From Hydrogenophilales bacterium CG12_big_fil_rev_8_21_14_0_65_61_21 (GTDB taxonomy: Bacteria > Pseudomonadota > Gammaproteobacteria > Burkholderiales > Thiobacillaceae), in NCBI GenBank assembly GCA_002782005.1, contig PFGT01000062.1:1-61885 (forward strand): a stretch of DNA of 61,885 nucleotides, read 5' to 3'. Shown here one piece after another: positions 1-61,885 of the stretch. The notes under the pieces are model-generated. The model searched no databases, was not told the DNA's origin, and saw nothing but the letters and a program-made list of their open reading frames with translations. The position numbers and the translations under genes are program-made. Positions within the stretch are counted from its first letter, which is position 1, and every line of letters begins with the position of its first letter.

Positions 1-148
1 ATCCCGACAAGGGCTTACATATAAGCATTCCAAAGAATGCAACACTACACTAACCCATCCGCGCTTCCCTGCGCATTAGCGCGATAACTCGACCAAGGAT
101 ACTCACTCGAATGCGTCTAAAGAAATCCACCGCCGGTATGACCGCGCC
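1..148. other. Window-edge intergenic stretch
   Basis: No gene is visible. Bases 25-40 form a small perfect hairpin (6-bp stem, 4-base loop) with no T tract after it. The first eight bases, ATCCCGAC, match the end of the GGGATTTATCCCGAC repeat at 10344-10413, so the window may begin inside another copy of that repeat. No clear sigma-70 promoter for the next gene was recognised. Confidence 0.4.
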
Positions 149-847
149 ATGAGTGCGCAAGGTGATGAAGCCCGCCGGTTCATGCGCGGCCAGCAAAGCG
201 GCGTGTTGTCGACCCTTTCCCGGCGCCTGGACGGGTTTCCCTTCGGCTCGGTTTCGCCGTTCATTCTCGACCAGGTAGGCCGGCCGGTGATTCTGATTTC
301 CGAGATTGCCGAACACACCAGGAACATCGATGCCGACCCGCGCGTCTCGATCATCGCTCAGCCCTACAGCGCCGACATGCAAGCGACCGGCCGCGTCACC
401 CTCATCGGCCGCGCCGAGCGCCTGGCGGAGAAAGACGGCATCGGCCCGCGCTATCTGCGCTATTTCCCTCAGGCGGAGAGCTATTTCGCCATGCACGACT
501 TCCATTTTTACCGTATCGAGCCGGTGCGCGTGCGCTGGATTGGTGGCTTCGGCCATATCTTCTGGATCGACCCCGATGCCTACCTGACTGCGCCGGGTTC
601 GCTGGCCGCAGCGGAGCTGGACATCCTGGCGCACATGAACGCCGACCATGCCGGCCTACTACGCGACTGCTGCCGCCATTACCGCAGCATCGAGCCGGGT
701 AGCGTCGAGATGATCGGCATCGATCCGGATGGATTCGACCTCCGATCAGGTGAATGTCTGGTGCGTATCGACTTCGAATCGACCGTCACCAGCCCGGAAC
801 AGGCCCGCGCGGCCTTAGTCGCTCTGGCCGGACAATGCCGTTCATAA
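149..847 (+). CDS. HugZ-like pyridoxamine 5'-phosphate oxidase-family protein (haem/flavin-binding split barrel)
   Basis: A 232-residue protein. Residues about 5-130 form a PNPOx-like split barrel (GFPFGSVSPF, then a stretch matching the SxLAxHTRN region of HugZ proteins). The C-terminal third carries the DUF2470 signature HMNADHAG near residue 173, followed by a DPDGFDLR segment. This two-part layout is typical of the HugZ/HutZ haem-utilisation family, which degrades or stores haem in the cytoplasm. Family assignment is good; haem as the substrate is inferred from the family. The ATG at 149 is the first usable start in frame, but no strong ribosome-binding site precedes it. It stands alone, 144 bases before the cytochrome gene, which has its own promoter. 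Confidence 0.85.
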   Translation: MSAQGDEARRFMRGQQSGVLSTLSRRLDGFPFGSVSPFILDQVGRPVILISEIAEHTRNIDADPRVSIIAQPYSADMQATGRVTLIGRAERLAEKDGIGPRYLRYFPQAESYFAMHDFHFYRIEPVRVRWIGGFGHIFWIDPDAYLTAPGSLAAAELDILAHMNADHAGLLRDCCRHYRSIEPGSVEMIGIDPDGFDLRSGECLVRIDFESTVTSPEQARAALVALAGQCRS

Positions 848-913
848 CGCCAGCGCGATCGAAACCGCGCGACTTCAACAGGCATCCGGCTAACCGGATA
901 GCCGGCTCCTAAA

Positions 914-942
914 TTGACGGTCCTGTTTTCCGTCACTATACT
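914..942 (+). promoter_or_regulatory. Strong sigma-70-type promoter for the cytochrome gene
   Basis: TTGACG at 914-919 and TATACT at 937-942 are separated by 17 bases, close to the sigma-70 consensus (5/6 in each box). The expected transcription start is near 949, giving a leader of about 43 bases. That leader contains AAGGA about 7 bases before the ATG at 992. Confidence 0.7.
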
Positions 943-991
943 TCGCCGAACTTTTTGCTCCGCCTAACTAACTTTTTTATAAGGAACCGCA

Positions 992-1771
992 ATGGCTAAT
1001 ACCAATTCAGTGCATTTCAAGTTTCTGCCGATGTCCATGCGCATGCTGTTTACGATGGTACTCATGGTCTTCGGCCCCGGCTATCTGATGGCCATGTTCC
1101 AGGTCTGGGAATCCCACGCGGGCCGGGATGGCAACCCCATGCTGTCGGCCAAGGATCTGATCATCGCCTACAGCGGCAACAAGGAGGGCACCAAACTGGA
1201 ATCGGCGCTGAAAGGTCCCATGGCCTCCATGCTGGACGACGCGAACAAGAAGGTCATCTTCACCTGGCTGCACCAGGGGGCATCCCAGGACGAGTACAAC
1301 AAGACCATCAACCCCATCATGCAAGACCACTGTGTATCGTGTCACAACGCGGCCGCCAACCCCAACCTGCCTGATCTCACCGCCTGGGCTGGCGTCGAGA
1401 AAGTCGCCGCCATGGACACTGGTGTGACCTTGCCCACACTGGTGCGGGTTTCCCACATCCACCTGTTCTCGATCACCTTCATCTTCTTCATCATGGGCTT
1501 TATCTACAGTCACTCCTATGTGAGGCCGCTGTGGATCAAATGTGCCGTGGTCTCCCTGCCCTTCCTGTCGCTTTTGATCGACGTGGCGGCCTGGTATCTG
1601 ACCAAGCTATGGGCCGGCTTCGCCTGGGCGGTAATCATCGGTGGCCTGGTATACGGGGTCTGCTTCGCCATCATGTGGGTCACCTCCATCTGGCAGATGT
1701 GGTTCTACAAGCTGCCCAAGGAATTAACCGATGCCAATGGTGAGCTGCCCTGCATTCACGGTAACAACTAA
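992..1771 (+). CDS. Membrane-anchored monohaem c-type cytochrome, unknown partner
   Basis: A 259-residue protein with one haem-c site, CVSCH, at residues 114-118. Four hydrophobic segments are visible near residues 17-37, 155-175, 182-204 and 208-232. The N-terminal segment plus the haem loop suggests a periplasmic cytochrome domain between the first two membrane spans. Histidines 155 and 157 sit at the start of the second span and H173 lies near its end; they could ligate a further cofactor, but this is not established. The start is supported by AAGGA 7 bases upstream. The gene is monocistronic, bracketed by a strong promoter (914-942) and a strong terminator (1792-1830). I do not recognise a named family; an electron-transfer role is inferred from the haem site. 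Confidence 0.8.
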   Translation: MANTNSVHFKFLPMSMRMLFTMVLMVFGPGYLMAMFQVWESHAGRDGNPMLSAKDLIIAYSGNKEGTKLESALKGPMASMLDDANKKVIFTWLHQGASQDEYNKTINPIMQDHCVSCHNAAANPNLPDLTAWAGVEKVAAMDTGVTLPTLVRVSHIHLFSITFIFFIMGFIYSHSYVRPLWIKCAVVSLPFLSLLIDVAAWYLTKLWAGFAWAVIIGGLVYGVCFAIMWVTSIWQMWFYKLPKELTDANGELPCIHGNN

Positions 1772-1791
1772 GCATCAAGCGTAAACACACG

Positions 1792-1830
1792 AAACAAAAC
1801 GGGCGGCCTCGATGGCCGCCCGTTTTGTTT
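1792..1830. terminator. Bidirectional rho-independent terminator
   Basis: Arms 1792-1808 (AAACAAAACGGGCGGCC) and 1814-1830 are perfect inverted copies, giving a 17-bp stem with a 5-base loop (TCGAT). The A-rich start and T-rich end make it work in both directions. It sits between the convergent cytochrome gene and leuA. Confidence 0.92.
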
Positions 1831-1850
1831 GCTCTGCCCACACTGGCCAA

Positions 1851-3398
1851 TCACACCTGTGGATGCGCCCGCTCCTCGGCGCCGTACAGCTTGTTCAGCG
1901 CATTGAGGTAGGACTTTACCGAGGCGAAGACGATGTCGGTGTCGGCGCCCTGGCCATTGACGATCCGGCCGTTGCGGGTCAGGCGCACAGTCACCTCGCC
2001 CTGAGCATCGGTGCCGGTGGTGATGTTGTTGACCGAATAAAGCAGCAGGGCGGAACCGCTGTCGACCACCTTCTCGATGGCGCGGAACGAGGCATCGACG
2101 GGGCCGCCGCCCGATTCGTCGGCGCTGATCTCCATGCCGCCGTCGGCCAATACCACAAAGGCATGAGGCGTCTCGCCGGTCTCGGAGCAAACCTTGAGCG
2201 AAACCAGTTTGAAGCGGTCGCAGGCATCCAGGCTACCCTCATCGGTCACCAGCGCCTGAATATCCTCGTCGAATATCTCGTGCTTCTTGTCGGCCAGGTC
2301 CTTGAAGCGGGCGAAGGCGGCGTTGACCGCCTCCTCAGAATCGAGTTCGATGCCCAATTCATTGAGCCTGACCTTGAAGGCATTGCGCCCGGAATGCTTG
2401 CCCAGCACCATCTTGTTGGCCGACCAGCCGACATCTTCCGCCCGCATGATCTCGTAGGTCTCCCGATGCTTGAGCACCCCGTCCTGATGGATGCCCGCCT
2501 CGTGAGCGAAGGCGTTGGCGCCGACGATGGCCTTGTTGGGCTGCACCGCAAAGCCGGTGATGCTGGCCACTAGGCGGGAGGCAGGGACGATCTGGGTGGT
2601 GTCCAGCCGGCTGTCGCAGGTAAAGACATCCTGGCGGGTACGGATCGCCATGACCACCTCCTCCAGGCTGGCGTTACCGGCCCGTTCGCCCAGGCCGTTG
2701 ATGGTGCATTCCACCTGCCGGGCGCCGCTCTGCACTGCCGACAGGGAGTTGGCCACCGCCAGGCCGAGGTCGTTGTGACAATGCACCGAGAACACGGCCC
2801 GGTCCGAGTTTGGAATACGCTCCCGCAGGCCGCGAATCAGGTCGCCATACTGCCAGGGCAGGCTGTAACCCACGGTGTCCGGGATATTCAAGGTACTGGC
2901 GCCGGCGGCGATCACGGCTTCCAGTACCCGGCACAGAAAGTCCGGATTGGAGCGACCCGCATCCTCGGGCGAGAACTCCACGTTGTCGGTCCACTGGCGC
3001 GCCCAGGTCACCGCCTTCACGGCTTGTTCCAGCACCTGGTCCGGGGACATGCGCAGCTTGCGCTCCATGTGGATGGGGCTGGTGGCGATGAAGGTATGGA
3101 TACGGCCAGAAGCCGCACCCTTCAATGCCTCGCCGGCCAGGACTATATCTTTTTCCAGGGCCCGGGCCAGGCCGCAAACCGTGCAATCCTTGACGGCCGC
3201 AGCCACCGCCTTGACGGCCTCGAAGTCGCCATTGCTGGCAGCCGGGAAACCGGCCTCGACGATGTCCACCCGCATCCGCTCCAACTGCTTGGCGATGCGA
3301 ACCTTCTCTTCCTTGGTCATGGAAGCACCCGGGCTTTGCTCCCCATCCCTGAGCGTGGTGTCGAATATGATCAGCCTATCTTTTTGGGTGTCATTCAT
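1851..3398 (-). CDS. leuA: 2-isopropylmalate synthase
   Basis: A 515-residue enzyme condensing acetyl-CoA with 2-oxoisovalerate, the first committed step of leucine synthesis. The N-terminal TIM barrel starts with [15 protein letters not shown], which holds the metal-binding Asp and catalytic Arg. A conserved [10 protein letters not shown] segment supplies two further metal-binding histidines, and the [13 protein letters not shown] loop follows. The C-terminal quarter is the LeuA dimer (leucine-regulatory) domain. The ATG at 3398 is preferred because GGAG lies 6 bases before it; a longer reading from TTG at 3410 would remove that site. It is the last gene of the ilv-psd-pssA-leuA run, separated from pssA by 185 bases, and ends at a bidirectional terminator. 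Confidence 0.96.
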
Positions 3399-3583
3399 GG
3401 CGTGCTCCAATAGCGATATTCATAGGTTACCCAGCGGATGCGAAATCCGTCGGGCAAGCGGTACATCAGGGGGGAAGAATTATCGTGCGCCCGCGCGGGG
3501 CAGCAGCAGGCGGGTCGCCAGCCGGACCGGGAAAAAGAACGAAAAGGCATGAGTCACCGTGTTCATGGTGCGACTATAAACGG

Positions 3584-4360
3584 CTATTCCGCCTTGAGCA
3601 AGCCCCGGTCCCGCCAGCCGCGGTAGAGGCGAATCGCGCCATAGACATAGCCCGACAGGCCATAGCCGAGAAAAATGGCAAACAGGACGATGGGCGGATC
3701 GACCGAGATCAAGGTAAACCCCAGTGCGATCAGGACGATGAACACAAAGGGCACGCTCTTGCGCAGGTTGATGTCCTTGCCGCTGTAGAAACGCAGGTTG
3801 CTGACCATGGTCAGGCCGGCGAGCACGGTGAAGGCCCAGGCCGGCCAGCGCAGCGTGACGCCGGCGAAGTGATTATCCACCGCCACCCAGACCAGACCGG
3901 CGATCAAGGCAGCGGCGGCCGGGCTGGGCAGTCCCTGGAACCAGCGCTTGTCCTGCACCTCCAGCATGGTGTTGAAGCGGGCCAGACGCAGCGCAGCGCC
4001 GGCGCAGTAGATGAAGGCGGCGATCCAGCCCAGCTTGCCCATGCCTTTCAAGGCGAAACTGTATATGACTAGGGCCGGGGCGACGCCGAACGAGACCATG
4101 TCGGACAGCGAATCATATTCGGCGCCAAAGGCGCTCTGGGTGTGTGTCAGCCGAGCCACCCGACCGTCCAGGCCATCCAGCACCATGGCGATGAAGACGG
4201 CCGCAGCGGCGTGTTCGAAGCGGCCGTTCATGGCCTGGACAATGGCGTAGAAACCGGCGAATAAGGCGCCCGTGGTAAACATATTGGGCAGCAGATAGAT
4301 GCCCCGGCGCATCAGCTTGCCCTGATGCGCTTGTCCGGGTCTTGGCTGTAGATCGATCAT
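3584..4360 (-). CDS. pssA: CDP-diacylglycerol--serine O-phosphatidyltransferase
   Basis: A 258-residue integral membrane enzyme making phosphatidylserine. The CDP-alcohol phosphatidyltransferase signature is complete: DGLDGRVAR, then GAEYDSLSD, following the D-x2-DG-x2-AR-x8-G-x3-D-x3-D pattern at about residues 62-84. Around seven hydrophobic helices are visible, ending with a basic tail ([10 protein letters not shown]). Its start overlaps the psd stop by 4 bases (ATGA), so the two consecutive enzymes of phosphatidylethanolamine synthesis are translationally coupled. Confidence 0.95.
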
Positions 4361-5034
4361 GGCGCCAGTAACTGGGCCAGAACGTCCTGGGCGGCGTGGA
4401 CCTTGTCGCCGAGGGCGACCCGTGGCGTCGCGGTGACTGGGAGATAGACATCGAGCCGCGAGCCGAAACGGATGAAACCATAGCGCTGACCACGCGCCAA
4501 CCTAGCCCCCGGTTCGACGTAGCACAGTATACGGCGGGCGATCAGGCCGGCCACCTGGACGCAGGTAATGTCCTGACCATCCGTAGTGCGCAGGTGTAGG
4601 GCGTTGCGTTCATTCTCGGTCGATGCCTTGGCGAAATCGGCGTTGACGAATTTGCCTGGGTTGTACCAGCGCTCGACCACCTCGCCATCGATCGGCGAGC
4701 GGTTGGAATGGACGTTGAAGACGTTCATGAACACGCTGATCTTCAGCGCCTCGCGCTTGAGCCACGGGTCTTCGACCTTTTCCACGACGATGACCCGACC
4801 ATCAGCCGGCGCCAGGACCAGGTTTTCGCCGATCGGAATCCGGCGTGCCGGATCGCGGAAGAACTGCAATACGAACAGGAAGATGAGCCAGCCCAAGGTC
4901 GTGGTGACCGGGCCGGAGAAAAAAGTGGCCAGCAGCGCCAACACAAAGGCCCCGGCCAGAAATGGCCAGCCTTCACGGGCGATCAGCGGGTGCGGCCAGG
5001 CAGCCTTGGGTGGGGGGCAGATACCGATGCACAT
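4357..5034 (-). CDS. psd: Phosphatidylserine decarboxylase proenzyme
   Basis: A 225-residue, short-type Psd. The self-cleavage site is RFGSRLD close to the C-terminus (about residue 189-195): cleavage at Gly-Ser would yield the pyruvoyl alpha chain. [12 protein letters not shown] gives the conserved His region. Two hydrophobic segments at residues about 19-55 anchor it in the membrane. The ATG at 5034 is chosen because further upstream the frame runs into the intergenic inverted repeat 5038-5117; no good ribosome-binding site is visible, so the start is uncertain. It lies between ilvC and pssA in the same transcription unit. Confidence 0.93.
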
Positions 5035-5037
5035 GAT

Positions 5038-5117
5038 GTGAAATGTGAGGCGTGAAACGTGAAAGGTAAAACGTAAGCGCAACGCTCACGTTTCACCCTT
5101 CACTTTTCACATTTCAC
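5038..5117. repeat. Imperfect inverted repeat of GTGAAA-type units upstream of psd
   Basis: The outer arms GTGAAATGTGA (5038-5048) and TCACATTTCAC (5107-5117) are perfect inverted copies. The inner arms GTGAAACGTG (5052-5061) and CACGTTTCAC (5087-5096) also match. The whole gap between ilvC and psd is made of this element, so the mRNA would fold into a long hairpin directly before psd. It resembles the purine-rich GTGAGG-type repeat at the start of ruvC. Confidence 0.75.
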
Positions 5118-6665
<1,548 letters not shown>

Positions 6666-6669
<4 letters not shown>

Positions 6670-8375
6670 ATCAGTATCATCTCCGACAGACCCTTGCCGG
6701 CGGGGATCATGGGATAGACGTTTTCGCGCGGATCGGTCAGAAAGTTCATGAATACCAGCCGATCCTTGTACTCGCCGAAGGCGCGGCGCAAGGCGGGCTC
6801 GACGTCCTCGGGCTTGTCGATACGCATACCGACGTGGCCATAGGCCTCGGCCAACTTGACGAAATCGGGTAGCGAGGCGACATAGGACTCGGAATAGCGT
6901 TCCTCATAGAAGAACTCCTGCCACTGCCGCACCATGCCGAGATAGCCGTTGTTGAGCAGCACAATTTTGATCGGCAGATCGCTCTGCTTGCAGGTCGCCA
7001 GCTCCTGGATGTTCATCTGGATGCTGCCCTCACCGGTAATGCAGGCGACCGGGGCGCCCGGATGAGCCATCTGCACGCCCATCGCCGCAGGCAGGCCGAA
7101 GCCCATGGTGCCGAGACCTCCGGAGTTGATCCAGCGGCGCGGCTTGGCGAACTTGTAATACTGCGCCGCCCACATCTGGTGCTGACCGACATCGGAGGTC
7201 ACGAAGGCATCGCCGCCAGTGATCTCATAGAGCTTTTCGATCACGAACTGGGGCTTGATGACCGCCGCATTGTGGTCGTACTTCATGCAGTCCTGCGCGC
7301 GCCACAATTCAATCTGCGCCCGCCAGGCCTTGAGCGCCTCCGGGTCGGGGCCATGATCCGCCGCCTGGGTCAGCTTGGCGAACTCGGCCAGGACATTGCC
7401 GACATCACCGACGATGGGCACGTCCACCTTCACCCGCTTGGAGATGGAGGACGGATCGACGTCGATGTGGATGATCTTGCGGGCCTCTTTCTGGAAGTGC
7501 TTTGGATTGCCGATCACCCGGTCGTCGAAGCGCGCGCCCACCGCCAGCAGTACATCGCAATGCTGCATGGCCATGTTGGCCTCGATGGTGCCGTGCATCC
7601 CCAACATACCCAGAAACAGCGGATCGGGCGCCGGATAGCCGCCCAGGCCCATCAGCGTACTGGTTACCGGGAAGCCGAGCTGCCGAGCCAGTTCGGTCAA
7701 CTGCTCGGCGGCATTAGCCAGGATCACCCCGCCGCCGCTGTAGATCACCGGCCGCTTGGCCTCCAGCAGCATCTGCGCGGCCCGCTTGATCTGGCCGGCA
7801 TGACCCTTGGAGGTCGGGTTGTAAGACCGCATGGCGATGCTTTCCGGGTAGTGGAAAGCGCACCGATGCTGGGTCACATCCTTGGGGATGTCGATCACCA
7901 CCGGGCCGGGCCGCCCAGTAGAGGCGATATAGAAGGCCTTTTTGAGGGTGTCAGCCAGGTCCTTGACGTCCTTGACCAGGAAGTTGTGCTTCACGCAGGG
8001 CCGGGTAATGCCGACCGTATCCACTTCCTGGAAGGCGTCCATGCCGATCGCCGCAGTCGGCACCTGGCCGGTAATCACAACCAATGGTATCGAGTCCATG
8101 TAGGCCGTGGCGATGCCGGTCACTGCGTTGGTGGCGCCGGGCCCGGAGGTCACCAGGGCCACGCCCACCTTGCCGGTGGAGCGGGAATAAGCATCGGCGG
8201 CATGAACGGCGGCCTGCTCATGGCGCACCAGAATATGCTTGAACTTATCTTGCTTGTAGATTGCGTCGTAGATGTCGAGTACCGCCCCGCCAGGATAGCC
8301 GAACACATGTTCGACGCCCTCGGCCGCCAGACAGCGGACCACGATCTCCGCACCGGTCAATTCGGTATCAGCCAT
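6666..8375 (-). CDS. ilvB: Acetolactate synthase large (catalytic) subunit
   Basis: A 569-residue thiamine-diphosphate enzyme joining two pyruvates (or pyruvate and 2-oxobutyrate). The N-terminal GYPGGAVLDIYD and RHEQAAVHAADAYSR place the catalytic Glu. The ThDP/Mg site reads GEGSIQMNIQELAT, with Glu replacing the usual Asp of the GDG motif. The residues after it (LLNNGYLGMVRQWQEFFY) are typical of the IlvB/IlvI family. It is the first gene of the run that continues through ilvH, ilvC, psd and pssA to leuA. A candidate promoter lies at 8415-8443. Confidence 0.96.
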
Positions 8376-8414
8376 GAATTGCGAAGGATTTATGAATTAT
8401 TTCAAAGGGTAGAA

Positions 8415-8443
8415 ACAGTAGCCGGTACGCCCATTTTGGTCAA
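8415..8443 (-). promoter_or_regulatory. Candidate sigma-70 promoter for the ilvB operon
   Basis: Read on the minus strand, TTGACC (8443-8438) is followed after 17 bases by TACTGT (8420-8415). The -35 box is good and the -10 box is moderate. It lies 40 bases before the ilvB start. Confidence 0.5.
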
Positions 8444-8466
8444 GTTTCGCGGCCAAGGGCCAACAC

Positions 8467-10284
8467 ATGACGAACCGGCCACAAACCCCGATAATCCAGC
8501 CCATGCACCGTCCCGACTCCATGTCTACCCGCGTCACCGCTGAACAGTGGCGAGCCGCCTGGTCGTTGTTTCCCTATATATGGCGCTACAAGAGTCGGGT
8601 AATTGCTGCGTTCGGCCTGTTACTGGGCGCCAAACTGGCCAGCGTCACCGTACCGCTGGTACTGAAAGAGATCGTTGACAGCCTAAGTCAACCCGGCGTT
8701 GTGCTCGCGCTGCCGCTTCTGCTGGTCAGCCTCTACGGCCTGCTGCGGTTTGGCAATACCGCCTTCAACGAGCTGCGCGACGCACTGTTCGCGCGGGTCA
8801 TGGAACGCGCCAAGCGCGGCGTGCTGCAAGACGTTTTCCTGCATCTTCATGCCCAATCCCTGCGCTACCACCTGGAACGGCGCACCGGCGGTCTAAGCGT
8901 GGACATCGAACGCGGCGCCCGTTCGGCCGGGATGCTGATCAACATACTGCTGTTCAATATCGCCCCGACCCTGCTGGAAATTCTGATGGTGTCCGGCGTG
9001 CTTTTTGTCAAATACAGTCCATGGTTCGGTCTCATCACCCTCACGACGCTGGCCAGCTACATCGCCTTCACCATGCTCGTCACCAACTGGCGACTCCAGC
9101 ACCGCCGGGCCGCGAACCAAGCCAGCGCGGCCGCCAGCGCCCGGATCGTCGACAGCCTGCTCAACTATGAAACGGTTAAATACTTCAACAACGAGGACTA
9201 CGAAGCCGACCGACTCAAGGTCAACCTAAAACAAGTGGAAGACGCCTCGGTGCAAAGCGAGATATCGCTCGCCTGGCTGAACTCCGGACAATCGGCCATC
9301 ATCGCCCTGGGGGTTACCGCCATGATGATTCTGGCCACCCACGGCGTGGTCGCCAAGACCATGACCATCGGCGACCTGGTGCTGGTCAACGCCTACCTGC
9401 TCCAGCTCTTTCTGCCGCTCAATTTCCTGGGTGGCATGTACCGGGAAATTCGCAACGCGCTGACCGATATGGAACGGCTGTTTGGCCTGCTTTCCCAGGC
9501 GCCTGAAATCGCCGACGCGCCGGACGCCGTACCGCTCGCCATTGCCTCAGCGGAGGTGCGTTTCGAGGCGGTTGACTTCGCCTATGACCCACGCCGGCCC
9601 ATCCTGTGCGATGTCAGCTTCGTCGTCCCGGCCGGCCGCAAGGTCGCCGTGGTCGGCGCCAGTGGCACCGGCAAGTCCACCCTCGCCCGCCTCTTGTTCC
9701 GTTTCTTCGACGTCACCGGCGGCCGTATCCTGATCGACGGCCAGGATATCCGCGAAGTCACCCAGGCATCGCTACGCGCCACCATCGGCATCGTCCCCCA
9801 GGACACCATCCTGCTAAACGACAGCCTTTATCACAACATCGCCTATGGCCGGCCCGAGGCTAGCCGGGCGGCTGTTCTGGAAGCCACTCGCGCCGCGCAT
9901 CTGGACCGTTTCATCGAAAGCCTCCCGGATGGCTACGACACCGTGGTCGGCGAACGCGGCCTGAAACTATCCGGCGGCGAAAAACAGCGGGTTGCCATCG
10001 CCCGCACCATCCTGAAAAACCCGCCCATCATGGTCTTCGACGAAGCCACTTCATCACTCGACTCCGGCACCGAGGTCGCCATCCAGGAAGAACTAGTGCA
10101 GATCGCCCGCCACCGCACCACCTTGGTCATCGCCCACCGCCTGTCCACCATCGTCGACGCCGACGAAATTCTGGTCCTGGACGGCGGCCGCATCGTCGAA
10201 CGTGGCGGCCATGCCCAACTGATGCGGCAGAATGGCCGCTACGCCGAGATGTGGCGCTTGCAGTTACGGAAGGATGAAGCCTGA
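8467..10284 (+). CDS. Atm1-type ABC exporter (fused membrane and ATPase domains)
   Basis: A 605-residue half-transporter. Six transmembrane helices occupy residues about 35-330. The ATPase has Walker A GASGTGKST (about residue 396), a Q-loop, the signature LSGGEKQRVAIARTI and Walker B IMVFDEATSSLD. Segments LLNYETVKYFNNEDYEADR and NFLGGMYREIRNALTDMERLF are hallmarks of the Atm1/ABCB7 group, which exports glutathione-based thiols, polysulfides or metal conjugates. That substrate is inferred from the family. The ATG at 8467 has AAGG 9 bases upstream; ATGs at 8503 and 8521 are alternatives. It is divergent from ilvB and monocistronic. Confidence 0.92.
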   Translation: MTNRPQTPIIQPMHRPDSMSTRVTAEQWRAAWSLFPYIWRYKSRVIAAFGLLLGAKLASVTVPLVLKEIVDSLSQPGVVLALPLLLVSLYGLLRFGNTAFNELRDALFARVMERAKRGVLQDVFLHLHAQSLRYHLERRTGGLSVDIERGARSAGMLINILLFNIAPTLLEILMVSGVLFVKYSPWFGLITLTTLASYIAFTMLVTNWRLQHRRAANQASAAASARIVDSLLNYETVKYFNNEDYEADRLKVNLKQVEDASVQSEISLAWLNSGQSAIIALGVTAMMILATHGVVAKTMTIGDLVLVNAYLLQLFLPLNFLGGMYREIRNALTDMERLFGLLSQAPEIADAPDAVPLAIASAEVRFEAVDFAYDPRRPILCDVSFVVPAGRKVAVVGASGTGKSTLARLLFRFFDVTGGRILIDGQDIREVTQASLRATIGIVPQDTILLNDSLYHNIAYGRPEASRAAVLEATRAAHLDRFIESLPDGYDTVVGERGLKLSGGEKQRVAIARTILKNPPIMVFDEATSSLDSGTEVAIQEELVQIARHRTTLVIAHRLSTIVDADEILVLDGGRIVERGGHAQLMRQNGRYAEMWRLQLRKDEA

Positions 10285-10343
10285 AAACGAAAGGGATGCT
10301 TGCCAGTTTGTGCTGGCGCACTCCCCTATTGTCTGCGGGTTTT

Positions 10344-10413
10344 GTAGGTCGGGATTTATCCCGACGATGCGGGTTCCATGGGCCGGGATTTGTCGGCTTT
10401 AAACCTGACCTAC
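10344..10413. repeat. Interspersed hairpin repeat (GTAGGTCGGGATTTATCCCGAC type)
   Basis: Outer arms GTAGGTC (10344-10350) and GACCTAC (10407-10413) are inverted. Inside is a tight hairpin GGGATTTATCCC and a diverged second copy (GGCCGGGATTTGTCGGC). It fills the gap between the convergent exporter and fumarase genes, where it may also end transcription. The first bases of the window look like part of another copy. Confidence 0.6.
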
Positions 10414-10459
10414 GTCCGACTTCGGGCAATGCGATAACCCATAAACGCCGCCTGTGCGG

Positions 10460-11978
10460 TCAGGATTCAGCCACTGGAATCTTGCCGATCTTTGCCCGCC
10501 ATTCGGCCGGGCCGGTTTCGTGCACCGAGGTGCCGTTGCTGTCCACCGCCACGGTTACCGGCATGTCCTGCACGGTGAATTCGTAGATCGCCTCCATCCC
10601 CAGGTCGGCGAAGGCCAGCACCCTGGCGGCCTTGATCGCCTTCGACACCAGATAGGCCGCGCCGCCGACCGCCATCAGGTAAACGGCCTGGTGCCGCTTG
10701 ATGCTGTCGATCGCAACCGGGCCGCGCTCGGCCTTGCCGACCATGCCGATCAGGCCGGTCTTATCCAGCATCAGGTCGGTGAATTTATCCATGCGGGTCG
10801 AGGTGGTGGGGCCGGCTGGGCCCATCACTTCGTCGCGCACCGGGTCGACCGGGCCGACGTAGTAGATGAAGCGGTTGGTGAAGTCCACCGGCAGGGGTTC
10901 GCCGCGCGCCAGCAGGTCGGCGATGCGCTTGTGGGCGGCGTCGCGGCCGGTGAGCAGCTTGCCGGACAACAACAGCGTCTCGCCCGGTTTGAAGCGGGCG
11001 ATCTCGGCACGGGTGACGGTGTCCAGGTTGACCCGGCGCGAGTCCACCGAGGGTTGCCATTCGACCTTAGGCCAATCGTCCAGATTGGGCGGCGTCAGCA
11101 CGGCAGGGCCGTTGCCGTCGAGGCTGAAGTGGATGTGGCGGGTGGCGGCGCAGTTGGGGATCATCGCCACCGGCAGGCCGGCGGCGTGGGTTGGGTAGTC
11201 CTTGATCTTGACGTCGAGCACCGTGGTAAGACCGCCCAGCCCTTGCGCGCCGATGCCCAGCGCGTTGACCTTCTCATACAGTTCCAGACGCAGTTCTTCC
11301 ACCCGGTTTTTCGCCCCGCGCGCTTGCAGCTCAAAGATGTCAACCGGCTCCATCAACGCTTCCTTGGCAAGCAGCATGGCCTTTTCCGCCGTGCCGCCGA
11401 GGCCGATGCCGAGGATGCCCGGCGGACACCAGCCGCCGCCCAGCGTTGGGACGGTCTTCAGCACCCAATCGACCAGGCTGTCCGAGGGGTTGAGGATGAC
11501 GAATTTGGATTTGTTCTCCGAGCCGCCGCCCTTGGCCGCCAGGGTCACTTCGACCTTGTCGCCGGGGACGATCTCGTAGTGAATCACCGCCGGGGTGTTG
11601 TCGCGGGTGTTCTTGCGCGCCCCGGCCGGGTCGGCCACCACCGAGGCGCGCAGCACGTTGTCCGGGTTCGTGTAGGCGCGGCGCACGCCTTCGTTGACCA
11701 TGTCGCCGACGCCCATGGCGGCATCCCAGCGGACGTCCATGCCGACCTTGACGAAGGCCGCGACGATTCCGGTATCCTGGCAAATCGGCCGGTGGCCCTC
11801 AGCGCTCATGCGCGAGTTGGTGAGTATCTGGGCGATAGCGTCGCGGGCGGCGGGCGACTGTTCCCGTTCATAGGCCTTGCCCAGCGCGGTGATGAAGTCG
11901 AGCGGGTGATAGTAAGAAATGAATTGCAGCGCATCGGCGACGCTGGCGATGAAGTCTTCTTGATGGATAGTGGTCATG
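10460..11978 (-). CDS. Fumarate hydratase class I (iron-sulfur, two-domain)
   Basis: A 505-residue enzyme interconverting malate and fumarate with a [4Fe-4S] cluster. Cluster cysteines are visible in CQDTG, PNCAATRH and GGGWCPPGILGIGLGG. The N-terminal alpha-type domain is followed by the beta-type domain (GPTTSTRMDKFTD and KAERGP). Class I fumarases are oxygen-sensitive and typical of anaerobic or microaerobic metabolism, which suits the reductive TCA genes at 18840-42345, though it is not in that operon. The ATG at 11978 is preferred, with AAGGGG about 9 bases upstream. It starts 12 bases after the glnD stop, so it is probably co-transcribed with glnD. Confidence 0.95.
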
Positions 11979-11990
11979 GCGGTTTTCCCC

Positions 11991-14573
11991 TTAGGTTCGA
12001 AGTTGCAGTAGTAGATCGGTTTCAAACTGGTGCGCTGTTGCTGGATTTTCCAGCTCGTCTCCGGCGATCAGAAAGGTGTCCTCGGCGCGTTCGCCGAGCG
12101 TTGTAATCTTGGCCGTGTGCAGGTGGATACCGTGTTTCAACAGGGTCTGAGCGATGCGCGACAATAACCCCGGCCGATCGCCGGCGGTGACCGAGAGGAT
12201 ATAGTAGGCGTTCTTTTCATCCGGTTCGATCGAGATTTCCGGGGTGATCGGGAAGTGTTTCAGATGGCGGCTCAACCGTCCTTGCAGGGGCGGGTCGAGC
12301 GGCGCCGCATCGATCAGCCGCCGCAATAGTTCGTGATTGATGAAATACAGCAGGTCGCGGTAGTGAGCGGCACGGTTGGCTTCGTCCAGGACGACGAAGC
12401 TGTCGAGCGCGTAGCCATGGCGGCTGGTGTGTATCTTGGCATCGACGATATTGAAATCGTTGCGTTCGAAAAAACTGCAAATCCGGGCGAACAGATTGTC
12501 CCGCTGCGGCGTATAGATCATCACCTGGATGCCCTCGCCAGCAGGGCTCAGGCGCGCTTTAACGATAGTCTCGCCGGCAGCCGCCTTGCCGTATAGGTTG
12601 CGGCTGTGCCAGACGATCTCCTGGGCGTCGTGGCGCAGAAAATAGGCTGGTTCAAGTTCGGCCCAGAGCGCCTGAATGGTGTCGTGGTCGAAGTCATAAA
12701 GCCGGAGGATGTTGAGCGCCTCGGCCTGCCGCGTTTGCAGGTGCGTTTCCAGTGTCGCGGCGCCGCCGCCCAAGTGGCGATGCGTCGCCTGAAACAGGTC
12801 TTCCAGCAACTTGCCCTTCCAGGCATTCCACACGGTTGGGCTGGTGCCGCGTATATCGGCCACGGTGAGCAGGTAAAGCGCGATCAGGTGGCGCCGATCG
12901 CCGACCCGGATGGCGAATGCCTCGATTACGTCCGGGTCGCTGATGTCCTGCTTCTGGGCCGTGGCCGACATGACCAGATGATTCGCCACCAGCCAGACCA
13001 CCAGTTCGATTTCCGCTTCGCCAAGCCGATGCGATTCGCAGAAACGTTCCGCCTCCTCCGCGCCCAACACGGAGTGGTCGCCGCCGCGCCCTTTGGCAAT
13101 GTCGTGGAATAGCCCGGCCAGATAGAGCGTCTCGGGGTGTTCGAAGGCGCTGATCAGTTCGCTGCATAACGGCAGTTCGTGGGCGAACCGGGGCGCCATC
13201 ATGCGGCGCAGATTGCGGATCACCATCATGATGTGTCCGTCAACCGTGTAGACGTGGAACAAGTCATGCTGCATCTGCCCGACGATTCGACCGAATGCCG
13301 GTATATAGCGCCCCAGGATGCCGAGCTGGTTCATACGGCGTAGCTCATGGGTGATGCCGTGGGGTTGGCGCATGATCGCCATGAACAGCTCGCGGTGGCG
13401 CGCCACGCGGCGAAAGCCGCCGTCGATCAGCGGCGCCGAACGCCATAGCGCACGCAGGGTGGTGGCGCTCATGCCGTTCAGCTTGGGTTGCCGCTGCATG
13501 ACCAGGAAGCCCTCCAGGATAGCGCCCGGATCGCGCTGAAAGACGTTTTCGTCAGTGATCTCAAGCAGCCCGTTGCGGGCCTGAAAATTCGCATCGATGC
13601 CGGTGACCAATGGCGAGTCGGAGGGAAAGATTCGCTTCCGCAGGGTCCTCAGCAGGATTTCGTTGAACAGGCTGACCGCCTTGGCGCTGCGGTAATAGCG
13701 CTGCATCAGTTGCTCGCTGGCCATGCGCCGTGCCGTGTGGTGGCCTTTTTCCGTCTCGGTCAAACCATATTGTTCGGCCAGCGGCGTCTGATAGTCGAAC
13801 AGCAGCCTATCCTCGCGCCGGTTGGCAAGATAATGCAGACGGATGCGGAGGTTCTCCAGCAGCCGTTCGTGGCGACGTATTTGCCGCGCTTCCTGGGCGG
13901 TGATAATGGCCTTGACCGTCAGTTGCTCCCATGAGCCGCCGAGCCCCATGGCGCTGCCGATCCACAAGATGTTCTGCAAATCCCGCAGACCGCCGGGACT
14001 TTCCTTGAGGTTAGGCTCCAGGTTGTTGGCGGTGTCAAAGAAACGGGCGTGACGTTGCTGCTGTTCCTGTAGCTTTGCCTCGAAAAATTGGCGCGGGTTC
14101 AGGCTCCGTTGCACGGCGCTGTCGAGGTCGCGGAACAGCTCGCCGTTGCCGGTCAGAAAACGTGCTTCGAGCAAGTTGGTCTGGACGGTAATGTCCTGGG
14201 CCTCTTCCATGCACTGCGGCAGCGTGCGCACGCTGTGCCCGACATCCAGGCCGATGTCCCAGAGCAGACCGACCAGCCGTTCGACATGCGGGCTGTGAAT
14301 GGCATCCGGATGGTCCGGAAGAAGGATCAACAGGTCGATGTCCGAGCCAGGAAAAAGCTGTTTGCGGCCATAACCGCCAACCGCGACAAGCGCCATGACC
14401 GAGGGCATGGAAAGTAGTCGCCAGATCGAGATCAGCAGCTTATCCATCAACCGGCTATGGCCGTGCAGCAGGCTGTCGGCATCGCCATTTTCCAGATAGG
14501 CCCGGCGCAGTTCGTCCCGACCCGCTTTAAGGGTTCCTCGCCAGTCGGCTGCGTCTGGATTAGGAGGGTTCAT
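11991..14573 (-). CDS. glnD: Bifunctional uridylyltransferase/uridylyl-removing enzyme (PII signalling)
   Basis: An 860-residue sensor of glutamine that adds or removes UMP on PII proteins. Domains in order: nucleotidyltransferase (GGYGRKQLFPGSDIDLLILL, about residues 66-85), an HD phosphohydrolase (LAGLFHDIAKGRGGDHSVLG, near residue 480) and two C-terminal ACT domains (TPQRDNLFARICSFFER; VTAGDRPGLLSRIAQTLL). All catalytic motifs look intact and the length is normal. Pairing with a fumarase downstream is unusual and may be only positional. Confidence 0.97.
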   Translation of the reverse strand: MNPPNPDAADWRGTLKAGRDELRRAYLENGDADSLLHGHSRLMDKLLISIWRLLSMPSVMALVAVGGYGRKQLFPGSDIDLLILLPDHPDAIHSPHVERLVGLLWDIGLDVGHSVRTLPQCMEEAQDITVQTNLLEARFLTGNGELFRDLDSAVQRSLNPRQFFEAKLQEQQQRHARFFDTANNLEPNLKESPGGLRDLQNILWIGSAMGLGGSWEQLTVKAIITAQEARQIRRHERLLENLRIRLHYLANRREDRLLFDYQTPLAEQYGLTETEKGHHTARRMASEQLMQRYYRSAKAVSLFNEILLRTLRKRIFPSDSPLVTGIDANFQARNGLLEITDENVFQRDPGAILEGFLVMQRQPKLNGMSATTLRALWRSAPLIDGGFRRVARHRELFMAIMRQPHGITHELRRMNQLGILGRYIPAFGRIVGQMQHDLFHVYTVDGHIMMVIRNLRRMMAPRFAHELPLCSELISAFEHPETLYLAGLFHDIAKGRGGDHSVLGAEEAERFCESHRLGEAEIELVVWLVANHLVMSATAQKQDISDPDVIEAFAIRVGDRRHLIALYLLTVADIRGTSPTVWNAWKGKLLEDLFQATHRHLGGGAATLETHLQTRQAEALNILRLYDFDHDTIQALWAELEPAYFLRHDAQEIVWHSRNLYGKAAAGETIVKARLSPAGEGIQVMIYTPQRDNLFARICSFFERNDFNIVDAKIHTSRHGYALDSFVVLDEANRAAHYRDLLYFINHELLRRLIDAAPLDPPLQGRLSRHLKHFPITPEISIEPDEKNAYYILSVTAGDRPGLLSRIAQTLLKHGIHLHTAKITTLGERAEDTFLIAGDELENPATAHQFETDLLLQLRT

Positions 14574-14611
14574 CGTGTCTGGTTGATGTGACCGGAAATG
14601 CGCTTACGGCT

Positions 14612-17600
14612 TCAAAACCGGTAATTCAGTTCCATCGTGTATTGAGTAGCCCGGTTTCGGTCGAACATATCGTTGCTGGAAAAACGCGCCAGCCAATGCT
14701 TGTCGCGGGATTCCCGGAATATATCCAGAGCGCCACCGAAGCCAGCGTTCAGGGGCAGGGTGTTGGCCTCGCCCTGGTAGCGGCGAGAGCGATGGGTCAG
14801 CAGCCCCGCCACATACCAGCCGTTCGGATTCACCCAGGTGGCGCCGACGGCGACCGTGTGACGCGGCAGATAAGGAATAGCCAGAGCGGTATCGGTGGAG
14901 TTATGCGAATCGGTGTAGATATAGCGGGCTATTGCCGCCCATTCGCTGTTCAGCATGCGATTGACGGCGATGCCGGCGCTTTGGATCGTGCCGCCGGCAT
15001 AGTCCGGGGTGTCCACAAACTCATACAGATCGCCCCGCATCAGAGCGCCGTAGTCGCGTGGCCGCAGCTTGCCCAGGCTTTCCAGTTCGCTGACGGCAAA
15101 GGGCCGGATGCCTAGCCTATGGTTGTCGATATCCCGGTAATCTAGATAGCCGGTAAGGAAGGTGCGGGGGTTGGTTTCCCACTCACCTTGCAGGCGGACG
15201 CGGTTCAACTCGCCGCCTCGGCTCACCAGACGGTCATCCAGAGTAATGCCGGCAGTGGCCACCGGTCCCAGGCTGCTGAAGGTGCTGGGCCTGATCCAGT
15301 TCTGCCAGGCGAAACGCAGGCGCAGTTGCTCATTGGCGCGATAGACCAGGCCGAGACGGGGGCTGATCTGCCGGGTGTTCAGACTCTCGGACATAGGCAA
15401 TGGTGTGCCGGGTGTATCCAGGATGAAGTCGGTGACCAGGCTGTCGGCCTGGCGATCATGTTGCTGATAAGCGATCTGCCACTCCAGTAGCAGCTTCGGG
15501 TCGAGCCGATAACTATCCGAAAAATAAATGTCCAGGGAGCGCTCACGAATACGATTGTCGGCATGTTGTATCCAGTAGTCCGGCAGTCCAGAGGAGGCGA
15601 ACATATCCGATCTCAAAAGGCCATCCGTCCGACGCAAGCCATAGTCGGCGCCCCAAGCGATCCGGTGTCCGCCATCGGTTTCGAAACCATGGCGGAAGGC
15701 AAACTCAGGCACTGAAACGTCCACCCTGGAAACGATGGGATCGCCGCCCAGGATGCCGCTGGTATCTTCAGCGGAAGTGAAATAACCGGCCTTGAGCCAC
15801 ACCTGAGAGGTCGGCGCCAGCTTGCGGTTGAAACCGATGTCCAGGCGACGCGAGTCCAGGCGGTCATGTCCATCGTAACCGCCGAAACCAGCCAGCTCGC
15901 CCACCGGCTGGCTGTCCTGGCGGCTGCCATCGGCGAACACGAACAGGCCGTAGTCATGGCGGGGCTTGATGCCGAAGGCCGCGGTAAAGACGTTCAGGTC
16001 GTAGGGCCGGTCGAACAGGTTCCAGTTGACGTTTTCGTAACCCAGGTACCAGGCCAGGGGTTTCGGAGCCACCCGATAACCGCTGTACTCCACCTGCGGG
16101 CTGAAGCCGTCCAGGCTGTCGGAGCGGCTGTAACGCAGGCCCAGGTTGAGGTTGTCGGCCGGCCCCGGTATCAGGCTCCTGAAGCGATTGCCGGCGCCGA
16201 ATACGGTGGGGTCGGAAATCAGGCCCTGAAACAATTCGGAGTTTTTGCTGAACAGTCCGTCGTAGCGATCGGCCAGGAACAAATGACTGCCGGCCCAGAA
16301 TGGGTTGTAGGATTCCTGAGCATAGCTGCGCGCCCATTCCTCCATGCCCATGAAGGCGAAGGCCTGGCCCAGATTGGCGCTGCCCTGCTGGTCATTGGCC
16401 AACTGGTTGAGCGACTTGAGAAAGGGCAGCCGACGCATGGCCTGGCGCGCCGATTCGACGGCAGCGGCCGGGCGCATCAGGTCGGAACGAATCAGCGCCG
16501 CCATGAAGTGCGGCAGGGGGTCCTTGTCGTCCAGTTGGCCGGCCCGCACCAGTTCTTGCTGGGCGGCCTCGATCTCGCCTACCTGGTAGTAAGCCACGGC
16601 GCTGTAGACATGCACCCGAGCGTAGCGGGGTTCCATGACGCCGGCCTTGAGTAAGGCGTCCAGCGCCCGCTGGGGATGACCCAGTTTGAGTTCAAGTACG
16701 CCCAGGCCGGTCAGGGCGACGAAATCCGCCGGGTTGCCTGCCAGGGCCAGGCGATACGCGGTTTCAGCCTGGGCGAATTCGTTGGCGAAGGTCTCCAGGG
16801 CGCCCAATTCGCCCTGGTAGCCTGCGCCGGTCTGATTCAGCGCCAGCGCCTGGGCCAGGTCGGCGCGAGCCTGGCGCACGTATTCCCGTTCGCCATAAGC
16901 AGTACCGCGTCCATACCAGGCCCGGTCATCGTCCGGCTTGAGACCGATGGCCAGGTCGTAGGCTGGAAAGGCTGCTGCGACGTCACCTTCGCGGCGGGCG
17001 ATGTCGGCCCGAGCCAGCCAGGCGTCATAGGACGCGAGATCGGCGTCTATGGCCTGTTCGGCGGCCCGAGCGGCTGCGACGGCTTGATCGTCGGACAACA
17101 GCAACCTGGCTTGTTGGGCGTAAAGCCGAGGGTCGGCCGGGAAGCGTTGCAGACCTTGCCGGATATGCTCAAGGGCCGCTTCGACCTGGCCCTCCTGGAT
17201 GGCCAGATCGGAGAGCAGCAACCAAGGCACGGGTTGCTTCAGGTCGTTGCGCTGCGTCGTGGTCTGTAATACCGCCAGGGCGCCACTTATATCCTGGCTC
17301 AGTATCATGCGCCCGATATCGGCGTAGACCCAGGCTTCGGATGCCTTCAGCGCCTGGGACCGGTGCAGCCAATCGGCTGCGCCCTTGACGTTGTTATCAT
17401 GCAAGGCGACGTAAGCCAGGCCGAGCATGGCGTCGGCAGCTCCCGGCCGGGCCTGGCGAGCGGCGTCAAATTCGTTTTCGGCAGCGCGCCAACGACCCAG
17501 GTCCGCCAGAATGCGGCCCCGTTGCACTCGCGTGGCCGGATCGGTAGCGCCAGTCTCGCTCAAGCGTTGGCGCAGGTCGGGAAGGCTGGCGCCGTCCAGG

Positions 17601-18226
17601 ACGACATGACGCAATGGGTCCACACGGTAGGCAGTGACCCACTGCACCCGCGCCCTGAGGTTTTGCACCACCAGCTTGATTGGGGCCTTGCCCGGCTCCA
17701 CCAGGGCTTGTTCATTGGCCGCCACGGCGACCCGGCCAAGGTCGTTGTAAATATCCACCTGGCCGCTGAATACCGACAGCCGAGAGCGACCATCCTCGGC
17801 CACCTCCATTTCCCAATCGGTGCCGCGCAGACCGGCGACGGCGGTGGGCGTTTGCCAAGTAAATTGCTTGGGCGGGGTCTTGGATTGCACCCAGGCCCGG
17901 CCGAGTAGTTGACGAAACACGGTCTGTCCGGGGGAACGCGGTTTGACCTGAAGTGATTGCAGTTCAAGTACGGTCTTTTCGTTCAGGCGGACCTGGGTAC
18001 GGTCGTCGAGCAGCAGTGCCACGCGGCTGTGCGGGCCGGTGCGCACGGTCTGTCCGGAGCGCAACTTTTGCTTGCTGTCGACCGCCCGCCAGGCCGCGCC
18101 CGGCGCGCTCCGGTATTCCACCTGGCCTTGCAGATCAACAACCGTGGCCGCGCCGGCGATGCCCTCGCCATGCACGGTCAGACTCAACAACAGGCCGATC
18201 AGCAGGACAACGATATGGGGCGACAT
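14612..18226 (-). CDS. FecR-TPR-beta-barrel outer-membrane protein, unknown function
   Basis: A 1204-residue exported protein. Residues 1-26 form a signal peptide. A FecR domain follows at about 40-165 (LRSGQTVRTGPHSRVALLLDDRTQVRL; TPTAVAGLRGTDWEMEV). A long TPR array spans about 240-610. The last 500 residues are rich in alternating aromatic strands and end in YTMELNYRF, with a terminal Phe as in outer-membrane beta-barrels. The layout suggests a periplasmic scaffold that binds glycan or protein partners and is tethered to its own pore. FecR domains of this stand-alone kind often accompany surface-polysaccharide or autotransporter systems. No TonB box or plug domain was recognised. It is followed upstream by a small secreted protein gene (18285-18704), probably in one unit. 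Function is not known. Confidence 0.85.
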   Translation of the reverse strand: MSPHIVVLLIGLLLSLTVHGEGIAGAATVVDLQGQVEYRSAPGAAWRAVDSKQKLRSGQTVRTGPHSRVALLLDDRTQVRLNEKTVLELQSLQVKPRSPGQTVFRQLLGRAWVQSKTPPKQFTWQTPTAVAGLRGTDWEMEVAEDGRSRLSVFSGQVDIYNDLGRVAVAANEQALVEPGKAPIKLVVQNLRARVQWVTAYRVDPLRHVVLDGASLPDLRQRLSETGATDPATRVQRGRILADLGRWRAAENEFDAARQARPGAADAMLGLAYVALHDNNVKGAADWLHRSQALKASEAWVYADIGRMILSQDISGALAVLQTTTQRNDLKQPVPWLLLSDLAIQEGQVEAALEHIRQGLQRFPADPRLYAQQARLLLSDDQAVAAARAAEQAIDADLASYDAWLARADIARREGDVAAAFPAYDLAIGLKPDDDRAWYGRGTAYGEREYVRQARADLAQALALNQTGAGYQGELGALETFANEFAQAETAYRLALAGNPADFVALTGLGVLELKLGHPQRALDALLKAGVMEPRYARVHVYSAVAYYQVGEIEAAQQELVRAGQLDDKDPLPHFMAALIRSDLMRPAAAVESARQAMRRLPFLKSLNQLANDQQGSANLGQAFAFMGMEEWARSYAQESYNPFWAGSHLFLADRYDGLFSKNSELFQGLISDPTVFGAGNRFRSLIPGPADNLNLGLRYSRSDSLDGFSPQVEYSGYRVAPKPLAWYLGYENVNWNLFDRPYDLNVFTAAFGIKPRHDYGLFVFADGSRQDSQPVGELAGFGGYDGHDRLDSRRLDIGFNRKLAPTSQVWLKAGYFTSAEDTSGILGGDPIVSRVDVSVPEFAFRHGFETDGGHRIAWGADYGLRRTDGLLRSDMFASSGLPDYWIQHADNRIRERSLDIYFSDSYRLDPKLLLEWQIAYQQHDRQADSLVTDFILDTPGTPLPMSESLNTRQISPRLGLVYRANEQLRLRFAWQNWIRPSTFSSLGPVATAGITLDDRLVSRGGELNRVRLQGEWETNPRTFLTGYLDYRDIDNHRLGIRPFAVSELESLGKLRPRDYGALMRGDLYEFVDTPDYAGGTIQSAGIAVNRMLNSEWAAIARYIYTDSHNSTDTALAIPYLPRHTVAVGATWVNPNGWYVAGLLTHRSRRYQGEANTLPLNAGFGGALDIFRESRDKHWLARFSSNDMFDRNRATQYTMELNYRF

Positions 18227-18284
18227 GACCGGCGCGCCGCGTGTCTGGAATCAGTAACGACCGGAACGAATCGCCGGTCCAGAT

Positions 18285-18704
18285 TCAGCGCATGTTCTTG
18301 AGGGCATATTGAGTGACCTGGTTCTGTTGGACCAAGGCGCTACCCAGGGCGCTGGCCAAGTTGCCGCTGGCCTTGCCCTTAAGCAAACGAAGGGCGGTCA
18401 GGTCTTTGGTCAGTTGATCCACCACCGGGGTCAGCGTTGCCGGCGCGGGGGCGGGAGAAGACGACTTGAGCTGGATGAATTTCTCCAGGGACTGACCGGC
18501 CTTGTCCAGCGCCTTGGTGTACTGGGGCACCAGCGGATCGGCAGCATAGGGTTTGACGGCGGCCAGATAACCAACCCTGGCCTTTGCCCACTGTTCCCGT
18601 ACTTGAGTCGCCACTGCCGCCGAGCTGGCGGCCCAGGCCGACACGGGCGCCGCCAGGCTGAGCAGCAGGGTCATAAGGATGAGGCGGACGGTATTTTCTT
18701 TCAT
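18285..18704 (-). CDS. Small secreted helical protein, unknown function
   Basis: A 139-residue protein with a clear signal peptide (LILMTLLLSLAAPVSAWA, cleavage near residue 25). The mature part is Ala/Leu/Lys-rich and helical, split by a short SSSPAPAPATLTP linker at about residues 80-92. No cysteines or known motif were seen. GGAG lies 9 bases before the start. It lies 58 bases upstream of the FecR-TPR-barrel gene in the same orientation, so it may be a periplasmic partner of that protein; this is inference from position only. Confidence 0.7.
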   Translation of the reverse strand: MKENTVRLILMTLLLSLAAPVSAWAASSAAVATQVREQWAKARVGYLAAVKPYAADPLVPQYTKALDKAGQSLEKFIQLKSSSPAPAPATLTPVVDQLTKDLTALRLLKGKASGNLASALGSALVQQNQVTQYALKNMR

Positions 18705-18753
18705 GGCAACGACTCCAAGTTAACGATCATGGCGGCTCACGCCGCAGTTTATC

Positions 18754-18827
18754 GCGGCCAAGGCCGCTCCCAGGGAATACTTTATGGCAGCAGGTATCCA
18801 CACCGTTGCGGGAGCGGCCTTGGCCGC
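18754..18827. repeat. REP-like inverted repeat, perfect 18-bp arms
   Basis: GCGGCCAAGGCCGCTCCC (18754-18771) and its exact reverse complement (18810-18827) are separated by 38 bases. Each arm also contains the 14-base palindrome GCGGCCAAGGCCGC (or GCGGCCTTGGCCGC). It lies just after the icd stop and before the next same-strand gene, where it could stabilise the 3' end of the long carbon-fixation transcript or help end it. Confidence 0.75.
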
Positions 18828-18839
18828 AACAAACCAGCG

Positions 18840-23040
<4,201 letters not shown>

Positions 23041-23088
23041 AGTCTCCACCTTTGTCTGTCGATTAACGTAAAAGTTGCCCAGCGGTTT

Positions 23089-25791
23089 TTAAGAAACGCG
23101 GCTGCATTGCGAGGCCGGGGTGCGGGTATCCATGTTGCGGCCACGATTGATGTGGTCGTCTATTTCACCGGCGCAGCCCGCCATGCGGCCAAACAGGAAC
23201 GAGGTAAAGGCCGCCGTCTCCATCGAGCTTTCACCCAGCTTGCCAGTTCGGAAGCGCGGCCAGAGTAGTTTCAGCAGCAGCGTGGCGATAATGGCATCGA
23301 TGTTGACGCAGAAGACGTTCTTGGTCACGCCGGTGTCGAACAAGGCCTGAACCACGGCCTTGTAGTAATCGTGGAAGATGTTCTTCTCGCCCCGCTCCGC
23401 GAACAACTGCGCAATATAAACCTCGCGCGGATCATGGTTGACCACATGGCCCTTGAACACCGGGTGGTTGACGCCGGGGATGTTGCGCACCGGCAGGCCG
23501 AGCGCCTTGCCGGCCTTCTTCTCGTCGCCGAATTTCCTGGCGTAATCGGTCGCCATCGCCTTAAGGTCGAGGCCGTGGTCGGCGGCGCCGGCATCGGCCA
23601 GCTTGGTGTCGCCAAAGCTCTCAATCAGGAACTGGATGCCCTCATAACCGTTACCACCATGGGCGAAACCGGTGTGAGTGAGGAAACCAAGCATGCCCTT
23701 GTTGATCTGCACCCGCTCCGGCGATTCGGGACCGTCGGCCGATACCGCGCCCTTGCAGCCCTGGGCCGAGATGGTGCCGACACCGTTGGAGATGATCAAA
23801 CCCAGCATGACCTGGAACGGGAACAGATTGGCCGCCGTCGGCCGCTCGCCCATAAGGGCAAGATAGGCCAACTCGGTGATGGTCCACGATTCCAGAATTT
23901 TATCGTTGGCGATACCGCAAAACTTGCTTATCTGGTGGTTCTTGGCCGCAGTCGAAGCACCGATAATCACCGCGAACAGGTGGGCATACCAGGGCAAATC
24001 GCGCACCGTCAGCCGCGAGATGCGTTTGCGTATCAACGGCTCCCAGGCAATGGTCGTGGTCAATGCGGCGGTCACCGCGTCTGCCGTCGGGTGGCCCTTC
24101 AAAGCACGCAGGTAGCGCACGAAGGCCGATTTGCCGTGGCGCTTGTCGAAGGCCTTGAGCATCGCCTCGGCCAATGGGTCCGGCGCGCCGCCCAACAGGG
24201 TGGCGAGTTGCTTGGCGCTGGCCTTTGCGGGAGTAATCTTGGCCTGTTCGTCTGCGCCAGCGGTCAGGCCCGAGTGGGCGAATAGATCGATCAGGGTGTC
24301 GGCGGCTCGCCGCGCGCCATCGACGCGCTTCGGACCAAGCAGGGCAACTGCCGCGCCGACTGCCGTGTTGGGGGCGTTGCCGGCCTCGCGCGCCGCATCG
24401 GCAGCCGCCAGCATGACCTCGCCATGCAGGTTGACTCGCGCCGCCACCGCCAGGTTGAACAGGGCGTTATCGTTGGCGTCATTGAGCTCGCGCACCAGCG
24501 CCAGACACAGGTTGGACTCCAGCGGCTGCTTGGCGGTATCCAGGATAGAGATGCCGTTGACCTTGGTGATCTGGGTCTTGGGGTCCATCACCGAGCTGCC
24601 CGAACAGTCCTTCATAGACTGGCGCGGGAAGATGGCGCCCACCTGCTTGAGCAGTTCAGCGATCTGCATGTCGTAGGGCGGCAGCGCCTTGACTACCGGA
24701 ATATCCAGCTCGGGCGGCAGCTTCAGGCCCTGGTCGTCGCCGAACCACGGCTTCAGCTCCAGATTGCCTTCTGGCGGGAAATCCCGTTCGACGCCGTTCA
24801 AGTGCATGACCGCGGTCAGCGCCAGCGGGATGTGGGCGATGTTGGTGACCACCGCGCCGCGTTTCGAGCACACTGGATGCTCGGGCGTGAACAGTTCGGT
24901 GACGCCGAATTTCTCCATGAACCAGCGCTCCTTGGCCAGGGCGTCGTCGCCCGATCCGGCGATGGCGCCGGCGTGGCCGACCGCACGGGTCAGATTCGCT
25001 TTCCAGCGACCGACCACGCAGGCCACCACAGGCTTGTCGAAGGTAACATCTTCTTCGTAATAGCCGCCCGGCTCCGCATACATCACCGCCGCCTTGGTGC
25101 GCACATCGTTGGCCATGGCGTAGGCGAACTCGGGGGTGGCGTAATGGATATAGACGTCCTTGCCGCTGGAGATCAACGTCGTCGTTCCCCAGCCGCCGAT
25201 CGTCAGATAGTTGGCGATGGTGGTGGTGAAGTTGCCGGAGTTGGAATAGATGGCGATGGAACCCTTACGCAAGGTCTCGGCGGGGTTATCGCCGCCCAGC
25301 GCGCCGCCGATGCGGACATGGTTCCACGAATCCGCCACGCCCAGACAATTGGCGCCGAATATGTCCACCCCGCGCTGCTGACCAAGCGCCCGTATCTCGC
25401 GGGCATCATGCACCGAGGTCTTCTCGGTGAGGATGACGACCTTATCGACCTCGGGGTTGATCCGGATCAGCTCGGCGACGCCATCGCGGACGGCGGCCGG
25501 CGGCAGATAGACCACGCCGACGTTGAATTTGTGTCCGGCCTCCAGGCCTTCGCGCACATTGTTGTAGACCGGGATGTCGCCCAACGGCGTTTCCAGGACC
25601 TGGCCGCGGCGCCCGGGCATGGTGCCGAAGACCACGTTGCCGCCCGAATAGGCGTGGCTGATCGGGGTTACCGAACGGGATTCATTGCCCAGTATGTTCA
25701 GCACGCAGATGCGATCCTCAGGGGTCGCAATCTCGGCCAGGGAACGAATTCCGACGAAGTATTTGAAGTGTACGATGCCAGGCTTTCTCAT
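23089..25791 (-). CDS. aclA: ATP-citrate lyase large subunit, long variant (succinyl-CoA synthetase-alpha-like plus citrate synthase-like)
   Basis: A 900-residue protein. Residues about 1-340 resemble the succinyl-CoA synthetase alpha subunit, including the phosphohistidine motif GHAG (His273). Residues about 590-880 are citrate-synthase-like, the citryl-CoA lyase part. A region of about 200 residues (385-590) between them lengthens it well beyond the roughly 610-residue AclA of green sulfur bacteria. This fits the type II ACL known from some autotrophic proteobacteria, an assignment made from memory of the family. In the lyase domain, AHGGNG (His711), GH (His782) and NID (Asp832) are present, but the DHG position of animal ACL reads SNG (Asn669). 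AAAGG precedes the ATG by 9 bases. It pairs with aclB, 88 bases upstream. Confidence 0.9.
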   Translation of the reverse strand: MRKPGIVHFKYFVGIRSLAEIATPEDRICVLNILGNESRSVTPISHAYSGGNVVFGTMPGRRGQVLETPLGDIPVYNNVREGLEAGHKFNVGVVYLPPAAVRDGVAELIRINPEVDKVVILTEKTSVHDAREIRALGQQRGVDIFGANCLGVADSWNHVRIGGALGGDNPAETLRKGSIAIYSNSGNFTTTIANYLTIGGWGTTTLISSGKDVYIHYATPEFAYAMANDVRTKAAVMYAEPGGYYEEDVTFDKPVVACVVGRWKANLTRAVGHAGAIAGSGDDALAKERWFMEKFGVTELFTPEHPVCSKRGAVVTNIAHIPLALTAVMHLNGVERDFPPEGNLELKPWFGDDQGLKLPPELDIPVVKALPPYDMQIAELLKQVGAIFPRQSMKDCSGSSVMDPKTQITKVNGISILDTAKQPLESNLCLALVRELNDANDNALFNLAVAARVNLHGEVMLAAADAAREAGNAPNTAVGAAVALLGPKRVDGARRAADTLIDLFAHSGLTAGADEQAKITPAKASAKQLATLLGGAPDPLAEAMLKAFDKRHGKSAFVRYLRALKGHPTADAVTAALTTTIAWEPLIRKRISRLTVRDLPWYAHLFAVIIGASTAAKNHQISKFCGIANDKILESWTITELAYLALMGERPTAANLFPFQVMLGLIISNGVGTISAQGCKGAVSADGPESPERVQINKGMLGFLTHTGFAHGGNGYEGIQFLIESFGDTKLADAGAADHGLDLKAMATDYARKFGDEKKAGKALGLPVRNIPGVNHPVFKGHVVNHDPREVYIAQLFAERGEKNIFHDYYKAVVQALFDTGVTKNVFCVNIDAIIATLLLKLLWPRFRTGKLGESSMETAAFTSFLFGRMAGCAGEIDDHINRGRNMDTRTPASQCSRVS

Positions 25792-25879
25792 TGCTTATTA
25801 CCTTTCGTCCAAACGGCCGCAGGGCGGGAAAATCGCATACTGACAGCCGCTTTTTATGTGAATTGGATTCTCGGTCGGA

Positions 25880-27160
25880 TCAGGCGTCGGCGGGCAGACC
25901 CAGCATCGTCGCAACCTGGGCGCGGCCGCCGCTCTTCATCCAGCGATCTGCCTCCTGGGCATAGGTCACCACATCGGTCATCGCCGAGTCGTAGCCGAAC
26001 ACCCGATAAGGCAAGCGCAAGGCGTCGAGGACATCCTTGAAGGCGCCCATGCCACGAATCAGGTTGGGCCCGCCGCGACCGATCACCACATAGACCGGCG
26101 TCGGCCCGTGCTCGCTGAAGTACTCGCGCAGGGCATCGGCCATCGCCCGGAAGGTGACGAAGATGTCGGTGTTGTTGGCCTTGCCGCCGATCACAAACAG
26201 AACATTCGACTGTTTGAGGTAGTATTTGAGGCAGATACGCATCACCTCTTTCATCTTCTCGTAGGGCGGATTGCCGCCGAAATCGGAAGATATGATGGCA
26301 TCGCTGCCCAGCACCTCGGTAACCAGCGAATTCGCGCCGCCGCCGAAGGTCGGCGCCAGGATGGTGCCTTTATCGTTGATGACGTAGACATCGCTCTGGC
26401 CCTGGTAGGTGCGCAGTTCGTTGATCTCCTGCTCGAAGTCGCTGACCTCAGTCATGAACAGGTCGGAAGGCAGGTTCAGGCGGCTGACGCGCGGATCGTC
26501 ACGGTCGAAGCCGCACTTGAAGTCGCAGGCCACCGGCAACAGATGGCCAGGCCGGTTTTCCGTCATCCGAATAGGATTGAGTTCCAGCGTCGTCATGCCG
26601 TAATGGTGGAACAGATCCCACAGCTTGGGCAGATGCTGCACCAGCGGCGACACGATCTCGCGTGGCGCGCCCAGATCGGACAGCGCGTTGGAGATGACGA
26701 AGGACGAGAGGCCGGTCAGCGGATCGAAAGGCACCTCGACAATTTGGCTCTTGTCCAACTCCTCGATGTCCATGCCGCCGTGGTGAGTGAGCGTCATGAC
26801 CGGCGCCCGATAGCGGGTCGAGTCGGTGATCGAGAAGTAGATTTCGTGGTTAGCCGGAACGGCGCCTTCGAAGGTGACCCCGCGCGATTTGTAGACGGCA
26901 TTGCCGACCCGATGTTCGGCGAAGTAGAGGCGTTCCTTCTCGGCCAGCGCCGTTTTCAGATCGCTGGCGCGCCCAAGCAACCCGGACTTGCCCTTTTTGC
27001 CCACGCCGCCCTTGAAGATGGGCTTGATGAAGACCGAACCGCAACGTTCGATCAGGTTATAGATTTCATGTTCGCCAGCCTCCGGCCCGAGTACCTCGGC
27101 GGCCGGAAAATCGACGATCTTGAGCATCCGTGCTCCATAGAGCATGCCACTGATGTTCAT
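25880..27160 (-). CDS. aclB: ATP-citrate lyase small subunit (succinyl-CoA synthetase-beta-like)
   Basis: A 426-residue ATP-grasp protein. KPIFKGGVGKKGKSG lies near the nucleotide site, and TTLELNPIRM is the Mg-ATP-binding ELNP motif. The C-terminal CoA-ligase half includes FGGGANSLVTEVLG, SSDFGGNPPYEKM and GGKANNTDIFVTF, the last matching the ACL rather than the succinyl-CoA synthetase family. With AclA it would make citryl-CoA from citrate, CoA and ATP. The start at 27160 has a GGAGAGG-like site about 11 bases upstream; an in-frame ATG 33 bases on (MLKIVDF) is a possible alternative. It follows flxA by 87 bases, across a hairpin. Confidence 0.92.
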   Translation of the reverse strand: MNISGMLYGARMLKIVDFPAAEVLGPEAGEHEIYNLIERCGSVFIKPIFKGGVGKKGKSGLLGRASDLKTALAEKERLYFAEHRVGNAVYKSRGVTFEGAVPANHEIYFSITDSTRYRAPVMTLTHHGGMDIEELDKSQIVEVPFDPLTGLSSFVISNALSDLGAPREIVSPLVQHLPKLWDLFHHYGMTTLELNPIRMTENRPGHLLPVACDFKCGFDRDDPRVSRLNLPSDLFMTEVSDFEQEINELRTYQGQSDVYVINDKGTILAPTFGGGANSLVTEVLGSDAIISSDFGGNPPYEKMKEVMRICLKYYLKQSNVLFVIGGKANNTDIFVTFRAMADALREYFSEHGPTPVYVVIGRGGPNLIRGMGAFKDVLDALRLPYRVFGYDSAMTDVVTYAQEADRWMKSGGRAQVATMLGLPADA

Positions 27161-27206
27161 GGTTTACTTGCCTCTCCATTAATCAAATTTCAGCCACCGC
27201 AACCAT

Positions 27207-27227
27207 GGGACACGCTTACCGCGTCCC
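27207..27227 (-). promoter_or_regulatory. Intercistronic stem-loop between flxA and aclB
   Basis: On the minus strand this 21-base stretch folds into an 8-bp stem (one G-T pair) with a 5-base loop, opening GGGAC and closing GTCCC. No T tract follows, so it is more likely an RNA processing or stability element than a terminator. It divides the long cluster into an electron-transfer half and the citrate-cleavage half. Confidence 0.45.
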
Positions 27228-27247
27228 TGCTCGAAACCCATCGATAC

Positions 27248-28072
27248 CTAGTACTCTTCCGGTAGATTCTTCAGCTCGGCCCACGAATAGACCGGCCCCT
27301 TGACGCACACATAGTCCTTGCCGACATTGCAGCGGCCGCACTTGCCCAGGCCGCATTTCATCTTGTTCTCCAGGGTCGTGTATATCTGCTCGTCAGCGAA
27401 TCCGAGCTGGCTCAGGTTCTGGATCACATACTTGATCATGATCGGCGGCCCGCAGGTGATGGCGATGGCATTGTCGGACGAAGGCTCCTTGTCCATCACG
27501 TTGGCCGGCACGAAACCGCAGTAGGCATCCCAGCCATCCTCGGCCTTGTCCACCGACAAATGGACGTCGGCGACGCCGCGCAGTTTTTCCAGCTCCGCCT
27601 TGTACATGATGTCGCGTGGCGAACGGCCGCCGTAAAATACGGTGATATTCTTGAAATTGTCGCGTTGCGCCACGGCGGTGGTAATGACCGGCCAGATCGG
27701 CGCCAGGCCGCAGCCGCCGCCGATGAAGTAAAGATTCCTGCCCCGCCAGTCGTCAACCGGGAAGCTGTTGCCGTAGGGGCCACGGATGCCGACCACGTCG
27801 CCGACCGCCAGATCGTGGAAAGCGGCGCTGACCCGTCCCACCCGCATGATGGAAAACTGCTTGTATTCCTTGACCAGCGGCGAAGAGGCGATGGAGATCA
27901 TCATTTCGCCGCGTCCGAACGCCGATAGCATGGCGCACTGACCGCATTCATGTTCGAAGCTGTCGCCATTCAGCGGCTCTACCCGGAAGGTCTTGATGGC
28001 GCGCTCGCCGGGCACCTCTTCCTTGATGTAGGTGATCCGGGCCAGTTCCGGCAGGTAGATGTTATCCGGCAT
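27248..28072 (-). CDS. flxA: FlxA-like NAD(P)H/FAD oxidoreductase subunit
   Basis: A 274-residue ferredoxin-NADP reductase-like protein. The FAD domain carries MISIASSP (like RxYS/T). The NAD(P) domain has FIGGGCGLAPIWPV (residues about 116-129) and TCGPPIMIKYV. Near the C-terminus CGLGKCGRCNVGKDYVC supplies four cysteines for a [2Fe-2S] cluster, as in PyrK and hydrogenase gamma subunits. In the FlxABCD-HdrABC complex FlxA oxidises NAD(P)H and passes electrons inward. Its start overlaps flxB by 11 bases. Assignment rests on the fold plus the flxDCBA-hdrA context. Confidence 0.85.
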   Translation of the reverse strand: MPDNIYLPELARITYIKEEVPGERAIKTFRVEPLNGDSFEHECGQCAMLSAFGRGEMMISIASSPLVKEYKQFSIMRVGRVSAAFHDLAVGDVVGIRGPYGNSFPVDDWRGRNLYFIGGGCGLAPIWPVITTAVAQRDNFKNITVFYGGRSPRDIMYKAELEKLRGVADVHLSVDKAEDGWDAYCGFVPANVMDKEPSSDNAIAITCGPPIMIKYVIQNLSQLGFADEQIYTTLENKMKCGLGKCGRCNVGKDYVCVKGPVYSWAELKNLPEEY

Positions 28073-29096
28073 GTTCGGTTACCTTGTTGACCACATGGAC
28101 GATGTCGATTCCGACCGGGCAATCGCTGATGCAGCGACCACAGCCGGTGCATTGGTGCATCCCGAAATTCTCATGGAAATACTGAAACTTGTGGCACACC
28201 CGTTGCCGCAGCCGGGCGCCGACGGTTGGCCTCGGGTTGTGGCCCGAGGTGTGCATGGTGAAGTCGGGAAACTGGCAGTTGTCCCAGGTCCGCACCCGGT
28301 TGCCCTTGAGCGGCGCCGAACCGGTGACTTCATCGTTGATGTCGAAACAGTGGCAAGTCGGGCACAGAAAGGTGCATATACCGCAGCCGATACAGGCTTG
28401 CGCCAGTTCTTCCCAGAGCGGCGACTTGAAACTGGCCTTCAACCTGGCCGGCGCCCCATCGGGGTTGTTGATCGCCCGTTGCGGTTGGGCGACGGCCTCG
28501 GCGTGTACGCTTGCCGCCTGTTTACGGTCGGCGGCCGCCGGCATCTTGAGCAGATCGCCGGCGGTCGTCATTAATGACTTGCCGGTCTCGGTAATGGCAG
28601 CCAGAAAATAGCGGTCGCCCAGGTCGGTCATCAGGACATCAAGACCGTCGCTGCTGACCGGCGAGCCGCCGACCGACAGGCAAAAACAATGGGCGCTGGG
28701 CGGCTTGTTGCAGGCCAGACCAACGTAAGCCATGTTGTTGCGCCGTGACTGATAGTAAACATCGTCAACATGGTCGGCGAATACCCGATCCATGCGTACC
28801 GTGCCGCGAGCGTCGCAGGGACGCACGCCGAACACCACGCGATGCTTGCTATCCGGCAGTTTTTGCGTCAATCGCGGCGCTTCGCCCTTGATCTGCTCGA
28901 AGGAGAAAAACACCTCCCGCTGTGGGAAGGCAAAGCCCTTGGGCGGCTGCTTGGTGTTGGGGTGGTCGAGCCGGGCGGCGCCGACGACCGGCCGAAACGC
29001 CCAGACGCCGTCTTCAACCGCCGGCGCAAACGCCTCCCAGTCGGTCAAGGCGGCGATCCAGTCGTCCAGGCGTTGTTTATCGAGTATCTTTTCCAT
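28062..29096 (-). CDS. flxB: FlxB-like iron-sulfur subunit (hydrogenase beta / sulfite reductase A type)
   Basis: A 344-residue protein with two ferredoxin-type motifs in the C-terminal half: CIGCGICTFLCPTCHCF and CTGCGRCISDCPVGID. The N-terminal part (VVFGVRPCDARGTVRMDRVF; YVGLACNKPPSAHCFC) matches the family that includes the beta subunit of sulfhydrogenases and anaerobic sulfite reductase A. It would relay electrons between FlxA and the Hdr part. The ATG at 29096 is chosen because it lies just after the flxC stop with AGG about 8 bases before it; the longer frame would overlap flxC by 85 bases. Confidence 0.82.
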   Translation of the reverse strand: MEKILDKQRLDDWIAALTDWEAFAPAVEDGVWAFRPVVGAARLDHPNTKQPPKGFAFPQREVFFSFEQIKGEAPRLTQKLPDSKHRVVFGVRPCDARGTVRMDRVFADHVDDVYYQSRRNNMAYVGLACNKPPSAHCFCLSVGGSPVSSDGLDVLMTDLGDRYFLAAITETGKSLMTTAGDLLKMPAAADRKQAASVHAEAVAQPQRAINNPDGAPARLKASFKSPLWEELAQACIGCGICTFLCPTCHCFDINDEVTGSAPLKGNRVRTWDNCQFPDFTMHTSGHNPRPTVGARLRQRVCHKFQYFHENFGMHQCTGCGRCISDCPVGIDIVHVVNKVTEHAG

Positions 29097-29100
29097 GCGC

Positions 29101-30132
29101 TTACCTGATAAATTGACCGGGGTCGTCGTCGCGGAAGGAGGCCACCAGCGAGGGGCCGCCGATGCTGGCCCCAGGCTCATAGCCAAAGTGTTCGCGGGCC
29201 TCCCGTTCCATCTTGTTGTTGAGCAGACGCAACGGGATGTTGACCGGGCAGACCCGTTCGCACTCGCCGCAATCGATGCAGCGGCCAGCCAGGTGCATGG
29301 CGCGCGTCATGTGATAGGTGATGTTTTCGGAGCGCACCGCCGAGCGCTCTATCCAGCGGATGCGATTGGCCTTTTCCTCGGCCGTGGTTTCCGGCGCTAC
29401 CGGGAAGGTGATGCTGTCCACCACGCACTCGTCGCAGTAGCACATCGGGCATACCGAGCGGCACGCGAAGCAGCGGATGCAGCGCTCGAACTGACGGCAC
29501 CAGTATGCCCAACGGTCGGCCTCGCTGAGCGCCTCGAAACGGGCCAACGCAGTGAACGGCGCGACCAACTGGCGACTGGTCTGGTCCTCGCCGAACACCA
29601 CATTGTGTTCCTTGGGGAAGGGTTCGCGGCATTCCAGGCAGCGATCCGCCATGACCTCGCTGGCCGGTAGTCTCACCTCGCCCGCCAAGGTCGTGACAAC
29701 GAGTTCGGCACCGTCGATGACGGCGCTCAATGCCTGGGCGCCGTTCAGTAGCCGCGCCAGTTTGTATTCGACCAGTACGCCGCCGCCCTCGCAGGACACG
29801 CCGATGATGTAAACGTCTTCACGCTTGAAGTAGTGCTCCTGCATCAGCACGACGATGGCGCGGGCGTCGCAGCCCTTGGCGACGATGGCGATGGGCAAGT
29901 TTGGGGTCCGTTGCGCATGAGCCAGCGCCTTGCGATCCTCGACCAGGTAGAGCGCCAGGTTGTGGAAGCAGGTAGCATCCCATACCAGCTCATCGGCCTG
30001 TTCCGGATCGGTGATGGTGACCGGCTCGGCAAGCATGCCCCGGCTGCCGCGCTGGTAGCCGATGACGGCGCGAACCTCGCCCTTGGCTAACAGGTCACGC
30101 GCCGCGTCGCGAATACTCTGGACATCGATCAT
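29101..30132 (-). CDS. flxC: FlxC-like iron-sulfur protein (FrhB/FdhB-related)
   Basis: A 343-residue protein. The first half resembles coenzyme F420 hydrogenase/dehydrogenase beta-type proteins (AKGCDARAIVVLMQEHYFKR; GVSCEGGG). The second half has two [4Fe-4S] motifs, CIRCFACRSVCPMCYCDEC and CIDCGECERVCPVNIPLR. It starts inside the flxD stop (ATGA overlap of 4 bases) and ends 4 bases before flxB. This is the expected third partner between FlxD and FlxB. No F420 use is implied; many bacterial members of the family lack it. Confidence 0.82.
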   Translation of the reverse strand: MIDVQSIRDAARDLLAKGEVRAVIGYQRGSRGMLAEPVTITDPEQADELVWDATCFHNLALYLVEDRKALAHAQRTPNLPIAIVAKGCDARAIVVLMQEHYFKREDVYIIGVSCEGGGVLVEYKLARLLNGAQALSAVIDGAELVVTTLAGEVRLPASEVMADRCLECREPFPKEHNVVFGEDQTSRQLVAPFTALARFEALSEADRWAYWCRQFERCIRCFACRSVCPMCYCDECVVDSITFPVAPETTAEEKANRIRWIERSAVRSENITYHMTRAMHLAGRCIDCGECERVCPVNIPLRLLNNKMEREAREHFGYEPGASIGGPSLVASFRDDDPGQFIR

Positions 30133-30563
30133 GTGCGGTCCGCCTTCAATTTGTTCTGCGGTCCGAGCGGCTTGAGGTCGGCGACGAAATCCTTGACGAC
30201 TTGGGCGTACTTGGCACCCTCGGCGGCCGACACCCAGGACATCCGAAACCGATCCGGCTCGACGCCGACCATTTCAAGCAGCTCCTTGATGAGGTAGATC
30301 TTGCGCCGCGCCAGGTAGTTGCCCTCGATGTAGTGGCAGTCGCCGATATGGCAACCTGAGAGCAGAACGCCGTCCGCCCCCTTGTTGAAGGCCGACAGTA
30401 TGTAGAGTGGCGAAATGCTGCCCGAGCATGGCACGGTGATCGGCGTCGCGTTGGCCGGATACTGAATCCGGGAGACGCCGGCCAGGTCGCTGCCCGCCGA
30501 CGAGCACCACTTGCACAGGAAGGCGACGATCTTGGGTTCGTAAGCTTGTTCTTCTTCCGACAT
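30129..30563 (-). CDS. flxD: FlxD/MvhD-like adaptor iron-sulfur protein
   Basis: A 144-residue member of the MvhD/FlpD family, which docks electron-donating modules onto HdrA through a [2Fe-2S] cluster. CKWCSSAGSDLAGVSR (residues 17-32), PCSGSISP and SGCHIGDCHY hold the conserved cysteines. The gene lies 14 bases after hdrA and overlaps flxC by 4 bases, the classic hdrA-mvhD neighbourhood. It is the strongest single marker that the Flx genes feed an HdrABC complex. Confidence 0.92.
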   Translation of the reverse strand: MSEEEQAYEPKIVAFLCKWCSSAGSDLAGVSRIQYPANATPITVPCSGSISPLYILSAFNKGADGVLLSGCHIGDCHYIEGNYLARRKIYLIKELLEMVGVEPDRFRMSWVSAAEGAKYAQVVKDFVADLKPLGPQNKLKADRT

Positions 30564-30577
30564 CGGTTTCCCTTACT

Positions 30578-32527
30578 TCAAGCCAGACACGCTTCGATCA
30601 TCTCGAAGACCTGCATCTGCGTGGCGTTTTTGACTTCGATGGCGGCGCGCAGGCAGGTGGCCGTGCAACTGCCGCAACCTTCGCAAAGCACTTCGTTCAC
30701 CACCGCCTTGCCGTTCTCCAGCCGGATTGCATGGTAGGGGCAGGCGGTCACGCACATCTCGCAACCGGTGCAGTGGGAGCGGCGCACCCGGGCGACGGTC
30801 GGCGCATGGCTGAGGGTCGCCTGCGACAGCAGCGCGATCACCTTGGCGGCGGCCGCGCCAGCCTGGGCGACGGTCTCGGGAATATCCTTCGGCCCTTGGG
30901 CAGCGCCGGCCAGGAAGATGCCGGCGGTGACGCTCTCGACCGGTTTGAGCTTGGGGTGCGCCTCGGCCAGGAAACCATCCTTGTCGCGGCCGATCTTGAG
31001 CACCTTGGCGGCATCCGCCGTGCCCTTGGATGGCTGCATGGCCAGCGCCAATACCACCATGTCGGCATCGATCTCGACGTTCTGTCCGGTCAGGGTGTCG
31101 GTACCGAGCACCTTGATCTTGTCATTATGCCGGTAGAGTTTGGAAACGCGACCGCGCAGATAAATAGCCCCGTCCTCCTCCATGGTGCGCTGCACAAACT
31201 CCTCGTAACCCTTGCCGCCAGAGCGAATGTCGATGTAGAACACATAGGCGCGGCCATCCGGGACATGGTGCTTGTATAGGCTGGCGTGCTTGGCGGTGTA
31301 CATGCAGCAGATCTTGGAGCAGTAGGCGCAGTGCTGCGCCGGGTCGCGCGAGCCCGCGCACTGGATGAACACCACATCCTTGGGCACCTTGTGGTCGGAG
31401 GGCCGCAGCACATGGCCGCTGGTTGCGCCCGAGGCCGAACACAGACGCTCGAATTGCAGGCCGTCCAGCACGTCTTCGACCTTGCCATAGCCGTACTCGC
31501 CCAGGTTCTCCTGACCGTATAGATCGAAGCCGGTAGCGACGACGATGGCGCCCACCTCCTCGACCACGGTTTCGGGCCGCATGTCGTAGTTGATCGCTTC
31601 GGCCTCGCAGACATCCTTACACTTGCCGCAGCGGATGGGATTCAAACCCAGGCAGGCATCCTCGTCGAGCGTGTAGCTGGCCGGAATCGCCTGCGCGTAA
31701 GGAATGTAGATGGCCCGCCGGGCGGTCAGGCCAAGCTCGTATTCGTTGGGCACCACTACCGGGCAAACCTGGGTGCAGTCATCGCAGATCTTGCACTTCT
31801 CAGGATCAACGAAGGTCGGCTTCTTGAGTATCTTGGCCTTGAAATTGCCCACCGAGCCGGATACTTCCTGCACCTCGCAGTAGGTCATTACCGTGATCTT
31901 GGGGTGACGCGACACCTCCACCATCTTGGGCGACAAGATGCACTGCGAGCAGTCCAGGGTGGGAAAGGTTTCGGAGAGCTGGAGCATGTGGCCGCCGAGG
32001 GTGGCCTGTTTCTCGACCAGCAGCACCTCCAGACCGGCGTTGGCCATATCGAGCGAGGCCTGGATGCCGGCGATGCCGCCGCCGATCACCATGACCCGGC
32101 GGGTAACCGGGACGGCAATCGGTTCCAAAGACTGGTTGCGGCCGGCCCGGCGCACGGCGCTGCGGGAAATCTTGATCGCCTTCTCGGTTCCCACATCGCG
32201 ATCCTTGTGCACCCAGGCGCACTGTTCGCGAATGTTGGCGATCTCGCAGGTGAAGCCGCTGATGCCGGCACGGGTGGCGTTATCGCGGAAGGTTTTTTCA
32301 TGCAGTGACGGCGAACAACAGGAGACGACGACGCTGTCCAACTGGTTATCCTTGATCGCCTGGATGACCGCGTTCTGACCGGGGTCGGAACACATGTAGA
32401 CGTAGTCCTGAGAGTAGACGACGGTCTCCTCGGCGGACATCTCCTTGGCCACTCTTGCCACGTCGACCGTGGCGGCGATGTTGTTGCCGCAGTGGCAGAC
32501 GAAAACGCCGGTACGCTTTTTGGTCAT
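30578..32527 (-). CDS. hdrA: HdrA-type FAD iron-sulfur subunit (electron-bifurcating core)
   Basis: A 649-residue, full-length methanogen-like HdrA. The N-terminal domain opens with GVFVCHCGNNIAATVDV and has further cysteines to about residue 103. The FAD fold follows (VMVIGGGIAGIQASLD, from residue 145). Iron-sulfur motifs are CKICDDCTQVCP (about 245-256), CGKCKDVCEAEAINYD (about 300-315) and, at the C-terminus, CTGCEMCVTACP plus CEGCGSCTATCLRAAI. HdrA flavin is the bifurcating centre in methanogens. The presence of FlxD, HdrB and HdrC in the same operon, and the complete motif set, distinguish it from the sHdrA of sulfur oxidation. Its start overlaps korC by 4 bases, coupling it to the 2-oxoacid oxidoreductase. 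Confidence 0.93.
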   Translation of the reverse strand: MTKKRTGVFVCHCGNNIAATVDVARVAKEMSAEETVVYSQDYVYMCSDPGQNAVIQAIKDNQLDSVVVSCCSPSLHEKTFRDNATRAGISGFTCEIANIREQCAWVHKDRDVGTEKAIKISRSAVRRAGRNQSLEPIAVPVTRRVMVIGGGIAGIQASLDMANAGLEVLLVEKQATLGGHMLQLSETFPTLDCSQCILSPKMVEVSRHPKITVMTYCEVQEVSGSVGNFKAKILKKPTFVDPEKCKICDDCTQVCPVVVPNEYELGLTARRAIYIPYAQAIPASYTLDEDACLGLNPIRCGKCKDVCEAEAINYDMRPETVVEEVGAIVVATGFDLYGQENLGEYGYGKVEDVLDGLQFERLCSASGATSGHVLRPSDHKVPKDVVFIQCAGSRDPAQHCAYCSKICCMYTAKHASLYKHHVPDGRAYVFYIDIRSGGKGYEEFVQRTMEEDGAIYLRGRVSKLYRHNDKIKVLGTDTLTGQNVEIDADMVVLALAMQPSKGTADAAKVLKIGRDKDGFLAEAHPKLKPVESVTAGIFLAGAAQGPKDIPETVAQAGAAAAKVIALLSQATLSHAPTVARVRRSHCTGCEMCVTACPYHAIRLENGKAVVNEVLCEGCGSCTATCLRAAIEVKNATQMQVFEMIEACLA

Positions 32528-33087
32528 GACGCCGCCCCGCCCGCATTCATAGCTTCCAACCCGTACTCATAGCCCTTCTCGAAGGCCTTGATATTGACCT
32601 TCAGAAAACGGTCGGGCACCAGGCCGGGCAGCGCCTTCTTCATGGCCTCGGCGGACACCACCTTGGTCACTGCGGTCAAGAAGCCCAGCGCCACGAGGTT
32701 GGTAAACAACCGATTGCCGACTTCCTCGGCGAAGCGGGTTGCTGGTACACGATAGAGTTTGAGCTCTAGGTGTTCGCCGCTCAGTTTCACCAGGTCCTGC
32801 TCGACAATCAGGATGCCGCCCTTGGGCAACTCGCTCCAATACTTGTCGTAGGCCTCCTGGGACAGCGCCAGGAGTATCCCGGGGTGGGTGAGGTAGGGAT
32901 AGAGGACGCGTTCGTCGGAGACCACGAGTTGCGCCGCGCAGGCGCTGCCACGGGCCTCCGGACCGAAGCTCTGGGTCATGGTGGCGAACTTGTCGTCGTA
33001 CAGGGACAGCGCCTTGCCGGTAATCAAGGCGCAGCGAATGATGCCCTGACCGCCGAATCCCGAGAACCTGATTTCATGAGTGCTCAT
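32524..33087 (-). CDS. korC: 2-oxoglutarate:ferredoxin oxidoreductase gamma subunit
   Basis: A 187-residue gamma subunit: IRFSGFGGQGIIRCALITGKA at the N-terminus is the family signature, with QSFGPEARGS further on. It completes a four-gene set in the order delta, alpha, beta, gamma, the same as the oorDABC genes of Campylobacter-type enzymes. The complex reductively carboxylates succinyl-CoA using two reduced ferredoxins. It follows korB by 11 bases and overlaps hdrA by 4. Confidence 0.93.
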   Translation of the reverse strand: MSTHEIRFSGFGGQGIIRCALITGKALSLYDDKFATMTQSFGPEARGSACAAQLVVSDERVLYPYLTHPGILLALSQEAYDKYWSELPKGGILIVEQDLVKLSGEHLELKLYRVPATRFAEEVGNRLFTNLVALGFLTAVTKVVSAEAMKKALPGLVPDRFLKVNIKAFEKGYEYGLEAMNAGGAAS

Positions 33088-33098
33088 GCGCTCGCTTC

Positions 33099-34250
33099 CT
33101 ACTTACGGGGCTTCTTGGCGGCGGTTTTTTTGACCGGAGCCTTGGTTGCGACCTTTTTCACAGTCTTGGCAACGGCCTTGGCCGGAGTCTTCTTGGCCGC
33201 AGCGGCGGGCACGGCCCGCCCTATAGCCGGCTTCTTGGCGGCGGCCTTTTTGACCGGAGCCTTGGTTGCGACCTTTTTCACTACAACCTTTTCGGATGCT
33301 GCCTGTTCTGCCGCCAGCACAGCGGCCCGGCGGGCAGCAACCCGCGCCTTCTCGGCCTTTTCTTCGGCCTCCCGCTCGGGAATGGTCTTGCCATAAAGCT
33401 GGTAATCGTCGCCCACCAGCTTGACCGCGCATTTATCGACGGCCTCCAGATAGGTGGGCTTAGCCTTGTCGACGAACTTGCCGACGACGATCTTGCCCTG
33501 GTAGTCGATGGCCGTCTCGCGGGTGTCGCAACCATGCTTGAGCACCGTGTTTTCCTGATAGAACTGGAGCATGTCGACGCCGTCGCCGAGGCGGTTGCGG
33601 CGCAGGTAGAGCGTGGTGCAGGGCGAGATAAGCTCAATGAAGGAAAAACCCCTGTGGGCGAGCGCTTCCTCGATCGACTGGGTGACGTTGCGGACATCCA
33701 TCGAGGTCCAGCGGGCGATGTAGGTGGCGCCAGCGGCATCGGCCAGGAAGGGCAGGCTGAACGGATATTCGTAGTTGCCGTAAGGCGTGGTCGAGGCGAT
33801 TGCCGAGGTCGGTGTGGTCGGCGTCACCTGGCCGCCAGTCATGCCGTAAGTGAAGTTGTTGTTGCAGATCACCACGATATCCATGTTGCGCCGAGCGGCA
33901 TGGATCAGGTGATTGCCGCCGATGCCGGTCAGATCACCCTCGCCGCTGAATACCACCACCGTCAGCTCGGGGTTGGCCAGCTTGATGCCGGTGGCCACCG
34001 GAATGGCACGGCCATGCGTGGTATGGATCGAGTCGAAATCGACATAGCCCGCCACCCGGCCGGTACAGCCGATGCCCGACACCACGACCAGCTTCTTGGG
34101 ATCGATGCCACTGCGCTTGACGGCCTCGGCAAAGGCGTTCACCTCGGAGCCGATGCCGCAGCCGGGACACCAGATATGCGGCATCCGATCCATCCGCAGG
34201 ACCCCGGACATGGGGCTGTCGTGTTTAAATTTTCCGATATCGGTAGTCAT
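33099..34250 (-). CDS. korB: 2-oxoglutarate:ferredoxin oxidoreductase beta subunit with a histone H1-like Lys/Ala/Pro tail
   Basis: A 383-residue protein. Residues 1-290 are a normal beta subunit: HIWCPGCGIG, then the thiamine-diphosphate site GEGDLTGIGGNHLIHAARRN followed by CNNNFTYGMTGGQ. Cys28, Cys31, Cys62 and others fit the [4Fe-4S] site. Beta subunits normally stop near residue 280-290. Here an Ala/Lys/Glu-rich linker (about 291-320) leads into a basic tail (321-383) in which KKVATKAPVKK occurs twice (325-335 and 365-375). The DNA behind the tail contains a 53-base direct repeat. The tail resembles bacterial histone H1-like proteins; whether it binds nucleic acid is unknown. The start overlaps korA by 4 bases. 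Confidence 0.92.
   Translation of the reverse strand: MTTDIGKFKHDSPMSGVLRMDRMPHIWCPGCGIGSEVNAFAEAVKRSGIDPKKLVVVSGIGCTGRVAGYVDFDSIHTTHGRAIPVATGIKLANPELTVVVFSGEGDLTGIGGNHLIHAARRNMDIVVICNNNFTYGMTGGQVTPTTPTSAIASTTPYGNYEYPFSLPFLADAAGATYIARWTSMDVRNVTQSIEEALAHRGFSFIELISPCTTLYLRRNRLGDGVDMLQFYQENTVLKHGCDTRETAIDYQGKIVVGKFVDKAKPTYLEAVDKCAVKLVGDDYQLYGKTIPEREAEEKAEKARVAARRAAVLAAEQAASEKVVVKKVATKAPVKKAAAKKPAIGRAVPAAAAKKTPAKAVAKTVKKVATKAPVKKTAAKKPRK
33109..33161. repeat. Direct repeat copy 1 within the korB tail
   Basis: This 53-base stretch recurs at 33229-33281 with two mismatches (TT versus CC at 33125-33126). The copies are exactly 120 bases apart, so the reading frame is kept. It encodes the KKVATKAPVKK repeat and suggests the tail grew by in-frame duplication. 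Confidence 0.85.
33229..33281. repeat. Direct repeat copy 2 within the korB tail
   Basis: Second copy of the 53-base repeat that begins at 33109, offset by 120 bases (40 codons). It encodes residues about 324-340 of KorB. Confidence 0.85.
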
Positions 34251-35413
34251 TGGTTGGCCTTTCTGATGGCGTCCAGGATGACCTCGGGGTCATGTACCGC
34301 GCCGCCGCAGTGATTGACGCTGATGGTTGCGCACTGGCCGCCGGCGCCGCGTTCCACCTCATGCACCATCTGGCCGTAGTTGATCTCCGGCACCACGAAG
34401 GCCTTTATCTTGGGCGCCAGTTCGCGGATACGTTTCTCGCAGAACGGCCAAATGGTGATGAGCCGCAGGTAACCGACCTTGATGCCTTCCTTGCGGGCAT
34501 CCTGGATGGCCTTGACGGCAATGCGGGAGGTAATGCCGTAGGACACCACCACGACATCGGCGCCATCGACCTGATCCTCATCGAGACGGATGATCTGGTC
34601 GGCGTTGCCGTTGATCTTCTCCATCAGGTGAGTAATCACGATCTTGCTCTGTTCGGCGGTCATGACCGGATAGCCGCGCTCGTTGTGAGTCAGGCCGGTG
34701 ATGTGGAAGTTGTAACCGTCGCCCGCCTGGGTCATGGGATGGCCGCCCTGGCTGTCGAACTGGTAGGGGCGGAAGTCCGCCTTGGGGCCGCTGTAGTTAT
34801 TGCGTGGCACCACCTGGATCTGCTCCGCCGGCGGGATGACCACCTTCTCGTGCATGTGACCGACAGTCTCATCGGTCAGGATGATGACCGGCACCCGGTA
34901 GAACTCCGACAGGTTGAAGGCCTCGACGGTGAGATCGAAACACTCCTGCGGGCTGTCCGGGGTCAGGGCGATGATGTTGTAATCGCCATGCGAACCATAG
35001 CGTGCCTGCATCATGTCCTGTTGGGCGGTCAGCGTCGGCAGGCCGGTCGACGGGCCGCCGCGCTGCACGTTGGCGATTACCAGCGGGGTCTCGGTCATGG
35101 CCGCCAGGCCGATGTTTTCCACCATCAAGGAGAAGCCGGGGCCGCAGGTCACGGTCATCGCCTTCTTGCCGCCCCAGGCAGCGCCGATCAGGGCGGCGAT
35201 GGAGGCCAACTCGTCCTCCATCTGGATGAACAGCGCGCCGACCTCGGGCGCCCGCTCGGCGAAGCGCTCGGCGGTCTCGGTCGAGGGTGTGATGGGATAG
35301 CCGGCAAAGAATCGGCAGCCGGCCGCCAGGGCGCCCTCGGCGATGGCGTGGTCGCCATCCATGAAGTGCGGGCCGCTATCGACCCCTCTTGGATCTGCGG
35401 TAACTGTCTTCAC
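34247..35413 (-). CDS. korA: 2-oxoglutarate:ferredoxin oxidoreductase alpha subunit
   Basis: A 388-residue alpha subunit. FFAGYPITPSTETAERFAE (about residues 35-53) is the pyrimidine-binding signature with YPITPS, and GPGFSLMVENIGLAAMTE follows. QRGGPSTGLPT and a C-terminal transketolase-like domain complete it. The size and the separate gamma and delta subunits fit the four-subunit Kor/Oor type, not the large one-chain pyruvate enzyme. Substrate choice (2-oxoglutarate) is inferred from sequence type and from the TCA neighbours. Its start overlaps korD by 4 bases. Confidence 0.93.
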   Translation of the reverse strand: MKTVTADPRGVDSGPHFMDGDHAIAEGALAAGCRFFAGYPITPSTETAERFAERAPEVGALFIQMEDELASIAALIGAAWGGKKAMTVTCGPGFSLMVENIGLAAMTETPLVIANVQRGGPSTGLPTLTAQQDMMQARYGSHGDYNIIALTPDSPQECFDLTVEAFNLSEFYRVPVIILTDETVGHMHEKVVIPPAEQIQVVPRNNYSGPKADFRPYQFDSQGGHPMTQAGDGYNFHITGLTHNERGYPVMTAEQSKIVITHLMEKINGNADQIIRLDEDQVDGADVVVVSYGITSRIAVKAIQDARKEGIKVGYLRLITIWPFCEKRIRELAPKIKAFVVPEINYGQMVHEVERGAGGQCATISVNHCGGAVHDPEVILDAIRKANQ

Positions 35414-35673
35414 TTTTCTGCTTCCCCTTTCGCAATTTCGTTATCCTTGGTCACGAAGATAGAAAACTCCGGACAGATCATTTGGCAATACTGGCAGTCG
35501 TGGCATTTTTCCGGGTTCTTGGCATAGGGTGGGTGATAGCCCTTGGCATTGAACTCCGGGGAGATGTCCAGCACATTGGTCGGACAAAACTGGACGCAAA
35601 AACCGCAGCCCTTGCACCAGATGTCGTTGATATAAACCGTGCCATGGAGCTGCTTTAGATTATTGAAGAACAT
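35410..35673 (-). CDS. korD: 2-oxoglutarate:ferredoxin oxidoreductase delta subunit (2x[4Fe-4S] ferredoxin-like)
   Basis: An 87-residue protein with CKGCGFCVQFCP (about residues 20-31) and CHDCQYCQMICP (about 57-68), each with four cysteines. It is the electron-entry subunit where external ferredoxin docks. First of the korDABC quartet, 11 bases after hdrB and overlapping korA by 4 bases. Confidence 0.93.
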   Translation of the reverse strand: MFFNNLKQLHGTVYINDIWCKGCGFCVQFCPTNVLDISPEFNAKGYHPPYAKNPEKCHDCQYCQMICPEFSIFVTKDNEIAKGEAEK

Positions 35674-35684
35674 TGCCGCATCCC

Positions 35685-36584
35685 TCAGGCCAGACCGCGA
35701 CCGGCCAAGGTCGGCTGCGGATCAATGTGGTGAAGATCGAAACGCAGCGCCGCATCGTCGCAGCCGAACGCCAACGCCATCAACTGGGTGAAGTAAAGCA
35801 CCGGCAGGTGATAAAAGTCCGGATTGAGGCGGCGCGCGTCATCCTGGCGGAAATCCAGATTGAAGGCGCACAGCGGGCAGCTCACCACCACCAAGTCGGC
35901 CTGTTCCTCGTGCGCCGAACCCATGATCTTGTCGGTGCGTTCGGCAATGATCTCCGGCTTGTCGACGGTGTGATAGGCGCCGCAGCATTCGGTCTTCAAC
36001 GGAAACTGGACCGGGGTGGCGCCGAGGGCCGTAATCAGGTCCTCCATGATCGTCGGGTTTTCGACATCGTCGAAGGCGACCTCTTTCGGACGCACCAGCA
36101 GGCAGCCGTAGTAGCAGGCCACCCGCAGCCCGGCGAGCGGCTTTTTCACCTTCTCGGCCAGCTTATCAAAACCGATCCGGTCGCGCAGGTATTCCAGCAA
36201 GTGCAGGACATCGACATCACCCTGGTATTTGGTTTCCTCCTGGTACAGGAACTCGTTGATGGTTTCGAGCGCGTCGGGACGCTTCTTGACGTCGATGTTG
36301 GCGCGCTTCAAGGTGTTGTAACACATGGCGCAGGTGGTCATGAATTCGCTGGCCTGGGCCTCCTTGACGCGAATCAGGTTGGTCACCGGCGCCACCCGAT
36401 TCATGATGTTGTCGGAGCCCAGCGCATGGACCGTACCGCAACAATTCCAGCGCGCCAGTTCCTCGACCTCGACACCCAGCTCCGCCATCGACGAGACGGT
36501 GGAAACGTCGAAATTCCGGGCCTGGTTCTTCAGTGTGCAGCCGGGATAATAAATAAGTTTCATCGGCGTATTTCCATTGGCCAT
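35685..36584 (-). CDS. hdrB: HdrB-type subunit with two CCG domains
   Basis: A 299-residue protein with two complete cysteine-rich CCG domains: YYPGC, NCCG and CAMC in the first, CYYGC, ECCG and CPLC in the second. In heterodisulfide reductases this subunit holds the non-cubane [4Fe-4S] clusters that reduce a disulfide, the high-potential outlet of bifurcation. Related CCG subunits serve fumarate reductases in methanogens and Campylobacter-type bacteria. With frdAB nearby, either a thiol/disulfide or fumarate could be the final acceptor. Start overlaps the hdrC stop. Confidence 0.93.
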   Translation of the reverse strand: MANGNTPMKLIYYPGCTLKNQARNFDVSTVSSMAELGVEVEELARWNCCGTVHALGSDNIMNRVAPVTNLIRVKEAQASEFMTTCAMCYNTLKRANIDVKKRPDALETINEFLYQEETKYQGDVDVLHLLEYLRDRIGFDKLAEKVKKPLAGLRVACYYGCLLVRPKEVAFDDVENPTIMEDLITALGATPVQFPLKTECCGAYHTVDKPEIIAERTDKIMGSAHEEQADLVVVSCPLCAFNLDFRQDDARRLNPDFYHLPVLYFTQLMALAFGCDDAALRFDLHHIDPQPTLAGRGLA

Positions 36585-37003
36585 CAGGATGTCTGCTTGC
36601 GCAGGGCGCTGATCAGGGCGATCGGCGGCAACGCGCCAATCGCCTCGGGAGATAGTTCCTGAATCTTGAGGTGGTCAGCGCGGTTAACGGTGCCCAGCAC
36701 GGTTTGGCGCAGCGCCTCGATGACCTCGGCGATCCGGATGTCCTTCGGGCAGCGGCTATTGCAGGTCATGCAGGACACGCAAATCCAGATGGCGCGGGTC
36801 GCCAGCAACTGTTTCTCCATGCCCAGTTGGGCCATGCGGATGATCTGGTTAGGCAGCACGTCCATGTGCGCCGCCATCGGACAACCCGCGGAGCACTTGC
36901 CACACTGGTAGCAGGCCAGCAGTTTCTGGCCGCTGATCTTTTCGATCTTGGCCACAAACGTGCCACCGAGCCGAGATGAAGAAATGCGTAAAGTGGTATT
37001 CAT
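36584..37003 (-). CDS. hdrC: HdrC-type iron-sulfur subunit
   Basis: A 139-residue protein with two [4Fe-4S] motifs, CYQCGKCSAGCP and CVSCMTCNSRCP, the standard HdrC pattern linking HdrA to HdrB. The ATG at 37003 begins 8 bases after the rubrerythrin-like gene stops; reading further upstream would overlap that gene. The ribosome-binding site is weak (GGA), so translation may depend on coupling to the gene before it. HdrA is encoded away from HdrB and HdrC, on the far side of korDABC, but in the same direction. Confidence 0.92.
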   Translation of the reverse strand: MNTTLRISSSRLGGTFVAKIEKISGQKLLACYQCGKCSAGCPMAAHMDVLPNQIIRMAQLGMEKQLLATRAIWICVSCMTCNSRCPKDIRIAEVIEALRQTVLGTVNRADHLKIQELSPEAIGALPPIALISALRKQTS

Positions 37004-37011
37004 GTTCCGGC

Positions 37012-37545
37012 TCAGTATTTCGCATCCATGCGGAACTCGGGCGTATCGAGCCACAACCCGACGTTCTGCACGCTGTCCAGTTGCGCCTGGAGGCTGTCGT
37101 AGTGGAAGCCCTCCTCCTGGATTATTTTCCCGATCAGGCCGAGCATCTCGCGATCCGTGGTGTGTTCGGCTATCTCCTGGTACACCTGGATGGCGCGCCG
37201 CTCCATCTCCATGGCCAGGCGCAGTGCCTGGGTATCGTCGGCGACCACCTCGTGACCGCGTTGCGCCACGGCGGCTTGCAGCTCGGCGATGGTCTTCGAT
37301 GGCTGGGCGATGGTCGCTTCCTGGTCGGCAAGCCGCTGCCACTCGTCCTCACCGATCAGCGCGGCAAACAGCACGTGGGTTTCCGCCACATGCTCCGTTT
37401 CCGCTGCCGCCAGGCGCAGGAACATGGCCTTGCCGGTGGGGTTCTGAGTCAGCTCGGCCACATGACGGTAGAAGCGCTCGCCGCCGAACTCGAAGCCGAT
37501 CGCGGTGCGCGCCAGTTCGATCACCTTGTCGTCGATGTGAGTCAT
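37012..37545 (-). CDS. Rubrerythrin-like diiron protein without a rubredoxin domain
   Basis: A 177-residue ferritin-like four-helix protein. Diiron-ligand motifs are visible: GFEFGGERFYRHVAE with AETEHV in the first half, and MEMERRAIQVYQEIAEHT with IQEEGFHYDSL in the second. No C-terminal rubredoxin CxxC pair is present. Such proteins commonly remove peroxide or oxygen in anaerobes. Sitting between frdA (18 bases) and hdrC (8 bases), it may protect the oxygen-sensitive iron-sulfur and Kor enzymes encoded around it. This role is inferred. Confidence 0.85.
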   Translation of the reverse strand: MTHIDDKVIELARTAIGFEFGGERFYRHVAELTQNPTGKAMFLRLAAAETEHVAETHVLFAALIGEDEWQRLADQEATIAQPSKTIAELQAAVAQRGHEVVADDTQALRLAMEMERRAIQVYQEIAEHTTDREMLGLIGKIIQEEGFHYDSLQAQLDSVQNVGLWLDTPEFRMDAKY

Positions 37546-37562
37546 TAGTTTTGTCCGGCGCG

Positions 37563-39278
37563 TCAGGCGTCGGACCGCTCCTCTTGCAAGCGGTTATGCA
37601 CTACCGAAGCGCCGGGCAGCACGTTGCCGCCGCGCACCAGTTGCCGTTTCCTGACATCCTTGGGCGCATAGGACGGCAACAGGATCGGGGCCACCAGATT
37701 GGTCTGGACTCCGGAATTGGCCAGTTCTTTCTCATAGTTATCGAGGTGCGCCAGGCTGAGTTTGCCGAGCTTGACGGTCTTGGCGTAGGCGCCGGCTGAC
37801 TTGCCGGCGCGCCGACCGAATACGTTGTAGTCGAGCACCGAATTGCCCATCAGCCGGTTGCGACCGTGCAGGCCGCCGGTGGCCTCGCCGGCCACGTAGA
37901 GACCAGGGATGTTGGTCTCGCAACGTTCGTTGATCTCGACACCGCCGTTCTGGTAGTGCAACGACGGGTAAATCAGCATCGGCAGTTTGTTGATGTCGAT
38001 GCCGTAGCGGATGTACTGGCGGTACATCGCCGGGAACTGGTGGGCCACATAGCCTTCGCCGTGCAGCATGTCGATCAGCGGCGAGTCCAGCCATACGCCG
38101 AGACGCCCCGACGGGGTTTCAATGCCGCCGCCGTTTTGCACGCATTCGCGTATGATCGCCGAGGCCTCGATGTCGCGCGGCTCGCGCGGGAAGACAAACA
38201 GCTCGCCGTCCTTGTTCAGCGGCTGGCCGCCGGCACCGCGGATCTTCTCGGTAATCAGGAAGCCGGCGATCTGTTCAGGGAAGGAGGCGCCGGTCGGGTG
38301 GTATTGAACCGAATCCATGTACATCAGCTTGGCACCGGCACGATAGGCCATCACCAGGCCGTCGCCAGTGGCGCCGTAGTGGTTAGTGGTGTCAAAACCG
38401 CGAATGTGCAGGCGACCATAGCCGCCAGTGGCGATGAGGGTAGACTTCGCCTTGACGGTAAAGAATTCTTCGCTGTCCATGCTGTAAAGAACCGCGCCGG
38501 CGCACCGGCCCTCGTCATCCATAATCAATTCCACCGCCGGCATGAATTCCTTGATGGTAATCATGTCGGGATGGTTGCGCACTTCGTCCATCAGGGTGCG
38601 CATGATCATGGCGCCGGTGTAGTCGCGGCACGACACCATGCGCTTGCGCGAGGTGCCGCCGCCGTGCAGCACCTGGATGGAGCCGTCTTCTTCCTTGTCC
38701 CACACCACGCCCAGGTCTTCGAGCCACTTGACCACGCCGGGGCCATCTTCAGTGAGCGCCTTGACCAGTTCCGGCTTGTTCTCGAAGTGGCCACCGCCGA
38801 TGGCATCGAGATAGTGTTTGGTCGGCGAGTCGGTGCGCGATACGGCGGCCTGCATCCCGCCTTGTGACATCATGGTGTTGGCGTCGCCCATGCGCAGCTT
38901 GGTGGCGATCAGCGAACGAATGCCGTGTTGCTGCATGGCGATCAGCGCGGCATTGCAGCCGGCGCCGCCACCGCCGATGATCAGCAGGTCGGTTTCGAAA
39001 TCTGGCTTGTCCAGATTCACTTGCTCGCTGCGCAACCAGGAGTGCGATTCCAGCAGGTCCGCCACTTCGGTAGTCAGCTTCTCGCCCTTGTTGGGGCCGA
39101 CACGCACCGGCCGCAAAGCATCGGGCTTGTAGTCGGGATGGAAATCCTCCAGCACACGGCGCCGCTCTTCGGCGTTCATGGGCGGGTAAACGGGGACCGA
39201 CTTCCTGGCCAATTCCAGGCGAGCGGCGCGCGTCTGGACCACCTTGCGCAACGATTCTTCCATGTACTCTGGATACAT
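37563..39278 (-). CDS. frdA: Fumarate reductase/succinate dehydrogenase flavoprotein subunit, non-covalent FAD type
   Basis: A 571-residue flavoprotein. An unusual N-terminal extension of about 90 residues precedes the FAD fold (LLIIGGGGAGCNAALIA). Catalytic-site segments are normal: QYHPTGAS, EKIRGAGG, LHYQNGGVEIN and GLHGRNRLMGNSVLDYNVFG. In enteric FrdA the histidine in SHTVAAEGG carries covalent FAD. Here that place reads ANTMMSQGG, with Asn134 instead of His, so FAD should be bound non-covalently, as in soluble fumarate reductases. No membrane-anchor gene is nearby. In the reductive TCA cycle it would reduce fumarate to succinate. Confidence 0.92.
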   Translation of the reverse strand: MYPEYMEESLRKVVQTRAARLELARKSVPVYPPMNAEERRRVLEDFHPDYKPDALRPVRVGPNKGEKLTTEVADLLESHSWLRSEQVNLDKPDFETDLLIIGGGGAGCNAALIAMQQHGIRSLIATKLRMGDANTMMSQGGMQAAVSRTDSPTKHYLDAIGGGHFENKPELVKALTEDGPGVVKWLEDLGVVWDKEEDGSIQVLHGGGTSRKRMVSCRDYTGAMIMRTLMDEVRNHPDMITIKEFMPAVELIMDDEGRCAGAVLYSMDSEEFFTVKAKSTLIATGGYGRLHIRGFDTTNHYGATGDGLVMAYRAGAKLMYMDSVQYHPTGASFPEQIAGFLITEKIRGAGGQPLNKDGELFVFPREPRDIEASAIIRECVQNGGGIETPSGRLGVWLDSPLIDMLHGEGYVAHQFPAMYRQYIRYGIDINKLPMLIYPSLHYQNGGVEINERCETNIPGLYVAGEATGGLHGRNRLMGNSVLDYNVFGRRAGKSAGAYAKTVKLGKLSLAHLDNYEKELANSGVQTNLVAPILLPSYAPKDVRKRQLVRGGNVLPGASVVHNRLQEERSDA

Positions 39279-39306
39279 CTGATTCCTCTCTTATTCCGTG
39301 TGCCGA

Positions 39307-40047
39307 CTATTCGGAATCGCGGGCGTAGTAACGCTCGGATAAAGCTTCGCGGCCCATAGCCATCAGCTCAGCGTATTCCGCCTCATAGACGCCCTCTTCC
39401 ACCGCCTTGACGCGCTCCGCCAGTTCCGGGCTGTCCTTGCGCAGATAGCGGCCATAGAGGCGCTTCGCCAGGATGGCCATCAGGGGTTGGGTGATTTCAG
39501 CCGGGCAGCGCAGCATGCACAACCCGCAGACGACGCAGTCGAAGGACAGGTCCATCACCGCCGCGATGTCGCCGCGTTTGGCGGCCTGGACGTAATCCAT
39601 GACCTGGAGCCCCTGCGGACAGGACTTGGTGCAGGTGCCGCAGGCCACGCAGCGGAACACCGTCGGGTACATCTGCTGAATGGCGCTGACGTTGGGCCTG
39701 AGCTTCTCGATGTCGTAGATCGCCTTTTCGGCCGGAACCGAGGGTATCTGCGCCAGCGTCATGCCGTCCTCGACCAGGGTCATACAGGCCAGGCCAGTAC
39801 GGATTTTGTAATCGCCAGGCAGGCGGTAGAGGGTGGCGCAGGCGCCGCAATAGCCCTCGCGGCAACCAGCGCCACGGATGATCTGGTGGCCGGCATATTC
39901 GATGGCGCCCATGATGGTCGCCTCGGCCGGCACCTCATAGGCCTTGCCCATGATGTATACCGTGATCAGTCGCTCAGCCGCTTCGCGCCCTCCGTCGGCC
40001 GCCGAAGTCGTTGGACTGTTCGCTATTCCCGCCGACACGCTTGTCAT
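39307..40047 (-). CDS. frdB: Fumarate reductase iron-sulfur subunit, two [4Fe-4S] type
   Basis: A 246-residue protein. The N-terminal [2Fe-2S] domain carries GCREGYCGACATLYR and a later Cys in GLACMT. The C-terminal domain has CVACGTCTKSCPQG and CVVCGLCMLRCPAE, that is two four-cysteine motifs. Classic FrdB/SdhB proteins have one [4Fe-4S] and one [3Fe-4S] site, the latter next to the quinone. The extra cysteine here suggests a lower-potential, soluble-type chain. The ATG at 40047 has AAAGG 9 bases upstream; earlier starts lack one. It is the first gene of the 21-kb run. Confidence 0.9.
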   Translation of the reverse strand: MTSVSAGIANSPTTSAADGGREAAERLITVYIMGKAYEVPAEATIMGAIEYAGHQIIRGAGCREGYCGACATLYRLPGDYKIRTGLACMTLVEDGMTLAQIPSVPAEKAIYDIEKLRPNVSAIQQMYPTVFRCVACGTCTKSCPQGLQVMDYVQAAKRGDIAAVMDLSFDCVVCGLCMLRCPAEITQPLMAILAKRLYGRYLRKDSPELAERVKAVEEGVYEAEYAELMAMGREALSERYYARDSE

Positions 40048-40332
40048 ATAAACACCTTTATCATCTTGTTTCCGCATTTCAGGATGCTTTAGTCGAATTG
40101 CGACTGAGGCCGAAGCCCTTCAGCAAGGGCGCCGGTCAGCGTCGTTGCTAAATTGGTTCACGACTTCAAGGTCCGATCATAAAGAGCTTCGTTAAGGGTT
40201 GACAATAGATGATGTCAATATACGATAAAAAAAAATAAATCACCTCGCATGACAATACCAATTATCGTTGCCGTTTATCGATGCTACCGTGGTCGCATCG
40301 AATATTGCCACCTTGCCGACTAGGAGACCTTC
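40048..40332. promoter_or_regulatory. Divergent control region between frdB and mdh-citE
   Basis: A 285-base gap, AT-rich in its centre (40218-40240) against a GC-rich background. TTGACA (40200-40205) and TGTCAA (40214-40219) form a palindrome with an 8-base spacer. The plus-strand TTGACA pairs with TACGAT (40222-40227) at 16 bases, a candidate promoter for mdh-citE. The minus-strand TTGACA within TGTCAA could be the -35 box for the frd operon, but its -10 is weak. CGATAAA (40224-40230) and TTTATCG (40274-40280) are a further inverted pair. No regulator can be named. Confidence 0.5.
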
Positions 40333-42345
40333 ATGGCCAAAGCACCCGTTCGAGTCGCCGTAACCGGCGCCGCCGGGCAGATCGGTTATGCGCTGCTGTC
40401 TCGCATTGCCAGCGGTGAAATGCTCGGCAAGGATCAGCCCATCATCCTGCAATTGCTCGAATTGCCCATGGACAGGGCGCAACAGGCATTGAAGGGCGTG
40501 ATGATGGAACTGGAGGACTGCGCCTTTCCGCTCTTGATCGACATGATCGGCACCTCCGACCCCATGGTTGCCTTCAGGGATGCCCAACAAGCCCTGCTGG
40601 TGGGCGCCAAGCCCCGAGGCGCCGGCATGGAACGCAAGGATCTGCTGCTGGATAATCCCAAGATTTTCATCGAACAAGGCAAGGCCATCGACCTGGTCGC
40701 CGCCCGCGACGTCAAGGTAGTGGTACTCGGCAACCCATCCAATACCAACGCGCTTGTCGCCATGAACGCGGCCAGGAGCCTGCCCAGAACCAGTTTCACC
40801 TCAATGATGCGGCTGGACCACAATCGCGCCGCCGGCAAACTCGCACAGCGCCTCGGCAAGCCGATCACCAGCATCGAAAATATAGTGGTGTGGGGCAATC
40901 ACTCGCCCGCCATGTACCCGGACATCCGCTTCGCCACTATCGATGGCAAACATCCCCGTGAACTGGTGGATGAAGAGGCGTGGTACCGGAACGATTTCAT
41001 CGACGAGATCGGCAAACGCGGCGCGGCCATCATCGATGTCCGTGGCCTTTCCTCCGCCGCCTCCGCCGCAGTGGCGGTCATCGACCATATGCGCGACTGG
41101 AACCTGGGGTCCAACGGCCACTGGGTCACCATGGGCGTCGTCTCCGACGGTTCCTACGGCATTCCGGTGGGCATGATCTACGGCTTCCCCTGCACCACCG
41201 CCAACGGCAAGTGGGAGATTGTCAAGAACCTGGAAATCGACACCTTCTCGCGCACGAAAATGGACGCCTCGCTGAAAGAGCTACAAGAGGAATACATGAT
41301 CGCGTCGAGCATCTTCGCGCCCGAGATCGCGGCGCAAAACGTCAAAGACCTGCTTCACCCAACCGATGTGCTCTATGCCGGCGGCCGTCCTTCGCCGCTG
41401 CTGGCCGCCTGCGAACACTATGCCGGCAGCGAGAAGCTGCTGAAAAAGGCGCTCAAGATTCAGACCGAACTACTGGCCAACGAGCAGCCGGTCTTCGACA
41501 TCACCGCCGATTGCGAGGACGGTGCCCCCGCCGGCAAGGAACGGGAACATGCGGCCATGATCGCCGATCTGATCCTATCCGACGACAACCGCTATGACCG
41601 CGTCGGCGTCCGTATCCACGATGCCGACCACCCTTACTGGCGCGACGAGTTGGAGATCGTCATCGGCCGGGCTGGCCAGCGGGTAGCCTACATCGGCTTG
41701 CCCAAGCCGGAAAACGCCGACGATGTCCTGACCCAGATCACCGCGCTCGATGAACTAAGGGACCAGTACGGCATTACCCGCGAGATACCCGTTCATGTCC
41801 TGATAGAGACCCCGGGCGCGCTCCATGAGGTATGGCAAATCGCCGCTCTGCCGCATATCGAGGTGCTTAATTTCGGCATCATGGACTTTGTTTCCGAACA
41901 TCACGGCGCCATCCCTGCCGCCGCCATGAGTTCGCCTGGCCAGTTCAGCCACTCGCTGATCGTCCGCGCCAAGAGCGAGATCGTCGCCGCCGCGCTAGCG
42001 CATGGTATCGTGCCAAGCCACAACATCACGACCGAGATACGCGACCTCAACGTCGCACGGGAGGATGCCCGCCGCGCCCGAATGGAGTTCGGCTTCCTGC
42101 GCATGTGGAGCATCCATCCGAACCAGATACTGCCGATCGTCGAGGCCATGCGGCCGAACTTCGCCGAGGTCAACGAGGCCATCACCCTGCTGATCGCCGC
42201 CCAAAACACCGCCTGGGGACCGATCCAATGGGAAGGCAAGCTGCACGATCGCGCCTCCTACCGCTACTACTGGGAGCTTCTGCAACGCGCCCGCGCCACC
42301 GGAATGGACATCCCGGCGGAGGTCGCTCAGCGTTTCTTCGCCTGA
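40333..42345 (+). CDS. Fused malate dehydrogenase - CitE-like (HpcH/HpaI) lyase
   Basis: A 670-residue two-domain protein. Residues 1 to about 325 are a full malate dehydrogenase: [10 protein letters not shown] (NAD loop), substrate arginines in [17 protein letters not shown] and catalytic His190 in WGNHSP. Residues about 330-670 are a CitE/malyl-CoA lyase-type barrel: [17 protein letters not shown] (Arg427), LPKPE, IETPG (Glu492), FGIMDF (Asp518) and SIHPNQ, so CoA-ester and metal sites look intact. The DNA shows no stop or frameshift at the junction. AGGAGA precedes the ATG by about 5 bases. If the lyase domain cleaves citryl-CoA, oxaloacetate would pass directly to malate dehydrogenase. 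Malyl-CoA chemistry is the alternative. Confidence 0.93.
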
Positions 42346-43082
42346 ACCATTGCCGCTGTCCAGGCCCCTTCAACGATCAATCGTTTCATTTCCCGCACGG
42401 CGTTTTCCCAGCCCATGAAGATGGCCTCGGCAACGATGGCGTGGCCGATGTTGAGTTCGGTGACACCGGGGATCGCCGCAACCGCCTGGACGTTATGGTA
42501 GTTCAGACCGTGGCCGGCGTTGACCTGTAGCCCCAAGGCCTGGCCTTGCTCGACGGCAGCACGGATACGGGTCAGCTCGTGTTCCGCCTCGGCCACCGTC
42601 GCGGCGTCGGCGAAGCGGCCGGTGTGAATCTCCACCACCGGGGCGCCGGCGGCCTTGGCGGCTTGCAGTTGGGCCGGGTCCGGGTCGATGAACAGGGATA
42701 CCCGGATGTCGGCTTCAGCAAAGCGCCGGCAGGCAGCGGTCACCTTGCTCAACTGACCGGCGACGTCGAGGCCACCTTCGGTAGTCAGCTCCAGACGATT
42801 CTCCGGCACCAGGCAGACGTCTTGCGGTTTGACCTGTAGGGCAATGGCGATCATCGCCTCGGTTACCGCCATCTCCAGGTTCATCTTGGTGCGCAATATG
42901 CCGCGCAGGATATCCACGTCGGCGTCCTGAATGTGGCGGCGATCTTCGCGCAGGTGCAGGGTAATGGAATCGGCGCCGACGTTCTCGGCCATCAGTGCGG
43001 CCTGGACCGGGCTGGGGTAACGGGTGCCACGCGCCTGACGCAGGGTGGCGACGTGGTCGATATTGACGCCTAATTTAATCAT
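42327..43082 (-). CDS. pdxJ: Pyridoxine 5'-phosphate synthase
   Basis: A 251-residue TIM-barrel enzyme forming pyridoxine 5'-phosphate from 1-deoxyxylulose 5-phosphate and aminoacetone 3-phosphate. [16 protein letters not shown] at the N-terminus, [14 protein letters not shown], and [13 protein letters not shown] near the end are family signatures. It follows recO by 15 bases, as is usual in beta- and gammaproteobacteria. Its 3' end overlaps that of the convergent mdh-citE gene by 19 bases. Confidence 0.97.
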
Positions 43083-43097
43083 AATGACTCGGCTTGA

Positions 43098-43805
43098 TCA
43101 TATTTGTTGCAGGTCGATAAGCAGTTGACGGGTGAGCAGCGGCTTGTCGCTCAGGTAGTGGTTGATGAGTGCGCGCATCAGCAGTTTACCTTCGGCCAGG
43201 GTGCGCGGGTCGGAAAAATCCCTGGTGGCGAGGTCGAGCAGGGTCTTGCCGGCATAACCGGGGCCGCCCTCGGTTACTACGACGCCGCGATCGAAGACGT
43301 AACCGTAACGTCGCTCCGGACGCACCTCATCGCCATCGATCAGGTGCGTCAGTGTCTGGGCGTAACCAAGCTCGGACAGCAGATCAAGTTCGAAACGGCG
43401 CAGTATGGGTTCGGCCTCGTTGCCACCAGCCAGGGCGGCCAATGTTTGGGCATAGCGGTCATACAGACGTTCATGCGGGTCGTCGGTTGGCAACAGCTTG
43501 AGCAGCAGTTCGTTGAGATAGAAACCGCACATCAGTGCGCGGCCCTGCAAACGCAGGTCGCCGCCCTGCCATTCGGCGGCGTGCAGGGTGCGCAGGCTGC
43601 CCTTGCCGAACCAGGACAGGAGCAGCGGCTGGAAGCCCAGCAAGCGCGACTTGATCGAGGACATGGGCCGCCGGGCGCCCCGCGCCACCAGGGCCAGGCG
43701 GCCGTGGTTACGGCTCAGTATCTCGACGATGAGACTGGTTTCCCGATAGTGTCGGGTATGAAGGATGAAGCCCGCTTCGTTATCGACCCGCTCGGCCATG
43801 CTCAT
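43098..43805 (-). CDS. recO: DNA repair protein RecO
   Basis: A 235-residue RecFOR-pathway protein that loads RecA and anneals strands. The N-terminal OB fold contains [20 protein letters not shown] and [11 protein letters not shown]; the helical C-terminal part has [13 protein letters not shown] and [13 protein letters not shown]. The zinc-finger cysteines found in some RecO proteins are absent. Start and era stop overlap by 4 bases. Confidence 0.95.
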
Positions 43806-44692
43806 TCATGGCCGAGCGACTTGATCAGCGCCGCGTTGTCGGCCCAGCCGCTCTTCACCTTGACCCAGCATTGCAGGAAGACCTTGGCGTCGAATAACTT
43901 TTCCATGTCCTGGCGGGCCTCGGTGGAGATGCGCTTGAGGTGCTCGCCGCCCTTGCCCAGCAGGATGGGCTTGTGCGCGTCGCGATCGACCCAGATCACC
44001 GCGTGGATGCGACGTAGACCGGAAGGCTCGGTCTCATATTGCTCAATCTCGACGGCAATACCATAGGGGATTTCGTCACCGGTCAGGCGGAACACCTTTT
44101 CCCGCAATATCTCCGCCGACAGGAAGCGCTCGCTGCGGTCGGTGATGGCGTCCGCCTCAAAAAACGGCTCGGACTCGGGCAGGTATTTGCCGACGATGCC
44201 GAGCAGCCGGTCGCCATCCTTGCGCTCCACCGCCGCCATGGGCACGATCTCAGCGAACTCGAAGCGGGTCGCGGTCTCCTTGAGGAACGGCAGCAGACGG
44301 GTCTTGTCGGCCAGCATATCGATCTTGTTGACGATCAGGATGACCGGTTTGTCCGCTGGCAACAGTTTCAGCACCTTCTCGTCGGCCGGGGTGAGGCGCA
44401 TCGCTTCGATGAGGAATAGCACGGCATCCACTTCGGACAGCACGTTCTTGACTACCCGGTTCATCGACTGGTTGAGGGCGTTGCGATGCTCAGTCTGGAA
44501 GCCGGGGGTATCGACGAAGACGAACTGCGCGTCGCCTTCGGTGCGCACCCCGAGGATGCGGTGGCGGGTGGTCTGCGGCTTGCTGGAGACGATACTGACC
44601 TTGGCCCCGACCAGATTATTGATAAGCGTGGATTTGCCGACGTTGGGCCGGCCGATGACCGCGATGTAGCCGGCCCGCGTAATAGCGGTCAT
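43802..44692 (-). CDS. era: GTPase Era
   Basis: A 296-residue 16S rRNA-binding GTPase needed for 30S maturation. G motifs are GRPNVGKST (G1), a G2 threonine in [15 protein letters not shown] (G3) and NKID (G4). The C-terminal KH domain holds VWVDR-like sequence and [10 protein letters not shown]. The ATG at 44692 overlaps the rnc stop by 4 bases, the usual arrangement; the longer frame to 44797 would overlap rnc by about 100 bases and is rejected. Confidence 0.97.
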
Positions 44693-45369
44693 GTCCGGCT
44701 CAATTTGCCGTAAGCGGCCTGGGCCGCGGCCTGCTCGGCCGCCTTGCGGCTGGCGCCCTCGCCTTCGGTAACCAGTTTCAGGACGTCGATCCGACAAGCG
44801 ATCCGGAAGGTCTGGGCATGGGCCTGGCCGGACGTCCCCAGCAGCTCATAGGTCGGCAAACCGTGACGACGCGATTGCAGCCACTCCTGGAGCAAGGTCT
44901 TGGCATCCTTGCCCTGGGTGTCCGGATCGACCATTTCGATCCGGCCGTCGAACAGCTTGGCGACCACCGCCTTGGCGGCCTCGAAACCGCCATCCAGATA
45001 GATGGCGCCGAGTACCGATTCCAGGGCATCGGCCAGGATCGACGGCCGCTCCGCACCGCCGCTCTTCAGCTCGCCCTCGCCCAAGCGCAGATGATGGCCA
45101 AAATCGAGGTCGCGGGCGATCTCGTAGAGCGGCTGCTGATTCACCAGATTGGCGCGCATACGCGAGAGCTGGCCCTCCTGGAGCTGCGGAAAGCGCTCAT
45201 AAAGCATGGCGCCGACCAGGCAATTGAGGATGCTGTCGCCGAGAAATTCCAGCCGCTCATTGTTCGCCACGCTGTAGCTGCGATGGGTCAACGCCTGGGT
45301 CAACAGGCTGGCCCGGACGAAGCTATAACCGAGCTGGGTCTCCAGGGTTTTTAACCCAGTCGCAGTCAT
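44689..45369 (-). CDS. rnc: Ribonuclease III
   Basis: A 226-residue double-strand-specific RNase. The catalytic signature [10 protein letters not shown] (about residues 37-46) and the second acidic site [17 protein letters not shown] are intact. A double-stranded RNA-binding domain occupies about 155-224 (LLQEWLQSR to the end). It lies 8 bases after the DUF4845 gene. Confidence 0.97.
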
Positions 45370-45377
45370 GCCGGCCG

Positions 45378-45740
45378 TTACTCTTTTATTCTGGTCGAGG
45401 CCAACGCTTCCAGGTCGACGCTGACGCTGACGCCGCCGACCAGGTGTTCCTTGCGATTGATCGGCACGGTCAGGGTCAGTACGCCCTTGTCGCGCTCGAT
45501 TACCAGATCGCGGGCGCTGATGTCCTGGATGAAATTGACGTTGAGGCGCGCATCCAGGGTCTTGCGCAGGTCAGAGTCGGTCTGATCCGAGCCGGCGATC
45601 AACATATTCTCCAGCGTGTGCTTGACGGTAAAGTAATCGATATACGCCGGCACGATCCTGAAGCCGACCATGGCGGCGCCGGCCGCCAGCGCCAGCAGGA
45701 ACAGCAGGCCAATCAAGGTCAATCCGCGTTCTTGGTTCAT
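45378..45740 (-). CDS. DUF4845-family single-pass membrane protein
   Basis: A 120-residue protein with an N-terminal membrane anchor (LTLIGLLFLLALAAGAAMVGF) that resembles a pilin-like start. The rest is a small soluble domain with YIDYFTVKHTLENML and LTLTVPINRKEHLVGGVSV. Proteins of this family usually lie between lepB and rnc in betaproteobacteria, as here (8 bases on each side). No function is established for the family to my knowledge. Confidence 0.88.
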   Translation of the reverse strand: MNQERGLTLIGLLFLLALAAGAAMVGFRIVPAYIDYFTVKHTLENMLIAGSDQTDSDLRKTLDARLNVNFIQDISARDLVIERDKGVLTLTVPINRKEHLVGGVSVSVDLEALASTRIKE

Positions 45741-45748
45741 GTTGCCTC

Positions 45749-46555
45749 CTATTCGATGAAGTGGCCTATGCGGTTGAATTCACCGAAATTCCACCAGATC
45801 ATGAACGCCTTGCCGACGATGTTGCGGTCCGGCACAAAGCCCCAATAGCGCGAATCGTTACTGGCATCGCGGTTGTCGCCCATCATGAAGTAGTGGCCTT
45901 CCGGCACCTTGCACCTGAAGCCCTGCTCATTGTAGGTGCAGTTGACCCGATAGGGAAAATCGCCGCCGACCTGATACAGGATGACCGGTGGCATATCCGC
46001 CTGGGTCATGGCGATATGGTCGTGCTCGCCCAACCGCTCGTGCCAGGTCTGGCCGGTGATGTAGTTGAGGCCGCTGGCGACATAACCGTATTCGCCCGCC
46101 TTGGCCGTCGCCACCGGCGCGCCGTTGACGGTCAGACGCTTATCCTTGTATTCCACAATATCGCCGGGCAGGCCGACGGTGCGCTTGATGTAATCCAGGC
46201 TGGGATCGTTCGGATAGCGGAACACCATGACATCGCCGCGCTTGGGCTGGCCGACTTCGATTACCTTCCGATTGACGATCGGCAGGCGAACGCCATAAGC
46301 GTACTTGTTGACCAGGATGAAGTCGCCGATCCGCAGGGTGGGCAACATGGAGCCGGATGGAATCTTGAACGGCTCGAACAGGAATGAGCGGATCAGGAAC
46401 ACAGCCAGTATGACCGGGAAGAAGCTCTTCGCGTAATCCACCAGCATAGGTAGTTTGGCATCCTTGGCTCGGGTCCTGGCGGCGGTAAGTGCATCGATCA
46501 GCCAAATAACGCCGGCGATGACCAGGGCGACGAACAGTATCAACTCGAAGTTCAT
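45749..46555 (-). CDS. lepB: Signal peptidase I
   Basis: A 268-residue membrane protease that removes signal peptides. Two N-terminal membrane helices (residues about 3-22 and 46-62) precede box [11 protein letters not shown] with catalytic Ser69. KRTVGLPGD contains the catalytic Lys, and [16 protein letters not shown] is box E. The ATG overlaps the lepA stop by one base (TAATG), so translation is coupled. Confidence 0.97.
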
Positions 46556-48348
46556 TATTTATCTCCAACTTGCAGAATAGCCAGAAAGGCCTCCTGCGGG
46601 ATTTCCACATTACCCACCTGCTTCATGCGCTTCTTGCCTTCCTTCTGTTTTTCCAGCAGCTTCTTTTTGCGCGTGATGTCGCCGCCGTAGCACTTGGCCA
46701 GCACATTCTTGCGCAAGGCCTTGACCGTCTCGCGGGCGATGATGTGGGCGCCGATGGCCGCCTGCACCGCCACATCGAACATCTGCCGAGGGATCAGTTC
46801 GCGCATCTTGGCGACCAGTTCCCGGCCGCGATACAGTGAGGTCGAGCGGTGCACGATCAGCGACAGTGCATCGACCTTCTCGCCATTGACCAGCACGTCC
46901 AGCTTGACCAGATCGTCGGCGCGAAATGCCTTGAATTCATAATCGAGCGAGGCATAGCCGCGGCTGGTCGACTTCAAACGGTCGAAGAAATCCATCACCA
47001 CTTCGTTGAGCGGCAGGTCGTACTTGAGCATGACCTGATGGCCCAGGTATTTCATGTCCACCTGGGCGCCCCGCTTCTGATTGCACAGGGTCATCACGTT
47101 GCCCAGGTATTCCTCCGGCACCAGGATGGTCGCGGTGATGATCGGCTCGCGCACCTCTTCCATCTTGGACGGATCGGGCAATTTGGAAGGATTCTCCAGC
47201 AAGACCACGCTACCATCCTTCATGACCACTTCGTATTCGACCGTAGGCGCCGTGGTGATGAGGTTCTGACCGTATTCGCGCTCCAGGCGTTCCTGGACGA
47301 TGTCCATGTGCAACAGTCCCAGAAAACCACAACGGAAACCAAAGCCCAGCGCCTGCGAGGTCTCGGGCTCGAAATGCAGGCTGGCGTCGTTCAGTTGCAG
47401 CTTGGTCAGGGCGTCACGCAACTGGTCATACTCGTGCGCGTCCACCGGATACAGCCCGGCAAACACCTGCGACTTGAGCTCCTTGAAACCAGGCAGCGCC
47501 TCGGCGGCCGGGTGCGCAACTGTAGTAATGGTGTCGCCCACCTTGGCGCTGACCAGTTCCTTGATCCCGGCGGTGACGAAGCCGACCTGGCCGGCCGACA
47601 GTTCGGGCCGCGCAACCGACTTGGGCGTGAACACGCCGACCTGCTCGCACAGATGCTCGGCCCCGGTGGCCATGAAACGAATCTTATCCTTCGGCCGCAG
47701 CACCCCATCAAACACCCGCACCAGCATCACCACGCCGACATAGTTGTCGAACCAAGAATCGGTAATCAGCGCCTTGAGTGGCGCGTCCGGGTCGCCCGCC
47801 GGCGGAGGGATGCGCGCCACCACGGCCTCCAGCACCTCGTCGATACCGACGCCGGTCTTGGCCGAACAACGTATCGCGTCGTCGGCCGGGATGCCGACGA
47901 TGTCCTCTATCTCCTGGATCACCCGTTCCGGCTCTGCCGAGGGCAGGTCGATCTTGTTCAAGACCGGCACCACCTCGACGCCCAGTTCGATCGCGGTGTA
48001 ACAGTTGGCCACCGTCTGGGCCTCGACACCCTGGGAGGCATCAACCACCAACAGCGCGCCCTCGCAGGCCGACAACGAGCGCGACACCTCGTAGGAGAAA
48101 TCGACATGACCCGGGGTGTCGATCAGGTTGAACTGATAGTCCTGACCATCCTTCGCCCGATAACGCAAGGCCGCCGTCTGCGCCTTGATGGTGATGCCGC
48201 GCTCCCGCTCCAGGTCCATCGAATCGAGCACCTGATCCTCCATCTCGCGGTCCGACAGACCACCGCACAGGTGAATGATGCGGTCGGCCAAGGTCGATTT
48301 GCCGTGGTCAATGTGGGCGATGATGGAAAAGTTGCGGATATGCTGCAT
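46555..48348 (-). CDS. lepA: Elongation factor 4 (back-translocating GTPase LepA)
   Basis: A 597-residue ribosomal GTPase. G motifs are [13 protein letters not shown] (G1), RGITI (G2), DTPGHVDF (G3) and NKIDLP (G4). The LepA-specific C-terminal domain ends with [23 protein letters not shown] and a Lys-rich segment. It is the first gene of lepA-lepB-DUF4845-rnc-era-recO-pdxJ. The 102 bases before it carry no recognised promoter. Confidence 0.97.
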
Positions 48349-48450
48349 GAAAGGCGAGTCGGGTTCGTGTCAGGGGCGCCATTCTACCCGAAGCGGGCAG
48401 GAAGCCCCGTTTTGCCGCTCCTTTCCGCCCCCGCCTCTGCCTGTCCAGGA

Positions 48451-50115
48451 TCATATCTCGCGCCGGGCCGCCGCATCGCGTATGGCACGGGCCGTGCGCA
48501 ATGCCAGCGCCTGGATGGTCAGGGACGGCGCCTCACCACCACCGCTACTCGGAAACACGCTGGCATCGCTGATGAACAGGTTTTTACAATGATGGGCTCG
48601 ACCGTGGGCATTCACCACGGAGGTTGCTGGATCCGTGCCCATGCGCGCCGTCCCGAACACATGCGTGGAACTGAACATGTCATAGGCGCCGAATTCCTCG
48701 AAGGGCGCCCCAGCCCCCATCGCCGCGACCATACGACGGCATTCGGCGGCCATAAATTCGATCCGCCCTATCGCCATGTCATCCAGATGGCTGTGGATGC
48801 GCGCTGCCGGCAGGCCATGCGGGTCGGTCAGGTCAGGGGCGAGATCGACGTAAGTGCCCGGATCGGGGAGCGATTCGCCGATCGCCCCGATGGCAATGGC
48901 ATTGCCGAAGGACGCCTGCATCTTCTCGCGGTGCGACCGGCCCCAGCCTTCAACCACGCGGGTGGCGTAACTGACCGGCCCGGTCAGCAACATAGAGGCG
49001 GTCACCGGGGCGAACCGGCAACCGCCCACAACCCCGGGAATCGCATCGGGGGCGTTGAAATCCCAGCAGATGATGTCCGAGGGCAGGCCGCGATGTGTGC
49101 CAAGCGACTCCGGATGCAAGGCACAGGTGGTCCAATGCAGCGTTTCGAGCAGATTGCGGCCGACCAACCCCTGTTCGTTGGCGACCCCCCCGGCAGCATG
49201 AGGACCGGCCGACAGCAGTAGCAGGCGAGGGGTTTCGATAGCGCCAGCGGCGACGACCACACACCGGGTTTTCACTTCGTGGGTCTGGCCGGCGCTGTCC
49301 CGGTAGGTCAGCGCCCGTATCCGGTTGTCGGGGCCGGCACTCAAGCCGGTCACTTCGGCACCGCTCAACACACGGCAACGGCCTGTAGCGATGGCCTTGG
49401 GCACGTAGGTCACATCGACGCTGCCTTTGTCACGGCGGGGGCAACCCCGGTTGCATTGCGCGCAATAGTTGCAGCCAGGGCGTCCATCGTAGGCGCGCGA
49501 CAATATCGCGAGCGGGTTGGGCCGCCAGGTACGGCCAAGGTGGCGGGTGCGTTCCGTCAACAAACGGCTCGCATAACCGGGTGCGTGTGGTTCCAGTGGA
49601 TACGGGGCGCTGCGTGGGCGGGCCGGGTCGGCGGCACCCGCCACACCGGATAGCGTTTCGGCGGTGATGTAGTAGGGTTCCAGCTCCGCATAAGGAAACG
49701 GCCAGTCGGCGCCAACCCCAAATTGGCTACGCATCGTCATGGCAGCCGGTAACAGGCGATGCGACTCGGCGTCAAAATGCAGTGTGCTGCCGCCGATGCC
49801 GCGCACATGTTGGTAGGCAACGCCGCGCCGTGCATCGCCCTCGACCATAAGCCCCGAGATGTGGTTCCAGGAGCGCAGGTGGTCATGCGCCGGGGAGAGC
49901 TTCTGCATCGGCGCGAAGGCATGGATGCCGCGGCTGCCCGGCTTGTCGGGCGATTCGATGCGTTCCCAGTCGGGGCGATGCGACGGGTAGTCGGTCGGGG
50001 AAAACTCTGGTCCCGCGTCGAGCAGGAGAACACTCAAGCCGGCCGAGGCGAGGCCCCAGGCGCAGGCGGCACCGCCGGCCCCGGCACCGACCACGACCAC
50101 ATCGTGGCCGGTCAT
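48451..50115 (-). CDS. GMC-family flavoprotein oxidoreductase
   Basis: A 554-residue FAD enzyme of the glucose-methanol-choline family. The FAD fold is VVVVGAGAGGAACAWGLASAG (residues 4-24); a GGSTLHF motif marks the flavin region. The C-terminal GMC domain shows STHVFGTARMG (likely catalytic His) and VFPSSGGGEAPSLTIQA. A cysteine-rich loop, CNYCAQCNRGCP near residue 220, is typical of bacterial gluconate or sorbitol dehydrogenase-like members. It is preceded, with a 4-base overlap, by a gluconate dehydrogenase gamma-like gene, so the two probably form a complex. No cytochrome subunit gene is adjacent. Substrate unknown. Confidence 0.9.
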   Translation of the reverse strand: MTGHDVVVVGAGAGGAACAWGLASAGLSVLLLDAGPEFSPTDYPSHRPDWERIESPDKPGSRGIHAFAPMQKLSPAHDHLRSWNHISGLMVEGDARRGVAYQHVRGIGGSTLHFDAESHRLLPAAMTMRSQFGVGADWPFPYAELEPYYITAETLSGVAGAADPARPRSAPYPLEPHAPGYASRLLTERTRHLGRTWRPNPLAILSRAYDGRPGCNYCAQCNRGCPRRDKGSVDVTYVPKAIATGRCRVLSGAEVTGLSAGPDNRIRALTYRDSAGQTHEVKTRCVVVAAGAIETPRLLLLSAGPHAAGGVANEQGLVGRNLLETLHWTTCALHPESLGTHRGLPSDIICWDFNAPDAIPGVVGGCRFAPVTASMLLTGPVSYATRVVEGWGRSHREKMQASFGNAIAIGAIGESLPDPGTYVDLAPDLTDPHGLPAARIHSHLDDMAIGRIEFMAAECRRMVAAMGAGAPFEEFGAYDMFSSTHVFGTARMGTDPATSVVNAHGRAHHCKNLFISDASVFPSSGGGEAPSLTIQALALRTARAIRDAAARREI

Positions 50116-50690
50116 GACCGCGCGGCCATGGCACCGGGCGCCGATCGATAGTCCGGATACCCCATCGGTTGCGGCGGGTGGGTAATGCTCAACCCAGCCC
50201 AGGAGCGGGGGTCAGCGTAATAACGGCCGAAGGTTTCATTGCGTAGCCATTGGAAAAATATCCGTGGCGGCACGTCCGTAGGTTGCGCCAGACACGAAAG
50301 AAAGGCGTGCTCCCAATCGCTGCGTTCGCCTGCGGCATCATCAAGCCAGGCCAGACCAAGCCGGGCAAGCCGGCGGAATTGGCGGGTCGCGTTCAAGGCC
50401 TCGGCCACCCCGCGATCAATGCCAAGGTCGAGGGCGCCAGGGGCATGTCCGCGAGGGACGAGGTGATCGACTGCTCGGCGGAGGAGGGTCAATTCCTTTG
50501 CATCCAGCGGTGAGGGGAGGAGCAATCGCCAAAACAGCCCAGCGCCACCGAGCACGGCCGCCCCGCCGGCCAGCAGACCAAGAAAGCGCCGCCGCCCCGT
50601 AACTGGGGCGGCGGTGAGGGGATCATTCTGAGTGTCGAGTAAATCCACCCGGCCGGGCAGACCGCCCGAACCCCACGGCCATAAAGCCAT
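50112..50690 (-). CDS. Gluconate 2-dehydrogenase subunit 3-like protein with Tat signal
   Basis: A 192-residue protein. GRRRFLGLLAGGAAVLGGAGLF near residue 32 is a twin-arginine (Tat) signal, so it would carry the folded GMC partner across the membrane. The rest is helical with LRRAVDHLVPRGHAPGA, GIDRGVAEAL and NETFGRYYADP, typical of the gamma subunit. The leader before the twin arginines is long (about 30 residues); translation may start later than the ATG used here, since no strong ribosome-binding site is visible. It lies 12 bases after the 57-residue gene 50703-50876. Confidence 0.83.
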   Translation of the reverse strand: MALWPWGSGGLPGRVDLLDTQNDPLTAAPVTGRRRFLGLLAGGAAVLGGAGLFWRLLLPSPLDAKELTLLRRAVDHLVPRGHAPGALDLGIDRGVAEALNATRQFRRLARLGLAWLDDAAGERSDWEHAFLSCLAQPTDVPPRIFFQWLRNETFGRYYADPRSWAGLSITHPPQPMGYPDYRSAPGAMAARS

Positions 50691-50702
50691 CGTCAGGGGC
50701 GG

Positions 50703-50876
50703 TTATTTGCGATTCTTGCGGATAAGATAGAGGCCCGCCCAGACGATGGCCGTGCCAAGAGACAGCATGCCCCATTCGGACAGGGCCGGCACGGACGTTA
50801 TAACTGGAGCCACCATGCCGGCGTAACTCTGGGCGGACAAGCTGAGTAGGATAATGGCCTGAACAAGTGAGCGCAT
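50703..50876 (-). CDS. 57-residue signal peptide plus IPTL-CTERM-like sorting segment
   Basis: A tiny gene supported by a perfect AGGAGG 5-6 bases before the ATG. Residues 1-19 are a signal peptide (SLVQAIILLSLSAQSYAG). Residues about 28-57 read VPALSEWGMLSLG, then a hydrophobic helix and RKNRK. This matches the layout of IPTL-CTERM sorting signals (I/V-P-T/A-L-S-E-W, helix, basic tail), normally found at the end of long secreted proteins. Here almost nothing lies between signal and sorting segment. It could be a small membrane anchor for the Tat-exported gamma/GMC pair downstream, or a remnant of a longer gene. Confidence 0.72.
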   Translation of the reverse strand: MRSLVQAIILLSLSAQSYAGMVAPVITSVPALSEWGMLSLGTAIVWAGLYLIRKNRK

Positions 50877-51058
50877 GACGCCTCCTGGCGAGGGGTGACA
50901 GGGGAATTCTACTCAGCCCTGGGTCCGGATACAACCAAGCTAACCCAATCGGCAACACATCGCATCAATCAAGCTGTGGCATCCGGCGCACAGTTGATCT
51001 TGAAGAATCGCTGCCGGCGGCCCTGCAGGATGCCTCAGTCCCTTGAAACACCGTCAGG
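50877..51058. other. Intergenic gap before the GMC module
   Basis: 182 bases between the glutaredoxin-like gene and the 57-residue gene, both on the minus strand. It contains the AGGAGG ribosome-binding site near 50882-50887. No clear promoter or terminator was recognised. This gap marks one edge of the block that interrupts the usual mucD-glutaredoxin-lepA order. Confidence 0.4.
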
Positions 51059-51301
51059 CTATGGATTTGCAACGAGTATGGTCATGAGCCGCGCCCGGTC
51101 CAGAAAATAATGACAGATTTCCTCTCCATCCAGCACCAGGACGGGGAGCAAACGACCGTAACGCTCGGCCAGTTCTCCCTCCCAGCCTACTTCGATTTCC
51201 CTGACGGCAAAATCCAGCTTGCCATGCAGGGATGCCAACCCGGCCCGCATCTCGTCGCAGAGATGGCAGCCGGGCCGGGTGTAGAGGACGAGTTCCTTCA
51301 A
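51059..51301 (-). CDS. Glutaredoxin-like thioredoxin-fold protein
   Basis: An 80-residue protein of the DUF836/glutaredoxin-like group. YTRPGCHLCDEM (residues 7-18) contains the CxxC redox pair, and LLPVLVLDGEEI has the cis-Pro expected of the fold. Such genes typically sit between mucD/degQ and lepA in betaproteobacteria, as here (37 bases after mucD). Confidence 0.9.
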   Translation of the reverse strand: MKELVLYTRPGCHLCDEMRAGLASLHGKLDFAVREIEVGWEGELAERYGRLLPVLVLDGEEICHYFLDRARLMTILVANP

Positions 51302-51338
51302 CCCAGATACCCCGCGCGCACTGATGGACGATCCGTGC

Positions 51339-52700
51339 TCAATCGAGGCGCAGCGGCACGTAGCTGGATTCGTCGCCGCGCTTGATCAGCAGGGCCACGG
51401 TCTTGCGACCCTTGACTTCGAGCGCGCCGGCCAGATCCTTGGCATCATTCACGGCGACATTGCCGACCGCCATGATGATGTCGCCCGCCTGGATGCCGGC
51501 CCGCGCGGCCATACCAGAGGCATCCTCGACCAGTACCCCGGACTCGATGCCCAACTGCTTTTTCTGTTCCGGCCTAAGTGGGCTGACCGTCAGGCCGGCC
51601 ATATCCGATCTGGCATCGTGCGCGCCGGCCGTCTTGGTATTGCCCATCTCACCGACCTGGGCGGTGAGTTCGCGCGTCGCGCCCTTGCGCCAGACGGTTA
51701 TCCGCGCCTTGCTGCCCGGCTTGGTAGCGCCGACCAGGCGGGGCAGGTCGAACGAGGTATCGATCGGCTTGTCGTCGTAACGCAGGATAATGTCGGAGGT
51801 CTCCAGGCCAGCCTTGTCAGCCGGGCTGCCCGGCTCGACCTCGGTAACCAGGGCGCCAGCCGGCTTTTTCAGGCCGAACGATTCCGCCAGCTCGGCGTTG
51901 ACCTCCTGGATCGACACCCCGAGACGACCGCGACTGACCTTGCCGTCGGCCTTGATCTGGTTCGAAACATTCATGGCCACGTCGATGGGGATGGCGAAGG
52001 ACAGGCCCATATAGCCGCCGGAACGGGAAACGATCTGGGAATTGATGCCCACCACCTCGCCGCGCATGTTGAGCAACGGGCCGCCCGAGTTGCCAGGATT
52101 GACCGCCGCATCGGTCTGGATGAAGGGCACATAGTTTTCCTGGGGCAACGACCGGCCCTTGGCCGAGACGATGCCGGCGGTGACCGAATTCTCGAAGCCA
52201 AATGGCTCGCCGATCGCCAGCACCCACTCGCCGACCTTCAGCTGGCTCGGGTCACCTATGCTGACCGGGGTCAGATTATCAGCGGTGATCTTGATCAGGG
52301 CGACATCGGTCGTTTTATCACTGCCGATGACCTTGGCCCGGAATTCGCGCCGGTCGTTCAGCTTGACCGTCACCTCGTCGGCGTCCGCCACTACATGGGC
52401 GTTGGTTAGGATGTAGCCATCCGCGCTGACGATGAAGCCGGAACCCTGACCGCGCTTGGGCATCCCCCTACCATAGCCAGGCATGGGCGATTCCGGTATG
52501 CCGAAATGCTTGAAATACTGACGCATCTCGTCGGGTATCTGGGTCCTCGACGCGGGTTTGCCGTCGACGACCGTGGTGATATTGACCACGGAAGGCGTGC
52601 TCTTCGCCACCAGATCGGTAAAATCGACCAACGCTACGCCCTGCGCGGACGCCATGACGCTCACCGTCAATGCCAGCCATGCAACGAACAATCTAATCAT
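51339..52700 (-). CDS. Periplasmic serine protease/chaperone, DegQ/MucD type (Do family)
   Basis: A 453-residue envelope quality-control protease. A signal peptide occupies residues 1-20 (FVAWLALTVSVMASAQG). The trypsin-like triad is visible in TNAHVV (His), TTDVALIKI (Asp) and NPGNSGGPLL (Ser). Two PDZ domains follow: about 250-340 (GRLGVSIQEV) and about 360-450 (GVLVEDASGMAARAGIQAGDII). It is the fifth gene after rpoE and is expected to be induced with the sigma-E envelope-stress response. Confidence 0.95.
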   Translation of the reverse strand: MIRLFVAWLALTVSVMASAQGVALVDFTDLVAKSTPSVVNITTVVDGKPASRTQIPDEMRQYFKHFGIPESPMPGYGRGMPKRGQGSGFIVSADGYILTNAHVVADADEVTVKLNDRREFRAKVIGSDKTTDVALIKITADNLTPVSIGDPSQLKVGEWVLAIGEPFGFENSVTAGIVSAKGRSLPQENYVPFIQTDAAVNPGNSGGPLLNMRGEVVGINSQIVSRSGGYMGLSFAIPIDVAMNVSNQIKADGKVSRGRLGVSIQEVNAELAESFGLKKPAGALVTEVEPGSPADKAGLETSDIILRYDDKPIDTSFDLPRLVGATKPGSKARITVWRKGATRELTAQVGEMGNTKTAGAHDARSDMAGLTVSPLRPEQKKQLGIESGVLVEDASGMAARAGIQAGDIIMAVGNVAVNDAKDLAGALEVKGRKTVALLIKRGDESSYVPLRLD

Positions 52701-52732
52701 GTTTCACCTCATGCGAATGATCACAATTATGC

Positions 52733-53155
52733 TCAATGAGCCGAGCAATGCGCTTCGCCCCGCCGGAGTATGATCGGGGCGGTCTCGGTTCGACGCCGTT
52801 TCAGCCAGACCGCCGCGACCAGCAGGCCGGTCAAACTGCCGGCGATGGCCTGAATCTCGCCCCAGACCGAGCCCAGCAAGGCGCCGCCCAACAGCAGGGC
52901 CAGCGGGACCAGGTAGCCAAGTAGCACCGCGCGATACACTGCGCCATCCTCAATGCCGATCACCACGGCCTCGCCCACTAGTGCGCCGATTGGATTCAAA
53001 ACCGGGTATTCCGGTTCCCGAGGATGCAGCAAACGGGCATAGAGCGAATTACCACAGCCCTTGCCGGCACAGGCGCCGCAGGACGACGGACTCTCGGAGC
53101 GCACCCAGGCCAGATCGGCCGAGACACGCATCACGCGGGCTGGATTTTCAATCAT
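52733..53155 (-). CDS. rseC: RseC-family sigma-E accessory / SoxR-reducing protein
   Basis: A 140-residue membrane protein with two hydrophobic helices (about 75-95 and 103-118). The N-terminal cysteine cluster CGACAGKGCG (residues about 26-35) is the family signature. It sits 6 bases after rseB in the usual operon order. In other bacteria RseC affects sigma-E activity and reduction of SoxR. Confidence 0.93.
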   Translation of the reverse strand: MIENPARVMRVSADLAWVRSESPSSCGACAGKGCGNSLYARLLHPREPEYPVLNPIGALVGEAVVIGIEDGAVYRAVLLGYLVPLALLLGGALLGSVWGEIQAIAGSLTGLLVAAVWLKRRRTETAPIILRRGEAHCSAH

Positions 53156-53161
53156 GATTGA

Positions 53162-54094
53162 CTAACGCAGGTCGAGATTCCCGGCGACGAAGTTCACCGC
53201 CGGCGAGGGCGCGTCACCAACGACGGTGACCTGATAGTTGCCCAGCTTGCGGGTCAGCAGGTTCATCAGACCCCGCGCGCTTTGGCCCTTGACGCTAACC
53301 ATGCGCTCGGGCGCAGGCTCGACAAACATGGAAATATGGCTCAAGCCGTCGCTGAATATCCAGTGTTCAACCTCGACATCGCGGTTGGGCAAGCGGCGTT
53401 TGACTGCGGCCAATTGGCTGTAACCGGGCGGCAATTGTCTGACCGCGATAGGGCTGTTCTCCACCGGGTGGAGGTCTTCCACGGACGGCATCGAAGGCAT
53501 GGCCACGGCGGCACGACTGGTCACACCCTGGCGCACCTTGACAAAAGCGTACTGCAACAATGGTCGATCATGGTCGCCGACCATCACCGCCTTGAGCGGC
53601 AGACCGGTATATTGTTCGGCACACAGCCGATAACCCCAGCGGTATCGGTCCTTGGGTGTCAGCTCGATGAGCTGGCAGTCCTGGCCAGCCACCCGGATGG
53701 TTTTACCTAGACGGAGACTGTAGAAACCGACCAGTTTGGCGACGTTTTCCGGCAACAGATCAGGAAAATGCCGATTACCCATGCGTCGCTCCATCTGCTG
53801 GCCTTTCGCCCCCCAGGCCAGGGTCACCGATTCGGTTCGGCTGCAACGCACCTCGCGGGGTTGGCCATCGAGGACCACCAGACGGCTTTCGTTGGCGAAG
53901 CCATTCGGCCGGTTTTCCACCTGCACGGTCTGCATCCTGTCGCCCATCTGCATCACGAAGATGCCTTCATATGGCAGCTTGCGCGAGGCATCGGACATGC
54001 GCCTCAACCACGAAACCGCCTCCGAATCCGGGATCGCACTACCGGCCCAAACCGGCGTGGCCATGATCGCCAGCAGACAAAACAACCATTTCAT
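53162..54094 (-). CDS. rseB: Sigma-E regulatory protein RseB
   Basis: A 310-residue periplasmic protein with a signal peptide (LFCLLAIMATPVWAGSA). It has a LolA-like N-terminal domain (AVSWLRRMSDASRKLPYEGIFVMQ) and the smaller MucB/RseB C-terminal domain (HWIFSDGLSHISMFVE). It protects anti-sigma RseA from proteolysis until lipids or lipopolysaccharide fragments displace it. It overlaps the rseA stop by 4 bases. Confidence 0.95.
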   Translation of the reverse strand: MKWLFCLLAIMATPVWAGSAIPDSEAVSWLRRMSDASRKLPYEGIFVMQMGDRMQTVQVENRPNGFANESRLVVLDGQPREVRCSRTESVTLAWGAKGQQMERRMGNRHFPDLLPENVAKLVGFYSLRLGKTIRVAGQDCQLIELTPKDRYRWGYRLCAEQYTGLPLKAVMVGDHDRPLLQYAFVKVRQGVTSRAAVAMPSMPSVEDLHPVENSPIAVRQLPPGYSQLAAVKRRLPNRDVEVEHWIFSDGLSHISMFVEPAPERMVSVKGQSARGLMNLLTRKLGNYQVTVVGDAPSPAVNFVAGNLDLR

Positions 54095-54654
54095 CGAGCG
54101 TCACCGGATAGAGAAACCGGGGTGATATTCATATCCGGCGCACCAGCCACCGTGAAGGCATAGTCCTGATGCGCCGCCAGGTAAGGCGCCACCTCGTTCG
54201 CCGCCATATCCTGGGCCGAGGTCGGCCGAACCCGCTCATCCTCAACCATCTGGGGCGCATTCGGCGCACCGTTGACGGCAACCGGCACGCCTGGGTTATT
54301 CGGCGCCATGCTCACGACGGTCCAGGAGATGACCGCCACGACGGCCGCCGCAGCCGCCCAGTAGACGGGCTGTCGATGTGATTTTGCCAGCGGCGCCAGA
54401 ACGGTCGGCTCGGCCGCCAGGGCGACCTTGACGCGCCGATCCAGGCTGGCCGTGTCCTGAACGCAGCCGCGCAGCGCGTCGCCGATCAGGCCATATTCCG
54501 ACCATATCCGCATAGCGCCCGCGTCCTTGCCCAGCCGAGTGATCGCCCGGCCGGCCTCATCGTCGTCCAATTCGCCATCCATCAGGGCGGATAGCCAGGC
54601 GTCTGCCGTCGCGTCCTGGGGCGGCGCCCATTTGTGTGCTTGTGCCATTGTCAT
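54091..54654 (-). CDS. rseA: Anti-sigma-E factor RseA
   Basis: A 187-residue protein. The N-terminal cytoplasmic domain (WLSALMDGELDDDEAGRAITRL) is the sigma-binding region. One membrane helix is at about 95-115 (YWAAAAAVVAVISWTVVSM), with the rest in the periplasm for RseB binding. ATG at 54654 follows AGGTGG by 5 bases and lies 2 bases after the rpoE stop; the longer GTG start is less likely. Confidence 0.93.
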   Translation of the reverse strand: MTMAQAHKWAPPQDATADAWLSALMDGELDDDEAGRAITRLGKDAGAMRIWSEYGLIGDALRGCVQDTASLDRRVKVALAAEPTVLAPLAKSHRQPVYWAAAAAVVAVISWTVVSMAPNNPGVPVAVNGAPNAPQMVEDERVRPTSAQDMAANEVAPYLAAHQDYAFTVAGAPDMNITPVSLSGDAR

Positions 54655-54656
54655 TA

Positions 54657-55256
54657 TTACCACCTCGTGTCCTGGGACGTGCCGAGCATCGGCCGCAACT
54701 TTGCGGCGATGGCTTCACGTGCCCGAAAAATCCTGGAGCGAACCGTGCCGATGGGACAGTTCATCGACTCGGCGATCTCCTCATAACTCAGCCCCTCCAT
54801 CTCCCTCAAGGTGATGGCGGAACGCAATTCCTCCGGCAGGGCATCGACCGCCTCGTTCACCGCCAAGGCGATCTGCTTGGACATCAACGCCGTCTCCGGC
54901 GTATTGAGGTCCTGAACCACCAGTCGCTCATCCGGCTCGTCGTCGTCGCCCATGGCCTGATCGCTGAGCGTCGGCATGGTCTTTTTGCGGCCGGCCAGAT
55001 AGTTCTTGGCGGTGTTGACGCCGATCCGGTACAGCCAGGTATAGAAGGCTGCATCGCCACGAAAGTTGGGCAACGCCCGGTAGGCCTTGATAAAGGTTTC
55101 CTGGGCGATATCCTCGACTTCTTCCGCATTTTTCACCATGCGCGACAGCAGGCGGAGCAGCCTGCGCTGATACTTCTCCACCAGCATCTCGAAGGCGCGT
55201 TTATCGCCTTGCCGCGCCCTTTCCACCAGTTGCCGGTCTATATCTTGCTCGCTCAT
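54657..55256 (-). CDS. rpoE: RNA polymerase sigma-E factor (ECF family)
   Basis: A 199-residue ECF sigma factor governing envelope stress. Region 2 includes QRRLLRLLSRMVKNAEEVEDIAQE and FYTWLYRIGVNTAKNYL; region 4 includes GLSYEEIAESMNCPIGTVRSRIFRAREA. It heads rpoE-rseA-rseB-rseC-mucD. A sigma-E-type promoter at 55351-55380 suggests it activates its own transcription. No good ribosome-binding site is visible before its ATG, and a hairpin lies just upstream, so translation may be controlled. Confidence 0.97.
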   Translation of the reverse strand: MSEQDIDRQLVERARQGDKRAFEMLVEKYQRRLLRLLSRMVKNAEEVEDIAQETFIKAYRALPNFRGDAAFYTWLYRIGVNTAKNYLAGRKKTMPTLSDQAMGDDDEPDERLVVQDLNTPETALMSKQIALAVNEAVDALPEELRSAITLREMEGLSYEEIAESMNCPIGTVRSRIFRAREAIAAKLRPMLGTSQDTRW

Positions 55257-55263
55257 CGTTCAC

Positions 55264-55320
55264 GCCATTGGCAGCCATCCCGCCAATGGCCTAACCCTTT
55301 TTGGTTCGGAATCGGGTTAG
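55264..55320 (-). promoter_or_regulatory. Two stem-loops in the rpoE leader
   Basis: GCCATTGGC (55264-55272) and GCCAATGGC (55282-55290) form a 9-bp perfect stem with a 9-base loop. Next to it CTAACCC (55291-55297) pairs with GGGTTAG (55314-55320). The first hairpin ends 8 bases before the rpoE ATG, where a ribosome-binding site would normally be. Confidence 0.5.
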
Positions 55321-55350
55321 TATAACCGTCATGACCCGGCAATAATGCCT

Positions 55351-55380
55351 GACAGACCCCTCGAATTCGTTAGAAGTTCC
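55351..55380 (-). promoter_or_regulatory. Sigma-E-type promoter upstream of rpoE (autoregulation)
   Basis: On the minus strand GGAACTT (55380-55374) is followed after 17 bases by TCTGTC (55356-55351). The sigma-E consensus is GGAACTT, 16-17 bases, then TCTGA or TCnnA, so the -35 is perfect and the -10 close. The leader to the rpoE ATG would be about 90 bases. The site overlaps the region before nadB and argues that nadB starts at 55396. Confidence 0.7.
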
Positions 55381-55395
55381 CAACCTCGCCAAACC

Positions 55396-56979
55396 ATGCA
55401 GCATTACGACGTACTCATCATCGGTTCCGGTCTCGCGGCCTGCACCCTGGCCTTATCCCTGCCGAAACAAACCAAGGTGCTGATGATCACCAAAAAGGCC
55501 TTCGGCGACAGCGCCAGCGCCAAATCACAAGGCGGCATCGCCGCCGTGTTTTCCAGCCAGGATAGCTTCGCCGAGCACATCCGCGACACCCTGGTGGCGG
55601 GCACCGGGCTGTGCGATGAGGAGGCGGTCCGCCATGTAGTGCAACATGGGACAGAGGCGATCAATTGGCTGATTGGGCAAGGCGTGCCATTCGATCGGGG
55701 CGAACCGGGCCAGAACAACAGTTACCACCTGACGCGGGAGGGCGGTCATAGTCAGCGGCGCATCTTTCACGTCGCCGACGCCACCGGCCAAGGTGTGCAG
55801 GATACCTTGCTGGCGCGGCTTCAAGCCGCGCCCAATATCGAACTGCGGGAGCGCTACATCGCCGTCGACCTGATCACCGGCAAGAAGCTCGGCCTGGCCG
55901 ACAACCGTGTCTACGGCGCTTATGTCCTGGACAGCGACGCCGACCAGGTCGTAACCATCGCCGCCGGCCACACCGTGCTGGCCACTGGCGGCGCCGGCAA
56001 GGTCTTTCTCTACACCACTAACCCGGACACCGCCACCGGCGATGGCATCGCCATGGCCTGGCGGGCCGGTTGCCGAGTGGCCAACCTGGAATTCATCCAG
56101 TTCCACCCGACCTGCCTATACCATCCGCAGGCCAAGTCCTTCCTGATTACCGAGGCGATGCGCGGCGAGGGCGCCATCTTGCGCCTGCCCGACGGCACGC
56201 GCTTCATGGAGTCCCACGACGAGCGGCTGGAACTGGCGCCGCGCGACATCGTCGCTCGGGCCATCGACTTCGAGATGAAAAAACGCGGCCTGGATTGCGT
56301 CTTCCTGGACATCACCCACCAGCCGGCCAAGTTCATCGTCACCCATTTCCCCAATATCTATGCCCGCTGCAAAGAGCTGGGCATCGACATCACCCAGGAA
56401 TGGATACCCATCGCCCCCGCCGCCCACTACACCTGCGGCGGCATCGTCATCGACCGCCAAGGCCGGACCGACATCGACAACCTGTATGCCATCGGCGAAA
56501 CCACCTGCACCGGCCTGCACGGCGCCAATCGCCTGGCCTCCAACTCCCTGCTCGAATGCCTGGTCTACGGCCGCGCCGCCGCCGCCAACATCGCCCAGAG
56601 CCGGCCCGCATCGGCGCCCGCCCTGCGCGGCTGGGACGAAAGCCGGGTCACCGATGCCGACGAGCAGATCGTCATCACCCACAACTGGCACGAACTGCGC
56701 AGCTTCATGTGGGACTACGTCGGCATCGTCCGCACCAACAAACGGCTGGAGCGCGCCGCGCATCGCATCCGTCTGCTCCGCAACGAAATCAACGAGTACT
56801 ACAGCAACTTCCGGGTCACCAGCGACCTGATCGAACTGCGCAACCTGGTCGAAACCGCCGACCTGATGGTTCGCTGCGCCCAGCAGCGGCATGAAAGTCG
56901 CGGCTTGCACGCATCCAGGGATTACCCTCAGACGCTGCCTGAAGCTAAAAATACGGTGCTAAACCCTTCACACGATTAG
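55396..56979 (+). CDS. nadB: L-aspartate oxidase
   Basis: A 527-residue FAD enzyme oxidising aspartate to iminoaspartate, the first step of NAD synthesis. The FAD fold [15 protein letters not shown] is at residues 6-20, with [12 protein letters not shown] (non-covalent, Gln/Ser instead of His-Thr) and [42 protein letters not shown] and [20 protein letters not shown] complete the active site. The inner ATG (55396) is chosen because it directly precedes [11 protein letters not shown] and avoids the sigma-E promoter. It is divergent from rpoE, as in many proteobacteria. Confidence 0.95.
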
Positions 56980-56988
56980 GAGACCGCC

Positions 56989-57798
56989 ATGCGTCCAGTA
57001 TTGATCGCCCTGATGCTGTTGCTTTCCAGCTTGGCCAGCACCGCGCGTGCCGAGGTAGCGCTACTGGTCCACGGCTATTTGTCCAGCGCCGCCACTTGGC
57101 AGGCGAGCGGCGTCAATGGCCAGTTGATCGCTAGCGGTTGGCGGCCAGGCGGGATCATCCTGCCCGGTTATCGCGGCATCCAACTGCCGCCGCCCGTTGC
57201 CATGGCCGGGAAAACGTTTTATGGCATCGAATTGCCGTCGACGGCGGCGCTGGTCGTTCAAGCCGACATTCTAAGCGCCGCATTGCGGGCGCTCAGCACC
57301 CGGCATCCCAAGGAGTCAATCACCTTGGTCGGCCACTCTGCCGGCGGCGTGGCAGCTCGAATGGCGCTGGTGCGCGGCGGGGTCGGCAAGGTGGGCCGCT
57401 TGATTACCATCGCCGCGCCCAACCAGGGCACCGTGCGCGCCTTGCAGGCGGTCGACGCCACACACGAGAGCGGCCCGGTCGGGTTTCTGAAAGACTTGTT
57501 CGGCGGCTCCGACTATTACGCGGTCAAGGACTCCTGGCCGGTTTTGCTCGACCTTTCGCCGGCCACCCCCGGCAGCACGCTGTACTGGTTGAACAACCAG
57601 CCGCAACCACCGATTCACTACGTCTCGATCATCCGCGCCGCGCCCTATGGCTTGGGCGATGCCGTGGTGCCCGGCGCCAGCCAGGATTTGAACAACATCC
57701 CCGTCTTGCGCGGCAAGGCGTTAAGTATCGTCGTGCCGGCCGACCACGCCCTGACCCCGGCCGATGGCGCCATGCTGGCACGGCTGTTGGCCTCGTAA
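56989..57798 (+). CDS. Secreted alpha/beta-hydrolase, lipase-like
   Basis: A 269-residue exported protein. A signal peptide covers residues 1-21 (LIALMLLLSSLASTARA). LLVHGYLSSAATW supplies the oxyanion-hole HG, and LVGHSAGGVAARMAL contains the nucleophile elbow GHSAG (Ser near 118). A late His in VPADHALTPADG and an Asp in GLGDAVVPG may complete the triad. AGGAGA lies 6 bases upstream. It follows nadB by 9 bases and may be co-transcribed. Esterase or triacylglycerol lipase action is inferred from the fold. Confidence 0.88.
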   Translation: MRPVLIALMLLLSSLASTARAEVALLVHGYLSSAATWQASGVNGQLIASGWRPGGIILPGYRGIQLPPPVAMAGKTFYGIELPSTAALVVQADILSAALRALSTRHPKESITLVGHSAGGVAARMALVRGGVGKVGRLITIAAPNQGTVRALQAVDATHESGPVGFLKDLFGGSDYYAVKDSWPVLLDLSPATPGSTLYWLNNQPQPPIHYVSIIRAAPYGLGDAVVPGASQDLNNIPVLRGKALSIVVPADHALTPADGAMLARLLAS

Positions 57799-57802
57799 AC
57801 TA

Positions 57803-58378
57803 CTACTTCCGGGCTAACAGCCTCAAGGCCTGACGGATGCTTTCTTCCAGGCTTAACCCCTCGGTCCCTTGCTTCAACGCCGGCAACGCCTCCTTGTCGC
57901 TGTAACCCAGCGCCATCAGGGCGTTGAGTGCGTCGTGGGCGACGTTGGCCGGGCTGCCGGCGGCCGTCGGCAGGGCATCGGCCAGCTTACCCTTTAGTTC
58001 CAGCAACAGGCGCTCGGCGGTCTTTTTGCCGACCCCCGGTATCTTCACCAGGCGACCAGTTTCCTGCATGGCCACGGCCTGAGCCAGTTCGTCCACGTTC
58101 ATCCCGGACAGGACCGACAAGGCCAGCTTCGGTCCGACCCCGGAGATTCTGATCAAGGTGCGAAAGCTCTCGCGCTCCTTGACGGTGAGGAAGCCGTACA
58201 ACTGCTGGGCATCCTCACGCACGCTGAAATGGGTGAACAGCGTGACCAGATCGCCCTGGGCCGGGAGGTTGTAGAAGGTGCTCATCGGCACATCGACCTC
58301 GTAGCCGACGCCATGGACATCGACCACAATTTGCGGCGGGTGTTTTTCCAGCAGGGTTCCGGTCAGACGTCCGATCAT
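57803..58378 (-). CDS. ruvA: Holliday junction DNA helicase subunit RuvA
   Basis: A 191-residue junction-binding protein. The N-terminal OB fold ([30 protein letters not shown]) is followed by helix-hairpin-helix motifs ([37 protein letters not shown]) and a small C-terminal domain ([15 protein letters not shown]) that contacts RuvB. It overlaps the prenyltransferase gene by 4 bases. ruvB, its usual next neighbour, is missing: nadB and the lipase gene converge on it 4 bases away. Confidence 0.96.
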
Positions 58379-59334
58379 TTGAATTTATCCAAAACAAGGC
58401 TGGCCGCCAGCAACACAGCCAGCAGGTGGGCGGCGCCGATGGTGGCGCGAATGGCTGGCGCCAGCCGGGCCGGCTGGGCGGCGAACCGGCGCAGGTCCTT
58501 GGCCGCCATGAAGGCCGGCAGCCCCGCCAAGAGGGCGATCACGCTCCAGACCGGCAAGCGGCCGGCGGCGATCAAACCGATCAGCCAGCCCAGCGCCAAC
58601 AGAAGGATCAGACCATAACCGTGCGCAGCTTGGTCGGGCGTCAGCCGGGCCACCCAATGGCGCTTGCCCACGGCCAGATCGGCGCTCCGATCCGGGAACT
58701 GGTTGATATACAGGATGTTGGTCACCAGCAGCGCGTAAGGCAGGCCGATGAGCCAGGGCGTGGCCGCAAAGGTGCCACGCTGGACGAAATCAGCACCAAC
58801 AACGATGAGCAGGAAACCGGTGGCGACGCACAGCTCACCCAGGCCCCGGCTATTGAGTTGCAAGGGCGGCGCCGAATAGGCCCAACCGATGAACAGGCCG
58901 GCCAGGCCAATCCAGAGCAGGCCGGGCGCCGTATGGCCCAACAGCCACTGGCCGCCCAGCATCACCGCCAGAAAAAGCGCCATGCCCAACAGCAAGGTCT
59001 GGCGGGCGGTCAACACGCCATTCTGGATAAAGCGGGAACCGCCGGTGAATGGGAACAGGCGGTCGGTGTTGGCGGCATCCGCGCCGTTGAGGTCGTCGTA
59101 ATAATCGTTCAGGACATTGACCCCGGCGTGGGCCAGCAAGGCCAGCAACACGGTGACCAGCGCAGTAAGCGCAGCGAACGCGCTGCCGGAATGCCAGGCG
59201 ATGGCCAAGCCGAGCAACACGCCGACCAGGGTAATGGTCAGAAAGGCCGGCCGGGTGGCCAGAAAGTAACGCAGCCAAGGATTGCCCAGCCGCGCCAGGC
59301 TGGGTTCGACGGCCAGCGAGGCGTTCTTGTTCAC
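58375..59334 (-). CDS. UbiA-family prenyltransferase, MenA-like
   Basis: A 319-residue polytopic membrane protein with about eight to nine helices. The first aspartate-rich motif is [14 protein letters not shown] (about residues 72-85), followed by [18 protein letters not shown], a MenA-like stretch. The second motif is [17 protein letters not shown] near residue 210. Such enzymes attach a polyprenyl chain to an aromatic quinone precursor. No other quinone gene is near, so the acceptor is unknown. It is inserted between ruvC and ruvA with 4-base overlaps on both sides. Confidence 0.88.
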
Positions 59335-59885
59335 GACAGCCGCCCCGCCCGCACCCGCCGCCCGGCAGTGACCAGCGCGCCCAGCCCCATACCGCCGTGG
59401 GCATGGCAGATCGCGCAGGCCAGGGCATCGGCGGCGTCGGCGCTGGGCGCGCCAGGCAGACTCAGCAACCGAGTCACCATATGGATCACCTGTTGCTTGT
59501 CGGCATGGCCGTTGCCGACCACCGCCTGTTTGATCTGCAACGCGGTGTACTCGAACACCGGCTGGCCCGCGTGGGTCAACGCCGCGATGGCCGCGCCGCG
59601 CGCCTGGCCGAGCAGCAGGGTGGATTGCGGATTGACGTTGACGAACACCTTCTCCACCGCCGCCGCCGCCGGGCCGAAGGCCGCCAGCACCTCGCCGATG
59701 CCGGCGAAAATGGTGGCGATCCGCGCCGGCAATTCATCACCCTGGGTACGGATCACGCCGCTGGCGACGTAGGTCAAGCGCTGGCCGTCCTTGTCGATGA
59801 CCCCATAGCCGGTCACCCGCAGGCCAGGGTCAATACCCAGGATTCGGAGTGAGGGGTGAGGGGTGAGGGGTGAGGAGAAAACCAT
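59331..59885 (-). CDS. ruvC: Holliday junction resolvase RuvC
   Basis: A 184-residue endonuclease. [16 protein letters not shown] holds the first catalytic Asp, [21 protein letters not shown] the Glu region, and [18 protein letters not shown] the paired aspartates near the C-terminus. The first 14 residues ([12 protein letters not shown]) are not RuvC-like: they are translated from a 7-bp tandem repeat. No ATG, GTG or TTG lies between the repeat and the conserved domain, so the ATG at 59885 is the only ordinary start. The usual upstream neighbour yebC is absent; an IS4-family element starts 31 bases away. Confidence 0.93.
59849..59876. repeat. Four tandem 7-bp repeats (GTGAGGG) at the start of ruvC
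   Basis: GTGAGGG occurs at 59849-59855, 59856-59862 and 59863-59869, followed by GTGAGGA at 59870-59876. Because 7 is not a multiple of 3, gain or loss of one unit would shift the ruvC frame. Confidence 0.9.
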
Positions 59886-59915
59886 CTAGTCCGCCACGCG
59901 AATTAAATCGAGTCC

Positions 59916-61430
59916 GACCCTCATGGCACTACCTTAAGCCCACGCTGCGCGTGTCTGCAATATCCGCTCTCTGGCAATATGCCGAGGCACGGTAAGCAGC
60001 GCATGATTCTTGGGCCTTCGTTTGATCGCATGGGGCTCGACTCTTCCGGGCCGGATCGGCAACATCATCAAACCGATAGCGCCCAATAGATGCGCTCCCA
60101 TCAGGGCAGCAGACTTCTTCCCGCTCCAACGTAGTTGCATCTGGAACGCCAGCAACAGTTGCAGCGCCCCCTTGAAGCTGAGCGCCCTGGCAACCACCTG
60201 CCGTCCGGCAGCGGCACGCGCCATCAGTCCGCGCACCAGATTGTAAGCGAGCAGGTGGACGGCTATTTCCTTGTCTATCACGGCGGGCGATTTAGACCGC
60301 AGAATATCCATGCCCAACACATCCTTGATCGAACGCAGGTCAACTTCCACTTGCCACCGCCTTTGATACAGTGCATCCAGATCAAACGGCGTTACGCTGC
60401 GCGCATCCGTGAGCGTGGTGACCAGAATGCGACCGGCCACTTCGGTTTGCCGTAGCGTCAATTGTTCCGGCATCCACTCATAGGTCGCGGTATCCATCCA
60501 CTGCGGACGTTGGGGCCGGCTCCATGTCACCAACCGGTCGCGCTTGCCCAGGCGCACGCCTGCGCGGAAATCGGTATGACGGCGTTGATGCTGCCGGGTC
60601 AGAATATCCACACCGCGCTCGGCCAGCATGGCGCTGGTGAAGTAGGTGCAGTAATACCGATCCATCAAAATGATGTCGCCGTCCGATAAATGGGGCATCA
60701 AGGAACGGAACAGCGCCTGTTCTCCTGTGCCCTTGCCCCGACACGGGCCGGTGGACCAGCGCAATACTGCGCCGGTCGACAGAGAAATGGGCGCTACCAG
60801 CATCGCCAGCGGAAAACCCAAACCGGGCTGTTGCGTACCGCTTTGCGGATACTCGGCTTGATTGGCTGGAGTGTCAGGCATGGAAACTGTGGTGCCATCC
60901 CGGAGCTTGACCGCGCGACCGCGCCATTTCCAAGCCGATGCGCTTGCCGCCTCCAGGCGTTCCCCCGCCGCAGTGGCAAGGCGCTCGATGAGCGCCAGCG
61001 GCAAACGCTGTCTGGCTTTGCAGTAGGGGCCGGTGTTCAAGCTGCACGGCGTCGCACCTTGAGCAATGCGTTCGGATAAACGCCGGGCTACGGCATCCTG
61101 GCAGGCCCCGTCCGGAGAAAGGGCTTGCCCGATGAACAGACCCAGCGTGGTCAACGGCGGATAGGTTCGTTTGCGATAGTTTCCTGTTTCATCCTCAACC
61201 ATCTGGCTCACACTTTCTTCCGTCAGTAGCTCGTCAAGCGCCTTGGTCGGATAATCGGCAAAGCGCCGCTTGAATTCTATAACCGCCCGTTGCAGGCGTT
61301 TTTTTGCTATCTTCACACATGGCTGATCCTCCTTGTATTGACAGTGACTTAAGACACCACCATCTTACAACGCGAGGTTATCAGCCGCTTTCATCTTGTG
61401 GTGCTGGCTTAAGGTAGTGCCATGAGGGTC
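59916..61430 (-). mobile_element. IS4-family insertion sequence, 1515 bp
   Basis: Perfect 25-bp terminal inverted repeats lie at 59916-59940 (starting GACCCTCATGGCACTACC) and 61406-61430 (ending GGTAGTGCCATGAGGGTC). A single transposase gene fills the interior. No clear target-site duplication is seen: the left flank ends CGAGTCC and the right begins TGAGCCT. The last part of the inverted repeat (GACCCTC/GAGGGTC) may be partly flanking sequence. The element sits in the place where yebC usually precedes ruvC. Confidence 0.9.
59934..61316 (-). CDS. IS4-family transposase
   Basis: A 460-residue DDE transposase. The first Asp is in LRDGTTVSMPDTPAN, the second in DGDIILMDRYYC, and the YREK signature fits YQRRWQVEVDLRSIK (Y-x2-R-x3-E-x6-K). 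The frame appears intact. Its only in-frame start is GTG at 61316. The strong ribosome-binding site AAGGAGG is instead 7 bases before an out-of-frame ATG (61320), four bases upstream of the GTG. A run of seven A follows a few codons on, so either the GTG is used with long spacing or slippage joins the two frames. The stop lies inside the left inverted repeat. Confidence 0.9.
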   Translation of the reverse strand: MKIAKKRLQRAVIEFKRRFADYPTKALDELLTEESVSQMVEDETGNYRKRTYPPLTTLGLFIGQALSPDGACQDAVARRLSERIAQGATPCSLNTGPYCKARQRLPLALIERLATAAGERLEAASASAWKWRGRAVKLRDGTTVSMPDTPANQAEYPQSGTQQPGLGFPLAMLVAPISLSTGAVLRWSTGPCRGKGTGEQALFRSLMPHLSDGDIILMDRYYCTYFTSAMLAERGVDILTRQHQRRHTDFRAGVRLGKRDRLVTWSRPQRPQWMDTATYEWMPEQLTLRQTEVAGRILVTTLTDARSVTPFDLDALYQRRWQVEVDLRSIKDVLGMDILRSKSPAVIDKEIAVHLLAYNLVRGLMARAAAGRQVVARALSFKGALQLLLAFQMQLRWSGKKSAALMGAHLLGAIGLMMLPIRPGRVEPHAIKRRPKNHALLTVPRHIARERILQTRAAWA

Positions 61431-61747
61431 TGAGCCTATTTATGCGTACACCACCGGACGAACGGGTCACGTATCCGGCGGTTCGGCAGATTAAGTCGTT
61501 CAGCATAATGTGTAGCTTATCACCACCACCCGGCCGTTCAACCGAAGCCTCGTCTGCCATCGCGCCGACCGTGGCTTCACTCCAGCCATAAGGCGTTCGC
61601 CCCTACCCGGCGCACACGTCCAAGTTCACACCCGAACGCGAACACGAACGGGGTCAGACCTGCGAAGCCGCACGCAAGGCCCAAGGTACTGAGTCGGAGT
61701 TCTAGCCCGGACTTTGCATAAAGCGGGCGTGTAACGTGATAAGTATT

Positions 61748-61756
61748 TGATATAAT
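61748..61756 (+). promoter_or_regulatory. Candidate extended -10 promoter element
   Basis: TGATATAAT fits the extended -10 consensus TGnTATAAT exactly, in an AT-rich patch. No -35 box at the right distance was found. It would read toward the right edge of the window. Confidence 0.35.
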
Positions 61757-61822
61757 TTGAGTTATCAAGAAACCAATTCGTAAAAAATGCCCACCTGTTC
61801 TCGCCCTGCTGCTGATTTTACC

Positions 61823-61855
61823 CCGGAGTAACTCCGGTTTCCGCCCGCTGCGGGC
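61823..61855. repeat. Two adjacent short hairpins
   Basis: CCGGAGT (61823-61829) and ACTCCGG (61831-61837) are perfect arms around one base. GCCCG (61843-61847) and CGGGC (61851-61855) follow. They may be part of a mobile-element end; no T tract follows. Confidence 0.5.
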
Positions 61856-61885
61856 TTCACCATCCGTGCCGACTTCCGCGGCGGA

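Follow-up and report, generated by a model that had tools for sequence, protein, structure and literature searches.

A flxABCD-hdrABC cluster interleaved with korDABC and frdBA: a possible route for electrons from NADH to ferredoxin and fumarate

Described systems and layout of the locus

The FlxABCD-HdrABC enzyme of Desulfovibrio vulgaris has the same subunit set as the locus studied here. It reportedly uses NADH as electron donor, and bifurcation to ferredoxin is said to have been proposed for it by Ramos et al. in 2015. To our knowledge, kor and frd genes are no part of this unit and its postulated high-potential acceptor is DsrC. In the Methanothermococcus thermolithotrophicus complex (5odc), a hydrogenase is present instead of Flx and the acceptor is a heterodisulfide. 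Hydrogenobacter thermophilus, which uses the reductive TCA cycle, has a soluble five-subunit NADH-dependent fumarate reductase; we liken it to the present locus by description only, for its soluble NADH-linked fumarate reduction, and know of no Flx-Hdr complex that accompanies it.

Clusters of the present kind were reported by Rubin-Blum et al. (2019; PMC6315080) in tubeworm symbionts, Thioflavicoccus mobilis and an aquifer MAG (RIFOXYD12_FULL_61_37). According to the parts of that paper used here, flxABCD-hdrABC is interspersed with korABCD and tfrAB, as in our locus; aclAB, acn, idh and mdh are also shared, and a rubrerythrin gene appears in the map legend. Flx-Hdr was proposed to feed OGOR and "TfrAB", the same electron flow as considered below, so the coupling idea is not new. 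RuBisCO was described in the tubeworm symbionts and Thioflavicoccus and is also encoded in our genome. The published iron-sulfur protein is named TfrB, whereas our FrdB lacks the CCG domain of TfrB (compared by name). The published clusters also contain pntAB and rnf; none was noticed in the annotated parts of our sequence. A 2024 paper, in the portions used here, restates the Flx-Hdr/TfrAB coupling in one direct and one DsrC-mediated variant, and places korABCD between hdrA and hdrBC in the Riftia symbiont. No biochemical test of the coupling was found in the literature searched, which left most subscription journals and preprints outside its coverage.

The window, i.e. the whole stretch of 61,885 nucleotides analysed here, comes from Hydrogenophilales bacterium CG12_big_fil_rev_8_21_14_0_65_61_21. 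Its minus strand carries the order frdB-frdA-[rubrerythrin]-hdrC-hdrB-korD-korA-korB-korC-hdrA-flxD-flxC-flxB-flxA, followed by aclA-aclB-acn-idh:

39307..40077, minus: frdB, iron-sulfur protein, 256 aa
37563..39278, minus: frdA, fumarate reductase-type flavoprotein, 571 aa
37012..37545, minus: rbr, rubrerythrin-like ferritin-fold protein, 177 aa, between frdA and hdrC
36584..37003, minus: hdrC, 139 aa, two [4Fe-4S] motifs
35685..36584, minus: hdrB, two CCG domains, both non-cubane cluster motifs
35410..35673, minus: korD, ferredoxin-like subunit of 2-oxoglutarate:ferredoxin oxidoreductase
34247..35413, minus: korA
33099..34250, minus: korB, Lys/Ala-rich C-terminal tail
32524..33087, minus: korC
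30578..32527, minus: hdrA, FAD and iron-sulfur protein, 649 aa
30129..30563, minus: flxD, MvhD/FlpD family
29101..30132, minus: flxC, iron-sulfur protein
28062..29096, minus: flxB, iron-sulfur protein
27248..28072, minus: flxA, FAD/NAD(P)-binding oxidoreductase
25880..27160, minus: aclA, reductive TCA block (18840..27160)
23089..25791, minus: aclB, same block
21100..23049, minus: acn, same block
18840..21122, minus: monomeric idh, same block
40333..42345, plus: fusion of malate dehydrogenase and an HpcH/HpaI-type lyase, divergent from frdB

Most likely, hdrC proper is the 139-aa frame, as the longer ORF (36584-37342) has a doubtful GTG start, and the ATG at 29096 is the most likely start of flxB, in place of the longest ORF's TTG. 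The frdB start may be at 40077 or at 40047 (in-frame ATG, residue 11), the latter being where the initial annotation let the stretch end. KorB reaches 383 aa because of its Lys/Ala-rich tail. The Flx names are based on domains, gene order and PMC6315080; no Flx-specific model was used.

The initial annotation had described flxABCD-hdrABC, korDABC and frdAB as interleaved in one transcription unit, and each of these genes was indeed found on the minus strand at its indicated position. The seven subunits of FlxABCD and HdrABC are encoded together, with korDABC between hdrB and hdrA. The annotation had overlooked the rubrerythrin gene. Since the gaps between the 14 adjacent genes are only -11 to +28 bases (ORF coordinates), a single transcription unit is likely, as predicted from spacing. 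A promoter scan gave a minus-strand candidate upstream of frdB at 40205-40176 (2 sites against a chance expectation of 1.7 there) and 1 site against an expected 4.9 in 18000-37900; it plays no part in the evidence for the transcription unit. As in the gammaproteobacterial reductive TCA cluster of PMC6315080, aclAB, acn, idh, mdh, korABCD, frdAB and flx-hdr lie in one cluster, and RuBisCO is encoded in the genome. The host is probably able to fix carbon via the reversed Krebs (reductive TCA) cycle.

Conservation and co-occurrence

To the published proposal we add three observations: a gene order conserved in 23 genomes, the co-occurrence of FrdA and HdrA, and three FrdBA clades. As far as the sequence reaches, the order frdB-frdA-(rbr)-hdrC-hdrB-korDABC-hdrA-flxDCBA was found in 23 genomes with two exceptions, loci L122 and L124, and is therefore not due to chance. 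All 14 genes lie in one stretch in 11 genomes, in 10 of which flxA is cut by the stretch end. Downstream of frdA, hdrC is present in all 22 loci that continue, with rbr in between except in L124, and hdrB comes next in 21 of these 22. L124 lacks rbr: only about 1 base separates frdA from hdrC there, and the remaining cluster resumes on a second contig. L122 shows frdB-frdA-rbr-hdrC and then unrelated genes, and its genome yielded only an HdrB of 34% identity. Gene content, order, cofactor ligands and linkage are direct observations.

The tier-1 alignment comprised 25 rows, which represent 23 genomes. L129 is a second contig of genome G156, and L054 and L118, judged by length and identity, are one contig that enters the ratios twice; the gene-order survey used 23. 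The residue ratios exclude rows that gave no hit and rows whose aligned part does not cover the residue. A scan with two short peptide patterns returned at least 20 loci, a lower bound, and it misses published members because none of these loci bears the name of Thioflavicoccus or of a tubeworm symbiont.

At the thresholds used (FrdA at least 78%; HdrA E ≤ 1e-120), FrdA and HdrA were detected in an identical set of 4 genomes among the 369 of the class. In the sample of the organism's own family, FrdA (E ≤ 1e-180) was present in 2 and HdrA (E ≤ 1e-120) in 9 of 117 genomes; the concordance is therefore clean in the class sample and does not emerge from E-values alone in the family. The 7 extra HdrA proteins are 43-44% identical. 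Stretches of 14.5-19.5 kb around them contain hdrC, hdrB and an mvhD-like gene, and no frd or flxABC match was detected in any of the 7. One of these loci, L160, has a weak korB-like match, and in L162, the single locus examined in detail, an ORF about 1.3 kb from the mvhD-like gene is, by its motifs, presumably a [NiFe] hydrogenase large subunit.

FrdBA and its relatives

FrdB carries one [2Fe-2S]-type motif (C72 C77 C80 C98) together with two [4Fe-4S] motifs, each complete with four Cys, and all 12 Cys are kept in 23 of 23 tier-1 rows with a hit. The third cluster thus has four Cys, unlike the classical SdhB-type subunit, which has a [3Fe-4S] site of three Cys. The dhsB subfamily model scored 31 bits against a cut-off of 88, and Fer2_4 and Fer2 were the sole 2Fe-2S families matched. 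Domain search of the 256-aa protein gave no CCG domain (PF02754) match, and no membrane-anchor gene adjoins frdBA. The predicted FrdB structure (pLDDT 82.8) gave weak fold matches, best to RnfC, then to NuoG-type and other chains, with HdrC chains at ranks 13 and 14 and no SdhB/FrdB chain among the best 50 shown. This single-chain model is uninformative on docking.

FrdA is extended at its N-terminus by about 93 aa, and the domain search found no match to Succ_DH_flav_C (PF02910), the usual domain at the C-terminus. Asn134 aligns at the place of the flavin-linking His, an exchange that we expect to favour fumarate reduction. Residues H327, T343, E344, R347, H441 and R475, which we take to be the fumarate/succinate active-site residues, are conserved in 24/24 tier-1 rows that gave a hit and in 11/11 and 20/20 rows of the other two clades. 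In comparison with classical SdhAB/FrdAB (complex II), our FrdBA shares these residues and lacks the FAD-linking His, Succ_DH_flav_C and an SdhB-type subunit. The predicted FrdA structure (pLDDT 81.9) best matched E. coli FrdA. The best NCBIfam match was TfrA with 341 bits, far below the equivalog cut-off of 718, and the TfrB cut-off of 385 was likewise not approached: separate parts of the TfrB model are matched by FrdB (36 bits), HdrC (30 bits) and HdrB (44 bits). Methanogen TfrB is one chain, whereas the CCG domains here are on a separate HdrB. L-aspartate oxidase was rejected as an identity for FrdA, given 276 bits against 341 for TfrA, the FrdB partner and a separate homologue at 55345-56979. 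This second homologue of the window does have PF02910.

Because FrdB lacks a CCG domain and no anchor gene adjoins, the electron donor of FrdBA is likely soluble, and HdrC/HdrB are the best candidate. The four-Cys third cluster, the missing CCG domain and the FrdA Asn, in its presumed role, suit a soluble fumarate-reducing enzyme.

The tree, which drew on 33 FrdA sequences out of 54 (the window's and 53 others), contains three supported FrdBA groups; 30 phylum matches lay outside the class, and 20 of them were examined. The window's clade has HdrCB as neighbours. In its sister clade, all 11 loci encode a NuoF-like subunit, which presumably oxidises NADH, directly after frdA on the downstream side. 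An electron-input subunit thus likely follows frdA in both groups. The third clade had neither neighbour in 20 of 20 stretches of 4.5-20 kb, and only 1 of these 20 genomes contained an HdrA match along the whole protein, so that FrdBA can probably work without Hdr. It is possible, if doubtful, that FrdBA is a plug-in fumarate reductase module, which here physically forms the high-potential arm of a bifurcating Flx-HdrABC(-Kor) assembly, while in the sister clade it is connected to a NuoF-like NADH subunit and may do an equivalent job. Fumarate would then be a new terminal acceptor for flavin-based bifurcation.

The relatives of FrdBA also bear on a reading as separate enzymes in one regulon, in which Flx-Hdr would supply reduced ferredoxin to Kor, its other electrons going to DsrC or a different disulfide, and FrdBA would be fed by ferredoxin, KorD or another soluble carrier. 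Consistent with it, korA lies near frdBA without hdr in 18 of 20 third-clade and 6 of 11 NuoF-type stretches. In the Riftia symbiont, as given in the parts of the 2024 paper used here, the cluster behaves operon-like except for tfrAB, whose expression pattern differs, which counts against a fixed 1:1 (obligate) complex. In the window's clade, however, frdBA is on the hdrCB side of the cluster and does not adjoin the kor genes, and HdrA and FrdA of the window's type co-occur. We consider separate enzymes fairly unlikely.

A possible bifurcating route

HdrA aligned with M. thermolithotrophicus HdrA (5odc) over residues 2-646 with 638 bits and has a bifurcating-type flavin site and iron-sulfur ligands. 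Its Lys413, presumably the flavin-site lysine, aligns with Lys409 of that enzyme (5odc_A) and is kept in 18 of 18 rows covering the position. HdrB scored 136 bits against 5odc (the displayed alignment is to 7bkb_B), and its ten motif Cys are kept in 20 of 20 rows covering all ten.

We infer bifurcation, its direction and a contact of HdrBC with FrdBA, and favour with slightly less than even confidence an NADH-oxidising bifurcating FlxABCD-HdrABC that would supply two reducing steps of the reductive TCA cycle, one with each of its two outputs. FlxA would accept hydride from NADH, and FlxB, FlxC and FlxD would relay electrons to the HdrA flavin. From there, the low-potential electron would reach ferredoxin or KorD by way of HdrA's ferredoxin-like clusters, to be spent by KorABCD on 2-oxoglutarate synthesis, and the high-potential electron would pass through HdrC and HdrB to FrdB and FrdA, where fumarate would be reduced to succinate. 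Two NADH would yield one succinate and two low-potential electrons, matching one fumarate reduction and one OGOR step per cycle turn. Energetics, at about -18 to -49 kJ per 2 NADH, allow the coupled reaction for the potentials assumed. Should FrdBA receive its electrons from HdrBC, the cost of the low-potential electrons for 2-oxoglutarate synthase would be covered by fumarate reduction, at exactly the ratio of the cycle. This would explain how NADH-reliant bacteria afford the reductive TCA cycle, and fumarate would join the acceptors of HdrA-type bifurcation.

Coupling of HdrBC to FrdAB, which the initial annotation had put forward as its own idea, is partly supported, by gene content (FrdBA with neither anchor gene nor CCG domain, hdrC after frdA in 22/22, a NuoF-like equivalent in 11/11), and is compatible with the results obtained here. 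It remains a plausible and unproven proposal, already published in 2019 (PMC6315080, in the parts used here).

The intact non-cubane motifs of HdrB count against direct wiring, being expected if the true substrate is a disulfide. HdrB might instead reduce a disulfide, of DsrC or of a small thiol; electrons would then reach FrdBA when the dithiol so formed is oxidised again at an HdrB-type site, which keeps the energetic logic but involves no direct wiring. Each of the 12 cluster genomes checked encodes DsrC, the postulated disulfide partner of Flx-Hdr in Desulfovibrio in the literature excerpts used; the window's genome has 4 matches, none of them on the window's contig. The DsrC-mediated variant in print (2024 paper, same portions) and the top-scoring family for FrdA, TfrA, which bears the name CoM/CoB fumarate reductase, point the same way. 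Since FrdB has no CCG match, though, FrdBA alone shows no thiol-oxidising site and transfer from HdrB to FrdB would still be required. Such indirect coupling is in our view distinctly unlikely.

The favoured direction, from NADH to ferredoxin and fumarate, could also be inverted: succinate and reduced ferredoxin would be oxidised together to form NADH (confurcation) in an oxidative cycle. All subunits could work both ways, and Hdr-type enzymes are reversible in principle. We regard this as highly improbable, as aclAB in the same gene run marks a reductive cycle, the FrdA Asn presumably favours fumarate reduction, and NAD reduction by succinate (+33 mV) is a steeply uphill step.

Composition of the cluster in the window

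The window has a GC content of 61.7% and comes from a host genome of 2.27 Mb in 126 contigs, with an estimated completeness of 99.5%. The cluster comprises 14 genes, and the intergenic gaps across them range from -11 to +28 bases by ORF coordinates. The features are as follows:

40077 down to 27248, minus strand: frdB, frdA, rbr, hdrC, hdrB, korD, korA, korB, korC, hdrA, flxD, flxC, flxB, flxA
next after flxA, minus strand: aclA, aclB, acn, monomeric idh
37012-37545, minus strand: rubrerythrin-like gene (rbr), inside the cluster
36584-37003, minus strand: hdrC, most likely extent, start corrected
28062-29096, minus strand: flxB, most likely extent, start corrected
40333-42345, plus strand, divergent from frdB: fusion protein of malate dehydrogenase (residues 1-322) with a lyase domain of HpcH/HpaI type (residues 393-651)

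The gene list of the initial annotation was borne out, except that the rubrerythrin-like gene had been overlooked and some start sites (hdrC, flxB) differed. This gene is the least conserved of the 14, with a mean identity of 60% over 20 loci; our guess is that it may shield the iron-sulfur enzymes from oxygen or peroxide. Matches of 74–96% to the malate dehydrogenase-lyase fusion were found at six loci from other genomes (L106, L107, L109, L113, L114 and L115), and a putative role as citryl- or malyl-CoA lyase would suit the cycle.

Two further observations concern single proteins. The last ~85 residues of the window's KorB (33099-34250, minus strand) form a Lys/Ala-rich, histone H1-like tail. 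The tail was read in the window sequence; for other loci we compared ORF lengths. The window and 11 further loci have ORFs of 383–433 aa, and L053, L107, L118, L119 and L121 have ORFs of 307–330 aa. Outside the cluster, an ORF of 1204 aa (14612-18226, minus strand) matches a FecR domain, TPR repeats and a TonB-receptor barrel.

Conservation and spread of the cluster

A pattern-based scan of public genomes yielded 20 loci with FrdA identities of 71–96% in the best segment. All are metagenome assemblies, labelled Gallionella, Nitrosomonadales, Hydrogenophilus, Rhodocyclaceae, Sulfurisoma, Thiotrichales and others. Gene order was compared among 23 genomes: these 20, the window, and two other genomes with the cluster (G272 and G156). 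To the limit of the available sequence the order is identical, with the exceptions of L124 and L122. The complete 14-gene set lies in one stretch in 11 genomes, in 10 of which the fetched sequence stops within flxA. The rubrerythrin-like gene directly follows frdA in 22 of 23 genomes; L124 lacks it and instead has hdrC about 1 base from frdA. hdrC comes next in all 22 loci that continue (L055 stops at rbr), and hdrB follows hdrC in 21 of 22. The exception is L122, where unrelated genes come next and the best HdrB match in the genome reaches only 34%. On another contig of the L124 genome the cluster resumes mid-hdrB and continues with korD-korA-korB-korC-hdrA-flxD-flxC-flxB-flxA-aclA-aclB.

Across 369 sampled genomes from the class, window-type FrdA (78–100% identity) and HdrA (E <= 1e-120, 81–100%) occur in the same four genomes. 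Among 117 genomes from the family of the window, two contain FrdA; so do all four genomes examined from the order of G272. HdrA at E <= 1e-120 is present in nine family genomes, namely the two with FrdA and seven others, whose HdrA proteins show 43–44% identity and a different gene setting. This patchy distribution points to spread of the block by horizontal transfer. In the seven other genomes (L160-L166) the HdrCBA set is of another kind and is accompanied by an mvhD-like gene, with no frd in the surrounding stretches; a likely NiFe hydrogenase gene lies ~1.3 kb from the mvhD-like gene of L162.

Electron donor of FrdBA

FrdA relatives of 43–47% identity occur in 11 further genomes of the class, and relatives of 47–53% in 30 genomes from other parts of the phylum; 11 and 20 loci, respectively, were fetched. 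A tree of 33 FrdA proteins resolved three groups, each split off by a supported branch: the HdrCB clade (10 members included, support 100/100), a second clade (10 of its 11 loci, 100/100) and a third (13 members included, 99/97). A NuoF-like gene of ~418 aa lies directly downstream of frdA in 11 of 11 second-clade loci, with a gap of at most ~0.2 kb (FMN and iron-sulfur domains confirmed in the two of the 11 that were examined for them), and was not found in the searched stretches of any HdrCB-clade or third-clade locus. In the third clade, 18 of 20 stretches carry korA and succinyl-CoA ligase-like genes along with frdBA, and the remaining two are contigs of < 5 kb; ligase domains were confirmed in L087, the one locus examined for them. 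Fumarase genes are present upstream of frdBA in L087 and absent there in L089, the two third-clade loci inspected.

FrdBA is thus often accompanied by 2-oxoglutarate:ferredoxin oxidoreductase (OGOR), and its likely electron-input partner varies by clade; of the new evidence, this speaks most strongly for HdrCB as the partner in the window. A protein-spanning HdrA match was found in one of the 20 third-clade genomes and none of the 11 second-clade genomes; 14 and two, respectively, had partial HdrA-like matches only. FrdBA can probably do without Hdr in some clades. The second-clade sets (L056:8781-12301 and 10 more, L057-L066; frdB unmatched in L066; korA nearby in 6 of 11) likely encode a soluble NADH-fumarate reductase of Gammaproteobacteria, and one narrow literature search found no report on them.

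Six checked active-site residues of FrdA are kept in all rows with a match (24 HdrCB-clade, 11 second-clade and 20 third-clade). Asn134 occupies the place of the His that binds FAD covalently in complex II flavoproteins. In FrdB, 12 Cys (one [2Fe-2S] and two [4Fe-4S] clusters) are kept in 23/23, 10/10 and 19/19 rows with a match, in the same order of clades; the last cluster has four Cys, whereas the quinone-linked [3Fe-4S] site has three. Both non-cubane motifs of HdrB are intact, HdrC keeps both clusters, and HdrA keeps the Lys aligned to Lys409 of the solved enzyme. The functional roles of the residues checked in these five proteins follow the literature. A domain search found no CCG match in FrdB, so TfrB is not strictly a fitting name.

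No quinone-anchor gene adjoins frdBA. Since FrdBA has neither an anchor gene nor a thiol domain, it probably receives its electrons from a soluble redox protein, for which the adjacent HdrC-HdrB is the best candidate, rivalled by ferredoxin or KorD. Different parts of the TfrB model match FrdB, HdrC and HdrB with weak scores, and this spread suggests that wiring from HdrCB to FrdBA would be reasonable. The initial annotation suggested that HdrA, if it bifurcates, could send NADH electrons to ferredoxin for Kor and, through HdrBC, to FrdAB, a coupling that is plausible. In the scheme that we infer, for stoichiometry as for electron route, two NADH would be spent on one succinate plus a pair of low-potential electrons, with HdrA bifurcating. 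The calculated release is ~18 to 49 kJ, assuming -320 or -280 mV for NADH and -420 or -500 mV for ferredoxin. Fumarate reduction and the OGOR step each occur once per turn of the cycle, which would fit the two-NADH stoichiometry.

Published precedents and points against coupling

This electron-coupling interpretation is already published. Rubin-Blum et al. 2019 (PMC6315080) described such clusters, with flxABCD-hdrABC interspersed with korABCD and tfrAB (fumarate reductase genes), in tubeworm symbionts, cultured Thioflavicoccus mobilis and the aquifer MAG RIFOXYD12_FULL_61_37. They suggested that a complex of these proteins hands electrons directly to OGOR and fumarate reductase, and stated horizontal transfer for these genes. 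For the Riftia symbiont, in which korABCD lies between hdrA and hdrBC as in the window, a paper of 2024 (PMC11636981) repeats the direct-transfer proposal and adds a DsrC-mediated variant. Our literature search found no experimental test of Flx-Hdr/Kor/FrdBA coupling.

The Riftia symbiont genes are co-expressed as an operon with the exception of tfrAB (PMC11636981), and this separate regulation counts against coupling. So does the presence of DsrC, which has been postulated to act as the sink of Flx-Hdr in Desulfovibrio: all 12 cluster genomes tested encode it, with four matches in the window's genome, so that a sink of that type is available. With its motifs intact, HdrB might act on a disulfide or equally serve as a conduit. 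RuBisCO is also encoded in the window's genome and in all 12 cluster genomes tested, so genes of two carbon-fixation pathways occur together in one genome, as in the published cluster cases.
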